A DNA stretch of 64,000 nt. Source: Ascidia mentula. Lineage: Eukaryota; Chordata; Ascidiacea; Phlebobranchia; Ascidiidae. Of the stretch, positions 1 to 64,000 are shown piece by piece (position 1 is the stretch's first letter; every line of letters begins with the position of its first letter). A model generated the notes under the pieces. The model saw only the letters and a program-made list of their open reading frames with translations, was not told where the DNA came from and made no database searches. A program made the position numbers and the translations under genes. The stretch spans positions 16,554,001 to 16,618,000 of the forward strand of contig OX387203.1 in NCBI GenBank assembly GCA_947561715.1, read 5' to 3'.

Positions 1-864
1 TATAATTGTGTATAAAAACACAATTTAAATAAATATACAACCAAGAAATAACAAACGCCTCATGCTAAAATAAAACATACACTACATGATTTTCTCTAAA
101 CATATTGATAGCATTGATCGAAAATGTTGCGGATTATATTGGAATTTTCCGCTTCAAAAATTACCATGATATCGACAGTGATAAACAGCATCAAAATTCG
201 GGACACACAAAAGTGCAAAAAGGCGTGTGGTCGTCTTATCCGAACTAACAACTCCCAAAGGAGCGGCGTCATCAGAGAATTTCAAAAAGCGAAGAGAGAA
301 AAGTACGTATCTCAATTCCCAAGATAGGCGCCTCCCACAACGAAATTTTACTGCTCACACACAAATCTGATGTCTTAAGATCGTTTAATTATTGCTCCCG
401 AATTTTATTAGGAACATAGATAAACTGCTCATACGGCAAGCATCAAACATAGCAATTAACAAGTGAAAACATGTTAAAAACGCGTCATTCGCCAAAACAG
501 TTAAAAAGAACGCCTTTAAATATATCAAAAAAACGGATAGTCGAATACGGTTCAATGGGACCGTCTACAACAAACCTAGAGCATTTAAAAGCTATATTTA
601 TTTCGTTTGGCCATATTATTTCAAAACGAAGACAAGTAAATACCTGTCAAAGACAAGCTTAAACCGCGCGGTCGGTTCGCCAAAACAGTTTTAAAAACGC
701 CTTTTCGTATGATAACAAAAAAACTAAAGCATATAGTTCAATAAAGTTTAGAGGTATCTCCTTCTACATGGCTGTAGTATTTAACTGCCAAATTTTAATT
801 CGCTTGGATGTAAAACAGAGATTTGGCAGGCAAATACCTCTCAAAGACAAGTATAAACCGCGCC
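1..864. repeat. Left flank of satellite, with a two-copy ~190-bp tandem duplication
   Basis: No gene is recognised here. From about 483 to 864 the sequence is a diverged tandem duplication. The block CGCCAAAACAGTT near 490 recurs near 678 (188 bp). The block containing TACCT and TCAAAGACAAG near 641 recurs near 835 (194 bp). This sequence is not obviously the 189-bp satellite monomer that starts right after it, yet its period is nearly the same. The first ~480 bases are AT-rich. They contain weak echoes of satellite words (for example a GCTCACACACAAATCTGATG stretch near 353) that may be very old monomers, but I cannot establish this by eye. Confidence 0.55.
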
Positions 865-3800
865 GAAAGGGCGAAATTAACTAAATTTGACAGTTGTCCG
901 CCTGTGATTTCAACATTTTTATATCAAGCGACTTGAAATTTTGCACACAAATATTAGAAGCCACTACACAACGAGCAATGAAAACTAAATTGGCGCCGAA
1001 AACGCATGTTTGAAACTATGGTGTCTAAGGTTCGGCGGTTTTAACTAAATTTGACAGTTGTCAGACTGTGATTTCAACATTTTTCTGTCAAGCGACCTGA
1101 AGTTTTGCACACAAATATTAGATGCCACTACAAAACGAGCAATGAAAACCAAATTGGACAATGTCTTTTAGTTTCTTATTGCTGCGCGAAAACGCATGTT
1201 ACAAACAATGGTCGAGCGGAATTAACTAAATTTGAGAATTCCCGCTGGCAATATACACAATTTTAAATCAAGAGACCTGAAATTTCGCACACAAATACTA
1301 GATGCCACTACAAAACGAGAAATGAAAACTAAATTGGCGTCTGTCCTTTAGAATTTTATTGCTTGCCGAAAACGCATGTTTGAAACTATGGTGGCTAATG
1401 TTCGGCGGATTAACTAAATTTGACAGTTGTCAGCCTGTGATTTCAACATTTTTATATCAAGTGACTTGAATTTTTGCTCACAAATATTAGATGCCACTAC
1501 AAAACGAGAAATGAAAACTAAATTGGCGTCTGTCCTTTAGAATTTTATTGCTTGCCGAAAACGCATGTTTGAAACTATGGTGGCTAATGTTCGGCGGATT
1601 AACTAAATTTGACAGTTGTCAGACTGTGATTTTAACATTTTTCCGTCAAGCGACCTGAAGTTTTGCACACAAATATTAGATGCCACTACAAAACGAGCAA
1701 TGAAAACCAAATTGGACAATGTCTTTTAGTTTCTTATTGCTGCGCGAAAACGCATGTTACAAACAATGGTCGAGCGGAATTAACTAAATTTGAGAATTCC
1801 CGCTGGCAATATACACAATTTTAAATCAAGAGACCTGAAATTTCGCACACAAATACTAGATGCCACTACAAAACGAGAAATGAAAACTAAATTGGCGTCT
1901 GTCCTTCAGAATTTTATTGCTTGCCGAAAACGCATGTTTGAAACTATGGTGGCTAATGTTCGGCGGATTAACTAAATTTGACAGTTGTCAGCCTGTGATT
2001 TCAACATTTTTATATCAAGCGACTTGAATTTTTGCTCACAAATATTAGATGCCACTACAAAACGAGAAATGAAAACGAAATTGACGTATGTCCTTTAGAA
2101 TTTTATTGCTTGCCGAAAACGCATGTTTGAAACTATGGTGGCTAAGGTTCGGCGGTTTTAACTAAATTTGACAGTTGTCCGCCTGTGATTTCAACATTTT
2201 TCTGTCAAGCGACTTAAGTTTTGCACACAAATATTAGATGCCAGCACAAAATGAGAAATTAAAACTAAATTGGCGTCTGTCCTTCAGAATTTTATTGCTG
2301 CGCGAAAACGCATGTTCGAAACGATTGTGGCTAGGGTTCGGCGGTTTTAACCAAATTTGACAGTTGTCCGCCTGTGATTTCAACATTTTTACATCAAGCG
2401 ACTTGAAATTGTGTACACAAATATTAGATGCCACTACAAAACGAGCAATGAAAACTAAATTGGCGTCTGTCCTTTAGAATTTTATTGCTTGCCGAAAACG
2501 CATGTTTCAAACTATGGTGGCTAAGGTTCGGCGGTTTTAACTAAATTTGACAGTTGTCCGCCTGTGATTTCAACATTTTTTATCAAGCGACTTGAAATTT
2601 TGCACACAAATATTAGATGCCACTACAAAACGAGCAATGAAAACCAAATTGACGTATGTCCTTTAGTTTCTTATTGCTGCGCGAAAACGCATGTTACAAA
2701 CAATGGTCGCTAAGGTCGTGCGGAATTAACTAATTTTTAGAATTCCCTCTGGCAATATAAACAATTTCCAATCAAGCGACCTGAAATTTTGCACACAAAT
2801 GCTAGGTGCCTCTACAAAACGAGAAATGAAAACTAAATTGGCGTCTGTCCTTTAGAATTTTATTGCTTGCCGAAAACGCATGTTTGAAACTATGGTGGCC
2901 AAGATTCGGCGGATCAACTAAATTTGACAGTTGTCCGCCTGTGATTTCAACATTTTTATATGAAGCAACTTGAATTTTTGCTCACAAATATTAGATGCCA
3001 CAACAAAACGAGCAATGATAACCAAATTGACGTATGTCCTTTAGTTTCTTATTGCTGCGCGAAAACGCATGTTACAAACAATGGTCGCTAAAGTCGTTCG
3101 GAATTAACTAATTTTGAGAATTCCCGCCGGCAATACAAACAATTTTCAATCAAGCGACCTGAAATTTTGCACACAAATTCTAGGTGCCAATACAAAACGA
3201 TCAATGAAAACTAAATTGGACAATGTCCTTTAGTTTCTTATTGCTGCGCGAAAACGCATGTTACAAACAATGGTCGCTAAGGTCGTGCGGAATTAACTAA
3301 TTTTGAGAATTCCCGCCGGCAATATAAACAATTTTCAATCAAGCGACCTGAAATTTTGCACACAAATACTAGGTGCCTCTACAAAACGAGAAATGAAAAC
3401 TAAATTGGCGTCTGTCCTTTAGAATTTTATTGCTTGCCGAAAACGCAAGTTTGAAACTATGGTGGCCAAGGTTCAGCGGATTAACTAAATTTGACAGTTG
3501 TCCGCCTGTGATTTCAACATTTTTATATCAAGCGACTTGAATTTTTGCTCACAAATATTAGATGCCACTACAAAACGAGCAATGAAAACCAAATTGACGT
3601 ATGTGCTTTAGTTTCTTATTGCTGCCCGAAAACGCGTGTTACAAACAATGGTCGCTAAAGTCGTGCGGAATTAACTAATTTTGAGAATTCCCGCCGGCAA
3701 TACAAACAATTTTCAATCAAGCGACCTGAAATTTTGCACACAAATACTAGGTGCCTCTACAAAACGAGAAATGAAAACTAAATTGGCGTCTGTCCTTTAG

Positions 3801-6800
3801 AATTTTATTGCTTGCCGAAAACGCATGTTTGAAACTATGGTGGCCAAGGTTCGGCGGATTAACTAAATTTGACAGTTGTCCGAATGTGATTTCAACATTT
3901 TTATATCAAGCGACTTGAATTTTTGCTCACAAATATTAGATGCCACTACAAAACGAGCAATGAAAACCAAATTGACGTATGTCCTTTAGTTTCTTATTGC
4001 TGCGCGAAAACGCATGTTACAAACAATGGTCGCTAAAGTCGTGCGGAATTAACTAATTTTGAGAATTCCCGCCGGCAATACAAACAATTTTCAATCAAGC
4101 GACCTGAAATTTTGCACACAAATACTAGGTGCCTCTACAAAACGAGAAATGAAAACTAAATTGGCGTCTGTCCTTTAGAATTTTATTGCTTGCCGAAAAC
4201 GCATGTTTGAAACTATGGTGGCTATAAGGTTCGGCGGATTTAACCAAATTTGACAGTTGTCCGCCTGTGATTTCAACATTTTTATATCAAGCGACTTGAA
4301 ATTTTGCACAGAAGTATTAGATGCCTCTACAAAACGAGCACTCAAAACTAAATTGGCGTATGTCCTTTAGTTTCTTATTGCTGCGCGAAAACGCATGTTA
4401 CAAACAATGGTCGCTAAGGTCGTGCGGAATTAACTAATTTTGGGAATTCGCGCCGGCAATATAAACAATTTTCAATCCAGCGACCTGAAATTTTGCACAC
4501 AAATACTAGGTGCCAATACAAAACGAGCAATGATAACCAAATTGACGTATGTCCTTTAGTTTCTTATTGCTGCGCGAAAACGCATGTTACAAACAATGGT
4601 CGCTAAAGTCGTTCGGAATTAACTAATTTTGAGAATTCCCGCCGGCAATACAAACAATTTTCAATCAAGCGACCTGAAATTTTGCACACAAATTCTAGGT
4701 GCCAATACAAAACGATCAATGAAAACTAAATTGGACAATGTTCTTTAGTTTCTTATTGCTGCGCGAAAACGCATGTTACAAACAATGGTCGCTAAGGTCG
4801 TGCGGAATTAACTAATTTTGAGAATTCCCGCCGGCAATATAAACAATTTTCAATCAAGCGACCTGAAATTTTGCACACAAATACTAGGTGCCTCTACAAA
4901 ACGAGAAATGAAAACTAAATTGGCGTCTGTCCTTTAGAATTTTATTGCTTGCCGAAAACGCAAGTTTGAAACTATGGTGGCCAAGGTTCGGCGGATTAAC
5001 TAAATTTGACAGTTGTCCGCCTGTGATTTCAACATTTTTATATCAAGCGACTTGAATTTTTGCTCACAAATATTAGATGCCACTACAAAACGAGCAATGA
5101 AAACCAAATTGACGTATGTGCTTTAGTTTCTTATTGCTGCCCGAAAACGCGTGTTACAAACAATGGTCGCTAAAGTCGTGCGGAATTAACTAATTTTGAG
5201 AATTCCCGCCGGCAATACAAACAATTTTCAATCAAGCGACCTGAAATTTTGCACACAAATACTAGGTGCCTCTACAAAACGAGAAATGAAAACTAAATTG
5301 GCGTCTGTCCTTTAGAATTTTATTGCTTGCCGAAAACGCATGTTTGAAACTATGGTGGCCAAGGTTCGGCGGATTAATTAAATTTGACAGTTGTCCGCCT
5401 GTGATTTCAACATTTTTATATCAAGCGACTTGAATTTTTGCTCACAAATATTAGATGCCACAACAAAACGAGCAATGAAAACCAAATTGACGTATGTCCT
5501 TTAGTTTCTTATTGCTGCGCGAAAACGCATGTTACAAACAATGGTCGCTAAAGTCGTGCGGAATTAACTAATTTTGAGAATTCCCGCCGGCAATACAAAC
5601 AATTTTCAATCAAGCGACCTGAACTTTTGCACACAAATACTAGGTGCCAATACAAAACGATCAATGAAAACTAAATTGGACAATGTCCTTTAGTTTCTTA
5701 TTGCTGCGCGAAAACGCATGTTACAAACAATGGTCGCTAAGGTCGTGCGGAATTAACTAATTTTGAGAATTCCCGCCGGCAATATAAACAATTTTCAATC
5801 AAGCGACCTGAAATTTTGCACACAAATACTAGGTGCCTCTACAAAACGAGAAATGAAAACTAAATTGGCGTCTGTCCTTTAGAATTTTATTGCTTGCCGA
5901 AAACGCATGTTTGAAACTATGGTGGCCAAGGTTCGGCGGATTAACTAAATTTGACAGTTGTCCGAATGTGATTTCAACATTTTTATATCAAGCGACTTGA
6001 ATTTTTGCTCACAAATATTAGATGCCACTACAAAACGAGCAATGAAAACCAAATTGACGTATGTCCTTTAGTTTCTTATTGCTGCGCGAAAACGCATGTT
6101 ACAAACAATGGTCGCTAAAGTCGTGCGGAATTAACTAATTTTGAGAATTCCCGCCGTCAATACAAACAATTTTCAATCAAGCGACCTGAAATTTTGCACA
6201 CAAATACTAGGTGCCTCTACAAAACGAGAAATGAAAACTAAATTGGCGTCTGTCCTTTAGAATTTTATTGCTTGCCGAAAACGCATGTTTGAAACTATGG
6301 TGGCTATAAGGTTCGGCGGATTTAACCAAATTTGACAGTTGTCCGCCTGTGATTTCAACATTTTTATATCAAGCGACTTGAAATTTTGCACAGAAGTATT
6401 AGATGCCTCTACAAAACGAGCACTCAAAACTAAATTGGCGTATGTCCTTTAGTTTCTTATTGCTGCGCGAAAACGCATGTTACAAACAATGGTCGCTAAG
6501 GTCGTGCGGAATTAACTAATTTTGGGAATTCGCGCCGGCAATATAAACAATTTTCAATCCAGCGACCTGAAATTTTGCACACAAATACTAGGTGCCAATA
6601 CAAAACGATCAATGAAAACTAAATTGACGTATGTCCTTTAGTTTCTTATTGCTGCGCGAAAACGCATGTTACAAACAATGGTCGCTAAAGTCGTGCGGAA
6701 TTAACTAATTTTGAGAATTCCCGCCGGCAATACAAACAATTTTCAATCAAGCGACCTGAACTTTTGCACACATATACTAGGTGCCAATACAAAACGATCA

Positions 6801-9800
6801 ATGAAAACTAAATTGGACAATGTCCTTTAGTTTCTTATTGCTGCGCGAAAACGCATGTTACAAACAATGGTCGCTAAGGTCGTGCGGAATTAACTAATTT
6901 TGAGAATTCCCGCCGGCAATATAAACAATTTTCAATCAAGCGACCTGAAATTTTGCACACAAATACTAGGTGCCTCTACAAAACGAGAAATGAAAACTAA
7001 ATTGGCGTCTGTCCTTTAGAATTTTATTGCTTGCCGAAAACGCATGTTTGAAACTATGGTGGCCAAGGTTCGGCGGATTAACTAAATTTGACAGTTGTCC
7101 GCCTGTGATTTCAACATTTTTATATCAAGCGACTTGAATTTTTGCTCACAAATATTAGATGCCACTACAAAACGAGCAATGAAAACCAAATTGACGTATG
7201 TCCTTTAGTTTCTTATTGCTGCGCGAAAACGCATGTTACAAACAATGGTCGCTAAAGTCGTGCGGAATTAACTAATTTTGAGAATTCCCGCCGGCAATAC
7301 AAACAATTTTCAATCAAGCGACCTGAAATTTTGCACACAAATACTAGGTGCCTCTACAAAACGAGAAATGAAAACTAAATTGGCGTCTGTCCTTTAGAAT
7401 TTTATTGCTTGCCTAAAACGCATGTTTGAAACTATGGTGGCTATAAGGTTCGGCGGATTTAACCAAATTTGACAGTTGTCCGCCTGTGATTTTAACATTT
7501 TTATATCAAGCGACTTGAAATTTTGCACAGAAGTATAAGATGCCTCTACAAAACGAGCACTCAAAACTAAATTGGCGTATGTCCTTTAGTTTCTTATTGC
7601 TGCGCAAAAACGCATGTTACAAACAATGGTCGCTAAGGTCGTGCGGAATTAACTAATTTTGGGAATTCGCGCCGGCAATATAAACAATTTTAAATCAAGC
7701 GACCTGAAATTTTGCACACAAATACTAGGTGCCTCAACAAAACGAGAAATGAAAACTAAATTGGCGTCTGTCCTTTAGAATTTTATTGCTTGCCGAAAAC
7801 GCATGTTTGAAACTATGGTGGCTAAGGTTCGGCGGATTAACTAAATTTGACAGTTGTCCGCCTGTGATTTCAACATTTTCATATCAAGCGACTTGAATTT
7901 TTACTCACAAATATTAGATGCCACTACAAAACGAGCAATCAAAACCAAATTGACGTATGTTCTTTAGTTTCTTATTGCTGCGCGAATACGCATGTTACAA
8001 ACAATGGTCGCTAAAGTCGTGCGGAATTAACTAATTTTGAGAATTCCCGCCGGCAATATACACAATTTTAAATCAAGAGACCTGAAATTTTGCACACAAA
8101 TACTAGGTGCCACTACAAAACGAGAAATGAAAACTAAATTGACGTTCGTCCTTTAGTTTCGTATTGCTGCGCGAAAACGCATGTTACAAACCATGGTCGC
8201 TAAGGTCGTGTGGAATTAACTAATTTTGAGAATTCCCGCCGGCAATATAAACAATTTTCAATCAAGCGACCTGAAATTTTGCACACAAATACTAGGTGCC
8301 TCTACAAAACGAGAAATGAAAACTAAATTGGCGTCTGTCCTTTAGAATTTTATTGCTGCGCGAAAACGCATGTTTGAAACTATGGTGGCTATAAGGTTCG
8401 GCGGTTTTAACTAAATTTGACAGTTGTCCGCCTGTGATTTCAACATTTAAAGCGCCTTGAAATTTTGCACACAAATATTAGATGCCAGTACCAAACGAGA
8501 AATGAGAACTAAATTGACGTATGTCCTTTAGTTTCTTATTGCTGCGCGAAAACGCATGTTACAAACAATGGTCGCTAAAGTCGTGCGGAATTAACTAATT
8601 TTGAGAATTCCCTCCGGCAATACAAACAATTTTCAATCAAGCGACCTGAACTTTTGCACACAAATACTAGGTGCCAATACAAAACGATCAATGAAAACTA
8701 AATTGGACAATGTCCTTTAGTTTCTTATTGCTGCGCGAAAACGCATGTTACAAACAATGGTCGCTAAGGTCGTGCGGAATTAACTAATTTTGAGAATTCC
8801 CGCCGGCAATATAAACAATTTTCAATCAAGCGACCTGAAATTTTGCACACAAATACTAGGTGCCTCTACAAAACGAGAAATGAAAACTAAATTGGCGTCT
8901 GTCCTTTAGAATTTTATTGCTTGCCGAAAACGCATGTTTGAAACTATGGTGGCCAAGGTTCGGCGGATTAACTAAATTTGACAGTTGTCCGAATGTGATT
9001 TCAACATTTTTATATCAAGCGACTTGAATTTTTGCTCACAAATATTAGATGCCACTACAAAACGAGCAATGAAAACCAAATTGACGTATGTCCTTTAGTT
9101 TCTTATTGCTGCGCGAAAACGCATGTTACAAACAATGGTCGCTAAAGTCGTGCGGAATTAACTAATTTTGAGAATTCCCGCCGGCAATACAAACAATTTT
9201 CAATCAAGCGACCTGAAATTTTGCACACAAATACTAGGTGCCTCTACAAAACGAGAAATGAAAACTAAATTGGCGTCTGTCCTTTAGAATTTTATTGCTT
9301 GCCGAAAACGCATGTTTGAAACTATGGTGGCTATAAGGTTCGGCGGATTTAACCAAATTTGACAGTTGTCCGCCTGTGATTTCAACATTTTTATATCAAG
9401 CGACTTGAAATTTTGCACAGAAGTATTAGATGCCTCTACAAAACGAGCACTCAAAACTAAATTGGCGTATGTCCTTTAGTTTCTTATTGCTGCGCGAAAA
9501 CGCATGTTACAAACAATGGTCGCTAAGGTCGTGCGGAATTAACTAATTTTGGGAATTCGCGCCGGCAATATAAACAATTTTCAATCCAGCGACCTGAAAT
9601 TTTGCACACAAATACTAGGTGCCAATACAAAACGATCAATGAAAACTAAATTGACGTATGTCCTTTAGTTTCTTATTGCTGCGCGAAAACGCATGTTACA
9701 AACAATGGTCGCTAAAGTCGTGCGGAATTAACTAATTTTGAGAATTCCCGCCGGCAATACAAACAATTTTCAATCAAGCGACCTGAACTTTTGCACACAT

Positions 9801-12800
9801 ATACTAGGTGCCAATACAAAACGATCAATGAAAACTAAATTGGACAATGTCCTTTAGTTTCTTATTGCTGCGCGAAAACGCATGTTACAAACAATGGTCG
9901 CTAAGGTCGTGCGGAATTAACTAATTTTGAGAATTCCCGCCGGCAATATAAACAATTTTCAATCAAGCGACCTGAAATTTTGCACACAAATACTAGGTGC
10001 CTCTACAAAACGAGAAATGAAAACTAAATTGGCGTCTGTCCTTTAGAATTTTATTGCTTGCCGAAAACGCATGTTTGAAACTATGGTGGCCAAGGTTCGG
10101 CGGATTAACTAAATTTGACAGTTGTCCGAATGTGATTTCAACATTTTTATATCAAGCGACTTGAATTTTTGCTCACAAATATTAGATGCCACTACAAAAC
10201 GAGCAATGAAAACCAAATTGACGTATGTCCTTTAGTTTCTTATTGCTGCGCGAAAACGCATGTTACAAACAATGGTCGCTAAAGTCGTGCGGAATTAACT
10301 AATTTTGAGAATTCCCGCCGGCAATACAAACAATTTTCAATCAAGCGACCTGAAATTTTGCACACAACTACTAGGTGCCTCTACAAAACGAGAAATGAAA
10401 ACTAAATTGGCGTCTGTCCTTTAGAATTTTATTGCTTGCCGAAAACGCATGTTTGAAACTATGGTGGCTATAAGGTTCGGCGGATTTAACCAAATTTGAC
10501 AGTTGTCCGCCTGTGATTTCAACATTTTTATATCAAGCGACTTGAAATTTTGCACAGAAGTATTAGATGCCTCTACAAAACGAGCACTCAAAACTAAATT
10601 GGCGTATGTCCTTTAGTTTCTTATTGCTGCGCGAAAACGCATGTTACAAACAATGGTCGCTAAGGTCGTGCGGAATTAACTAATTTTGGGAATTCGCGCC
10701 GGCAATATAAACAATTTTCAATCCAGCGACCTGAAATTTTGCACACAAATACTAGGTGCCAATACAAAACGAGCAATGATAACCAAATTGACGTATGTCC
10801 TTTAGTTTCTTATTGCTGCGCGAAAACGCATGTTACAAACAATGGTCGCTAAAGTCGTTCGGAATTAACTAATTTTGAGAATTCCCGCCGGCAATACAAA
10901 CAATTTTCAATCAAGCGACCTGAAATTTTGCACACAAATTCTAGGTGCCAATACAAAACGATCAATGAAAACTAAATTGGACAATGTTCTTTAGTTTCTT
11001 ATTGCTGCGCGAAAACGCATGTTACAAACAATGGTCGCTAAGGTCGTGCGGAATTAACTAATTTTGAGAATTCCCGCCGGCAATATAAACAATTTTCAAT
11101 CAAGCGACCTGAAATTTTGCACACAAATACTAGGTGCCTCTACAAAACGAGAAATGAAAACTAAATTGGCGTCTGTCCTTTAGAATTTTATTGCTTGCCG
11201 AAAACGCAAGTTTGAAACTATGGTGGCCAAGGTTCGGCGGATTAACTAAATTTGACAGTTGTCCGCCTGTGATTTCAACATTTTTATATCAAGCGACTTG
11301 AATTTTTGCTCACAAATATTAGATGCCACTACAAAACGAGCAATGAAAACCAAATTGACGTATGTGCTTTAGTTTCTTATTGCTGCGCGAATACGCATGT
11401 TACAAACAATGGTCGCTAAAGTCGTGCGGAATTAACTAATTTTGAGAATTCCCGCCGGCAATATACACAATTTTAAATCAAGAGACCTGAAATTTTGCAC
11501 ACAAATACTAGGTGCCACTACAAAACGAGAAATGAAAACTAAATTGACGTTCGTCCTTTAGTTTCGTATTGCTGCGCGAAAACGCATGTTACAAACCATG
11601 GTCGCTAAGGTCGTGTGGAATTAACTAATTTTGAGAATTCCCGCCGGCAATATAAACAATTTTCAATCAAGCGACCTGAAATTTTGCACACAAATACTAG
11701 GTGCCTCTACAAAACGAGAAATGAAAACTAAATTGGCGTCTGTCCTTTAGAATTTTATTGCTGCGCGAAAACGCATGTTTGAAACTATGGTGGCCAAGGT
11801 TCGGCGGATTAATTAAATTTGACAGTTGTCCGCCTGTGATTTCAACATTTTTATATCAAGCGACTTGAATTTTTGCTCACAAATATTAGATGCCACAACA
11901 AAACGAGCAATGAAAACCAAATTGACGTATGTCCTTTAGTTTCTTATTGCTGCGCGAAAACGCATGTTACAAACAATGGTCGCTAAAGTCGTGCGGAATT
12001 AACTAATTTTGAGAATTCCCGCCGGCAATACAAACAATTTTCAATCAAGCGACCTGAACTTTTGCACACAAATACTAGGTGCCAATACAAAACGATCAAT
12101 GAAAACTAAATTGGACAATGTCCTTTAGTTTCTTATTGCTGCGCGAAAACGCATGTTACAAACAATGGTCGCTAAGGTCGTGCGGAATTAACTAATTTTG
12201 AGAATTCCCGCCGGCAATATAAACAATTTTCAATCAAGCGACCTGAAATTTTGCACACAAATACTAGGTGCCTCTACAAAACGAGAAATGAAAACTAAAT
12301 TGGCGTCTGTCCTTTAGAATTTTATTGCTTGCCGAAAACGCATGTTTGAAACTATGGTGGCCAAGGTTCGGCGGATTAACTAAATTTGACAGTTGTCCGA
12401 ATGTGATTTCAACATTTTTATATCAAGCGACTTGAATTTTTGCTCACAAATATTAGATGCCACTACAAAACGAGCAATGAAAACCAAATTGACGTATGTC
12501 CTTTAGTTTCTTATTGCTGCGCGAAAACGCATGTTACAAACAATGGTCGCTAAAGTCGTGCGGAATTAACTAATTTTGAGAATTCCCGCCGGCAATACAA
12601 ACAATTTTCAATCAAGCGACCTGAAATTTTGCACACAAATACTAGGTGCCTCTACAAAACGAGAAATGAAAACTAAATTGGCGTCTGTCCTTTAGAATTT
12701 TATTGCTTGCCGAAAACGCATGTTTGAAACTATGGTGGCTATAAGGTTCGGCGGATTTAACCAAATTTGACAGTTGTCCGCCTGTGATTTCAACATTTTT

Positions 12801-15800
12801 ATATCAAGCGACTTGAAATTTTGCACAGAAGTATTAGATGCCTCTACAAAACGAGCACTCAAAACTAAATTGGCGTATGTCCTTTAGTTTCTTATTGCTG
12901 CGCGAAAACGCATGTTACAAACAATGGTCGCTAAGGTCGTGCGGAATTAACTAATTTTGGGAATTCGCGCCGGCAATATAAACAATTTTCAATCCAGCGA
13001 CCTGAAATTTTGCACACAAATACTAGGTGCCAATACAAAACGATCAATGAAAACTAAATTGACGTATGTCCTTTAGTTTCTTATTGCTGCGCGAAAACGC
13101 ATGTTACAAACAATGGTCGCTAAAGTCGTGCGGAATTAACTAATTTTGAGAATTCCCGCCGGCAATACAAACAATTTTCAATCAAGCGACCTGAACTTTT
13201 GCACACATATACTAGGTGCCAATACAAAACGATCAATGAAAACTAAATTGGACAATGTCCTTTAGTTTCTTATTGCTGCGCGAAAACGCATGTTACAAAC
13301 AATGGTCGCTAAGGTCGTGCGGAATTAACTAATTTTGAGAATTCCCGCCGGCAATATAAACAATTTTCAATCAAGCGACCTGAAATTTTGCACACAAATA
13401 CTAGGTGCCTCTACAAAACGAGAAATGAAAACTAAATTGGCGTCTGTCCTTTAGAATTTTATTGCTTGCCGAAAACGCATGTTTGAAACTATGGTGGCCA
13501 AGGTTCGGCGGATTAACTAAATTTGACAGTTGTCCGAATGTGATTTCAACATTTTTATATCAAGCGACTTGAATTTTTGCTCACAAATATTAGATGCCAC
13601 TACAAAACGAGCAATGAAAACCAAATTGACGTATGTCCTTTAGTTTCTTATTGCTGCGCGAAAACGCATGTTACAAACAATGGTCGCTAAAGTCGTGCGG
13701 AATTAACTAATTTTGAGAATTCCCGCCGGCAATACAAACAATTTTCAATCAAGCGACCTGAAATTTTGCACACAAATACTAGGTGCCTCTACAAAACGAG
13801 AAATGAAAACTAAATTGGCGTCTGTCCTTTAGAATTTTATTGCTTGCCGAAAACGCATGTTTGAAACTATGGTGGCTATAAGGTTCGGCGGATTTAACCA
13901 AATTTGACAGTTGTCCGCCTGTGATTTCAACATTTTTATATCAAGCGACTTGAAATTTTGCACAGAAGTATTAGATGCCTCTACAAAACGAGCACTCAAA
14001 ACTAAATTGGCGTATGTCCTTTAGTTTCTTATTGCTGCGCGAAAACGCATGTTACAAACAATGGTCGCTAAGGTCGTGCGGAATTAACTAATTTTGGGAA
14101 TTCGCGCCGGCAATATAAACAATTTTCAATCCAGCGACCTGAAATTTTGCACACAAATACTAGGTGCCAATACAAAACGAGCAATGATAACCAAATTGAC
14201 GTATGTCCTTTAGTTTCTTATTGCTGCGCGAAAACGCATGTTACAAACAATGGTCGCTAAAGTCGTTCGGAATTAACTAATTTTGAGAATTCCCGCCGGC
14301 AATACAAACAATTTTCAATCAAGCGACCTGAAATTTTGCACACAAATTCTAGGTGCCAATACAAAACGATCAATGAAAACTAAATTGGACAATGTTCTTT
14401 AGTTTCTTATTGCTGCGCGAAAACGCATGTTACAAACAATGGTCGCTAAGGTCGTGCGGAATTAACTAATTTTGAGAATTCCCGCCGGCAATATAAACAA
14501 TTTTCAATCAAGCGACCTGAAATTTTGCACACAAATACTAGGTGCCTCTACAAAACGAGAAATGAAAACTAAATTGGCGTCTGTCCTTTAGAATTTTATT
14601 GCTTGCCGAAAACGCAAGTTTGAAACTATGGTGGCCAAGGTTCGGCGGATTAACTAAATTTGACAGTTGTCCGCCTGTGATTTCAACATTTTTATATCAA
14701 GCGACTTGAATTTTTGCTCACAAATATTAGATGCCACTACAAAACGAGCAATGAAAACCAAATTGACGTATGTGCTTTAGTTTCTTATTGCTGCGCGAAT
14801 ACGCATGTTACAAACAATGGTCGCTAAAGTCGTGCGGAATTAACTAATTTTGAGAATTCCCGCCGGCAATATACACAATTTTAAATCAAGAGACCTGAAA
14901 TTTTGCACACAAATACTAGGTGCCACTACAAAACGAGAAATGAAAACTAAATTGACGTTCGTCCTTTAGTTTCGTATTGCTGCGCGAAAACGCATGTTAC
15001 AAACCATGGTCGCTAAGGTCGTGTGGAATTAACTAATTTTGAGAATTCCCGCCGGCAATATAAACAATTTTCAATCAAGCGACCTGAAATTTTGCACACA
15101 AATACTAGGTGCCTCTACAAAACGAGAAATGAAAACTAAATTGGCGTCTGTCCTTTAGAATTTTATTGCTGCGCGAAAACGCATGTTTGAAACTATGGTG
15201 GCCAAGGTTCGGCGGATTAATTAAATTTGACAGTTGTCCGCCTGTGATTTCAACATTTTTATATCAAGCGACTTGAATTTTTGCTCACAAATATTAGATG
15301 CCACAACAAAACGAGCAATGAAAACCAAATTGACGTATGTCCTTTAGTTTCTTATTGCTGCGCGAAAACGCATGTTACAAACAATGGTCGCTAAAGTCGT
15401 GCGGAATTAACTAATTTTGAGAATTCCCGCCGGCAATACAAACAATTTTCAATCAAGCGACCTGAACTTTTGCACACAAATACTAGGTGCCAATACAAAA
15501 CGATCAATGAAAACTAAATTGGACAATGTCCTTTAGTTTCTTATTGCTGCGCGAAAACGCATGTTACAAACAATGGTCGCTAAGGTCGTGCGGAATTAAC
15601 TAATTTTGAGAATTCCCGCCGGCAATATAAACAATTTTCAATCAAGCGACCTGAAATTTTGCACACAAATACTAGGTGCCTCTACAAAACGAGAAATGAA
15701 AACTAAATTGGCGTCTGTCCTTTAGAATTTTATTGCTTGCCGAAAACGCATGTTTGAAACTATGGTGGCCAAGGTTCGGCGGATTAACTAAATTTGACAG

Positions 15801-18800
15801 TTGTCCGAATGTGATTTCAACATTTTTATATCAAGCGACTTGAATTTTTGCTCACAAATATTAGATGCCACTACAAAACGAGCAATGAAAACCAAATTGA
15901 CGTATGTCCTTTAGTTTCTTATTGCTGCGCGAAAACGCATGTTACAAACAATGGTCGCTAAAGTCGTGCGGAATTAACTAATTTTGAGAATTCCCGCCGG
16001 CAATACAAACAATTTTCAATCAAGCGACCTGAAATTTTGCACACAAATACTAGGTGCCTCTACAAAACGAGAAATGAAAACTAAATTGGCGTCTGTCCTT
16101 TAGAATTTTATTGCTTGCCGAAAACGCATGTTTGAAACTATGGTGGCTATAAGGTTCGGCGGATTTAACCAAATTTGACAGTTGTCCGCCTGTGATTTCA
16201 ACATTTTTATATCAAGCGACTTGAAATTTTGCACAGAAGTATTAGATGCCTCTACAAAACGAGCACTCAAAACTAAATTGGCGTATGTCCTTTAGTTTCT
16301 TATTGCTGCGCGAAAACGCATGTTACAAACAATGGTCGCTAAGGTCGTGCGGAATTAACTAATTTTGGGAATTCGCGCCGGCAATATAAACAATTTTCAA
16401 TCCAGCGACCTGAAATTTTGCACACAAATACTAGGTGCCAATACAAAACGATCAATGAAAACTAAATTGACGTATGTCCTTTAGTTTCTTATTGCTGCGC
16501 GAAAACGCATGTTACAAACAATGGTCGCTAAAGTCGTGCGGAATTAACTAATTTTGAGAATTCCCGCCGGCAATACAAACAATTTTCAATCAAGCGACCT
16601 GAACTTTTGCACACATATACTAGGTGCCAATACAAAACGATCAATGAAAACTAAATTGGACAATGTCCTTTAGTTTCTTATTGCTGCGCGAAAACGCATG
16701 TTACAAACAATGGTCGCTAAGGTCGTGCGGAATTAACTAATTTTGAGAATTCCCGCCGGCAATATAAACAATTTTCAATCAAGCGACCTGAAATTTTGCA
16801 CACAAATACTAGGTGCCTCTACAAAACGAGAAATGAAAACTAAATTGGCGTCTGTCCTTTAGAATTTTATTGCTTGCCGAAAACGCATGTTTGAAACTAT
16901 GGTGGCCAAGGTTCGGCGGATTAACTAAATTTGACAGTTGTCCGCCTGTGATTTCAACATTTTTATATCAAGCGACTTGAATTTTTGCTCACAAATATTA
17001 GATGCCACTACAAAACGAGCAATGAAAACCAAATTGACGTATGTCCTTTAGTTTCTTATTGCTGCGCGAAAACGCATGTTACAAACAATGGTCGCTAAAG
17101 TCGTGCGGAATTAACTAATTTTGAGAATTCCCGCCGGCAATACAAACAATTTTCAATCAAGCGACCTGAAATTTTGCACACAAATACTAGGTGCCTCTAC
17201 AAAACGAGAAATGAAAACTAAATTGGCGTCTGTCCTTTAGAATTTTATTGCTTGCCTAAAACGCATGTTTGAAACTATGGTGGCTATAAGGTTCGGCGGA
17301 TTTAACCAAATTTGACAGTTGTCCGCCTGTGATTTTAACATTTTTATATCAAGCGACTTGAAATTTTGCACAGAAGTATAAGATGCCTCTACAAAACGAG
17401 CACTCAAAACTAAATTGGCGTATGTCCTTTAGTTTCTTATTGCTGCGCAAAAACGCATGTTACAAACAATGGTCGCTAAGGTCGTGCGGAATTAACTAAT
17501 TTTGGGAATTCGCGCCGGCAATATAAACAATTTTAAATCAAGCGACCTGAAATTTTGCACACAAATACTAGGTGCCTCAACAAAACGAGAAATGAAAACT
17601 AAATTGGCGTCTGTCCTTTAGAATTTTATTGCTTGCCGAAAACGCATGTTTGAAACTATGGTGGCTAAGGTTCGGCGGATTAACTAAATTTGACAGTTGT
17701 CCGCCTGTGATTTCAACATTTTCATATCAAGCGACTTGAATTTTTACTCACAAATATTAGATGCCACTACAAAACGAGCAATCAAAACCAAATTGACGTA
17801 TGTTCTTTAGTTTCTTATTGCTGCGCGAATACGCATGTTACAAACAATGGTCGCTAAAGTCGTGCGGAATTAACTAATTTTGAGAATTCCCGCCGGCAAT
17901 ATACACAATTTTAAATCAAGAGACCTGAAATTTTGCACACAAATACTAGGTGCCACTACAAAACGAGAAATGAAAACTAAATTGACGTTCGTCCTTTAGT
18001 TTCGTATTGCTGCGCGAAAACGCATGTTACAAACCATGGTCGCTAAGGTCGTGTGGAATTAACTAATTTTGAGAATTCCCGCCGGCAATATAAACAATTT
18101 TCAATCAAGCGACCTGAAATTTTGCACACAAATACTAGGTGCCTCTACAAAACGAGAAATGAAAACTAAATTGGCGTCTGTCCTTTAGAATTTTATTGCT
18201 GCGCGAAAACGCATGTTTGAAACTATGGTGGCTATAAGGTTCGGCGGTTTTAACTAAATTTGACAGTTGTCCGCCTGTGATTTCAACATTTAAAGCGCCT
18301 TGAAATTTTGCACACAAATATTAGATGCCAATACAAAACGAGAAATGAGAACTAAATTGACGTATGTCCTTTAGTTTCTTATTGCTGCGCGAAAACGCAT
18401 GTTACAAACAATGGTCGCTAAAGTCGTGCGGAATTAACTAATTTTGAGAATTCCCTCCGGCAATACAAACAATTTTCAATCAAGCGACCTGAACTTTTGC
18501 ACACAAATACTAGGTGCCAATACAAAACGATCAATGAAAACTAAATTGGACAATGTCCTTTAGTTTCTTATTGCTGCGCGAAAACGCATGTTACAAACAA
18601 TGGTCGCTAAGGTCGTGCGGAATTAACTAATTTTGAGAATTCCCTCCGGCAATACAAACAATTTTCAATCAAGCGACCTGAACTTTTGCACACAAATACT
18701 AGGTGCCTCTACAAAACGAGAAATGAGAACTAAATTGACGTATGTCCTTTAGTTTCTTATTGCTGCGCGAAAACGCATGTTACAAACAATGGTCGCTAAA

Positions 18801-21800
18801 GTCGTGCGGAATTAACTAATTTTGAGAATTCCCTCCGGCAATACAAACAATTTTCAATCAAGCGACCTGAACTTTTGCACACAAATACTAGGTGCCAATA
18901 CAAAACGATCAATGAAAACTAAATTGGACAATGTCCTTTAGTTTCTTATTGCTGCGCGAAAACGCATGTTACAAACAATGGTCGCTAAGGTCGTGCGGAA
19001 TTAACTAATTTTGAGAATTCCCGCCGGCAATATAAACAATTTTCAATCAAGCGACCTGAAATTTTGCACACAAATACTAGGTGCCTCCACAAAACGAGAA
19101 ATGAAAACTAAATTGGCGTCTGTCCTTTAGAATTTTATTGCTTGCCGAAAACGCATGTTTGAAACTATGGTGGCCAAGGTTCGGCGGATTAACTAAATTT
19201 GACAGTTGTCCGAATGTGATTTCAACATTTTTATATCAAGCGACTTGAATTTTTGCTCACAAATATTAGATGCCACTACAAAACGAGCAATGAAAACCAA
19301 ATTGACGTATGTCCTTTAGTTTCTTATTGCTGCGCGAAAACGCATGTTACAAACAATGGTCGCTAAAGTCGTGCGGAATTAACTAATTTTGAGAATTCCC
19401 GCCGGCAATACAAACAATTTTCAATCAAGCGACCTGAAATTTTGCACACAAATACTAGGTGCCTCTACAAAACGAGAAATGAAAACTAAATTGGCGTCTG
19501 TCCTTTAGAATTTTATTGCTTGCCGAAAACGCATGTTTGAAACTATGGTGGCTATAAGGTTCGGCGGATTTAACCAAATTTGACAGTTGTCCGCCTGTGA
19601 TTTCAACATTTTTATATCAAGCGACTTGAAATTTTGCACAGAAGTATTAGATGCCTCTACAAAACGAGCACTCAAAACTAAATTGGCGTATGTCCTTTAG
19701 TTTCTTATTGCTGCGCGAAAACGCATGTTACAAACAATGGTCGCTAAGGTCGTGCGGAATTAACTAATTTTGGGAATTCGCGCCGGCAATATAAACAATT
19801 TTCAATCCAGCGACCTGAAATTTTGCACACAAATACTAGGTGCCAATACAAAACGATCAATGAAAACTAAATTGACGTATGTCCTTTAGTTTCTTATTGC
19901 TGCGCGAAAACGCATGTTACAAACAATGGTCGCTAAAGTCGTGCGGAATTAACTAATTTTGAGAATTCCCGCCGGCAATACAAACAATTTTCAATCAAGC
20001 GACCTGAACTTTTGCACACATATACTAGGTGCCAATACAAAACGATCAATGAAAACTAAATTGGACAATGTCCTTTAGTTTCTTATTGCTGCGCGAAAAC
20101 GCATGTTACAAACAATGGTCGCTAAGGTCGTGCGGAATTAACTAATTTTGAGAATTCCCGCCGGCAATATAAACAATTTTCAATCAAGCGACCTGAAATT
20201 TTGCACACAAATACTAGGTGCCTCTACAAAACGAGAAATGAAAACTAAATTGGCGTCTGTCCTTTAGAATTTTATTGCTTGCCGAAAACGCATGTTTGAA
20301 ACTATGGTGGCCAAGGTTCGGCGGATTAACTAAATTTGACAGTTGTCCGCCTGTGATTTCAACATTTTTATATCAAGCGACTTGAATTTTTGCTCACAAA
20401 TATTAGATGCCACTACAAAACGAGCAATGAAAACCAAATTGACGTATGTCCTTTAGTTTCTTATTGCTGCGCGAAAACGCATGTTACAAACAATGGTCGC
20501 TAAAGTCGTGCGGAATTAACTAATTTTGAGAATTCCCGCCGGCAATACAAACAATTTTCAATCAAGCGACCTGAAATTTTGCACACAAATACTAGGTGCC
20601 TCTACAAAACGAGAAATGAAAACTAAATTGGCGTCTGTCCTTTAGAATTTTATTGCTTGCCTAAAACGCATGTTTGAAACTATGGTGGCTATAAGGTTCG
20701 GCGGATTTAACCAAATTTGACAGTTGTCCGCCTGTGATTTTAACATTTTTATATCAAGCGACTTGAAATTTTGCACAGAAGTATAAGATGCCTCTACAAA
20801 ACGAGCACTCAAAACTAAATTGGCGTATGTCCTTTAGTTTCTTATTGCTGCGCAAAAACGCATGTTACAAACAATGGTCGCTAAGGTCGTGCGGAATTAA
20901 CTAATTTTGGGAATTCGCGCCGGCAATATAAACAATTTTAAATCAAGCGACCTGAAATTTTGCACACAAATACTAGGTGCCTCAACAAAACGAGAAATGA
21001 AAACTAAATTGGCGTCTGTCCTTTAGAATTTTATTGCTTGCCGAAAACGCATGTTTGAAACTATGGTGGCTAAGGTTCGGCGGATTAACTAAATTTGACA
21101 GTTGTCCGCCTGTGATTTCAACATTTTCATATCAAGCGACTTGAATTTTTACTCACAAATATTAGATGCCACTACAAAACGAGCAATCAAAACCAAATTG
21201 ACGTATGTTCTTTAGTTTCTTATTGCTGCGCGAATACGCATGTTACAAACAATGGTCGCTAAAGTCGTGCGGAATTAACTAATTTTGAGAATTCCCGCCG
21301 GCAATATACACAATTTTAAATCAAGAGACCTGAAATTTTGCACACAAATACTAGGTGCCACTACAAAACGAGAAATGAAAACTAAATTGACGTTCGTCCT
21401 TTAGTTTCGTATTGCTGCGCGAAAACGCATGTTACAAACCATGGTCGCTAAGGTCGTGTGGAATTAACTAATTTTGAGAATTCCCGCCGGCAATATAAAC
21501 AATTTTCAATCAAGCGACCTGAAATTTTGCACACAAATACTAGGTGCCTCTACAAAACGAGAAATGAAAACTAAATTGGCGTCTGTCCTTTAGAATTTTA
21601 TTGCTGCGCGAAAACGCATGTTTGAAACTATGGTGGCTATAAGGTTCGGCGGTTTTAACTAAATTTGACAGTTGTCCGCCTGTGATTTCAACATTTAAAG
21701 CGCCTTGAAATTTTGCACACAAATATTAGATGCCAGTACCAAACGAGAAATGAGAACTAAATTGACGTATGTCCTTTAGTTTCTTATTGCTGCGCGAAAA

Positions 21801-24800
21801 CGCATGTTACAAACAATGGTCGCTAAAGTCGTGCGGAATTAACTAATTTTGAGAATTCCCTCCGGCAATACAAACAATTTTCAATCAAGCGACCTGAACT
21901 TTTGCACACAAATACTAGGTGCCAATACAAAACGATCAATGAAAACTAAATTGGCGTATGTCCTTTAGTTTCTTATTGCTGCGCGAAAACGCATGTTACA
22001 AACAATGGTCGCTAAGGTCGTGCGGAATTAACTAATTTTGAGAATTCCCGCCGGCAATATAAACAATTTTCAATCAAGCGACCTGAAATTTTGCACACAA
22101 ATACTAGGTGCCTCTACAAAACGAGAAATGAAAACTAAATTGGCGTCTGTCCTTTAGAATTTTATTGCTTGCCGAAAACGCATGTTTGAAACTATGGTGG
22201 CCAAGGTTCGGCGGATTAACTAAATTTGACAGTTGTCCGCCTGTGATTTCAACATTTTTATATCAAGCGACTTGAATTTTTGCTCACAAATATTAGATGC
22301 CACTACAAAACGAGCAATGAAAACCAAATTGACGTATGTCCTTTAGTTTCTTATTGCTGCGCGAAAACGCATGTTACAAACAATGGTCGCTAAAGTCGTG
22401 CGGAATTAACTAATTTTGAGAATTCCCGCCGGCAATACAAACAATTTTCAATCGAGCGACCTGAAATTTTGCACACAAATACTAGGTGCCTCTACAAAAC
22501 GAGAAATGAAAACTAAATTGGCGTCTGTCCTTTAGAATTTTATTGCTTGCCGAAAACGCATGTTTGAAACTATGGTGGCTATAAGGTTCGGCGGATTTAA
22601 CCAAATTTGACAGTTGTCCGCCTGTGATTTCAACATTTTTATATCAAGCGACTTGAAATTTTGCACAGAAGTATTAGATGCCTCTACAAAACGAGCAATC
22701 AAAACTAAATTGGCGTATGTCCTTTAGTTTCTTATTGCTGCGCAAAAACGCATGTTACAAACAATGGTCGCTAAGGTCGTGCGGAATTAACTAATTTTGG
22801 GAATTCGCGCCGGCAATATAAACAATTTTCAATCCAGCGACCTGAAATTTTGCACACAAATACTAGGTGCCTCAACAAAACGAGAAATGAAAACTAAATT
22901 GGCGTCTGTCCTTCAGAATTTTATTGCTTGCCGAAAACGCATGTTTGAAACTATGGTGGCTAAGGTTCGGCGGATTAACTAAATTTGACAGTTGTCCGCC
23001 TGTGATTTCAACATTTTCATATCAAGCGACTTGAATTTTTACTCACAAATATTAGATGCCACTACAAAACGAGCAATCAAAACCAAATTGACGTATGTTC
23101 TTTAGTTTCTTATTGCTGCGCGAATACGCATGTTACAAACAATGGTCGCTAAAGTCGTGCGGAATTAACTAATTTTGAGAATTCCCGCCGGCAATATACA
23201 CAATTTTAAATCAAGAGACCTGAAATTTTGCACACAAATACTAGGTGCCACTACAAAACGAGAAATGAAAACTAAATTGACGTACGTCCTTTAGTTTCTT
23301 ATTGCTGCGCGAAAACGCATGTTACAAACAATGGTCGCTAAGGTCGTGCGGAATTAACTAATTTTGGGAATTCGCGCCGGCAATATAAACAATTTTCAAT
23401 CCAGCGACCTGAAATTTTGCACACAAATACTAGGTGCCAATACAAAACGATCAATGAAAACTAAATTGACGTATGTCCTTTAGTTTCTTATTGCTGCGCG
23501 AAAACGCATGTTACAAACAATGGTCGCTAAAGTCGTGCGGAATTAACTAATTTTGAGAATTCCCGCCGGCAATACAAACAATTTTCAATCAAGCGACCTG
23601 AACTTTTGCACACATATACTAGGTGCCAATACAAAACGATCAATGAAAACTAAATTGGACAATGTCCTTTAGTTTCTTATTGCTGCGCGAAAACGCATGT
23701 TACAAACAATGGTCGCTAAGGTCGTGCGGAATTAACTAATTTTGAGAATTCCCGCCGGCAATATAAACAATTTTCAATCAAGCGACCTGAAATTTTGCAC
23801 ACAAATACTAGGTGCCTCTACAAAACGAGAAATGAAAACTAAATTGGCGTCTGTCCTTTAGAATTTTATTGCTTGCCGAAAACGCATGTTTGAAACTATG
23901 GTGGCCAAGGTTCGGCGGATTAACTAAATTTGACAGTTGTCCGCCTGTGATTTCAACATTTTTATATCAAGCGACTTGAATTTTTGCTCACAAATATTAG
24001 ATGCCACTACAAAACGAGCAATGAAAACCAAATTGACGTATGTCCTTTAGTTTCTTATTGCTGCGCGAAAACGCATGTTACAAACAATGGTCGCTAAAGT
24101 CGTGCGGAATTAACTAATTTTGAGAATTCCCGCCGGCAATACAAACAATTTTCAATCAAGCGACCTGAAATTTTGCACACAAATACTAGGTGCCTCTACA
24201 AAACGAGAAATGAAAACTAAATTGGCGTCTGTCCTTTAGAATTTTATTGCTTGCCTAAAACGCATGTTTGAAACTATGGTGGCTATAAGGTTCGGCGGAT
24301 TTAACCAAATTTGACAGTTGTCCGCCTGTGATTTTAACATTTTTATATCAAGCGACTTGAAATTTTGCACAGAAGTATAAGATGCCTCTACAAAACGAGC
24401 ACTCAAAACTAAATTGGCGTATGTCCTTTAGTTTCTTATTGCTGCGCAAAAACGCATGTTACAAACAATGGTCGCTAAGGTCGTGCGGAATTAACTAATT
24501 TTGGGAATTCGCGCCGGCAATATAAACAATTTTAAATCAAGCGACCTGAAATTTTGCACACAAATACTAGGTGCCTCAACAAAACGAGAAATGAAAACTA
24601 AATTGGCGTCTGTCCTTTAGAATTTTATTGCTTGCCGAAAACGCATGTTTGAAACTATGGTGGCTAAGGTTCGGCGGATTAACTAAATTTGACAGTTGTC
24701 CGCCTGTGATTTCAACATTTTCATATCAAGCGACTTGAATTTTTACTCACAAATATTAGATGCCACTACAAAACGAGCAATCAAAACCAAATTGACGTAT

Positions 24801-27379
24801 GTTCTTTAGTTTCTTATTGCTGCGCGAATACGCATGTTACAAACAATGGTCGCTAAAGTCGTGCGGAATTAACTAATTTTGAGAATTCCCGCCGGCAATA
24901 TACACAATTTTAAATCAAGAGACCTGAAATTTTGCACACAAATACTAGGTGCCACTACAAAACGAGAAATGAAAACTAAATTGACGTTCGTCCTTTAGTT
25001 TCGTATTGCTGCGCGAAAACGCATGTTACAAACCATGGTCGCTAAGGTCGTGTGGAATTAACTAATTTTGAGAATTCCCGCCGGCAATATAAACAATTTT
25101 CAATCAAGCGACCTGAAATTTTGCACACAAATACTAGGTGCCTCTACAAAACGAGAAATGAAAACTAAATTGGCGTCTGTCCTTTAGAATTTTATTGCTG
25201 CGCGAAAACGCATGTTTGAAACTATGGTGGCTATAAGGTTCGGCGGTTTTAACTAAATTTGACAGTTGTCCGCCTGTGATTTCAACATTTAAAGCGCCTT
25301 GAAATTTTGCACACAAATATTAGATGCCAGTACCAAACGAGAAATGAGAACTAAATTGACGTATGTCCTTTAGTTTCTTATTGCTGCGCGAAAACGCATG
25401 TTACAAACAATGGTCGCTAAAGTCGTGCGGAATTAACTAATTTTGAGAATTCCCTCCGGCAATACAAACAATTTTCAATCAAGCGACCTGAACTTTTGCA
25501 CACAAATACTAGGTGCCAATACAAAACGATCAATGAAAACTAAATTGGCGTATGTCCTTTAGTTTCTTATTGCTGCGCGAAAACGCATGTTACAAACAAT
25601 GGTCGCTAAGGTCGTGCGGAATTAACTAATTTTGAGAATTCCCGCCGGCAATATAAACAATTTTCAATCAAGCGACCTGAAATTTTGCACACAAATACTA
25701 GGTGCCTCTACAAAACGAGAAATGAAAACTAAATTGGCGTCTGTCCTTTAGAATTTTATTGCTTGCCGAAAACGCATGTTTGAAACTATGGTGGCCAAGG
25801 TTCGGCGGATTAACTAAATTTGACAGTTGTCCGCCTGTGATTTCAACATTTTTATATCAAGCGACTTGAATTTTTGCTCACAAATATTAGATGCCACTAC
25901 AAAACGAGCAATGAAAACCAAATTGACGTATGTCCTTTAGTTTCTTATTGCTGCGCGAAAACGCATGTTACAAACAATGGTCGCTAAAGTCGTGCGGAAT
26001 TAACTAATTTTGAGAATTCCCGCCGGCAATACAAACAATTTTCAATCGAGCGACCTGAAATTTTGCACACAAATACTAGGTGCCTCTACAAAACGAGAAA
26101 TGAAAACTAAATTGGCGTCTGTCCTTTAGAATTTTATTGCTTGCCGAAAACGCATGTTTGAAACTATGGTGGCTATAAGGTTCGGCGGATTTAACCAAAT
26201 TTGACAGTTGTCCGCCTGTGATTTCAACATTTTTATATCAAGCGACTTGAAATTTTGCACAGAAGTATTAGATGCCTCTACAAAACGAGCAATCAAAACT
26301 AAATTGGCGTATGTCCTTTAGTTTCTTATTGCTGCGCAAAAACGCATGTTACAAACAATGGTCGCTAAGGTCGTGCGGAATTAACTAATTTTGGGAATTC
26401 GCGCCGGCAATATAAACAATTTTCAATCCAGCGACCTGAAATTTTGCACACAAATACTAGGTGCCTCAACAAAACGAGAAATGAAAACTAAATTGGCGTC
26501 TGTCCTTCAGAATTTTATTGCTTGCCGAAAACGCATGTTTGAAACTATGGTGGCTAAGGTTCGGCGGATTAACTAAATTTGACAGTTGTCCGCCTGTGAT
26601 TTCAACATTTTCATATCAAGCGACTTGAATTTTTACTCACAAATATTAGATGCCACTACAAAACGAGCAATCAAAACCAAATTGACGTATGTTCTTTAGT
26701 TTCTTATTGCTGCGCGAATACGCATGTTACAAACAATGGTCGCTAAAGTCGTGCGGAATTAACTAATTTTGAGAATTCCCGCCGGCAATATACACAATTT
26801 TAAATCAAGAGACCTGAAATTTTGCACACAAATACTAGGTGCCACTACAAAACGAGAAATGAAAACTAAATTGACGTACGTCCTTTAGTTTCTTATTGCT
26901 GCGCGAAAACGCATGTTACAAACCATGGTCGCTAAGGTCGTGTGGAATTAACTAATTTTGAGAATTCCCGCCGGCAATATAAACAATTTTCAATCAAGCG
27001 ACCTGAAATTTTGCACACAAATACTAGGTGCCTCTACAAAACGAGAAATGAAAACTAAATTGGCGTCTGTCCTTTAGAATTTTATTGCTGCGCGAAAACG
27101 CATGTTTGAAACTATGGTGGCTATAAGGATCGGCGGTTTTAATTAAATTTGACAGTTGTCCGCCTGTGATTTCAACATTTTTATATGAAGCGCCTTGAAA
27201 TTTTGCACACAAATATTAGATGCCAGTACCAAACGAGAAATGAAAACTAAATTGGCGTATGTCCTTTAGTTTCTTATTGTTGCGCGAAAACGCATGTTAC
27301 AAACAATGGTCGCTAAGGTCGTGCGGAATTAACTAATTTTTAGAATTCCCTCTGGCAATATAAACAATTTTGAATCAAG
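865..27379. repeat. Satellite DNA array, ~189-bp monomer, higher-order repeats
   Basis: This is an uninterrupted tandem array of about 140 monomers. Successive CGCATGTT words lie at 6093, 6282, 6474, 6663, 6852, 7041 and 7230, giving spacings of 189-192 bp. Two main monomer classes are mixed. One reads GTTCGGCGGATTAACTAAAT...TTGACAGTTGTCCGCC. The other reads GTGCGGAATTAACTAATTTT...GAATTCCCGCCGG. Shared diagnostic variants define higher-order units. A short deletion (CATTTAAAGCGCC) occurs at ~8446, 18289, 21694 and 25288, so spacings are 9843, 3405 and 3594. GGATTAATTAAAT occurs near 11803 and 15211 (3408). These equal 16-19 monomers per unit (9843 = 3027 + 2 x 3408). Leftmost monomers (865-2700) are more varied, as expected at an array edge. 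Short open frames inside the monomers are incidental. Confidence 0.95.
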
Positions 27380-27700
27380 TAATTTCTTCCAATTAAGAGA
27401 TTTGTAGACAAATTTTGGTGCAGCTAACACTTTTGGTAACGAGATCCAATTGATATACTTTACACCATGTGTGTTAAAATCATCATCCAATGCACAAAAA
27501 AATATCGTAACAAATTTTTTGTTACAGCCAATTTAACGATATATTTCACAAAAAATTTTGTTACGACATACCAGAAATTGAACAAAATTTTCCGAAACGA
27601 AATTGTTCAATTTTGAACGAAATTTTGTTACTCAGAACAGTTTTGTTATCGGTATTTCAGAGTAAATGGAAAATTGCATTATGCCCCATTACCGTCTGAA
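27380..27700. other. AT-rich transition between satellite and minisatellite
   Basis: The satellite stops inside a monomer, after CAATTTTGAATCAAG. The following ~320 bases are AT-rich and unique in this window. From about 27507 degenerate relatives of the 20-bp minisatellite appear: GTAACAAATTTTTTGTTAC is a near-perfect palindrome, and several GAAATTTTGTTAC words follow. No coding sequence is apparent. Confidence 0.6.
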
Positions 27701-30700
27701 AAGTCTATCCGAGGAACGAAAATATGTTCCAACATCAAAAATTATGTTCTCCGAAACGAAAATTAAGTTCGGGCAAAAAAAATTCAGTTCCTGAAACGAA
27801 AATTCCGTTCCCGTAACGAAAATTCCGTTCCAGTAACGAAAATTCTGTTCCAGTAACGAAAATTCTGTTCCAGTAACGAAAATTCTGTTCCCGTAACTAA
27901 AATTCTCCACCAGTAACGAAAATTCTATTCCAGTTACGAAAATTCCGTTCCCGTAACGAAAATTCCGTTCCCGTCACGAAATTCCGTTCCTCTAACAAAA
28001 ATTTTGTTCCAGCATCAAGAAGTCACTTTTTTGAACGACATTTAGGTCGCGTATCAACAATTTTCTTGAAAGAACGACAATTGTGTCCATGGATCGAAAA
28101 AGTACCTTCGACGGAAATGTAATTAATAACTCATAGTACGATAATTATGTTCCAAAAACGAAATTTCTGTTCCAGTAACAAAAATTCTGTTCCAGTAACG
28201 AAAATTCTGTCCCAGTAACGAAAATTCTGTCCCAGTAACGAAAATTCCGTTCCCGTAACGAAAATTCTGTTCCAGTAACGAAATTTCGTTCCCGTAACTA
28301 AAATTCTGTTCCAGTGACGAAAATTCTGTTCCGGTAACGAAAATTCCGTTCCCGTAACGAAAATTTCGTTCCCGCAACGAAATTCCGTTCCTGTAACGAA
28401 AATTCTGTTCCAAGATCAAAAAGTCACTTTTTTGAACGACATTTAGGTCGCTTATCAACAATTTTCTTGAAAGAACGACAATTGTGTCCATGGATCGAAA
28501 AAGTACCTTCGACGGAAATGTAATTATTCATCATAGTACGATAATTATGTTCCAAAAACGAAATTTCTGTTCCAGTAACAAAAATTCTGTTCCAGTAACG
28601 AAAATTCTGTTCCCGTAACGAAAATACCGTTCCGTAACCAAAATTCCGTTTCCGTAACGAAAATTCCGTTCCCGTAACGAAAATTCCGTTCACGTAACGA
28701 AAATTCTGTTCACGTAACGAAAATTCTGTTCCAGTAACGAAAATTCTTTTCCCGTAACGAAAATTCTGTTCAAGTAACGAAAATTCCGTTCCCGTAACTA
28801 AAATTCTGTTCCAGTAACGAAAATTCCGTTCCCGTAACGAAAATTCCGTTCCCGTAACGAAAATTCTGTTCCAGTAACTAAAATTCCGTTCCAGTAAATA
28901 AAATTCTGCTCCAGTAACGAAAATTCTTTTCCAGTAACGAAAATTCCGTTCCCGTAACGAAAATTCCGTTCCCGTAACGAAATTCCGTTCCTCTAACAAA
29001 AATTGTATTCCAGCATCAAGAAGTCACTTTTTTGAACGACATTTAGGTCGCGTATCAACAATTTTCTTGAAAGAACGACAATTGTGTCCATGGATCGAAA
29101 AAGTACCTTCGACGGAAATGTAATTAATACCTCATAGTACGATAATTATGTTCCAAAAACGAAATTTCTGTTCCAGTAACAAAAATTCTGTTCCAGTAAC
29201 GAAAATTCTGTTCCAGTAACCAAAATTCTGTCCCAGTAACGAAAATTCCGTTCCCGTAACGAAAATTCTGTTCCAGTAACGAAATTCCGTTCCCGTAACT
29301 AAAATTCTGTTCCAGTGACGAAAATTCTGTTCCGGTAACGAAAATTCCGTTCCCGTAACGAAAATTTCGTTCCCGCAACGAAATTCCGTTCCTGTAACGA
29401 AAATTCTGTTCCAAGATCAAAAAGTCACTTTTTTGAACGACATTTAGGTCGCTTATCAACAATTTTCTTGAAAGAACGACAATTGTGTCCATGGATCGAA
29501 AAAGTACCTTCGACGGAAATGTAATTATTCATCATAGTACGATAATTATGTTCCAAAAACGAAATTTCTGTTCCAGTAACAAAAATTCTGTTCCAGTAAC
29601 GAAAATTCTGTTCCCGTAACGAAAATACCGTTCCGTAACCAAAATTCCGTTCCCGTAACGAAAATTCCGTTCCCGTAACGAAAATTCCGTTCACGTAACG
29701 AAAATTCTGTTCCAGTAACGAAAATTCTGTTCCAGTAACGAAAATTCTTTTCCCGTAACGAAAATTCTGTTCAAGTAACGAAAATTCCGTTCCCGTAACT
29801 AAAATTCTGTTCCAGTAACGAAAATTCCGTTCCCGTAACGAAAATTCCGTTCCCGTAACGAAAATTCTGTTCCAGTAACTAAAATTCCGTTCCAGTAACG
29901 AAAATTCTGCTCCAGTAACGAAAATTCTGTTCCAGTAACGAAAATTCCGTTCCCGTAACGAAAATTCCGTTCACGTAACGAAAATTCTGTTCACGTAACG
30001 AAAATTCTGTTCCAGTAACGAAAATTCTTTTCCCGTAACGAAAATTCTGTTCAAGTAACGAAAATTCCGTTCCCGTAACTAAAATTCTGTTCCAGTAACG
30101 AAAATTCCGTTCCCGTAACGAAAATTCCGTTCCCGTAACGAAAATTCTGTTCCAGTAACTAAAATTCCGTTCCAGTAAATAAAATTCTGCTCCAGTAACG
30201 AAAATTCTTTTCCAGTAACGAAAATTCCGTTCCCGTAACGAAAATTCCGTTCCCGTAACGAAATTCCGTTCCTCTAACAAAAATTGTATTCCAGCATCAA
30301 GAAGTCACTTTTTTGAACGACATTTAGGTCGCGTATCAACAATTTTCTTGAAAGAACGACAATTGTGTCCATGGATCGAAAAAGTACCTTCGACGGAAAT
30401 GTAATTAATACCTCATAGTACGATAATTATGTTCCAAAAACGAAATTTCTGTTCCAGTAACAAAAATTCTGTTCCAGTAACGAAAATTCTGTTCCAGTAA
30501 CCAAAATTCTGTCCCAGTAACGAAAATTCCGTTCCCGTAACGAAAATTCTGTTCCAGTAACGAAATTCCGTTCCCGTAACTAAAATTCTGTTCCAGTGAC
30601 GAAAATTCTGTTCCGGTAACGAAAATTCCGTTCCCGTAACGAAAATTTCGTTCCCGCAACGAAATTCCGTTCCTGTAACGAAAATTCTGTTCCAAGATCA

Positions 30701-32178
30701 AAAAGTCACTTTTTTGAACGACATTTAGGTCGCTTATCAACAATTTTCTTGAAAGAACGACAATTGTGTCCATGGATCGAAAAAGTACCTTCGACGGAAA
30801 TGTAATTATTCATCATAGTACGATAATTATGTTCCAAAAACGAAATTTCTGTTCCAGTAACAAAAATTCTGTTCCAGTAACGAAAATTCTGTTCCCGTAA
30901 CGAAAATACCGTTCCGTAACCAAAATTCCGTTCCCGTAACGAAAATTCCGTTCCCGTAACGAAAATTCCGTTCACGTAACGAAAATTCTGTTCCAGTAAC
31001 GAAAATTCTGTTCCAGTAACGAAAATTCTTTTCCCGTAACGAAAATTCTGTTCAAGTAACGAAAATTCCGTTCCCGTAACTAAAATTCTGTTCCAGTAAC
31101 GAAAATTCCGTTCCCGTAACGAAAATTCCGTTCCCGTAACGAAAATTCTGTTCCAGTAACTAAAATTCCGTTCCAGTAACTAAAATTCTGCTCCAGTAAC
31201 GAAAATTCTGTTCCAGTAACGAAAATTCCGTTCCCGTAACGAAAATTCCGTTCCCGTAACAAAAATTCTGTTCCAGTAACGAAAATTCCGTTCCAGGATC
31301 AAAAAGACACATTTTTGAACGACATTTAGGTCGCGTAACAACAATTTTCTTGAAAGAACGACATTGTGTCCTTGGATCGAAAAGGTACCTTCAACGGGAA
31401 TGTAATTATTCCTCATAGTACGATAATTCTGTTCCAGAAACGAAATTTCTTTTCCAGTAACGAAAATTCCGTTCCCGTAACGAAAATTCCGTTACCGAAA
31501 CGAAAATTCCATTACCGTAACGAAAATTCCGTTCCCGTAACGAAAATTCCGTTACCGAAACGAAAATTCCATTACCGTAACGAAAATTCCATTCCCGTAA
31601 TGAAAATTCTGTTCCAGTAACGAAATTTCTGTTCCAGTAACGAAAATTCCGTTCCCGTAAGGAAAACTCCGTTCCCGTAACGAAAATTCCGTTCCCGTAA
31701 CGAAAATTCTGTTCCAGTAACGAAAATTCTGTTCCCGTAACGAAAATTCCGTTCCAGTAACGAAAATTCTGTTCCAGTAACAAAAATTCCGTTCCGAGAA
31801 TAAAAATTCGGTTCCAGGAACGCAAGTTCTGTTCCGGGAACGAAAATTATGTTCCATGCATATTTTCATCTTCCCGTAAGTGTCTACGTTTGAAAACATA
31901 TATTCGTATTAAAATCAACCTTATACTCGTGAGCAAAACCACGTTTTCTTCGTCTCTTTGTCGACATGTAGTGGTGATTTTTGGCTTGGTCGATTTTCGG
32001 AACACAATTTTTTGTGCGATATTACCCAAATTGTGATTTTGGAAACACAATTCAAAAACCAAAATATGTTCCTGTAACGAAATTTTGCGTAAAAATAATG
32101 TTCCCGAAACGGTTTTTCTCATTTGGGAACGAAATTCCGTTTCTCGGAACGGTTTTGTAACGAAATTTCGGAACAAAG
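27700..32178. repeat. 20-bp minisatellite with nested higher-order repeat
   Basis: The unit is GTAACGAAAATTCCGTTCCC and close variants (CCGTTCCC, CTGTTCCA), three units per 60 bases. It is quasi-palindromic: AACG, an A/T centre, then CGTT. Blocks of units alternate with a ~140-bp linker seen near 28018, 28419, 29018, 29421, 30300, 30701 and, diverged, 31298. The linker contains TTGAACGACATTTAGGTCGC and a GTACCTTCGACGGAAATG word. Two linker subtypes (CGCGTATC and CGCTTATC) alternate, so the real period is two linkers plus two blocks. The first period is 1000 bp and the second 1281 bp; the extra 281 bases correspond to about fourteen more 20-bp units. Both edges decay into degenerate units. Most of the minus strand reads open because the unit has no stop in any minus frame; I do not treat this as coding. 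Confidence 0.93.
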
Positions 32179-32179
32179 G

Positions 32180-35100
32180 CAAAAAATATATTATGACTTT
32201 ACCCGCGCGTGTCAGACAATATGACGTAAGGATCTGCATTGAAGCCTGGGGGCAAAATGTTGAACTTTTCGGTTCTGATCGTTTTAATATTTCGCTCTGA
32301 TCGAAGTTTTTAGGCAACTGATTGACAAATTTTTTTAACTACGTCCACACTTTACTCAATGTTGCTTAATTCAATGGTGCGGCCACGTTCCGATCTGTTA
32401 AACATTTATTTCTTAACTGTTCGATCTCCCGTTGAAAAACAACAAATATACACGTTTTGTAAAAAAGAATGTATTTTTTCTTGCTGATTGTGTGGTTGTT
32501 CAGTATAAATGTACAGTTATTAGAAGAAATAACTCAAAACGGTTTTTGCTTGTGAGGTCACAAACGTTGTAACACTTTTCTTCCACAGGCGCGTTGTTGT
32601 TCTCACTTGAAATGCATGGAATTATCCGACCCATTCGGAATATCAAACCCATTCAACTATTATTGTTCTGGGTTCAACCTTTACGACTTTTATGAATTAG
32701 GGTTTTAAATGTAATTCCAAATTTCTTCGCTTGATTTGCGTTCAATCTTTGCAAAATACGACGCCGAGCGTTTTTTCAGGACGCGTTTATAATTGTCAAG
32801 TGCAGGTTTTTGCGGCAATAGATACTTTTAGTAATCGCGACACGCACCGCCAAGCACCTACTTCAGCTTCTAATTTTGTCCCACACCAAACAACTAGAGA
32901 TTTATCAAGTACCAGGCACTACACGACTTCATCATAACACTGCAATCACAAGTATGCAGTAAACACGGTAAGGAGACTTGAACACACAAACATAGGAGAG
33001 TTTGTTCATCGTAAGCATGTAATCACATTTATTTCGGGACCAAACTTCACAGATTAACTCATGTTTGAAGATTGTCCATAAATGTGCATTCACCGCAGAT
33101 GATGGAACAAGGCGCAACGCTTCGCTTGTGGCTTACAACTATATTTACTCGAATTTGATAGATTGCACCACAAAAAACATAAAAAGCTATAGGTAAAAAA
33201 AAATTATCATCAAAGATAAAATTCGACGGAAGCGCAGATTGCCACATGACATTGTTTCGAACCTACGTTTCAAAGTTGCCCGAATGCAGCAAACATGTTT
33301 GCAGGCGCGAGTCAGACTAAATGACGCAATAATCTTCTCTGACGCCTGAGGCAGAGTGTTGTTCGTTACTGATCTTGAAAAAAGTTTTAACAAAACTTTC
33401 GTGACGTCACACACTTCACTTAGTTGTCCCTGACCCCAGGGTTGCTTGAATTTATTCAATATTTGTTTTGAATACGTTTCACTAATTTAAATTTACCCAT
33501 TTTTTATTGCATTGTATAGATTTTGCTTGCGAGTGTATGTGCACTGTCTGTAACTACTAAGTGAATAAATGCTCTTTCTTTAGTGTATATTTCTCACAGA
33601 CAACCAGGCGAATTTTGCAAATATTGCATGATGCATGATTGTTTTGCTTTTCTCTGCGTAAACTTATAATGTGTGAAATATACACTAAAAATAAATTTTG
33701 TTTTTGAAACAGATTGAATTTTGTTTCTTAAACAGAATTTTCAAGAACACTATACATCATGGCGCGGTTTTAGCTTGTCTCTGTCAATTAATCGGGGAAC
33801 AGACTATATTTTTTTCTGCCACCACGTGATCATCTTAGCGTCTTTTAGTGGTCACCGATATTGTTATCTACAGCTCTTCGGGCCAAAAATTATCAAATCG
33901 ACGTTTCGGTTGCTATGATATGCAGTTGCTATGTATTATTCACATTTATCAACATTCTGTAGAAGTACGTTTGCAAAACAATGAATTTTACACAATGTAG
34001 AAAATTTTACAAAAATTCATATCTACTTTGTCAATGTCTAATGTTATACCGCGAAAAATATACAAGAAGCGATTTAAACGTGCTGGTCAATTTAAACGTT
34101 CGCGTAACTGCGCAAGGACCTCATCGAAAAGACCCATATTGTAATAAGTTACGGAGTTGTGCCTTCTAACACATTCTGTTTCAAAAAAAAACATTCTGTA
34201 TAGACCACCGACAGCTCGCAAGCCCTGTCCATCAGTGCAGCGAATCGTTTTATGTTGCATTTCCCCGTCAACAAAACGTTGGACGTTAATTGTTCGGAAT
34301 GTATCAGTTAATAAACAAAAAGTTTAACTTCGAGAATACGCGGTTAAATTGTGCTGTGTTTGGTAGGAAATTGCCTGTGATTTGTTTGTTTTACATTCAA
34401 GCGTATTTAAATTTGGCTGAAAAATGTTATTCTTACCAGCAAGACATTACCTGAAAAACTGTGCTTTTGGGTTTTTTTGTGACCAGACAAAAAGACATTT
34501 TAAAAACCAAAATATGACCATTTCGAATAGTGGTTGTTGCAGAATGTTATTTCTTATTTAGGCTATACATTCAAGCAATGTATACAAATCTTTATTACAC
34601 CCATGCATAAAATGCAACCGTCTCATTGTTGTAGCGCATTACCGCACATTCTAGTACTGTAGTTTGGTCCGGTTTAGTCGAGGTTACTTTTTTGAATTCA
34701 TCCTTTTTAATATTTTGCATAGTAATCTAAGATTTATGTAGATAAGGATCGCCTTGTGCACTATTATTGTGTTCTCTGTCTGTTCCGCGTATACCGTTAA
34801 TGGTATAGAATGTCGTTTGTTTCGTATCGCTTGTACAGGATCCTATAGATAGCGACAGTTCGCTTAATTGTCGGCTTGTTTAAACTTAAAGACCCAATGC
34901 AGCGTTTCGAATTGCTTACTTTCAAGCAATCATTTATTTTCGCTGTGTTTTATGAAATATGTCTTGACCGGCTGCTGTGCTGTACTTTTTGCTGCCCCAA
35001 ATCCCCGTTTTGGTATTTTTGGAAGTCACGTACGTGTCAGTGACACAGGTGTTACGAATACAACACCGTCATTACACTGATTCTAAACCTGACACTGACA

Positions 35101-35950
35101 ATTTGGGGTGCTCGACCTTACGTGACGCAATGGCGGGCCTAAATAATAATATTCTTACGGTTTGTGAAATACGACATGGTTGTTTGAAGGAAAAACATGG
35201 CTTCCATAGCTCTCAGTATAGAGAATTTATATATGTTTGGTGAATAAGATATCGCGACGCCCATTGTACTTGCGAGTATCAACCCAAACCGAATTGAAAA
35301 CAATCTGGCCACAACACACAGGCCATTGTTGCATGGTTGCAGTTCTATATTTATTTTCGGGCACAAGAAATACAATCTCCCGTAAAATATGTACAACACC
35401 ACGACCCTTGAGAGAAATATTTCAAAGAAACCCGTGACGTCAGCATGGTTATATTCTTGGATGATCATAGTCCGAAAATAAATTTATCAGAATGGTGATT
35501 GGCAGTGATCGAAAAGATGAATAAAATTGTATACTTCCGTAACAATAGTGTCATCGTAGTGACTGCTGTCGTAAATATAACCATCCCGAAAAGCGGTTTT
35601 GCCTATAATTTCGGATGAGTTCAAGCAAGTAAGTACGGATATATTGGATGAGCACCAACTGTCGTTGAACAAGTTTCGATGGCATCTGTCCGGTTCCTAG
35701 TTTTGTGAAAATATAATAAGTATCAGAAGTCAATACTTTCTCCGAGAAAGTTGTTTATTCGTAGGTTGTGACAAAAGTTAACGACACTTTAATAAGCAAA
35801 AGTTTAAGAAAAATATAACAATGTTGTTTACACCAGTGACGTCATTCCAAGGCACAAACGTAAGGGCGACGACATCATCAGTCAGTTGAGAATATTGTGT
35901 TGCGTTTAGTAATAAAAATATTTTATTTGACGTTTAAAATTGAAGACCAA
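32180..35950 (+). repeat. Large dispersed repeat, copy A
   Basis: From the minisatellite edge onward this sequence is colinear with 53,100-56,650 of the same window. Examples are the CCGCGCGTGTCAGACAA region (32,199 and 53,132), the CAGGCGCGTTGTTGTTCTCA block (32,587 and 53,690), the GTATGCAGTAAACACGGTAA block (32,952 and 54,061), the ATATTTGTTTTGAATAC word (33,458 and 55,297), the GGAAAAAC block near 35,190 and 55,930, and the GAGCACCAACTGTCGTTGA block (35,650 and 56,191). No convincing gene is seen in 32.2-36.0 kb; the short open frames have no domain or splice support. Copy A lacks some insertions found in the other copies. It could be a segmental duplication or an old mobile element of unresolved class. 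Confidence 0.7.
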
Positions 35951-36743
35951 CGAATACTTAAATTTGAACTTCAACACACTCAATTTGAAGAACCTCAATT
36001 TGTTAAAAATGCATTAGAAATATTGCTTGGAGCGTGAAACTGTTAAATCGCTTTGCGATAATAAACGTGAGATAGGAAACTTATAATAAGACATAAAATA
36101 TGCTGAAAAATCGATTTTAAAACAAAAAAGCACAGTTGGACTTGTGCAGACACGGAGCGTACTTTGGCACGTCTAAAGTAGATTGCGGCACCGAGAAGTT
36201 CGACAGCTTGATTGAAGCTTTGATTGCGACGTCATCAAAATTTAAATTGAAAGAGGGGACCGTACAAACAGGCGTCAATTGCATTAAAAGAAAACGTTTG
36301 CTCGATTTTATGTTCTATATTAAAAGGTTTCTCAAAAATTCATAGAGGTCAATACTTTAAAGCCTTTTCACTGACAAATAACAACGACAACGACAACAAC
36401 AACAATACAAAATAAAATCAGTTTTGCTTGCAGTGATTTTGAAGCATTTGCACCAAATTCTTGTAGTAAGGATCTTTCTTGCCATGAGCTGACTTTACGA
36501 TTTCTATGGCGTTTTCAAGATATCTTCGACAACCTTATGATCAAAATATTAGAGCAGTGATCGCCAAATATAAAGGGCCTGCGCAGTGGGGCGATCCCGC
36601 CTTGCTATGCGTAAGCATGGCATTACTTCTGCGTTGTCTGATTACGGTGGTGGAGATCCTCTACGCCTGTGAAGGTCGCCTGACAAGTTGTGCGTTTGCG
36701 CACCAATGTACCTTGGCCACAATATACCCCGTGAAGCCACCGA
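35951..36743. other. Intergenic stretch with (AAC)n-like microsatellite
   Basis: No gene is recognised. A short simple repeat of AAC/GAC triplets lies at about 36,377-36,413. The stretch 36,530-36,740 has more balanced base composition than its surroundings and leads directly into a tRNA-like sequence. It may be the body of a tRNA-headed repeat, but no second copy is visible in this window. Confidence 0.4.
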
Positions 36744-36816
36744 GCTCCTGTAGCTAAGTTGGTAGAGCGTTGGGCCTGGTTAGCCCAGGGTCGTGTGTTC
36801 AAACCTCACCGGGAGC
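36744..36816 (+). tRNA. tRNA-like sequence (degenerate tRNA or tRNA-derived SINE head)
   Basis: The 73-nt sequence has a 7-bp acceptor stem (GCTCCTG with CGGGAGC, one G-T pair), an A-box-like TAGCTAAGTTGG and a B-box-like GTTCAAACC. It departs from a normal cloverleaf. The last D-stem pair is A-G. The anticodon arm reads TTGGGC-CTGGTTA-GCCCAG, which needs a six-pair stem rather than five. The T stem has one T-T mismatch. The loop would give anticodon GGT with T at position 37, which is atypical. A tRNA pseudogene or SINE head is therefore more likely than a working tRNA. It lies just downstream of the 3' end of the minus-strand kinase gene. Confidence 0.55.
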
Positions 36817-36889
36817 TTGATTTTTCAGATCTCGCTCCGACTTGTCGGGAAAAGTGGCTGATCCAGCTTGGCTGCGATGCCTGTGAACC

Positions 36890-37046
36890 TTATCTTCCAC
36901 TTGTTTCGGTTTTTCCAACCAGCTGTTCAGCTTGAGATATCCACGCCCACCACTGGGCTTTGTCGTCTTTTTGTAAGGCTGGTAACTTTTCTCTTTTTTG
37001 GACAAGTTCGACCATACGTGGAATGACGTAATCAGTAGATATCTCG
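36890..37046 (-). CDS. Possible terminal exon of the minus-strand kinase gene
   Basis: A good acceptor (pyrimidine-rich TGTTTTTTGTCCAG, exon from 37,046 downward) opens a coding-like stretch with two open frames. One frame contains DYVIPRMVELVQKREKLPAL and WWAWISQAEQLVG and stops at 36,890; it looks more like real protein. The other frame fits the phase left by the upstream donor at 37,316 but runs on to 36,799 across the tRNA-like sequence. Which frame is used, and whether an exon is missing between, cannot be settled by eye. No domain is recognised. Confidence 0.35.
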
Positions 37047-37315
37047 CTGGACAAAAAACAGGTAGTCGTAAATAAAAGGATTTGCAAAAAAATCCATGCA
37101 GCAAAACTGCATCAAAATCAAGTTTTCCTGGCGACCCCAACTTGCAATAGTACGTGAAATATGTACATGATTAAGGCACTTCAATTTATAACTACCGTTT
37201 ATTGCTTATACAGCTAAAATATTAGGAAAAAAGGGACAACACAACACGACCAAGTCCATAAATTTTCGATTCGTTGGGAAGTTGCCATGACAACAGGGAT
37301 TACCACAAAACTCAC

Positions 37316-40300
37316 CGAAGGGGGATTTCAGGAAATCGCCTGAATTTTCCTGACACATTTTGCTCATCTCCTTCACGTATATTTCCATCCCCATCACCGT
37401 GTTCTGGTGATTGTTCGGATGAACATAAGCCAGTTGGGCGACCTCGAAGAACAGAATTGCTTCCAAAAACTTTTTCTCGTTCCTTCGTCGATTCGCGGCG
37501 CCCTTTAACAAGGGAGCTTTCGCATTCAAGTTGGAGATGATGAATTCTAACACTTTTCCAGCTGTTTCTCTAGCGTGATTGTACTGATGCGCCTCCAGCA
37601 TTTGTTTGTAGGTTTGTATTAACTCCCGACCTTGAAAACATGTTCTTTGCTGAGGGGAAACGTTAAGATTTCTGATTCACAAAATCATAAAAATCAACTT
37701 GAAATTCACTAAATATTTGAGAAACGAAGTTTCAATTATTTCCAAAATCTGTAAATCTGTTTGGTGTAAAGCCAAGTTTTTGTAGTTAGTCCTGACAAAT
37801 ACACGAATCAACATAAAATCGTACCTTCTCCTTGTTCGAACATCTGATCGAAATTAAGAATGTTGGGTTTTGAAGACGACAAGTTGGACGAGGCTGGGGA
37901 TTAACACAGAATAAATATTTTGTGCGTGAAAGTTGTTGGTTTTTGTGTTCGTGACTGTTTTAGGGAAAGCAATAAACGTAATATACTGCATGTAACTTGT
38001 GGTTACACCAGCACCGTTGTTCTGTATATTACAATTCAATGTTGTTATTTCACTCTCTAGTTAGGGTTCGGGTCAGTTTCATAAACTAGTCCTTTGATAC
38101 CGAACCTTTTTGTGGTTGCGTACCACTTGGAGGTAAAACAATTTCGACGCGTACCACCTAGTTGTGTGTTACAGAGTAACCTAGGTGATGAAGTAATAAA
38201 CATTTTGAGATCAGAATTTTTGAATTCGAACTGATCCGCACCATCTGGAATGCCGTCGCGTACCACCGGTTGGGAAACACTGACTTAGTCAGTGGCATTG
38301 CTTACACGAGACCAAGTAACGGCGGTTATTATCGCGCAAAAATTATGCCAGGATAAGAGCATAATTTTCGTGCAAGTTATATCCGCCGTTTAAAGTTTAT
38401 GCCGGGCCGCTGTAGTCATCGAAAGCCCGACAGGCCGATATTTCAAACATTGTTTAAATTTCATGCATTGCCTTGATATTCTTACTTTGGGCAGAAGGCG
38501 GAGAAGTTGGAAATGTGGATTTCTGTTGAGTTGAAGGCTCTGAAAGCAACAATGACATGCAAAATTACGATGTATTTACGCAGTAAGCAAGAGCTATGGT
38601 TTGCAGAATTGTCAAACACTTGTGTACCTGAAAAGCACAAGTCTTCGTTTCCATAATTAGATGGAGGTCGGTCAACATTCTGTTGTACAGGAACTAAAAC
38701 ACAGTAAAAATTATGTGTCGGTTGATCATCATGCGTTCGAGTAATTTAATGAAGTGCCCAAATACATTCTTCACCTGGCAACAAAACACTGCATTCCAAA
38801 TGACGTACGCTTTTATATTTGAATAAGAGACAAGACTGAACTTAGTAAAACATTTCCTTACAGGGTCAAACTCATGTAGAGGGGAAGTATTGTGTTCTGT
38901 AAATGTTGGTGTGGAAAATTGCATTTTCTTCTGAATTTGAGATACTTGCAATGTGATCGCAGAAATATCTTGCAACATGGAAAGTTCCCCAAGCTTTTTA
39001 CTAAAGAAATGCGTGCATGCGTACTTCAGGAATAATTTTGGGCTTGAAAAGTTAATCAAGCTTTTTTCTATAAAATATTTTTCACTGTTTAAAAAACATT
39101 TTCTTGAAAGGTAATTGGTAAAAACATACTTCGAACATATACATATTTAATATAAACAAATACAAAACACTTCTTTTCAAAATATTCCACACACACTTAC
39201 TAATTTGACAGAAAATGGCAAAATGGTTTTATCTAAAATCAAATTGTCTTTTAGAAAAAAAGTCTGACAAAAAATTATGTGTGTACCTGACAGAGGACAT
39301 ATTGGCCCGCGTTGTAGGATTGTGTTGCCAACATCCCTGTATTACTGCTGATAATAGATCAACCATTTCATTTTCCTCAGGTGTTGTATCTTCTTTTATC
39401 TCAGAAACACTTATTGAAGGGCGTTGGCCACCCACGATTGCATCAATGTAAACATCAAGTGGTGTGGAACCCATTGGGTATTTTTGGAAGAGTATAAAAT
39501 ACACAACCATGGCAAAACTGAAAACATCATCTTCTTTATTGATGGTTGCCAACGGGTTGGAAAGTAATTTTGGAGATGCAAAGGCTTTTGTGTACTCCGT
39601 ATGCTTTCTGCTGGAACTCATTGGTGTTGTTGTACTGACACAAGTGATTGTTGACAACTTGGCACTTCCAAAATCACCAACTTTGCAGATTAAATGTGCG
39701 GTGATAAAGACATTTTCTGGCTTAATATCACCATGAGTCATCCTTTTTTCCCTGGGATATTGTGGATGAAAGCCAGAGCTTTGGAAATATCAAAACTCAT
39801 CCGAAGTTGCAACCCTGGCTTAAGCTCAACATGAGAATTAAGAAGCAGGGTACCAAGGTTACCACCTGCCATGTATTCCATTACAAGGGCCATGGTATTT
39901 GGCCAATCCGTCCATCCATACAAACGTACAATGTTGTCATGGTTGGCATTATCAAGCATTTTAATTTCATCAGAAATTCTACAAAAATTATTTTGAACGT
40001 CAACTTTTTGCCAAAACACATAAAATCACAGTTAACACCAATTCATCTGAAAAATAAACCAAATTTCCTTTAAAAGTTGCCCAAATAAATGCCGCATCAA
40101 ATAAATTTTATTTTTTCTTTGGCTCTGTCACTTTATGCCACACAAGCATTACAAACCTGTTTTTAATGTTTATCCTTTCTTTTTTCCCACCTTGAACCCC
40201 AAAGCATTTAAGTGCAACTTTTCCAAAATTTTGAATGTCACCTAGCAACACAGTGCCAACCAAACCTGAACCAAGTTCTCCATCATCTGTGTTAAGACAG

Positions 40301-40332
40301 CGGATTTCTGTCACAGTTCTTGATTCCTTCAT
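37316..40332 (-). CDS. TKL/RIPK-like non-RD protein kinase, split gene
   Basis: I read seven exons on the minus strand: 40332-40157, 39978-39287, 39000-38862, 38679-38628, 38539-38486, 37893-37825 and 37630-37316 (strong donor GTGAGT after the last). Phases agree at every junction. The ATG at 40332 lies just after an acceptor (TTTTTTGCAG), implying a 5' leader intron. The kinase domain starts at once: glycine loop LGSGLVGTVLLG, VAxK lysine in KVALKCFG, helix-C Glu in SDEIKML, catalytic loop MTHGDIKPENVF (HGD, so non-RD), metal-binding GDFGSAKL, and DVFSFAMV for helix F; the APE Glu is Lys (ASPKLL). A Ser/Thr/Pro/Gln linker follows, then a helical C-terminal part (FEQGEGRELIQTYKQ, KKFLEAILFFEVAQLAYVH) resembling helical hairpins. 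One base is missing in a homopolymer (T6 on the plus strand, 39744-39749) between the kinase lobes. No transmembrane segment is seen. TKL assignment is fairly sure; the subfamily is not. Confidence 0.8.
38057..38283 (-). mobile_element. hAT-like DNA transposon fragment in an intron
   Basis: Read on the minus strand from 38,283 the sequence begins CAGTGTTTCCCAACCGGTGG, followed by TACGCG. This is the typical form of a hAT-family terminal repeat and subterminal motif. A second GTACCAC/GTACGCA-type motif lies further in (near 38,120). I do not find a matching terminal repeat at the other end, so the copy looks truncated. It sits in the intron between the exons at 38,486 and 37,893 of the kinase gene. 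No transposase is present. Confidence 0.55.
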
Positions 40333-40343
40333 TGTGAAAACTG

Positions 40344-42081
40344 CAAAAAAGAAATGTAATCACAAACTCAACAAACATTATAGGCAAAGAAAACTCCAAG
40401 CAATAGGACATCAATAAATAGAAAATATAATGTTACCTTGATCTAGTCTAGTGTACAATCATAAATACTATTATAACCTCAAATAAACCTATTGATCTTA
40501 ATCGGTTTTCAATAAGGCAAGGTTACAATTCATCAATAAAAACCAACATGAATATATAACAAAAAATACTTGAAAGTAAAGCAGATAATGTTCCAGAAAT
40601 GTGAAACACAAAAACAAACCTTCTGAAAGGCAGAAGCAGAATCAACAGTTGTTAGACCAGGAGCAAAAGCAACAGCTTTAACAATGCATTACATGTAATT
40701 GATTTTTTGTTCCTTCATTACAACTTTAACAAACCACAAACAAGTTCCTCTCCCAGCATTTGCAAAACATGTGGGCTAAAGACAGACCGGTAACACCGTT
40801 TTCTCCAGTACATGGCGCTATTTTACTCCAGTAAATACGTTACCGGTCTGCCGTTAGCTCCAAGAAAAAGCAATTAGTTTGTTTAATTGCGTTACACATG
40901 ATCAACTACAATGCTTTTCTCAACTCGTGCCGTATTTTCAGCATGCCTTTTTCATCACACACACACCCAGCTACACATTGTGGTGTTAAACTTCAGTGTT
41001 CATTTTAATCACAAACAGCAGTTCAATCAAAAAGTTGCTTTTTCAGCGTTTCGTTTACTAAATGTTTTATTGGTTCTGGTCAAGAGGTGACTGGAAATAT
41101 TGTCAAAAAGTTGTTGGCAGAAACGCCAACATGTTGCAACAGTGCCAGCGGTGGGATTATTTTTTTTAACATCCGCAAGGACCCTGGACCGATACATCAG
41201 GATTCATTATACACGTGGTTATTTGGGACTTCTACTGAAAGAAGTGATACACAGCCCTACGATACACGCTTGCTAACAACCGGTTCGCGGAGGTCATTAA
41301 AACCACTACTGAACAGCCAGCGCCCAGAACATAAGCGTGTTGCCAGGTGCTGCAAACATTATCAAAATTCACGCTCGACTAAAACGTAAAAACTGCCTCA
41401 GTAGGCGTGCTTATGACGAAGTTCCTTTGACCGCTTTGTTAACCAATCTACCAAAAACCTGTAGAAAAAAACAGCTTTATAACCGGAGATGAAAAGATTT
41501 GTGGATATAGCCAATATTTATTGTGTGGATTTGTCAGGCCCCACGAAAGAAAGTGTGTAATAATTGCGGTGAGCCAGGGGCCATTACCACTCTAGATAAA
41601 AATATGTGGGAATGAACTCCATTGTTTCCCTTCAAACTCAAGAATTGCGACTTGTAATTTCATGTCATCTCCAAAAAAAGGTTCTCGCCACGACATTAGG
41701 ACCCGGGAATCAAAAAATGTCAGCGAGGAATATTTTTAACGGCCTTAGAAGCCTTTTCACATTTGAGGATTATGAATATTCTTGAACGTAGTTGTGCATA
41801 CTTGCCTACGGTTAGGTGTGTTTGGTTCAATATATTTATTGTTGGTTAAGACTCAGAGGTAAATTAGGATATTGTCGAAAAGCTCATTGGTTTAAACACC
41901 GACCTTTTACAATAGCCGTTACCCTCATTTGAACATGAACTAAAAGAATCAAACCTTACCTTGTAGCAAGACAACATTTGGTAATGTTGTTTTATTCTTC
42001 GTATATCTGCATAAATATTACTTGCTTTTGAAGGTGTTTTGCTTAATTCATACAATGGGACAAACCAACGAAAGTTGCAGC
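40344..42081. promoter_or_regulatory. Divergent intergenic region between two kinase genes
   Basis: About 1.7 kb separates the first coding exons of the minus-strand kinase and the plus-strand kinase-KEN gene, so they are arranged head to head and may share control sequences. Inside it, CAGACCGGTAAC (40,783-40,794) is repeated inverted as GTTACCGGTCTG (40,839-40,850) around a 44-bp loop that holds two CTCCAGTA words. An open frame at 41,087-41,389 has no recognisable domain and no clear splice sites; I do not call it a gene. No core promoter element can be assigned with confidence. Confidence 0.4.
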
Positions 42082-45000
42082 ATGTCGAAGTATAGTTTTG
42101 ACAAAGGTGGTGTAATAGCCGAAAACGATGGCGTACAAGTCCGCATGTAAGTTGCAAATGTTGCTTAAAAAATTGTCGGATATATTTATCATCAGTATTT
42201 AATACTACACGGAAAAATAGAGTGATATGATGCAAGATTTAAATGTATCGCTTATATTTACAGGATAGATTTTTCGTAAAATTTTTGATTGTTTCAGATG
42301 TCGGAGAAAAGAAGATAATCACATTTTTGCTGCAAAAATTGTCGGCCCGGGATATTACGGAGAGAGGGAAAATGAAAGGGAGATTCTTGACAAAATCGAC
42401 TGCGAAAATGTGATCAGATTTTACGATTACTTTCAGGTGCATTTAGAAACTTATTTTAACTGAGAAAAAATCAGTGAATGTCAGTGTATTTTTGTTGTTA
42501 GGGAAATGAATACAATTACTCCTTTCTGGATCTCTGCAGCGGATATGCTTCTCAAGTACTTTTGTATACCGTTAATTTGTGTATTGTATATTAAGCATCA
42601 CTTTGACAGCTTTACCTTATATTGTTTATCCTTGTGCAACTTTGATGATCCAAAATAACATAAACATGTTACAACACGTCATTAACAACGTTTAATTTCG
42701 CCACCGCAGAGCTGAAGGAAATATCAATATAAAAAAATAAACAAAAATTCTAAAATCACTTAAAAGAAAGTAGCATAGGAGCGTTCGTTTGTGGTAACTA
42801 TATATTAAAATTGACGACTTAAAGTGAATTTTACTTGTAGTGTTTTTCCAATACAGTGGGGTTGGATACTAAACAGTGAATCCCCTAAATGAAAAATATT
42901 AGTGCTTGTGTCTTTTTGTTGGTAGGAAAAACAATTCAGCTGCTTTATCATGGAACTCTGCAGCGGAGATGTTTCTCAAGTATTTCTACATATCGTTAAT
43001 TTCTGTATTGTATATTAAAGTGCATATGACACGGCCATGACAACTTTGCGTAAAACTAAAGGTACATCTACAACAAACATATATCCAAAGTTTCACGGTT
43101 CTACGTCAACTAAAAAATGTATAAAACTGCACGAAAAGTAACGGCGACCAAAAATCGTAAACCTTGTGCGCTAAGGAGAAAATGACATCACATAAGGCAC
43201 TCGCGTCGAAAAAATGCATTGTTTAGATAGGAGAAGGCGCCTTTTTCTGCAGATATCGAATAGTTTCAAACATGGGAGAATCCACAGATTACGTTACCGT
43301 GAAGGTCAGGACAGGGTTTTGCATCACACAAAAATTTGTCATTGTGACGTCACGAATCAAAGGCTTATTTGTCTCTAATTAGCGGAAGACCACAGGGTAT
43401 AGCAGAAACGACATAACTGTGAGTGGACAAAACGACAATGCTAAACTAACGGATTGTCTCTGTCGTGTTTTCAAAAGTTCATGTATCACGTTAGCGATCA
43501 TAAATGCTGTAACAACAAGAACACCCTGTCCCAGTAACTGTTTTATTATTACACAACTAAATAGGACATAATAGGTCGAACAGCGGCCATCTGTCTTCAG
43601 CTTAAATTAACATCAAAATCCGTTTATTTCACTTGTTTCCTTTTTGTCCCCTGTTTAATGCAATATTATGCTTAAACCGGTTTTACAATATTTTCCATTC
43701 CTACGCATAAGGGTTGCTGCCAGCACTCGCGCACGACCGAAGCGCCTTCTATGACGTCACGCAACAATATCTCGCTTTCGCACGATTTCGTTCGCAGCGG
43801 CAAAAGTGCGACTTTGATCAGCTGTATCTCAGAAACCAGTCGTCGTATCAAGCTACTTTTTTTGCCAAAAATGTTCTAAAGTTATGAACATCTCTTAGTT
43901 TGATTATTAACATGTTTTATTTTTCCGTGTCATATGCACTTTTAAGCTGTAGTCGTTTTTATTTTTTCATGAAAACTTGTTGACATAAAAATAAATTATA
44001 ATTTTGCTGTTGTTTTCATGGTTTTTATGTCTTTTCAGTGGGTTGCCAACATGAAGGGTGATTCTAGTAATCCAATTGATCCCGAAACGGGAATGAATTT
44101 AAAGATAAGTTTCTTGAACTATTTTGATATTGGACCACTCGACGTATTGCGTCAGTCCGTTACTGGTGTAAAGTATTTACATGAAACTGGCATAGGTTTG
44201 TACACAGTCGGCCACGCAGACGATTTCTCAGCTTATTTGCTTGTTTTATGTTCAGTTCACGGCGAAATTAAACCTGAAAATTTTCTTCTCAAGAAAAAAA
44301 ACGATGGAAAAGTTGTCGAAAAAGTAACTGACTTTGATTTCAGTAGACAGAATTCCAGTTTGATGGTAAGTAGAACATATTTTGCAAAGAACACGTAAAC
44401 TGTATCACATTGTTTTTCAGATAGGAAGCCAGCAGGATATACTTTCTCTCGGTGAATACATTTACTACGTTCTTACTCTTGGAGGATCCATGTTTCAAAG
44501 GGAAACAAGACAACCAATCAATTTTCAAAGCAGAAAAGCGCCAGAATTCCATGGTTTGGAACACTCTGCATTGCTGACGAGGGAACAAAAAGTAACTACC
44601 CGTGACCTGCTGAAAAGAATAGTTGCCGATGAACCTAGATGCCGGCCAAACATTCATATTGTGGAAATTCATACAACATTTTGGGAAGACAAACGAAAAG
44701 TGGAATTTTTTGAGGTCAGTTCTGTCTTTGTATGAATTCGTTTTAAGCATTCGTTAAAAGGGGTAACAGATTAACCTAATAAATAAAATTTGATTTTAAA
44801 TATGTCGTTGGAAAATACATTGGGCGACTGTAGTTACATATAGTAGAAGGTTTAGACGGCTACATATAACAGGATACAAAAAAGCGCACATTACAATTTG
44901 GATAAAAACAAGTTATTTTGTCATGATAATGAATATCAAATCATCATAAATTTCAAGACAAATTGACAAGTAAAAAGGAGACCGGTAAAACCCGACAGGT

Positions 45001-46554
45001 TACCGTTAATGTAAAGCTAATTTGCTTCAGGAAAATCACGCCTTGTCGTGAAAGGTGGTGGCGAAAGGTGATGCGCTGCATGGCACCTTACGTGGCCACT
45101 CGGTTGTTCAATGTATGTTGCAGTAGGTAGCGTTTAGTTTAGGCATAGAGTTCCTTGGTGAACTTCAATCCTTTTCACATAAGTAGTTTACGTGGCAACC
45201 GATAGAGTATAGAATACTTTTGGTTTAAGGCGGTTGCAACGTACCACTAAACAAGTCATACTCTTTTCATTAATTATGCCCGGTCCTGGAACAAGGCAGG
45301 GAACGTTAACTTCTAAATTCCTTTCCACATAAGCAGTTTACGTGGCAACCGATAAAGTATAGAATAGAATGTCCCACCCTGGTCCTTACGGTGGACCGAG
45401 ACAGGCAAATCGTGCACTTGTCAAGCGACATAGCAGTAGACTAGAGTGACCGACTGCAACGCAGGCAGTAAAGAGAAGAGGAAACAATTTACGCTGTCAC
45501 ATGAACTAGCATTTAACCGTTCATATGGGAAATAGGATTTACTTTATAATTTAGCTTGGTAATTATAAGATGGTTGCAGTTGCTTAACCCAATGGTTTTT
45601 AACAGAGGATTTGTGTAGTGTTGTCAAAAGGTCCGCAACAACCTCTAAATACTTACGCCATATGGTTGATAAACCCATATTTTGGAAATGATTGCTCATT
45701 TCATAATATGCCCGAAAACATGCAAAGTTACAGAAGCAAGTTGCAGCCTTGATTTATCGCAAACAAAAGCGCATCGTGACGTAAAAATTATACTTAAATT
45801 TCAGCACGAGCAAAATAAAAAAAAAACGCATAGGGTTCGCGACCACTCTGACGTCATCAAAAGGGGATCTGAAGAATGAGAACTACTGGCTAAACCCATG
45901 TGTTTTTGTTTCTGGCAGGACATAATACGTGTTTTGGAAATTGACGACTACATTGACAGAGAAAAGTTCAACATGTTCAATGAAGCTTATTTGTCTGATT
46001 CACAATATAGTGCCAAAAAAGAGTACAAAAAGTTTAACTTAACTGGCGCCACCCCAAGGTTTAATCGTCACGATTGCAATGGAATTCAACACATTATTCG
46101 CGAGATGAGAAACAAGGTAATTTGTTTTTATCAACATAAAATCCATTTAACAGAGAGCAAATCAAATGAAATGCAATTGTGTTTGCACAAAAAATAACAA
46201 CGCCGATGAACAATTACAAAAAATAAGTTTCCCCTTGTCCATTACACACTACAACGTACCTGACGACGTGTTACGTAGTAAATATTTTGGACAATACCAA
46301 CACATAATGATTGAAGCTTAATGTTTTTATGTGAATTGTCACATGTCCTAATGTTAATTTACAATGTCAGGCGACCCATGCCGCTGGGCTGCCAAAAAGA
46401 GGAAATGACTTACTTCGGTTTAACACCAGGACGAGAAAACTGGAACAAGTTTTTGGGGCGATTTCTGGCCAACTTTCCGCACTTGCTCATTCACTGCTAC
46501 GAGTTCTTCCGTGAAGACAGTAAACTGCCTAACAGAAAAAAATATTACGCATAG
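42082..46554 (+). CDS. RNase L/IRE1-like pseudokinase-KEN endoribonuclease
   Basis: Exons: 42082-42146, 42298-42436, then one of two alternatives (42502-42555 or 42926-42979), 44039-44195, 44256-44365, 44421-44714, 45919-46116, and a last exon ending at stop 46552-46554. Phases fit up to 46116. The product is ~390 residues: a kinase domain from about residue 4, then a KEN domain. Visible parts: HIFAAKIV (beta3 Lys), ENEREILDKI (helix C), ENVIRFYDYF, catalytic loop IVHGEIKPENFLL (HRD becomes HGE), VTDFDFSRQ (DFG becomes DFD), no APE segment, QQDILSLGEYIYYVLTLGG (helix F), TFWEDKRKVEFFEDIIRVLE (kinase-KEN junction, like IRE1 FFW..LQFFQDVSDRIE), GIQHIIREMRNK and FLANFPHLLIHCYEF (KEN). DFD plus a short activation segment recalls vertebrate RNase L. 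No signal peptide, membrane segment or ankyrin repeats were found. Expected role: regulated RNA cleavage in the cytoplasm, with the pseudokinase as nucleotide or dimer switch. Activity is unproven. Confidence 0.82.
42502..42555 (+). other. Alternative exon 3a (beta5/hinge segment)
   Basis: The acceptor is TTTTTGTTGTTAG and the donor GTACTTTTG. It is 54 nt, phase 0 at both ends, and reads GNEYNYSFLDLCSGYASQ. It corresponds to the beta5 strand and hinge of the kinase (IRE1 IAIELCAATLQ). It has the same length and phase as exon 3b, with which it shares LCSG and the final SQ. The intron just after it also matches the intron after 3b until the MITE insertion point. Confidence 0.75.
42926..42979 (+). 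other. Alternative exon 3b (beta5/hinge segment)
   Basis: The acceptor is TCTTTTTGTTGGTAG and the donor GTATTTCTA. It is 54 nt, phase 0 at both ends, and reads EKQFSCFIMELCSGDVSQ. FIMELCSG is closer than 3a to the usual hinge of the family. Using both copies together would insert a second beta5/hinge and disrupt the fold, so the pair is best read as mutually exclusive. Confidence 0.75.
43015..43945. mobile_element. TTAA-flanked MITE in intron of the kinase-KEN gene
   Basis: The ends are perfect inverted repeats: AGTGCATATGACACGG at 43,019-43,034 and its complement at 43,925-43,940. TTAA lies on both outer sides (43,015-43,018 and 43,942-43,945). The ~920-bp body has no coding capacity that I can see. 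The paralogous intron after exon 3a reads TGTATTGTATATTAAGC, which equals the left flank joined to the right flank, i.e. an unfilled site. TTAA target use points to piggyBac-like mobilisation. A short block at 43,567-43,596 resembles the end of the MITE at 47,881, suggesting a nested fragment. Confidence 0.8.
45109..45580. repeat. Dispersed repeat in the large intron before the KEN exon
   Basis: This copy contains the block CAGTTTACGTGGCAACCGAT or a one-base variant twice (around 45,187 and 45,335), about 148 bp apart. The same block appears inverted at ~47,055 and ~58,675. The word GTAGGTAGCGTTTAGTTTAG near 45,125 is inverted at ~58,875, and the AGCTTGGTAATTATAAGAT region (~45,553) recurs at ~47,521. 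A family of short interspersed elements is therefore present in at least three places. No terminal repeats or coding sequence are evident; class unknown. Confidence 0.6.
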
Positions 46555-47880
46555 TTATTTAACATTTGGAAATTGTTGCACAAAGGTAGACTTATACCTA
46601 TTGACTTGTACTTGTTTCCGGTTGACTTGTGTAGAAGTTGTATTTTAAGCATTTTAATAGGATGTAGTATTTCATATACGCGAGCTTTGAGAATTGTCAA
46701 ACTGTTGCCTGTACATATGTGTGTTTATTGTACATTTAGTTGCAGTCGTTTGTAAGATTCAAGTTTCTAATGTACTTTTATCAAAACTTTGATGATCCTA
46801 CGTGATGGCCACGTTAAAATACGTCACGGAATCGGTTAAAAGGAAGTTAAAATTAGTGCAAAAAGGTCAAATTGCCACATCACCAATACAAAGAAAATCC
46901 CGGAGTTGTTCAATATGCACGTGTGTGTTAAGCAAATCCCTTTTTCCCGTGTGGACTGTTAATAAAGTGCTAGTCTCGTGTTATAGCGTAAATTGTTTCC
47001 TCTTGCCTGGGCTGCCTGTGATTGCAGTCTGGTGCTTGGTTATTCGATTATGTTTCTATCGGTTGCCACGTAAACTGCTTGTGTGAAAAGGATTAAAGTT
47101 AACCTTGACTGCCCTGGTCCTGCAATTAGCACTTAGCAAGAATAAAATTGTAGATATTATTTGGAAATATGTTCAAGCGGATGTGAATAAAACACACATT
47201 CCTGGAAGTAGTTGCTTTGTCGTTTAATGTGGTGGTGTAAGATGACGCAAATATAGCACTTCGATATGCAGCGGTTCATGATCCGGCAAAGTTTGATACA
47301 AAACAGGTAAATGTAAATCAACTTGAATGTAATCTCTTTCCACAAGTGTAAACTACACTGATAATAACAAGGGGCAAGAATTTGAAACGGCTTCAAATGT
47401 GTGAACGAAAAAAGAAATAGCAAATTATAAAGCAAATTTGGTTAAACAAATGCGTGTAAGACATTAGCTGACTGCAACACGATTACGTGCTTTGAATTGG
47501 TGATGACATAGCAATATTTCAGCTTAGTAATTATAAGATCGTTGCTTGTGCTTTTTAGTTTAGCGTTTACTTTCACATACCGAATTTCAGTAAATTGTAA
47601 GGTTAAATAAACAAAGTTACTCGCAAATATTGCGTTTGGCATCAACATGTTTTGGACGTTCTTTGTCAATCTTTTGACATAAATCACCAATACCATTTAT
47701 GCAGGAGCAATATACAACCACCATTGTTTGAAACCAGGGAGATACAACATTGGTCGACGATCAGCATTACGCGAACTTCGGGACTAATTATTTATTCGGT
47801 TCTCGTAGTCCACGACGATGTAATACTGATATAAAAATGCAAATGTCTGTTCATGCAGATGAAAAATCAGTAATGTGCAA
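46555..47880. other. Gene-poor stretch downstream of the kinase-KEN gene
   Basis: No gene is recognised. It holds an inverted copy of the dispersed repeat at about 47,050-47,110 (GGTTGCCACGTAAACTGCTT) and a related segment at about 47,500-47,560. The 3' untranslated region of the kinase-KEN gene should lie at its left end, but I could not pick a polyadenylation site. Confidence 0.4.
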
Positions 47881-48096
47881 GCTGCAGACAGATGGCCACT
47901 GTTTCGACCTATCAGTGCAGCTACTGTTTCGAAGGTCTCATCGGTGCAGCTGGTGTGACTTTCAGACGACTTTGCTGACCAAACGGCCAAGCAAAGACTT
48001 CCACTTTGTGGTGACTATACAATCACCGTCATCCGTTGGGCACCAACTGCACTGATGAGACCTTTTAGGTCGAAACAGTGGCCATCTGTCTGCAGC
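47881..48096. mobile_element. Hairpin MITE with perfect 30-bp terminal inverted repeats
   Basis: Positions 47,881-47,910 (starting GCTGCAGACAGATGGCCACT) are the exact reverse complement of 48,067-48,096. Inside, GGTCTCATCGGTGCAG near 47,935 pairs imperfectly with CTGCACTGATGAGACC near 48,048, so most of the 216-bp element can fold into one long hairpin. There is no coding capacity. A related end, GGTCGAACAGCGGCCATCTG, occurs alone at about 43,568 within the intronic MITE. Confidence 0.75.
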
Positions 48097-51060
48097 ATAC
48101 ACAATTCAGATTATTGGCTCCACTTTGCTTATCTTATGAAAAATCAGAAGTTTAAACTTTACTTGATCAGTAAACCAAGCCACCCTGGCAGGTTGTCGAT
48201 TACCATATGTATAGTTGCTGAGTATAAACTGAAAAAATCTATCTGACAGACAGCTCTAAAGATTTTTGAAAACAGAAAAATATATTTCGCCCTGTAAAGG
48301 GCATCACCAGTTTCTGTGGAATGCAAAACACAGAAGCAACGTAAAAAACTAAGTCCAAACATAGGTCCAACAAGTATGGAAACGTTGTTACTAAACTAAT
48401 TAAAAACTAGATGTGTAAATAAGTAAAATCTGACTGCCAATGAAAAAATATAAAAAAAAGTAAATAAATCCGAAGCAAAACTCTATGGCAAAGGCGAAAT
48501 ATGCACTTAAACCACACCACGACACGCCAAGGAAAAGCAACGAAATGATTAGAAGAAAAACAAACAAAAAGTATCTTGTGCGTAGATAGCACCACACAAT
48601 TATGTGGAAATAACATGCCACAAACAAAAGCAAGCAAAAACAGTCACAGGGCGCAATGCAAATATATAAGTACAGAACTAAACACATTTTATTTGCATGC
48701 AGGTGTAAAGGCCCTTTTAGACTACAGACGATTCCGTATTTGTTTTATTGTGCGCGCGTGCTGAGCTTTGCTGGGATGGGATGTGCCGGTCTGTGCTAGG
48801 ATGTCCTCGCTTTTGCTCGATGAGCATAAATTCGGGCACAGTTGGCCACATTTCGGCACACATTGATGTGAAAGTGCAGCGCGACTGCCTAAAAGTAGAG
48901 GACATATATTGTTTTAGTTGTGGTTGTGTGATGTGACCGCGTTTGACATGTGGGCGATTGTTTTGAGCGTATGAAATGGTGCCGTAGCTGCATTACAAAG
49001 CGGTATGTGGAATGGCGTCTCAGCGGGATGCTGCTGTGGAAAACCATTGTCCTGGTTCAATTATACCATCTTTGTTTTCATAATCTGTGGTGTTTGGTTC
49101 AATAAACTGTAGTGTTACCTTGCGTCGTAAAAAATTATGTAAAACAGGACATGTCGTAACTATGTAATACAGTACATGCCCTTTGTTCATAAATATCTAC
49201 GGCCAATAGAAACAACTTCAATTTGTACTTATAATATCGCTGGCGAGGCAGAGAAATGCAAGGTGACATCCTTAAAAAATTATCAACGTAACTTGTCACT
49301 TGCACTTGTCGTGCTCGATTATTCCAGTAGTGTAAACACCGTGTGTGCCAGACTGTGCTGTGCCGTGCCAAACTGTGTTCGTGTGTTAACGGGCCTTAAC
49401 TATGCTCTGCTCGTTGATCTGCGCCCGTGTCCTTTGCAGCCATAGGTCCTCACATATATCCAAGGTTTCTGCACGAAAGTCACACTATAACAACGTTGTG
49501 GCGAGGGTTTCTGACGGAAAATGTAAATGTGATTTTTCCTGAAATGGTTGCCTAGTGCTGTGGCGTCATTGTTTAATAGGCATTGAAACTTGTTCCACGT
49601 CGATCTGTGCGTGTTAGCGGGTGGAAAAATGGATTTTGGTCTGCCCAACATTTTGAGCCCCGCATTCTGAGGCCCGCATTCTTTGCATGGCGCCACGTCA
49701 ATGCCGTAGTCACTATATGTTAATCGCTGGCGCAATTTGATTGTACCGACGGGGTGCACAGAACGGTGGATACTTCTACCATTGACTCATATTTACCATG
49801 ATGGACACATAGCGCAAAATGACCATACGGGGCTGATTGGCCACTCCCTAATGCTAGGTTTGATGAGCTATGTGTTTGTAGTTGCACAGTTGCTGTACAA
49901 TAGTTTGTCCTCTTCTGTAAACAATCGCTGCCTTGATCTGCAGATGTAGTTCTTTAGGCGACAGTCGTAGGAAGTTGGGGAAAATCGTGGCCCAAATAAG
50001 TTTGCGCAGGCGCAGTGCCATGTCCACTGACTCTTTACGAGGGAATGTGGATTTCGATGTACTTGCTGCGGACAAGTTATCCTGAGCAGTTGGTTTGGTG
50101 TAGTTTGTGGTTTTAAAGCCTGCCATTGACGTCGGGTCGAACGCATGACACAGTTGTAGCTTGTCGAAGTGTTAGCTGTAATCCAGTTATTAAAAAAAAA
50201 AGTATCAAATCCTTATTCGAAAAAATCTAATGCCATCCACTTTTTTGGATTTTCGAATTTGGTTCTCATATGAACGGGACACAGATATGTTGTTCCATGA
50301 AGGACCTGACTTCCGACATCTGCTGTTTTACGATTTGTATCAAGAAGGAGCTGAACGCCCAAAAACGTTGTCGTCACAGGTGACAAGCAAACTTTATGTG
50401 AGAAAAGACCTTAAAGTTTAACATACCACAGAAACAATTTTCAGCGCGATATTTTTCAAATTTCAGGGCTGTTATCTTCTGTAGGAGCAACCGTCTGCAA
50501 GAATAATTCAGAGCATGCGCTTTAGGACTTGACTGTACAGATATTTCCAAAAAAGGGCTTTCGGTTGCACTTAACCCATGCTGGTGTTTTGTTTTTGTTT
50601 CACTCAATGCAAGTGGTAATCTTTTTTTGACCACAGGTAAATAATAAAAATCATTGCATAAATTGTAACAGCTCTGATGTCAGCATAAGAACAAACCATT
50701 TTTGGATGATCACGAGCAAGTCATTATTTTCTTTTGTTCTTTGATTTGCAAAGATTTCCGTTTCATTACCATTGTTCTTAATTGGGTACACAGAAGCATG
50801 CAAACTTTAATTAAGGTTGTTTGAGACTTAATCATCTTGAAATACGACAGATCCATTCACAAAATTACATCTCAACATGAATAATGAAGTACAGATCTCA
50901 TGTGTGTCACTATCTCAGATTTCCTCATTCTGTTTGAATACAAAAATCAAAACTCTACATACATATGATGGCTTGTATTTACAAAGTGTTTCACAAACTC
51001 AGTTAGTCAAGTATTCATGCACGCGTTTAATACAAATACAACTTGGCAGCAAACGATCAG
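48097..51060. other. Gene-poor stretch, possible degraded DNA transposon inside
   Basis: No gene is recognised with confidence. Near 48,706 the sequence TAAAGGCCCTTTTAGACTAC has an imperfect inverted counterpart near 49,395-49,406 (GTTAACGGGCCTTAA), so a ~700-bp degraded inverted-repeat element is possible. Open frames at 49,400-50,146 on the minus strand and 50,230-50,421 on the plus strand show no domain that I recognise. A hydrophobic minus-strand frame at 48,400-48,687 looks like translated AT-rich DNA. Confidence 0.3.
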
Positions 51061-51536
51061 TTATTTGGCAGGGATGTACATGTATGTCTTTGACTGCAAC
51101 GATCTACGATCAGTTCTCTCGTTACATCTTCCTCTTATGAACCAAGCAATCATCCCCAACACAATAACAAGCAGAAGAACGATAAATCCAACAGATATGT
51201 AAACACCATTCATATCCTGTAAACCTTCAATTTTCAACGCTCCTTCCACCTCTGCATACAAACATATACTAAAGTAAGTAAAAATTATGTAAATATGCTG
51301 AACATCAACATGCACATATAATTAAAACGTAAAATGTTCACCAGTGTCAAAAGTTGTTTTGTTAGCGGATCATGAATGATTATAACTAGACTTTAAAAGT
51401 ATATGTAAATAAATAACTAAGCTTTGTTCTCACCAACGCAAGTTTTTTCGTCCTTCCCGAGAAGGCGGCCTTTAAAACAGAAACATTGAACAACTCCAAG
51501 ATCATCGTTACAGAAATCTGAACATCCACCATTATC
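51061..51536 (-). CDS. 3' exons of an EGF-domain single-pass membrane protein
   Basis: Two minus-strand exons are supported. Exon 51,536-51,434 (acceptor TTGTAG, donor GTGAGAAC) encodes an EGF-like module DNGGCSDFCNDDLGVVQCFC followed by FKGRLLGKDEKTCV, the six-cysteine NGGC...C...C.C...C type common in LDL-receptor-like and matrix proteins. The next exon, 51,251-51,061 (acceptor TGTATGCAG, phase 1 joins exactly), encodes a short stalk, a hydrophobic membrane span (VYISVGFIVLLLVIVLGMIA), then a basic stop-transfer FIRGRCNERTDRR and a ~15-residue tail ending at a TAA at 51,061. The protein is therefore type I with a very short tail. Upstream exons lie toward the assembly gap at 51,866; a cysteine-bearing stretch just left of the gap (around 51,820-51,860) may be another exon. 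The extracellular region is unknown, so no ligand is proposed. Confidence 0.75.
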
Positions 51537-51865
51537 CTACAATATACAGAAATTTTTGTAGTTGCCTTATTAACGAAAAACATTCATTTCCGAAGAAGAG
51601 ACCACTTGAAACCAAATCTATATTTGGTTTGCGAATGATTGCGGAATTGAATTAAATGGATAAAAGTTTATTTTGTTTTTGTATCATTCAATATTGCAAG
51701 ACTGGCAGACCACATTTGCATTATAAATTTGACATTAATTTTTAAATTAGCGGTGATTTCGTGTCAATCTATTACGTCATCGCAAAATAGCCTGCAAATT
51801 TTTGGATCCCAGCAGATTTACCCTGTTTACACTCAGCTCCTTGTACCAGTAACCGGCATGCTGTA

Positions 51866-52065
51866 NNNNNNNNNNNNNNNNNNNNNNNNNNNNNNNNNNN
51901 NNNNNNNNNNNNNNNNNNNNNNNNNNNNNNNNNNNNNNNNNNNNNNNNNNNNNNNNNNNNNNNNNNNNNNNNNNNNNNNNNNNNNNNNNNNNNNNNNNNN
52001 NNNNNNNNNNNNNNNNNNNNNNNNNNNNNNNNNNNNNNNNNNNNNNNNNNNNNNNNNNNNNNNNN
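51866..52065. other. Assembly gap (200 N)
   Basis: The gap is a run of exactly 200 unknown bases, probably a placeholder of arbitrary size. It hides the junction between the EGF-membrane gene and the left arm of the large inverted repeat, so the true end of that arm is unknown. Confidence 0.99.
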
Positions 52066-55010
52066 TACTAATTCAACTTGTTGCAATAAATCCCTCTGAT
52101 GTAGTTGCTAACAATGTGAGCCAACTATAATACTGTGCAACAATTAACTTGCAAGTAATGCCACTAGGTGCGCCACTCCCACGCTTAGTTGCTATGACAA
52201 CGGTATACACCAGCATCTTAAATTTTTCCACAAATCTAAAAAGTGATTACGCATCCCCATCGAACTATAAACATGACATAAACATCACAATATTGTTACC
52301 ACATCATTCCGCTTACGTCATTGGTTTGTGTTTGCCCAAACAATTGCGAACTTGCATTATCTCTAGACAAGATAACCTGTTGTATACGTATACGGTTCAT
52401 GTTATCGAGAAATGCAAGGTCAAACAGTTACGACTTACGTTATAAATAAACGCCAAACCTTAGAAATTGCTAATTAAGATTACATTGTGATCTACAAATG
52501 TTAATCGACAATTTCTTAAAAGTAATACAACCCAATTAATTTGTATCCTAGTTACTTAGACCTCGCACTAATTTTGAACATGTTGCTTTAGCTGCACCTC
52601 GATAACTACTTTTCCCGGGCAAATGAATGCGGACAAACTGCTGCAAGACCCCGGCTTTATACAAAAACTGCATTACCACTAAACACGTAGCAGGTATCTT
52701 CCCAACCACATGATGTCAAGTTGTTTCTACTTTTAGCAATCGCGACACGCAGTACCAAGCACCTACTTTATCTTCTAATTTAGTTTCCCACCGAACAACC
52801 TGAGATTAATCTTGTACCAGGTACTGAATGACTTCATAAATATGTGAATAAAAATGAGGTAATTTTAACGCGTCTCTATGACCAGAATATTTAATGTTTC
52901 AAACTTTCTATGATTTGAGCAGACATTGCAGCAGTGGTGATGCGTAAAGATTTTACTTGCGAGAGTAATTTTACACCAAATAATCGCGCAACATGATTAT
53001 GTTTCACGGAAAATGTCGAAAAGCCAAACCGCTTAGGCAAAAACGATTCTCTGGCTATTTAAGAACGCCACAAATGTTTCGCAATGGAATTTATGTGTGA
53101 AAGTTGCCCGAATGCTGTAATGCCGAATTTGCCGCGCGTGTCAGACAAAATGACGTAAGGATCTGCATTGAAGCCTGGGGGCAAAATGTTGAACTTTTCG
53201 GTTCTGATCGTTTTAATATTTCGCTCAGATTGAATTTTTAGGCAAGTTATTGACAAAAATTTCTTCACTTCTCCCATAATTAACTCATCGTTACTTAATT
53301 TAATAGTGCGGCCACGTTCCGATCTGCTAAACATTTATTACTTAACTGTTCGATCTCCCGTTGAAAAACAACAAATATTCCCAATTTTTTCAAAAAAGAC
53401 GATAGACTGAAAGATTAAATATGGATTTTGTTGTTAGAGTGTTTTTTGCGATGAGCTTGTTATCATTGAAGTTACTCAATATTTATTGTATCGTTGTGAA
53501 GTGTGGTTTTATTTGCACTCATCAATCGCTACTTTATTTTGTATTATTTGTTTTCCACTTCTTGCGTTAGATGAAATGCCAATTTCCCTGCGAATTGTGA
53601 TTTAACTCATTATAAATGTACAGTTATCAGAAAAAATGAATTGAAACGGTTTTTATGACGTCACAAACGTTACAACACATTTCTTCCACAGGCGCGTTGT
53701 TGTTCTCACTTGTAACACATGGAATTATCCGACCCATTCGAAATATCAAACCTATTCAACTCTTTTTGTTCAGGGTTGAACCTTTACTGCTTTTATAAAT
53801 AGGAGTTTCAAATGTAATTCCAAAATTTCTTCGCCTTTAAATAAATATTATTTGCGTTCAATCTTCGCAAAATACGATCCCCGAGGTTTCGTTAAAGACG
53901 CGTTTGTAATTTTCAAATGCAGGTTTTCGCGGCAATAGATAATTTTAGTAATCGCGATACGCACCGCCAAGCACCTACTTCAGCTTCTAATTTCGTCCCA
54001 GACCAAAGAACTCATGTACCGCAGACACTGCATGACTTCATCATAACACTGCAATCACAAGTATGCAGTAAACACGGTAAGGAGACTTGAACATGCGTGC
54101 AAGGCCCAGTAATGTTTAATACCAACGACTTTCAGGTGGTTATATATAGACAATTACAAAGCAGATCACTAACAATGGAGTGTTTGTTCATCGTATGCAT
54201 GTACTTACATTTATTACGGGACCAAACATCACAGAGTAACTCATGTTTATAGATTGTCTATGAATGTGCATTCACCGCAGCGGAGGGGATGACGCGCAAC
54301 GTTTCGCTTGTGGCTTACGTCTGTATTTACTCAACTTTGATAGATTGCATCACAAATAATATAAAAAGCTATGCTATTTTTTTTTAAATATTATTGTTTT
54401 GCGAAAGAAAAAATCCCCATGGAAACATAAATTGTTGCTGAACAACAAAAGGGGTTTTATAATATCTTTGTTATTGTTTCGTGAAAATTGTCACAAGACC
54501 AAACCGTTAAAGCATGAACAATTACTTGGCTTTATTTTTGACCTAAGACAAAAAGCTTGATAATTACAACGTCACAAACGATTCGCATTTGCCCGAATGC
54601 AGCAAACAAATTTGCAGGCGCGAAGCAGACAAAATGACGTAATAATCTGCACTGAAGCCTGGGGCAGAATGTTGTTCGTTACTGATCTTGAAAAATTTTG
54701 ACAAAATCTTCGTGACGTCACACACTTCACTAGACCCCACGTTTCTGTAGTGTCGACATCATATTTGCAATTATTATGTTGTGATTTTCTGGCAACAACG
54801 ATCGGATAAAACTCACGCTGCAAACCCACATTAACTAATTTGCGGCGAACGTGCTATTCGATCGTATGTATGGAAGATAATTAAATATTTGGTCGACCTA
54901 GTTTACGACACAGCCGCTCTTTGAAATGAGTCACGGGGTAATCCTAACTCAAATGCATTATGCATAAGCCTGTATACATTTTTTGTATAAGCCACATATC
55001 TTTTGCGTAA
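52066..55010 (+). repeat. Left arm of ~3-kb inverted repeat (dispersed repeat copy B)
   Basis: This segment is the reverse complement of 59,580-62,607 along its whole length. Matched points include AACTTGTTGCAATAAATCCC (52,073 with 62,607), ATGCCACTAGGTGCGCCACT (52,158 with 62,523), the GAAGCCTGGG word (~53,169 with ~61,502), and GGAAGATAATTAAATATT (54,872 with 59,700). The arms are clearly diverged, with small insertions, so this is not an assembly duplicate. The part from 53,100 also matches copy A at 32.2 kb and that similarity runs on to about 56,650, beyond the arm. No gene is recognised inside. Confidence 0.85.
52980..53440 (+). repeat. Internal direct repeat M1 of the dispersed element
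   Basis: M1 shares order and sequence with M2 (54,460-55,300): a GTTTCACGGAAAATGTC/GTTTCGTGAAAATTGTC start, GCCAAACCG/ACCAAACCG, TTGCCCGAATGC, CAGACAAAATGACGTAA, TGAAGCCTGGG, TTCCGATC and ATATGGATTTTGTT. The spacing of ~1.5 kb and the direct orientation would suit an old element bounded by long direct repeats, but no coding part, primer-binding site or target duplication was recognised, so the class stays open. Confidence 0.55.
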
Positions 55011-55300
55011 AGTCATACCGAAAAACGAACGAATGGGCCTAGAAATAGATAAAGGACATATAGAACAGAGACTTTTATACGCGTGGTTTGTAACGCTTTT
55101 ATTATGTATTAAACTGATCGATTGACCTTGGGTTTGATAGCAGCCTCTTTATCAGGGAGTCCGATATACGGCAGTGTTATTATTTGTGTAGACACATATA
55201 GACGTTTTAAGTAACTCCCCACAGAGAACCCTGGTTCCGATCAGTTAAGCATTTGTTACTGAGGGAAATATTAAACATGGATTTTGTTCTACTGATATTT
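54460..55300 (+). repeat. Internal direct repeat M2 of the dispersed element
   Basis: This is the second diverged copy of the M module. It contains an extra ~450 bp (about 54,740-55,210) not present in M1 or in copy A. The corresponding copies are at about 33,240-33,500 in copy A and, inverted, at about 59,750-60,180 in the right arm. Confidence 0.5.
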
Positions 55301-57590
55301 GTTTTGAATACAATTGACTAATTTTAATTTACCCTGCTGTCAAACTTCCTTTCCCACCATAGCGATATCTCACGGTAAATGTGAATCTTGATACCTCTTC
55401 GTAAAATGAAGAGAAATTACCTTGTGTATGTAAATGCAATAAAGGCAATAATGTTTTTGTAGTGAGCTGCAGACAGGTATGTCAGCGAGTTGCGCTTTCG
55501 CCGTGAGTGAGTGCGGTACAATAAAATCGTCGTCCACAGTCAATTAAAACCGGGTGATGATAGGATAAAGACAATTACTTAAGAACATGAACGTCATAAT
55601 ATTGCGTAACTCGACATAATATATGGGAAATACGACGTTGACAGATACATAGAATCCCCTCTTTACTGAAATGTTTTTCCTAACCAGTATTCTGTAGTTC
55701 GGCATGATTAATTTTGTTCATTGAAAGATTGGATTTCGGAGAATTGTGGTTCGATGGTAATTCGTGTTTTTGTTCGTTATTTAGATTTTCCGAACTTTAA
55801 TCCGATTGCTCTTGTCCTCCACATTTGTTGAAAAACTAAAGTTTTTGACAATCTTGCATAAAAATATCAACATCCTAAAAAGAAATTTCAGAATATTCTT
55901 ACGGTATGTAAAAAACGATATGGCTGTTTGAAGGAAAAACTATGTCTTTCACACACGAGATCACACTGTAAATAAACAAGCTTTGAAAAAACTTAATATT
56001 TTGAATTTGTTTATTGCTTTAAGTTGTAAAAGTATTACATTGATTAATTAAAAACAGTAAGGAAGTGTTTCATATTTCCGTAACAATAGTTTCATCTTAT
56101 TAAGTGCTGTCGTAGATAAAATCGTCTCGGCATGTGGTTTTGTCGATAACTTCGGATGAGTTCAGGCAAGAAAGTACGGATATGTTGGGGGAGCACCAAC
56201 TGTCGTTGATCAAGTTTCGATGGCATCTGTCGGGTTCTTAGTGTTATACAAATTAAAATATTGTAGTTACTGCAACCTTGCATTCGTACACCGAACAACA
56301 TTGTGACATGGACTGAGTCATATTTTATATTGCACTCATGACGTAACAGTTAATTCGTCCGTCGCTTTTTCTGCATTCAGTGTAGAAGTTTAGAACTACA
56401 CGTGCTTTTGGGGTTTGGTAATAAGGATACTTTAGCTGTGTTCAGTTAATGCAATTTTTACTCTTAATTTAAAGAAAATGATGCTTACTAATTAAGGAGT
56501 TTAAACGTATTTGAAATAGTCGACTTGTCTGGGCTATGTTCATACCTATTTCATATGGGAGATGACATCATCAGTTAGTTGCGAATCTTTCGTTGTGTTG
56601 TCGTAAGGATCAACGTAGCATCGCGATGGTGGAAATCCAACTGGTTTGTATTGAAAACATATCACTGACCAAATAAATATTGTATTTTTTCAAGTAATTT
56701 ACTTTTACGTGCAAAAAGCTTAAAGTTAAATATAGCACTGGTGATGATGACCACAGCCATGTTCGTAACGTCTGGTCAGCATGTTAGCTTTGGCTTTCTT
56801 ATTTAAAGTAAAGCAAATTACATGTGAGGGTTAAAATCGTTTTGTATCAGAAAATCCTCTAGATTATATTTTTTCTGCTTGCGATACAAAGTGCTTTCAG
56901 ACAAACTTTATTAGAGAAATAAACTGAATTAAAGAAATATATCATTATAAGATATAAACTCTTTGTGTTATTATTAGGTATTGGTTGAAGGTGGTTGGAA
57001 TCCTGCTCTCCTTCATCACAATTGTTTCATCATGTTATCAATCTGGCGAAAGTAAGTATTTTGTTACAAATCATAACCTCTCAATTAATTTAATATGGTT
57101 GGTTAGTTTTGCGGATTTTGATAGATTTCAAATCGATTTACGTTCATGTGTTTTGTGCAGTGTTCACTTGCGATGATGGGAGGAAGGTGGGGGGGTGTTT
57201 TGTTTTGTGATTATTCTTGTCACCCCCATTGCAGGGACGGAAGTGATGACAAACCGGCCAACTTTCCCACTTATCCTGAAAACCTCACCAGTCCTTACAT
57301 AAGGTGAAAGCAATCAAATATGTTCCCTACATTCGTTTTACTGATGTTGACCAAAAGACGATGTTATCAGGGTTTGACTTTACTTGAAAAAACCAATTTT
57401 GAAAAGTTTATAATAAAGTCGGGTTAAATAAGACGGTTTCGAATTTCCACGCATTCAGAAGTGTTTTTACTTTAATGTTTCAAGAGAATTATTGATTGCG
57501 AAACACTCACACGTAACAATAATGTTGTTGAGGTAAGAAGTGGTTAGTCCGAGGCGCAAAGAGTGAATCTAAGATAAGTAAAGGTTTATA
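55301..57590. other. Spacer of the inverted repeat, left part
   Basis: Up to about 56,650 this is the continuation of dispersed copy B, colinear with 33.5-35.95 kb (for example GAGCACCAACTGTCGTTGA at 56,191 and GACATCATCAGTTAGTTG near 56,565). Beyond it no gene is recognised. A signal-peptide-like frame near 56,985-57,050 (VVGILLSFITIVSS), followed by a GTAAGT, has no ATG in place and is not called. Confidence 0.45.
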
Positions 57591-57592
57591 TC

Positions 57593-57700
57593 AGGGGTTG
57601 CCAACACGTCGATCGCATCACAGTTTGCGTTAACTTTACAAAATTTACAACACAACTACACAAACTACCTTAAATGCGACGCCGCAGAAACCCACGTAGG
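57593..57700 (+). mobile_element. Possible hAT-like terminal fragment
   Basis: The sequence CAGGGGTTGCCAACACGTCG has the form of a hAT-type terminal inverted repeat (CAGGGGTTGSCAAC). The other end is not found, so the extent is uncertain and no transposase is visible. Confidence 0.35.
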
Positions 57701-57949
57701 TTTTCTGCCCAACTCGAACTCAAGCAGCAAACATGGTTTTTCAAAAATATACAGGAAACTTTCAAAAATTTAGACCCATCTTTTAAATATTTCCGTCGCA
57801 TGATAGTCGATTATACAGAAGCTCGATTGCTTTCGCTGCCAATTTGACCACCTCTCCATACCAAGAATAAAGTCTGGTCGTGGCCGGGATATCCTGGGTT
57901 CGAATACCGGTGTGTAAAGGTGTTTTCCCTGTTCCGCTGGATTTCGAGC

Positions 57950-58575
57950 TCATAGTTTATAGACTGTATAAGGCATTGGATGAGGTGGGGGTTTTGATCA
58001 AAGGGGGGTCATTGCGGATTCGGTTGCGAGTTTTCCAAATGGTATGGCAACATGGAGGTGTTCAGAAGGGCTGTAAGGGTTGTGGCGTAGGTTGTGGGAG
58101 TTTGGGAAAGTTAAGGAGAAGTGCGCTGAATTTGTTTACCAGGATTTTTAAGAGTTTGATGGATGGGCAGTAGTGAAATAGGTGTGTAAAGATTTTAAGG
58201 GTGTATGTGCAGAAGTGGCAGTTAGGTCTTGATTTAGAGGTCTTGATCTAAAGAGATAAAGGACTGTTGGCATTTAAAGGGGATAATTGCATGTGTAAAA
58301 CGGTAGTTGAAGGTTTTAAGGTAATTTGGAAAGACAGGGTTATGAATCTGGGTCCAGTCAGTAAAGTTAAAAGAGTTTCTGGGTGGAGTTTGTTCATCTG
58401 TCGTTGAGGGCTTTTGGTTTGGGGTAAAGAAATTCTTGTCCAAGGGGATCGGTGTTTCCGATTTCTGTGAGGGTCTGATTCGAAAGTCGAGTAATTTAGC
58501 TATGGGGATTTTAAGGTTGTATTCAATGGGGTGTTGTGGGGGTTTCCAGTATGCGGGATTTGTAATATTATTTTA
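57950..58575 (-). mobile_element. LINE 3' fragment (reverse transcriptase C-terminal region)
   Basis: On the minus strand the frame from 58,575 reads AYWKPPQHPIEYNLKIPIAK, then FNFTDWTQIHNPVFPNYLKT, FNYRFTHAIIPF, and after one frame change CHFCTYTLKIFTHLFHYC (from ~58,220). The pattern W..I.NP..P..LKTFN.R..H..PF followed by C-x2-C...H-L-F...C is that of the zinc-binding segment at the C-terminus of many non-LTR reverse transcriptases. The polymerase core is absent, so this is a 5'-truncated copy. Clade not assigned. The plus strand looks G/T-rich for this reason. Confidence 0.7.
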
Positions 58576-58619
58576 AAGGAGAGAGAAGTGAGTGGTCAAC
58601 AAAGATTGGGATGTTGAAC

Positions 58620-58910
58620 GCGTCGTAACAACCAATCCCTGCAGAGGCACCGAGTTTAATTCTATACTCCATCGATTGCCACGTAAACTGCTTATATGAA
58701 CAAGATTGAAGTTAACAATGCCTGCTTCATGGCATTTGGTAAGAATATATTTGTATATACAAATTGGAAAATTGATTAGTTCGAAACCAGAAGAAAGGAG
58801 AATGCCAAATTCTTTTTAAACCTTTTAAAGGTCAAGGACTCTAAAGTGAGGGTCACCTAGAAATTCTATGCCTAAACTAAACGCTACCTACTGCGGCATA
58901 TGTTGCAAAG
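58620..58910. repeat. Inverted copy of the dispersed repeat seen at 45.1 kb
   Basis: ATTGCCACGTAAACTGCTTA near 58,674 and CTAAACTAAACGCTACCTAC near 58,873 are reverse complements of blocks at about 45,190-45,350 and 45,125. The order is inverted as expected for a whole copy in the opposite direction. Confidence 0.55.
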
Positions 58911-59360
58911 CCATTTAGTATTATTGCGATATAGTTACACAGAACCTTCTCTTCGGGCATTATAATATAACATATGCCACATGTACAACTAAATGCTGGC
59001 AGTTTGTGTTGTTGCAACGGGATGTGTTTCATCCGGAGCTCAGTCGTCACAGCGGTATTTTGAATGTACAGTGTCACACAGACATTCAAGATGCTTGCCT
59101 CATGAAAAAAGTTGTTGGCAGTTAGTTTACACCATAAAAGGCTTTCTGTAAATTGGTCCTTCATTATAATGTGAGTATACTTTGCCGGATATATAATAGT
59201 TGATTTAACCAGAAAGCCTGCTTCAACCAATGTTTTTTTTATTTCTGTTTAAACTAAAAGGATGAATTTCCCTGGAATGTTTTCACAACAACACAATGGT
59301 AAGAGTTTTCAATTGAAAACTGTATGTTTAGTTGTATTAATTATCTCTGTTCTTTCACAG
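58911..59360. other. Spacer with no assigned gene
   Basis: A cysteine-containing minus-strand frame (58,877-59,230, with FSCTCGICYIIM) is open but shows no domain that I recognise. A 38-nt block at 59,261-59,298 has acceptor- and donor-like ends, but its phase does not join the downstream exon at 59,361. Confidence 0.3.
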
Positions 59361-59450
59361 GAACCTTTTCAGAAGCTGTCTAATCCCATGTACAATTGGT
59401 TGTCAGAAAAGGGTGGATGTAATGTTTCAGAGCAGCACAATGTTGATTAA
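59361..59450 (+). CDS. Possible terminal exon of a receptor tail with NPxY motif
   Basis: A strong acceptor (TCTGTTCTTTCACAG) precedes an open stretch EPFQKLSNPMYNWLSEKGG, then CNVSEQHNVD and a stop. F...NPMY is an NPxY-type motif like those in LDL-receptor-family tails that bind PTB-domain adaptors. Upstream exons of the same protein were not found in the spacer, and the nearest exon-like block is out of phase. It could be an orphan exon of a duplicated or broken receptor gene. Confidence 0.35.
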   Translation, partial: EPFQKLSNPMYNWLSEKGGCNVSEQHNVD

Positions 59451-59579
59451 TTTGAAACAAATATACACAAGATGTGATAGTTACATAACATAAACTTGTG
59501 TCATGGCATTCCTGTCTCAGGAGTATATCGTTGGTAACGCAGTATATTCAGTGGCGGACGTTAGCACACAGTAGTATAT

Positions 59580-62500
59580 GTGGATATGTGGCTGATACCA
59601 AAAATGCATCCAGAGGTATTTTAGTTCGGATAACCTCGTGACTCACTGGAAACGCAGATTGTGTCATAAAATAGGTCGACCGAATATTTAATTATCTTCC
59701 GTGCAATAAGTTAATGTGGGTTTGCAGCGTGATTGGTATGTGACTTTAATAAAAAAAAAACAGTTGTTGCCAGAAAAACACAACATAATAATTGCAAATA
59801 TGATGTTAACACTACAGAAACGTGGGGTCAGGGACCACTAATTGAAATGTGTGACGTCACGAAGGTTTTGTTAAAACATTTTTTCAAGATCAGTAACGAA
59901 CAACATTCTGCCCCAGGCATCAGTGCAGATTCTTTTGTCATTTGTCTGACTCAAACATGTTTGTTGCATTCGGGCAAATTTGAAACGTGAACTCCAACGC
60001 CAATCGTTTGTAACGTTGTAATCATGCTTTTTGTTTTTGTTTAAAACTAAAGCCATGTAATCTTTCACACTTTCACACTTTAACGGTTTGTTCTTTAGAC
60101 AAATTCTACGAAACAATGCCATACATAACGTTGTCGTGAAACACCTTTTTGCTATTCAGTCACAATTTACGCTTCCGCTGGAATTTTATTCTACGCAAAA
60201 AATATAATATTTTTTTATTTCTTTCCTAGCTTTTTATATTATTTATGGTGCAATCGATCAAAGTGGAGTAAATATATACGTAAGCCACAAGCGAAACGTT
60301 GCGCGTCATCTCCTCCGCTGCGGTGAATAAACATTCATAGACCATCCATAAACCTCAGTTACTCTGTGACGTTTGGTCCAGAAATAAATGTAAGTACATG
60401 CATACGATGAACAAACTCTCCATTGTTAGTGATCTGCTTTGTAATTGTCTATATATAACCACCTGAAAGTCGTTGGTATTAAACATTACTGGGCCTTGCA
60501 CGCATGTTCAAGTCTCCTTACCGTGTTTACTGCATACTTGTGATTGCAGTGTTATGATGAAGTCATGCAGTGTCTGGTACATGAGTTCTTTGGTCTGGGA
60601 CGAAATTAGAAGCTGAAGTAGGTGCTTGGCGGTGCGTGTCGCGATTACTAAAATTATCTACTGCCGCAAAAACCTGCATTTGAAAATTACAAACGCGTCT
60701 TTAACGAAACCTCTGGGATCCTATTTTGCGAAGATTGAACGCAAATAATATTTATTTAAACGCGAAGAAATTTTGGAATTACATTTGTTAACACCTATTT
60801 ATAAAAGTCGTAAAGTTCAAACCTGAACAATAATAGTTGAATAGGTTTAATATTCCGAATGGCTCCGATAATTCCTTGTGTTACAAGTGAGAACAACAAC
60901 GCGCTGTGGAAGAAATGTGTTGTAACGTTTGTGACGTCATAAGAACCGTTTTGATTCATTTTTTTATTCACTAATAACAGCACATTTATAATGAATTAAA
61001 TCAAAATTCGCTTGTTTTATTAGGAAGGCATAAGATGTCACCGAATATTATTGTTCTACATCCGATGTGATATTACATTTAAAAGGGAAATTGGCATTTC
61101 ATCTAACGCAAGAAGTGGAAAACAAATAATACAAAATAAAGTAGCGATTGATGAGTGCAAATAAAACCACACATCACAACGATACAATAAATATTGGGTA
61201 ACTTCAATGATAACAAGCTTATCGCGAAAAACACTCTAACAACAAAATCCATATTTATTCTTTCAGTCTATCGTCTTTTTGAAAAACAGTGTATATTTGT
61301 TGCGTTTCAACGACAGAACGAACTGTCAAACAATAACTGGTTAGCCGGTCGGACGTGGCCGCACTATTAAATTAAGTAACGTTGAGTTAAGTATGGGAGA
61401 AGTGAAGAAACTTTTTGTCAATAACTTGCCTAAAAACTTCGATCTGAGCGAAATATTAATACGATCAGAACCGAAAAGTTCAACATTTTGCCCCCAGGCT
61501 TCAATGCAGATATTTACGTCATTTTGTCTGACACGCGCAGGCAATTTCGGTCTTGCTGCATTCGGGCAACTTTCACACGTAAATTTCAATGCGAAACATT
61601 TGTCCCGTTGTTAAATAGCCAGAGAATCGTTTTTGCCTAAGCGGTTTGGCTTTTCCACATTTTCTGTAAATCACTATCATCCATGTTGCGCGACTATTTG
61701 GAGTAAAATTACTCTTGCAAGAAAAACGTTTGCGCATCACCACTGCTGCAATGTCTGCTCTTATCATAGAAAGTTTGAAACATTAAATATTCTGTCATAG
61801 ATGCGCGTTGAAATTACCTCATTTTTATTCACATATTTATGAAGTCATTCAGTACCTGGTACAAGATTAATCTCAGGTTGTTGGGTGGGAGACAAAATTA
61901 GAATATAAAGTAGGTGCTTGGTTCTGCGTGTCGCGATTTCTAAAAGTAGAAACAACTTCACATCATGTGGTTGGGAAGATACCTGCTACGTGTTTAGTGG
62001 TAATGCAGTTTTTCTATAAAGCCGGGGTCTTGCAGCAGTTTGTCCGCATTCAGTTTACCGGGAAAAGTAGGTATCGAGAGGCAGCTGAGCAAAGTGTTAA
62101 AAATTATTGCAAGGTCTAAGCAACTAGGATTCAAATTAATTGGGTCGTATTACTTTTAAAAAATTGTCGAATAACATTGGTAGATCACAAAGTAATCTTA
62201 ATTAGCAACTTCTTAGGTTTGGCGTTTATCTATAACGTAAGTCGTAACTGTTTGACGTTGCATTTCTCGATAACACGAAGCGTATACGTCTAATGTACAA
62301 CAGGTTATCTTGCGCTAGATATAATGCAAGTTTACAATTGTTTGGCCAAACACAAACCAACGACGTAAGCGGAATGATGTGGTAACAATAGTGTGATGTT
62401 TATGTCATGTTTATAGTTCGATTGGGAGCGTAATCGCTTTTTAGATTTGTGGAAAAATTAAAGATGCTGGTGTATACCGTTGTCATAGCAACTAAGCGTG

Positions 62501-62607
62501 GGAGTGGCGCACCTAGTGGCATTACTTGCAAGTTAATTGTTGCGAAGTATTATAGTTGGCTCACATTGTTAGTAACTTCATGAGTGGGATTTATTGCAAC
62601 AAGTTAA
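59580..62607 (-). repeat. Right arm of ~3-kb inverted repeat (dispersed repeat copy C)
   Basis: This is the reverse complement of 52,066-55,010; the sum of matched coordinates stays near 114,570-114,680 throughout, showing good colinearity. It contains inverted copies of M1 (~61,260-61,680) and M2 (~59,750-60,180). It ends about 100 bp before the start codon of the CUB gene. No gene is recognised within it; small open frames are shared only because the DNA is shared. Confidence 0.85.
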
Positions 62608-62706
62608 ATCAGTAACTATCATCAATCATTTTATGTCATATTGTTTTTTAATTAGAATAATTTCTTTGTCGTTCTAGAATTTGACGATAATAGGAAAAAC
62701 TTTGAA

Positions 62707-63752
62707 ATGGGAATTATTTCGCTCTTTTGTTTGTGCCTAGTTGTTACAGGTATTTTTTTATTACTTTAAGTCGTTATGTGTTATTACAAGACATATCACA
62801 CGTTATACTTGTGTAGGTGGAGGATCATCATCTTGCCGACCATCAGCTTATAGTGGAAACCTAGGTACTTTCCGAATCTCATCATCCTGCACAAGCTATG
62901 GGCACGTTTTATCAACTGGAAACGGTGGCACTGCTGCAATACATTTCTACTACAACACACTCGGCAACAACATTTGTTCGGTGAAAATACTCGCTCTGTT
63001 GTTCTACTAAACCAACCTTAATTTTAAGTGGTAGAAGGTCTTACCTGAACCAAACTTATCACTACAAGTTAATAAATATTTCCTTTCGCTACCGAAAGAA
63101 ACAAAAATAATAATAATGACGATAAATTCTAATGTTATTTTCACGGATCGTAAACACCACTGTAACATTTGTGGTTGCTTTTAATTTGACACTTTTTTAA
63201 AATATATAAAAGAGAAGGTGGTTTTATTATGTTCTGATATTGATGTTAAAACGACCTTAAAGCGAACCTTAGACACAACTCATTCATGCGGAACAGCTTA
63301 CGTAATAACCTTTTGGTACAAAATATAAAGTATTCTCTTCTGTTAAATCTTATTTTGCTCTGCAACTTGTTAATCTCCAACGATATGTAAACAACTACAT
63401 CAAGACGTGCCAATCTTTTAATAGTCAACTGACAACCGAACGTAAACCGAAAAATTCAATTCCACGCATGCAAAATATTGAGATATAAAATAGAATTTGT
63501 TTGGGATGCGAATACTGGATCATGTGGAACAGGGAATTCTCCGTTTTTCATACTAACACAAGGTATGCTACGTTATACTTTTACTGTAGGTTTACGAAGG
63601 AAGCAACACAAACGGTGCCTTGTTAGGAACGTTTACTGGTGATGGAAGCTCAACAGGAATTGTGAAATCAGAAACCGGTTCCATGTATTTGAGTTGTCCC
63701 ACGTTGCGAGGCATGTCTTCAAGTTCACAACCCCTATATTCATTCATAAAAG
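62707..63752 (+). CDS. Secreted CUB-domain-like protein, 5' part
   Basis: Exon 1 (62,707-62,749) is ATG plus a signal-peptide core MGIISLFCLCLVVTG; donor GTATTT. Exon 2 starts at 62,817 (acceptor TTGTGTAG, phase fits) and reads GGSSSCRPSAYSGNLGTFRI, ISSSCTSYGHVLSTGNGGT and FYYNTLGNNICS before a likely donor at about 62,979. An exon-like block at 63,494-63,562 reads WDANTGSCGTGNSPFFILTQ. Exon 63,590-63,752 (acceptor TTTTACTGTAG, donor GTAAG) reads VYEGSNTNGALLGTFTGDGS, STGIVKSETGSMYLSC and LRGMSSSSQPLYSFIK; VYEG....LLGTFTG is the CUB signature (VYDG...LLG.F.G). The junction between the last two blocks is off by one phase, so an exon boundary is misread or missing. The gene continues past the window end. 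CUB assignment rests mainly on the last exon. Confidence 0.6.
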
Positions 63753-64000
63753 GTAAGAAATTGAAACCAAACAACGCAAGAAACATGCAGGAAAATTATT
63801 TTGACCATGATTAGTTAATTAATGTTAAGACGTAACGGCATTCATTATTGATCAAATTTTTAACTTAGTTTGTAATTTTTTTGGCTTTGATTTGAAAATT
63901 ACGAACCATTGGGAATTAATATTTTTCCAGCCCCCGAGGTTTGAATAAGTTTTATGCGCCAATAATTTTAAAGTTGGTGATAAAAGAAATGTCATTAAAG

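Follow-up and report, generated by a model that had tools for sequence, protein, structure and literature searches.

KEN-type RNases are wired to the ER lumen in IRE1 and to 2-5A in RNase L, whose catalytic motifs read HQD and DFD (4oau/4o1o). Other arrangements of these domains have been described. In the tunicate Oikopleura dioica, KEN has expanded without the kinase, according to the part of PMC3710099 that deals with it, and the KEN row of the same source gives kinase, ankyrin, CCCH, UBI and BRCT as partners, NACHT being absent from that row (PMC3710099). Fusions to NACHT in animals are reported there for the HEPN domains of the CXorf38 and DZIP3 types (PMC3710099). In Arabidopsis, IRE1C is described as devoid of the sensor domain and is grouped with plant IRE1 in the relevant section of PMC6788458.

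The gene described here lies in a 64,000-nucleotide stretch of the genome of the tunicate Ascidia mentula (the window), an animal whose mitochondrial code is the ascidian one. The gene shares with IRE1 (ERN1) the order kinase-KEN and, with the animal's own IRE1, five intron positions and phases, and IRE1 is its best match by sequence among solved structures; it differs from IRE1 in its HGE and DFD motifs, in having lost its activation segment, in that no luminal or membrane part was found, and in belonging to a family of 25 loci found, with a clade of its own. With RNase L it has in common DFD, a catalytic loop other than HRD, a short activation segment and a kinase-KEN unit without membrane part, whereas no ankyrin repeats were found in it and the DFD state is convergent, as the phylogeny below indicates. 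The Oikopleura case is likewise a lineage-specific tunicate KEN expansion, but in that animal KEN has multiplied separately from the kinase (PMC3710099), while in Ascidia the two are fused, with an apparent further fusion to NACHT. Arabidopsis IRE1C is also an IRE1 relative without sensor domain, although it is a plant gene and, as that section describes it, neither part of a pseudokinase cluster nor linked to NLRs (PMC6788458). The CXorf38 and DZIP3 fusions similarly join an RNase-fold HEPN domain to a NACHT ATPase, some with LRR or DEATH, but as presented there they belong to other HEPN families and do not carry the IRE1-type kinase (PMC3710099). The "third architecture" announced in a preliminary description of this DNA has to be toned down in view of the precedents of IRE1C and the Oikopleura expansion.

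The window gene and its relatives

The window gene is real: it consists of eight exons on the + strand (42,055–46,554) with GT-AG ends and consistent phases, its protein matches Pkinase in Pfam at 9.3e-24, and the many paralogues together with the introns shared with IRE1 place this match far beyond chance. Exon 1 (42,055–42,146) opens with the first in-frame ATG, the candidate start, which lies upstream of the start at 42,082 proposed previously; it encodes a degenerate glycine loop (KGGVIAENDGVQVR) and ends in the donor GTAAGT, in a phase 2 common to the C67, C73 and C1 relatives. The N-lobe follows in exon 2 (42,298–42,436), with the VAIK-type lysine (FAAK) and the alpha-C glutamate (NEREIL). 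The 18-codon hinge exon is doubled, a feature absent from the preliminary description, as a putative alternative exon 3a (42,502–42,555; GNEYNYSFLDLCSGYASQ) and an exon 3b (42,926–42,979; EKQFSCFIMELCSGDVSQ) nearest to the version of the relatives, the two being equal in length and phase, with 77% DNA identity over 95 nt. Exon 4 (44,039–44,195) covers the middle of the kinase and stops short of the catalytic loop, which is found in exon 5 (44,256–44,365) as HGEIKPEN, HGE replacing HRD, together with DFD in place of DFG and a truncated activation segment. Compared with the C73 relative L044, the protein is shorter by about 25 residues between DFD and the DIxxLG helix, and exon 5 measures 110 nt against 185 nt, which, with the Pkinase match, bears out the kinase with HGE, DFD and almost no activation segment that had been read from the letters. 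The kinase C-lobe occupies exon 6 (44,421–44,714), and the KEN region is divided between exon 7 (45,919–46,116), whose final residues are MRNK, and exon 8 (46,371–46,554).

Across the genome, 25 loci of the family were found, the window gene counted, with 12 on C71, 10 on C73, one on C67 and two on C1, a different chromosome from that of the window (10.586–10.592 and 10.606–10.612 Mb). The C73, C67 and C1 relatives retain HRD and full activation segments; the C71 cluster has departed from HRD/DFG and lost the activation segment, and its seven readable copies carry DFD in four cases and DFG in three. Nine C73 models include a KEN, and in 7 of them tyrosine replaces the catalytic histidine, so that RNA cleavage may be beyond a large part of the family. 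Viral relatives (78 loci; the best 80 of 139 relatives) matched in the kinase only, no further than query residue 333 and with no KEN; both search patterns lay within the kinase and would miss any virus-encoded KEN standing apart from a kinase of this type.

The out-of-frame last exon

By sequence, the best solved relatives of the KEN-type region are IRE1 (8.7e-21). The proposed union of the kinase with a KEN-type region is confirmed, although the window copy offers no clean reading of the KEN. From the acceptor at 46,371, which is common to the paralogues, exon 8 keeps the Rx4-6H motif with its catalytic histidine (RNKATH) directly before the break, and runs out of frame after ATHAAGLPK (...MRNKATHAAGLPK). 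An alternative exon 8 (46,402–46,554, + strand) restores the frame, but its acceptor (AAAAAGAG) is weak and has no pyrimidine tract, the RNase histidine is skipped, and KEN then scores 19.3 bits, under the Pfam cut-off of 23.3. The last exon of the preliminary description depended on this poor acceptor; the profile search that it proposed recovered the kinase and left KEN below the cut-off. Of the 11 cluster copies with exon 8, 7 read through it without interruption, and in one of these, L035, KEN reaches 29.7 bits; the relatives on C67 and C73 score 35.5 and 28.8 bits.

It is likely that the window gene is a recent duplicate, probably decaying, within a tunicate kinase-KEN expansion that lacks a membrane part and is of IRE1-like origin. 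In the gene models built here, none of the 12 C71 copies has an unbroken full-length frame, and the earlier assumption of a sound gene is not supported. Variable sites in the cluster number 28/348, 18/348 and 17/348 by codon position and 16/350 in the 25-nt flanks (4–11 copies used, with indel-bearing or incomplete copies dropped per exon and exon 8 uncounted), which means that third positions show no excess. The frame break itself could be a polymorphism or an assembly error instead of decay, though it is common to three copies 169–391 kb apart with identical exons 7 and 8.

That the gene works is rather unlikely. Its exon 8 would then start at 46,402, or the break would be an artefact or polymorphism of the kind just named, and its product would be a pseudokinase-KEN regulator whose dead kinase tunes active C73 or C67 partners. 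In keeping with this, exons 1–7 are clean with good splice sites, the frame shift is the sole flaw found, an acceptor that brings the frame back exists, and exon 1 and its 25-nt flanks are identical in nine copies, the window gene counted. Averaged over 8 of the 11 C71 copies that possess exon 7, dN in this exon comes to 0.040 and dS to 0.064 (mean dN/dS about 0.6), so some past constraint is possible; on C73, the broken L048 and L053 were left out, and L044, which differs in length, was dropped from dN/dS too. Against a working gene stand the missing pyrimidine tract, a product without the RNase histidine and with KEN under the cut-off, the lack of any whole copy among the cluster models and the codon-position counts.

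Ancestry of the family

The IRE1-like origin is drawn from the introns, since five positions in the kinase and KEN, phases included, are common to the window gene and the animal's own IRE1, among them a boundary of exon 4 (I|VH, phase 1) and one of exon 6 (FFE|D, phase 0); for one of the five, the agreement is no closer than to a loop that varies in length, and the last KEN intron is not shared. The tree was built from 4 of the 12 C71 copies, 3 of the 10 C73 copies, the C67 relative, both C1 relatives, the animal's own, human and yeast IRE1, and RNase L, the last two being partial rows as printed by HMMER and the window row ending at the frame break. The family forms its own clade (99/97), apart from the human and yeast IRE1 and from the animal's own IRE1, which is a separate locus on a separate branch. 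Of the phylogeny foreseen in the preliminary description, the separate clade is upheld, although the AU test does not reject a clade, absent from the best tree, that unites the family with the own IRE1 (p-AU 0.137).

A genuine invertebrate RNase L, activated through OAS and 2-5A after its ankyrin sensor was lost or separated, is very improbable. HGE/DFD and the short activation segment do recall the HQD/DFD enzyme, OAS1_C matches over the cut-off occur at C70:7.564 Mb and C73:0.265 Mb (best E 6.8e-4), and the best tree sets the family with RNase L against the IRE1s, with support of only 64/69. However, a clade of RNase L and the C71 pseudokinases is rejected (p-AU 0.007), from which DFD is judged convergent, and an RNase L orthologue was rejected on this AU test. 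HRD with full activation segments on C73, C67 and C1, and the mixture of DFD and DFG within the C71 cluster, also argue against it, and the label "RNase L-like" is not supported as a statement of kinship.

No ankyrin, luminal or membrane part of the window protein was found. Three + strand ORFs at about 41.0–42.1 kb (3 of the 29 listed) gave no Pfam match, ankyrin included; in all, 10 of the 113 listed upstream ORFs were scanned, and no upstream ORF common to the clusters was matched at E < 0.02. A divergently oriented gene with a kinase match apparently starts about 1.7 kb upstream, its first exon being placed by eye in the ORF at 40,108–40,359. Adjoining the ATG, at about 41,980–42,054, is a hydrophobic in-frame stretch without methionine, so that a 5' exon missing from the model could still supply a membrane part. 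A plain tunicate IRE1 duplicate with its luminal and membrane part in such exons is scarcely credible, and a copy with a luminal part was rejected on the upstream ORFs and the tree: the shared introns, the p-AU of 0.137 and the hydrophobic stretch speak for it, but the neighbouring kinase gene, the lack of a common upstream ORF, the separate locus and branch of the own IRE1 and the NACHT carried instead by the C1 relatives speak against it. The claim of an invertebrate kinase-KEN core in which no ankyrin, luminal or membrane part can be recognised is supported, and with a clade of its own such a core would necessarily be subject to a different kind of sensing.

Apparent NACHT-kinase-KEN relatives and proposed sensing

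A more unusual architecture than that of the window gene is found elsewhere in the genome. In the C1 pair, one predicted 16-exon frame holds NACHT, LRR-like repeats, kinase and KEN (Pfam: NACHT 6.6e-12, Pkinase 5e-40); differences within the pair were counted with the first exon excluded. Walker A and B motifs are present (GSGKST, LLIIFDACDE), two LRR-like repeats were recognised by eye with zero Pfam LRR matches, the kinase looks active from its motifs, and the KEN is weak (20.8 bits against the cut-off of 23.3), with RHK in place of RNK. Judged on sequence, these relatives appear to be joined to the ATPase of an immune sensor (NLR), in a genome rich in NLR genes, and such a fusion raises the prospect of a new path by which immune sensing might lead to RNA cleavage. 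Near the C67, C73 and C71 copies, no NACHT was found among 95 of 317 and 121 of 267 scored candidates, which leaves its absence unproven; in one scan the NACHT model also matched 11 of 14 prokaryote controls, over the cut-off in 3. Upstream of the C67 relative, an ORF weakly resembles NLRC4_HD2 (0.0024; 18.8 bits against a cut-off of 33.1); judged by eye, a 28-nt exon may connect this ORF to the gene in phase.

The whole is best read as a tunicate kinase-RNase family with rewired sensing, one branch of which is wired to NLRs. In whole relatives the kinase fold would serve as a dimerisation platform, and dimerisation would activate the KEN RNase (Rx4H motif), which would cut RNA during immunity or stress. 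NLR oligomerisation would be the simplest trigger for the C1 branch. By analogy with RNase L, the C71 kinase would bind nucleotide at most, and its truncated product would amount to no more than an inactive partner or a decoy, and may do nothing at all. It may tentatively be proposed, with doubt prevailing, that tunicates possess an NLR-triggered RNA-decay immunity, in which the C1 NACHT-LRR-kinase-KEN receptors would oligomerise on a danger signal and gather their own and the stand-alone C67 and C73 kinase-KEN units, the C71 copies being fast-turnover decoys or regulators. If true, NLR sensing would take the place of 2-5A in driving an output of the RNase L type.

The DFD motifs of the C71 cluster indicate that an independent second origin of the DFD pseudokinase state of RNase L is possible, and the tunicate family would provide an outgroup to vertebrates for the origin of RNase L. 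A tunicate family in which no lumenal or 2-5A-type sensor was found, and of which one branch carries NACHT, would show that the same kinase-RNase module can be coupled to sensing of a third kind.

Exon structure and KEN domain of the window gene

The kinase-KEN gene on the + strand comprises eight exons joined at GT-AG introns, located at 42,055-42,146, 42,298-42,436, 42,502-42,555 or 42,926-42,979 (the two copies of exon 3), 44,039-44,195, 44,256-44,365, 44,421-44,714, 45,919-46,116 and 46,371-46,554, with the frame kept across the junctions as far as exon 7. The duplicated 18-codon hinge exon has the same phase in both copies, which are 77% alike, and the pair may be alternatives for the ATP-site hinge that are spliced in a mutually exclusive way. 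The predicted product matches Pkinase in Pfam (9.3e-24), and the closest solved structures are those of IRE1. The VAIK-type Lys is retained, HRD is replaced by HGE and DFG by DFD; with an exon 5 of 110 nt, compared with 185 nt in the relative L044, the activation segment is almost gone.

The exon 8 acceptor, at 46,371 in the window, is common to the 11 copies of the C71 cluster having this exon. From this position the window copy reads RNKATHAAGLPK, after which the frame is lost, a break also found in L034 and L038; the copies with this break are spaced by 169-391 kb. L037 is broken differently. The KEN motif Rx4H, as defined in PMC3710099, is ancestral, since exon 8 is open in the remaining 7/11 copies with RNK(A/G)THAA-LPKEEMSYFGLTPGREN-NKFL-RF (dashes mark variable positions), and it is still present in the window copy. 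There, the second half of KEN is lost unless exon 8 is spliced at 46,402, a weak acceptor that leaves out the catalytic histidine. The preliminary description had reported a KEN domain by starting exon 8 at 46,402; with that exon the domain scores 19.3 bits, below the Pfam cut-off of 23.3.

Upstream, a Pfam scan of three + strand ORFs gave no match, and among upstream ORFs compared between clusters none was common at E < 0.02. An in-frame hydrophobic stretch lies directly 5' of the ATG, so the absence of a membrane part or sensor carries a small doubt. The neighbouring divergent kinase gene (37,209-40,359, - strand; MTHGDIKPENVF...VGDFGSAKL) seems by eye, from its ORF, to begin near 40.3 kb; one piece of it matches Pkinase at 1.2e-14, and it has a possible helical C-terminal part. 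Elsewhere in the window, a tandem array of a 20-bp unit (about 28,100-31,900, seen from 30,015 on) gives rise to long repetitive ORFs, and a large inverted repeat (52,383-54,371 / 60,227-62,292), its arms 91-97% complementary in five pieces, lies just beside a 200-N gap at 51,866-52,065.

Origin of the kinase-KEN family

The assembly searched holds 195.8 Mb in 79 contigs, the window being C71:16,554,001-16,618,000. Its mitochondrial COX1 gives Gly at the positions which we take to be conserved glycines only when AGR is read as Gly, with the ascidian code, which marks the animal as a tunicate. By using the window protein as query, 25 family loci were found, the window gene among them: C71 carries 12 (at 16.18-16.74 Mb, with the window gene), C73 carries 10 (at 2.70-2.96 Mb), C67 has a single locus (9.89 Mb) and C1 a pair (10.59 and 10.61 Mb). 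Weak additional matches lie at C1:1.12-1.14 Mb. The ordinary IRE1 is a separate locus on C70 and was the sole match of a KEN family model over the genome, perhaps because such a search takes each exon separately.

Five intron positions and phases are common to the window gene, the C73, C67 and C1 copies and the ascidian's own IRE1: one on either side of the hinge strand (both phase 0, the first within a variable-length loop), one ahead of VH(R/G) (phase 1), one where the activation segment ends (phase 0) and one at FFE|D directly ahead of KEN (phase 0; the residues there differ in C67 and C1). The final intron in KEN is not common (RNK|, phase 0, versus LRAM|R, phase 2). In a tree of C-lobe plus KEN, for which the program warned of long branches, the C71, C73, C67 and C1 copies form one clade (99/97) that excludes RNase L and the IRE1 of human, of yeast and of the ascidian itself. 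Kinship with RNase L, as the label "RNase L-like" had implied, is not supported for the C71 pseudokinases, whose union with RNase L in one clade was rejected (p-AU 0.007); a group of RNase L with the whole family, at 64/69, is neither established nor rejected. A clade of the family with own IRE1 is not rejected by the AU test (p-AU 0.137). Taken together, the common introns, the clade and the AU results indicate that the family is IRE1-derived, possibly from tunicate IRE1 itself, and that its kinase came to resemble that of RNase L by convergence.

No ankyrin-KEN protein was found among the loci examined. OAS1_C matches above cut-off at C70:7,563,894-7,565,138 and C73:264,907-265,590 (best E 6.8e-4) probably represent an OAS-like or related nucleotidyltransferase, which makes 2-5A synthesis possible in Ascidia mentula.

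Probable decay and divergence of the copies

When each exon is compared with that of the window gene, identity in the C71 copies is 92.7-100%, except for L033 exon 5 (77.5%) and L035 exon 4 (86.5%), both with deletions, and L041 (77-98%). In the models built here, none of the 12 has an unbroken full-length frame. One shift each is present in L034, L035, L037, the window copy and L041, the last with exon 1 unmatched; L038 has two shifts, and L033 two shifts and one stop. Exons 5-6 are missing from L036 and L040, the latter also with one stop, and L039 retains exons 1-4 alone. L042 and L043 are unbroken and retained only from the end of exon 5 onward; these 5'-truncated copies (C71:16,722,702-16,738,916) lie in opposite orientations, encode identical predicted proteins and are apparently a palindromic duplication. 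Variable sites by codon position (28/348, 18/348 and 17/348; flanks 16/350) do not favour the third position, although exon 7 shows mean dN of 0.040 and mean dS of 0.064. Among seven readable copies, the catalytic loop is HGE in five, HGK in L033 and without a placed H in L041; DFD occurs in four (window, L034, L035, L037) and DFG in three (L033, L038, L041).

All 10 C73 copies carry HRD and an APE-type activation segment, and nine carry DFG (DFV in L052). Their frames are unbroken in 8/10, L048 having a stop and no KEN and L053 one shift. Judging by variable sites per codon position (70/295, 64/294, 81/295) and pairwise dN/dS of 0.28-1.19 (exons 6-7, seven copies), these are fast-evolving genes. 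With the splice choice uncertain, the catalytic His is replaced by Tyr (RNKLTY) in 7/9 models with KEN (L046, L047, L049-L053) and RNKLTH is retained in L044 and L045. By eye, a 28-nt exon precedes exon 1 in C73 copies and, in the C67 copy L054, one of that length joins the kinase in phase to an upstream ORF (oriented 2,712-3,365) with a weak, below-cut-off NLRC4_HD2 match (0.0024).

Putative NACHT-kinase-KEN genes and their possible activation

The C1 pair (L055, L056, L059) consists of near-identical genes at C1:10,586,083-10,591,845 and C1:10,606,170-10,611,904. Present in both, an exon 5' of the kinase exons reads GSGKST...LLIIFDACDE...NRVFTSR in its 5' part, and its 3' part matches sequence adjoining known NACHT domains of the genome (for example, C70:14,417,033 beside the NACHT at C70:14,417,582; C69:20,102,391 beside that at C69:20,101,836). 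The 16 exons form one frame with neither stops nor shifts, both in L056 (from residue 111 on; residues 1-110 of the assembled protein come from L059) and in the examined part of L055. In Pfam, the protein matches NACHT (6.6e-12) and Pkinase (5e-40; HRD, DFG, APE); KEN, at 20.8 bits, is below cut-off, with RHKAVH retaining Rx4H, and two LRR-like repeats were seen by eye only. Because the exon phases fit, we infer that NACHT and KEN share one transcript, and the genes would apparently join an NLR to an IRE1-type kinase-RNase with an active-looking kinase. The copies differ at 51/2,009 coding sites (17, 16 and 18 by codon position) versus 83/2,682 intron sites, which says little about constraint.

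The NLR expansion in this genome is very large: of 317 candidate NACHT places 95 were scored, all above cut-off, mainly on C69, C70 and C71, with many on C71 between 14.2 and 15.35 Mb and one each at 16.01 and 16.11 Mb, directly outside the window gene cluster. A search of main-text open literature for NACHT together with KEN and IRE1 returned PMC3710099 alone and found no NACHT-kinase-KEN protein. PMC3710099 describes a KEN expansion without kinase in Oikopleura and fusions with NACHT in the CXorf38 and DZIP3 HEPN families; where its main text mentions NACHT, the proteins are bacterial or belong to HEPN families other than KEN, and NACHT does not appear in its row for KEN. A plant IRE1C without sensor is described in PMC6788458.

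As their KEN is broken, the C71 copies concerned may act as decoys or have no role left. In IRE1 and RNase L, back-to-back dimerisation of the kinase fold switches on the KEN RNase. By analogy, the kinase fold of this family would dimerise in the same way and activate its KEN RNase, and in the C1 proteins NACHT would supply the oligomerisation.
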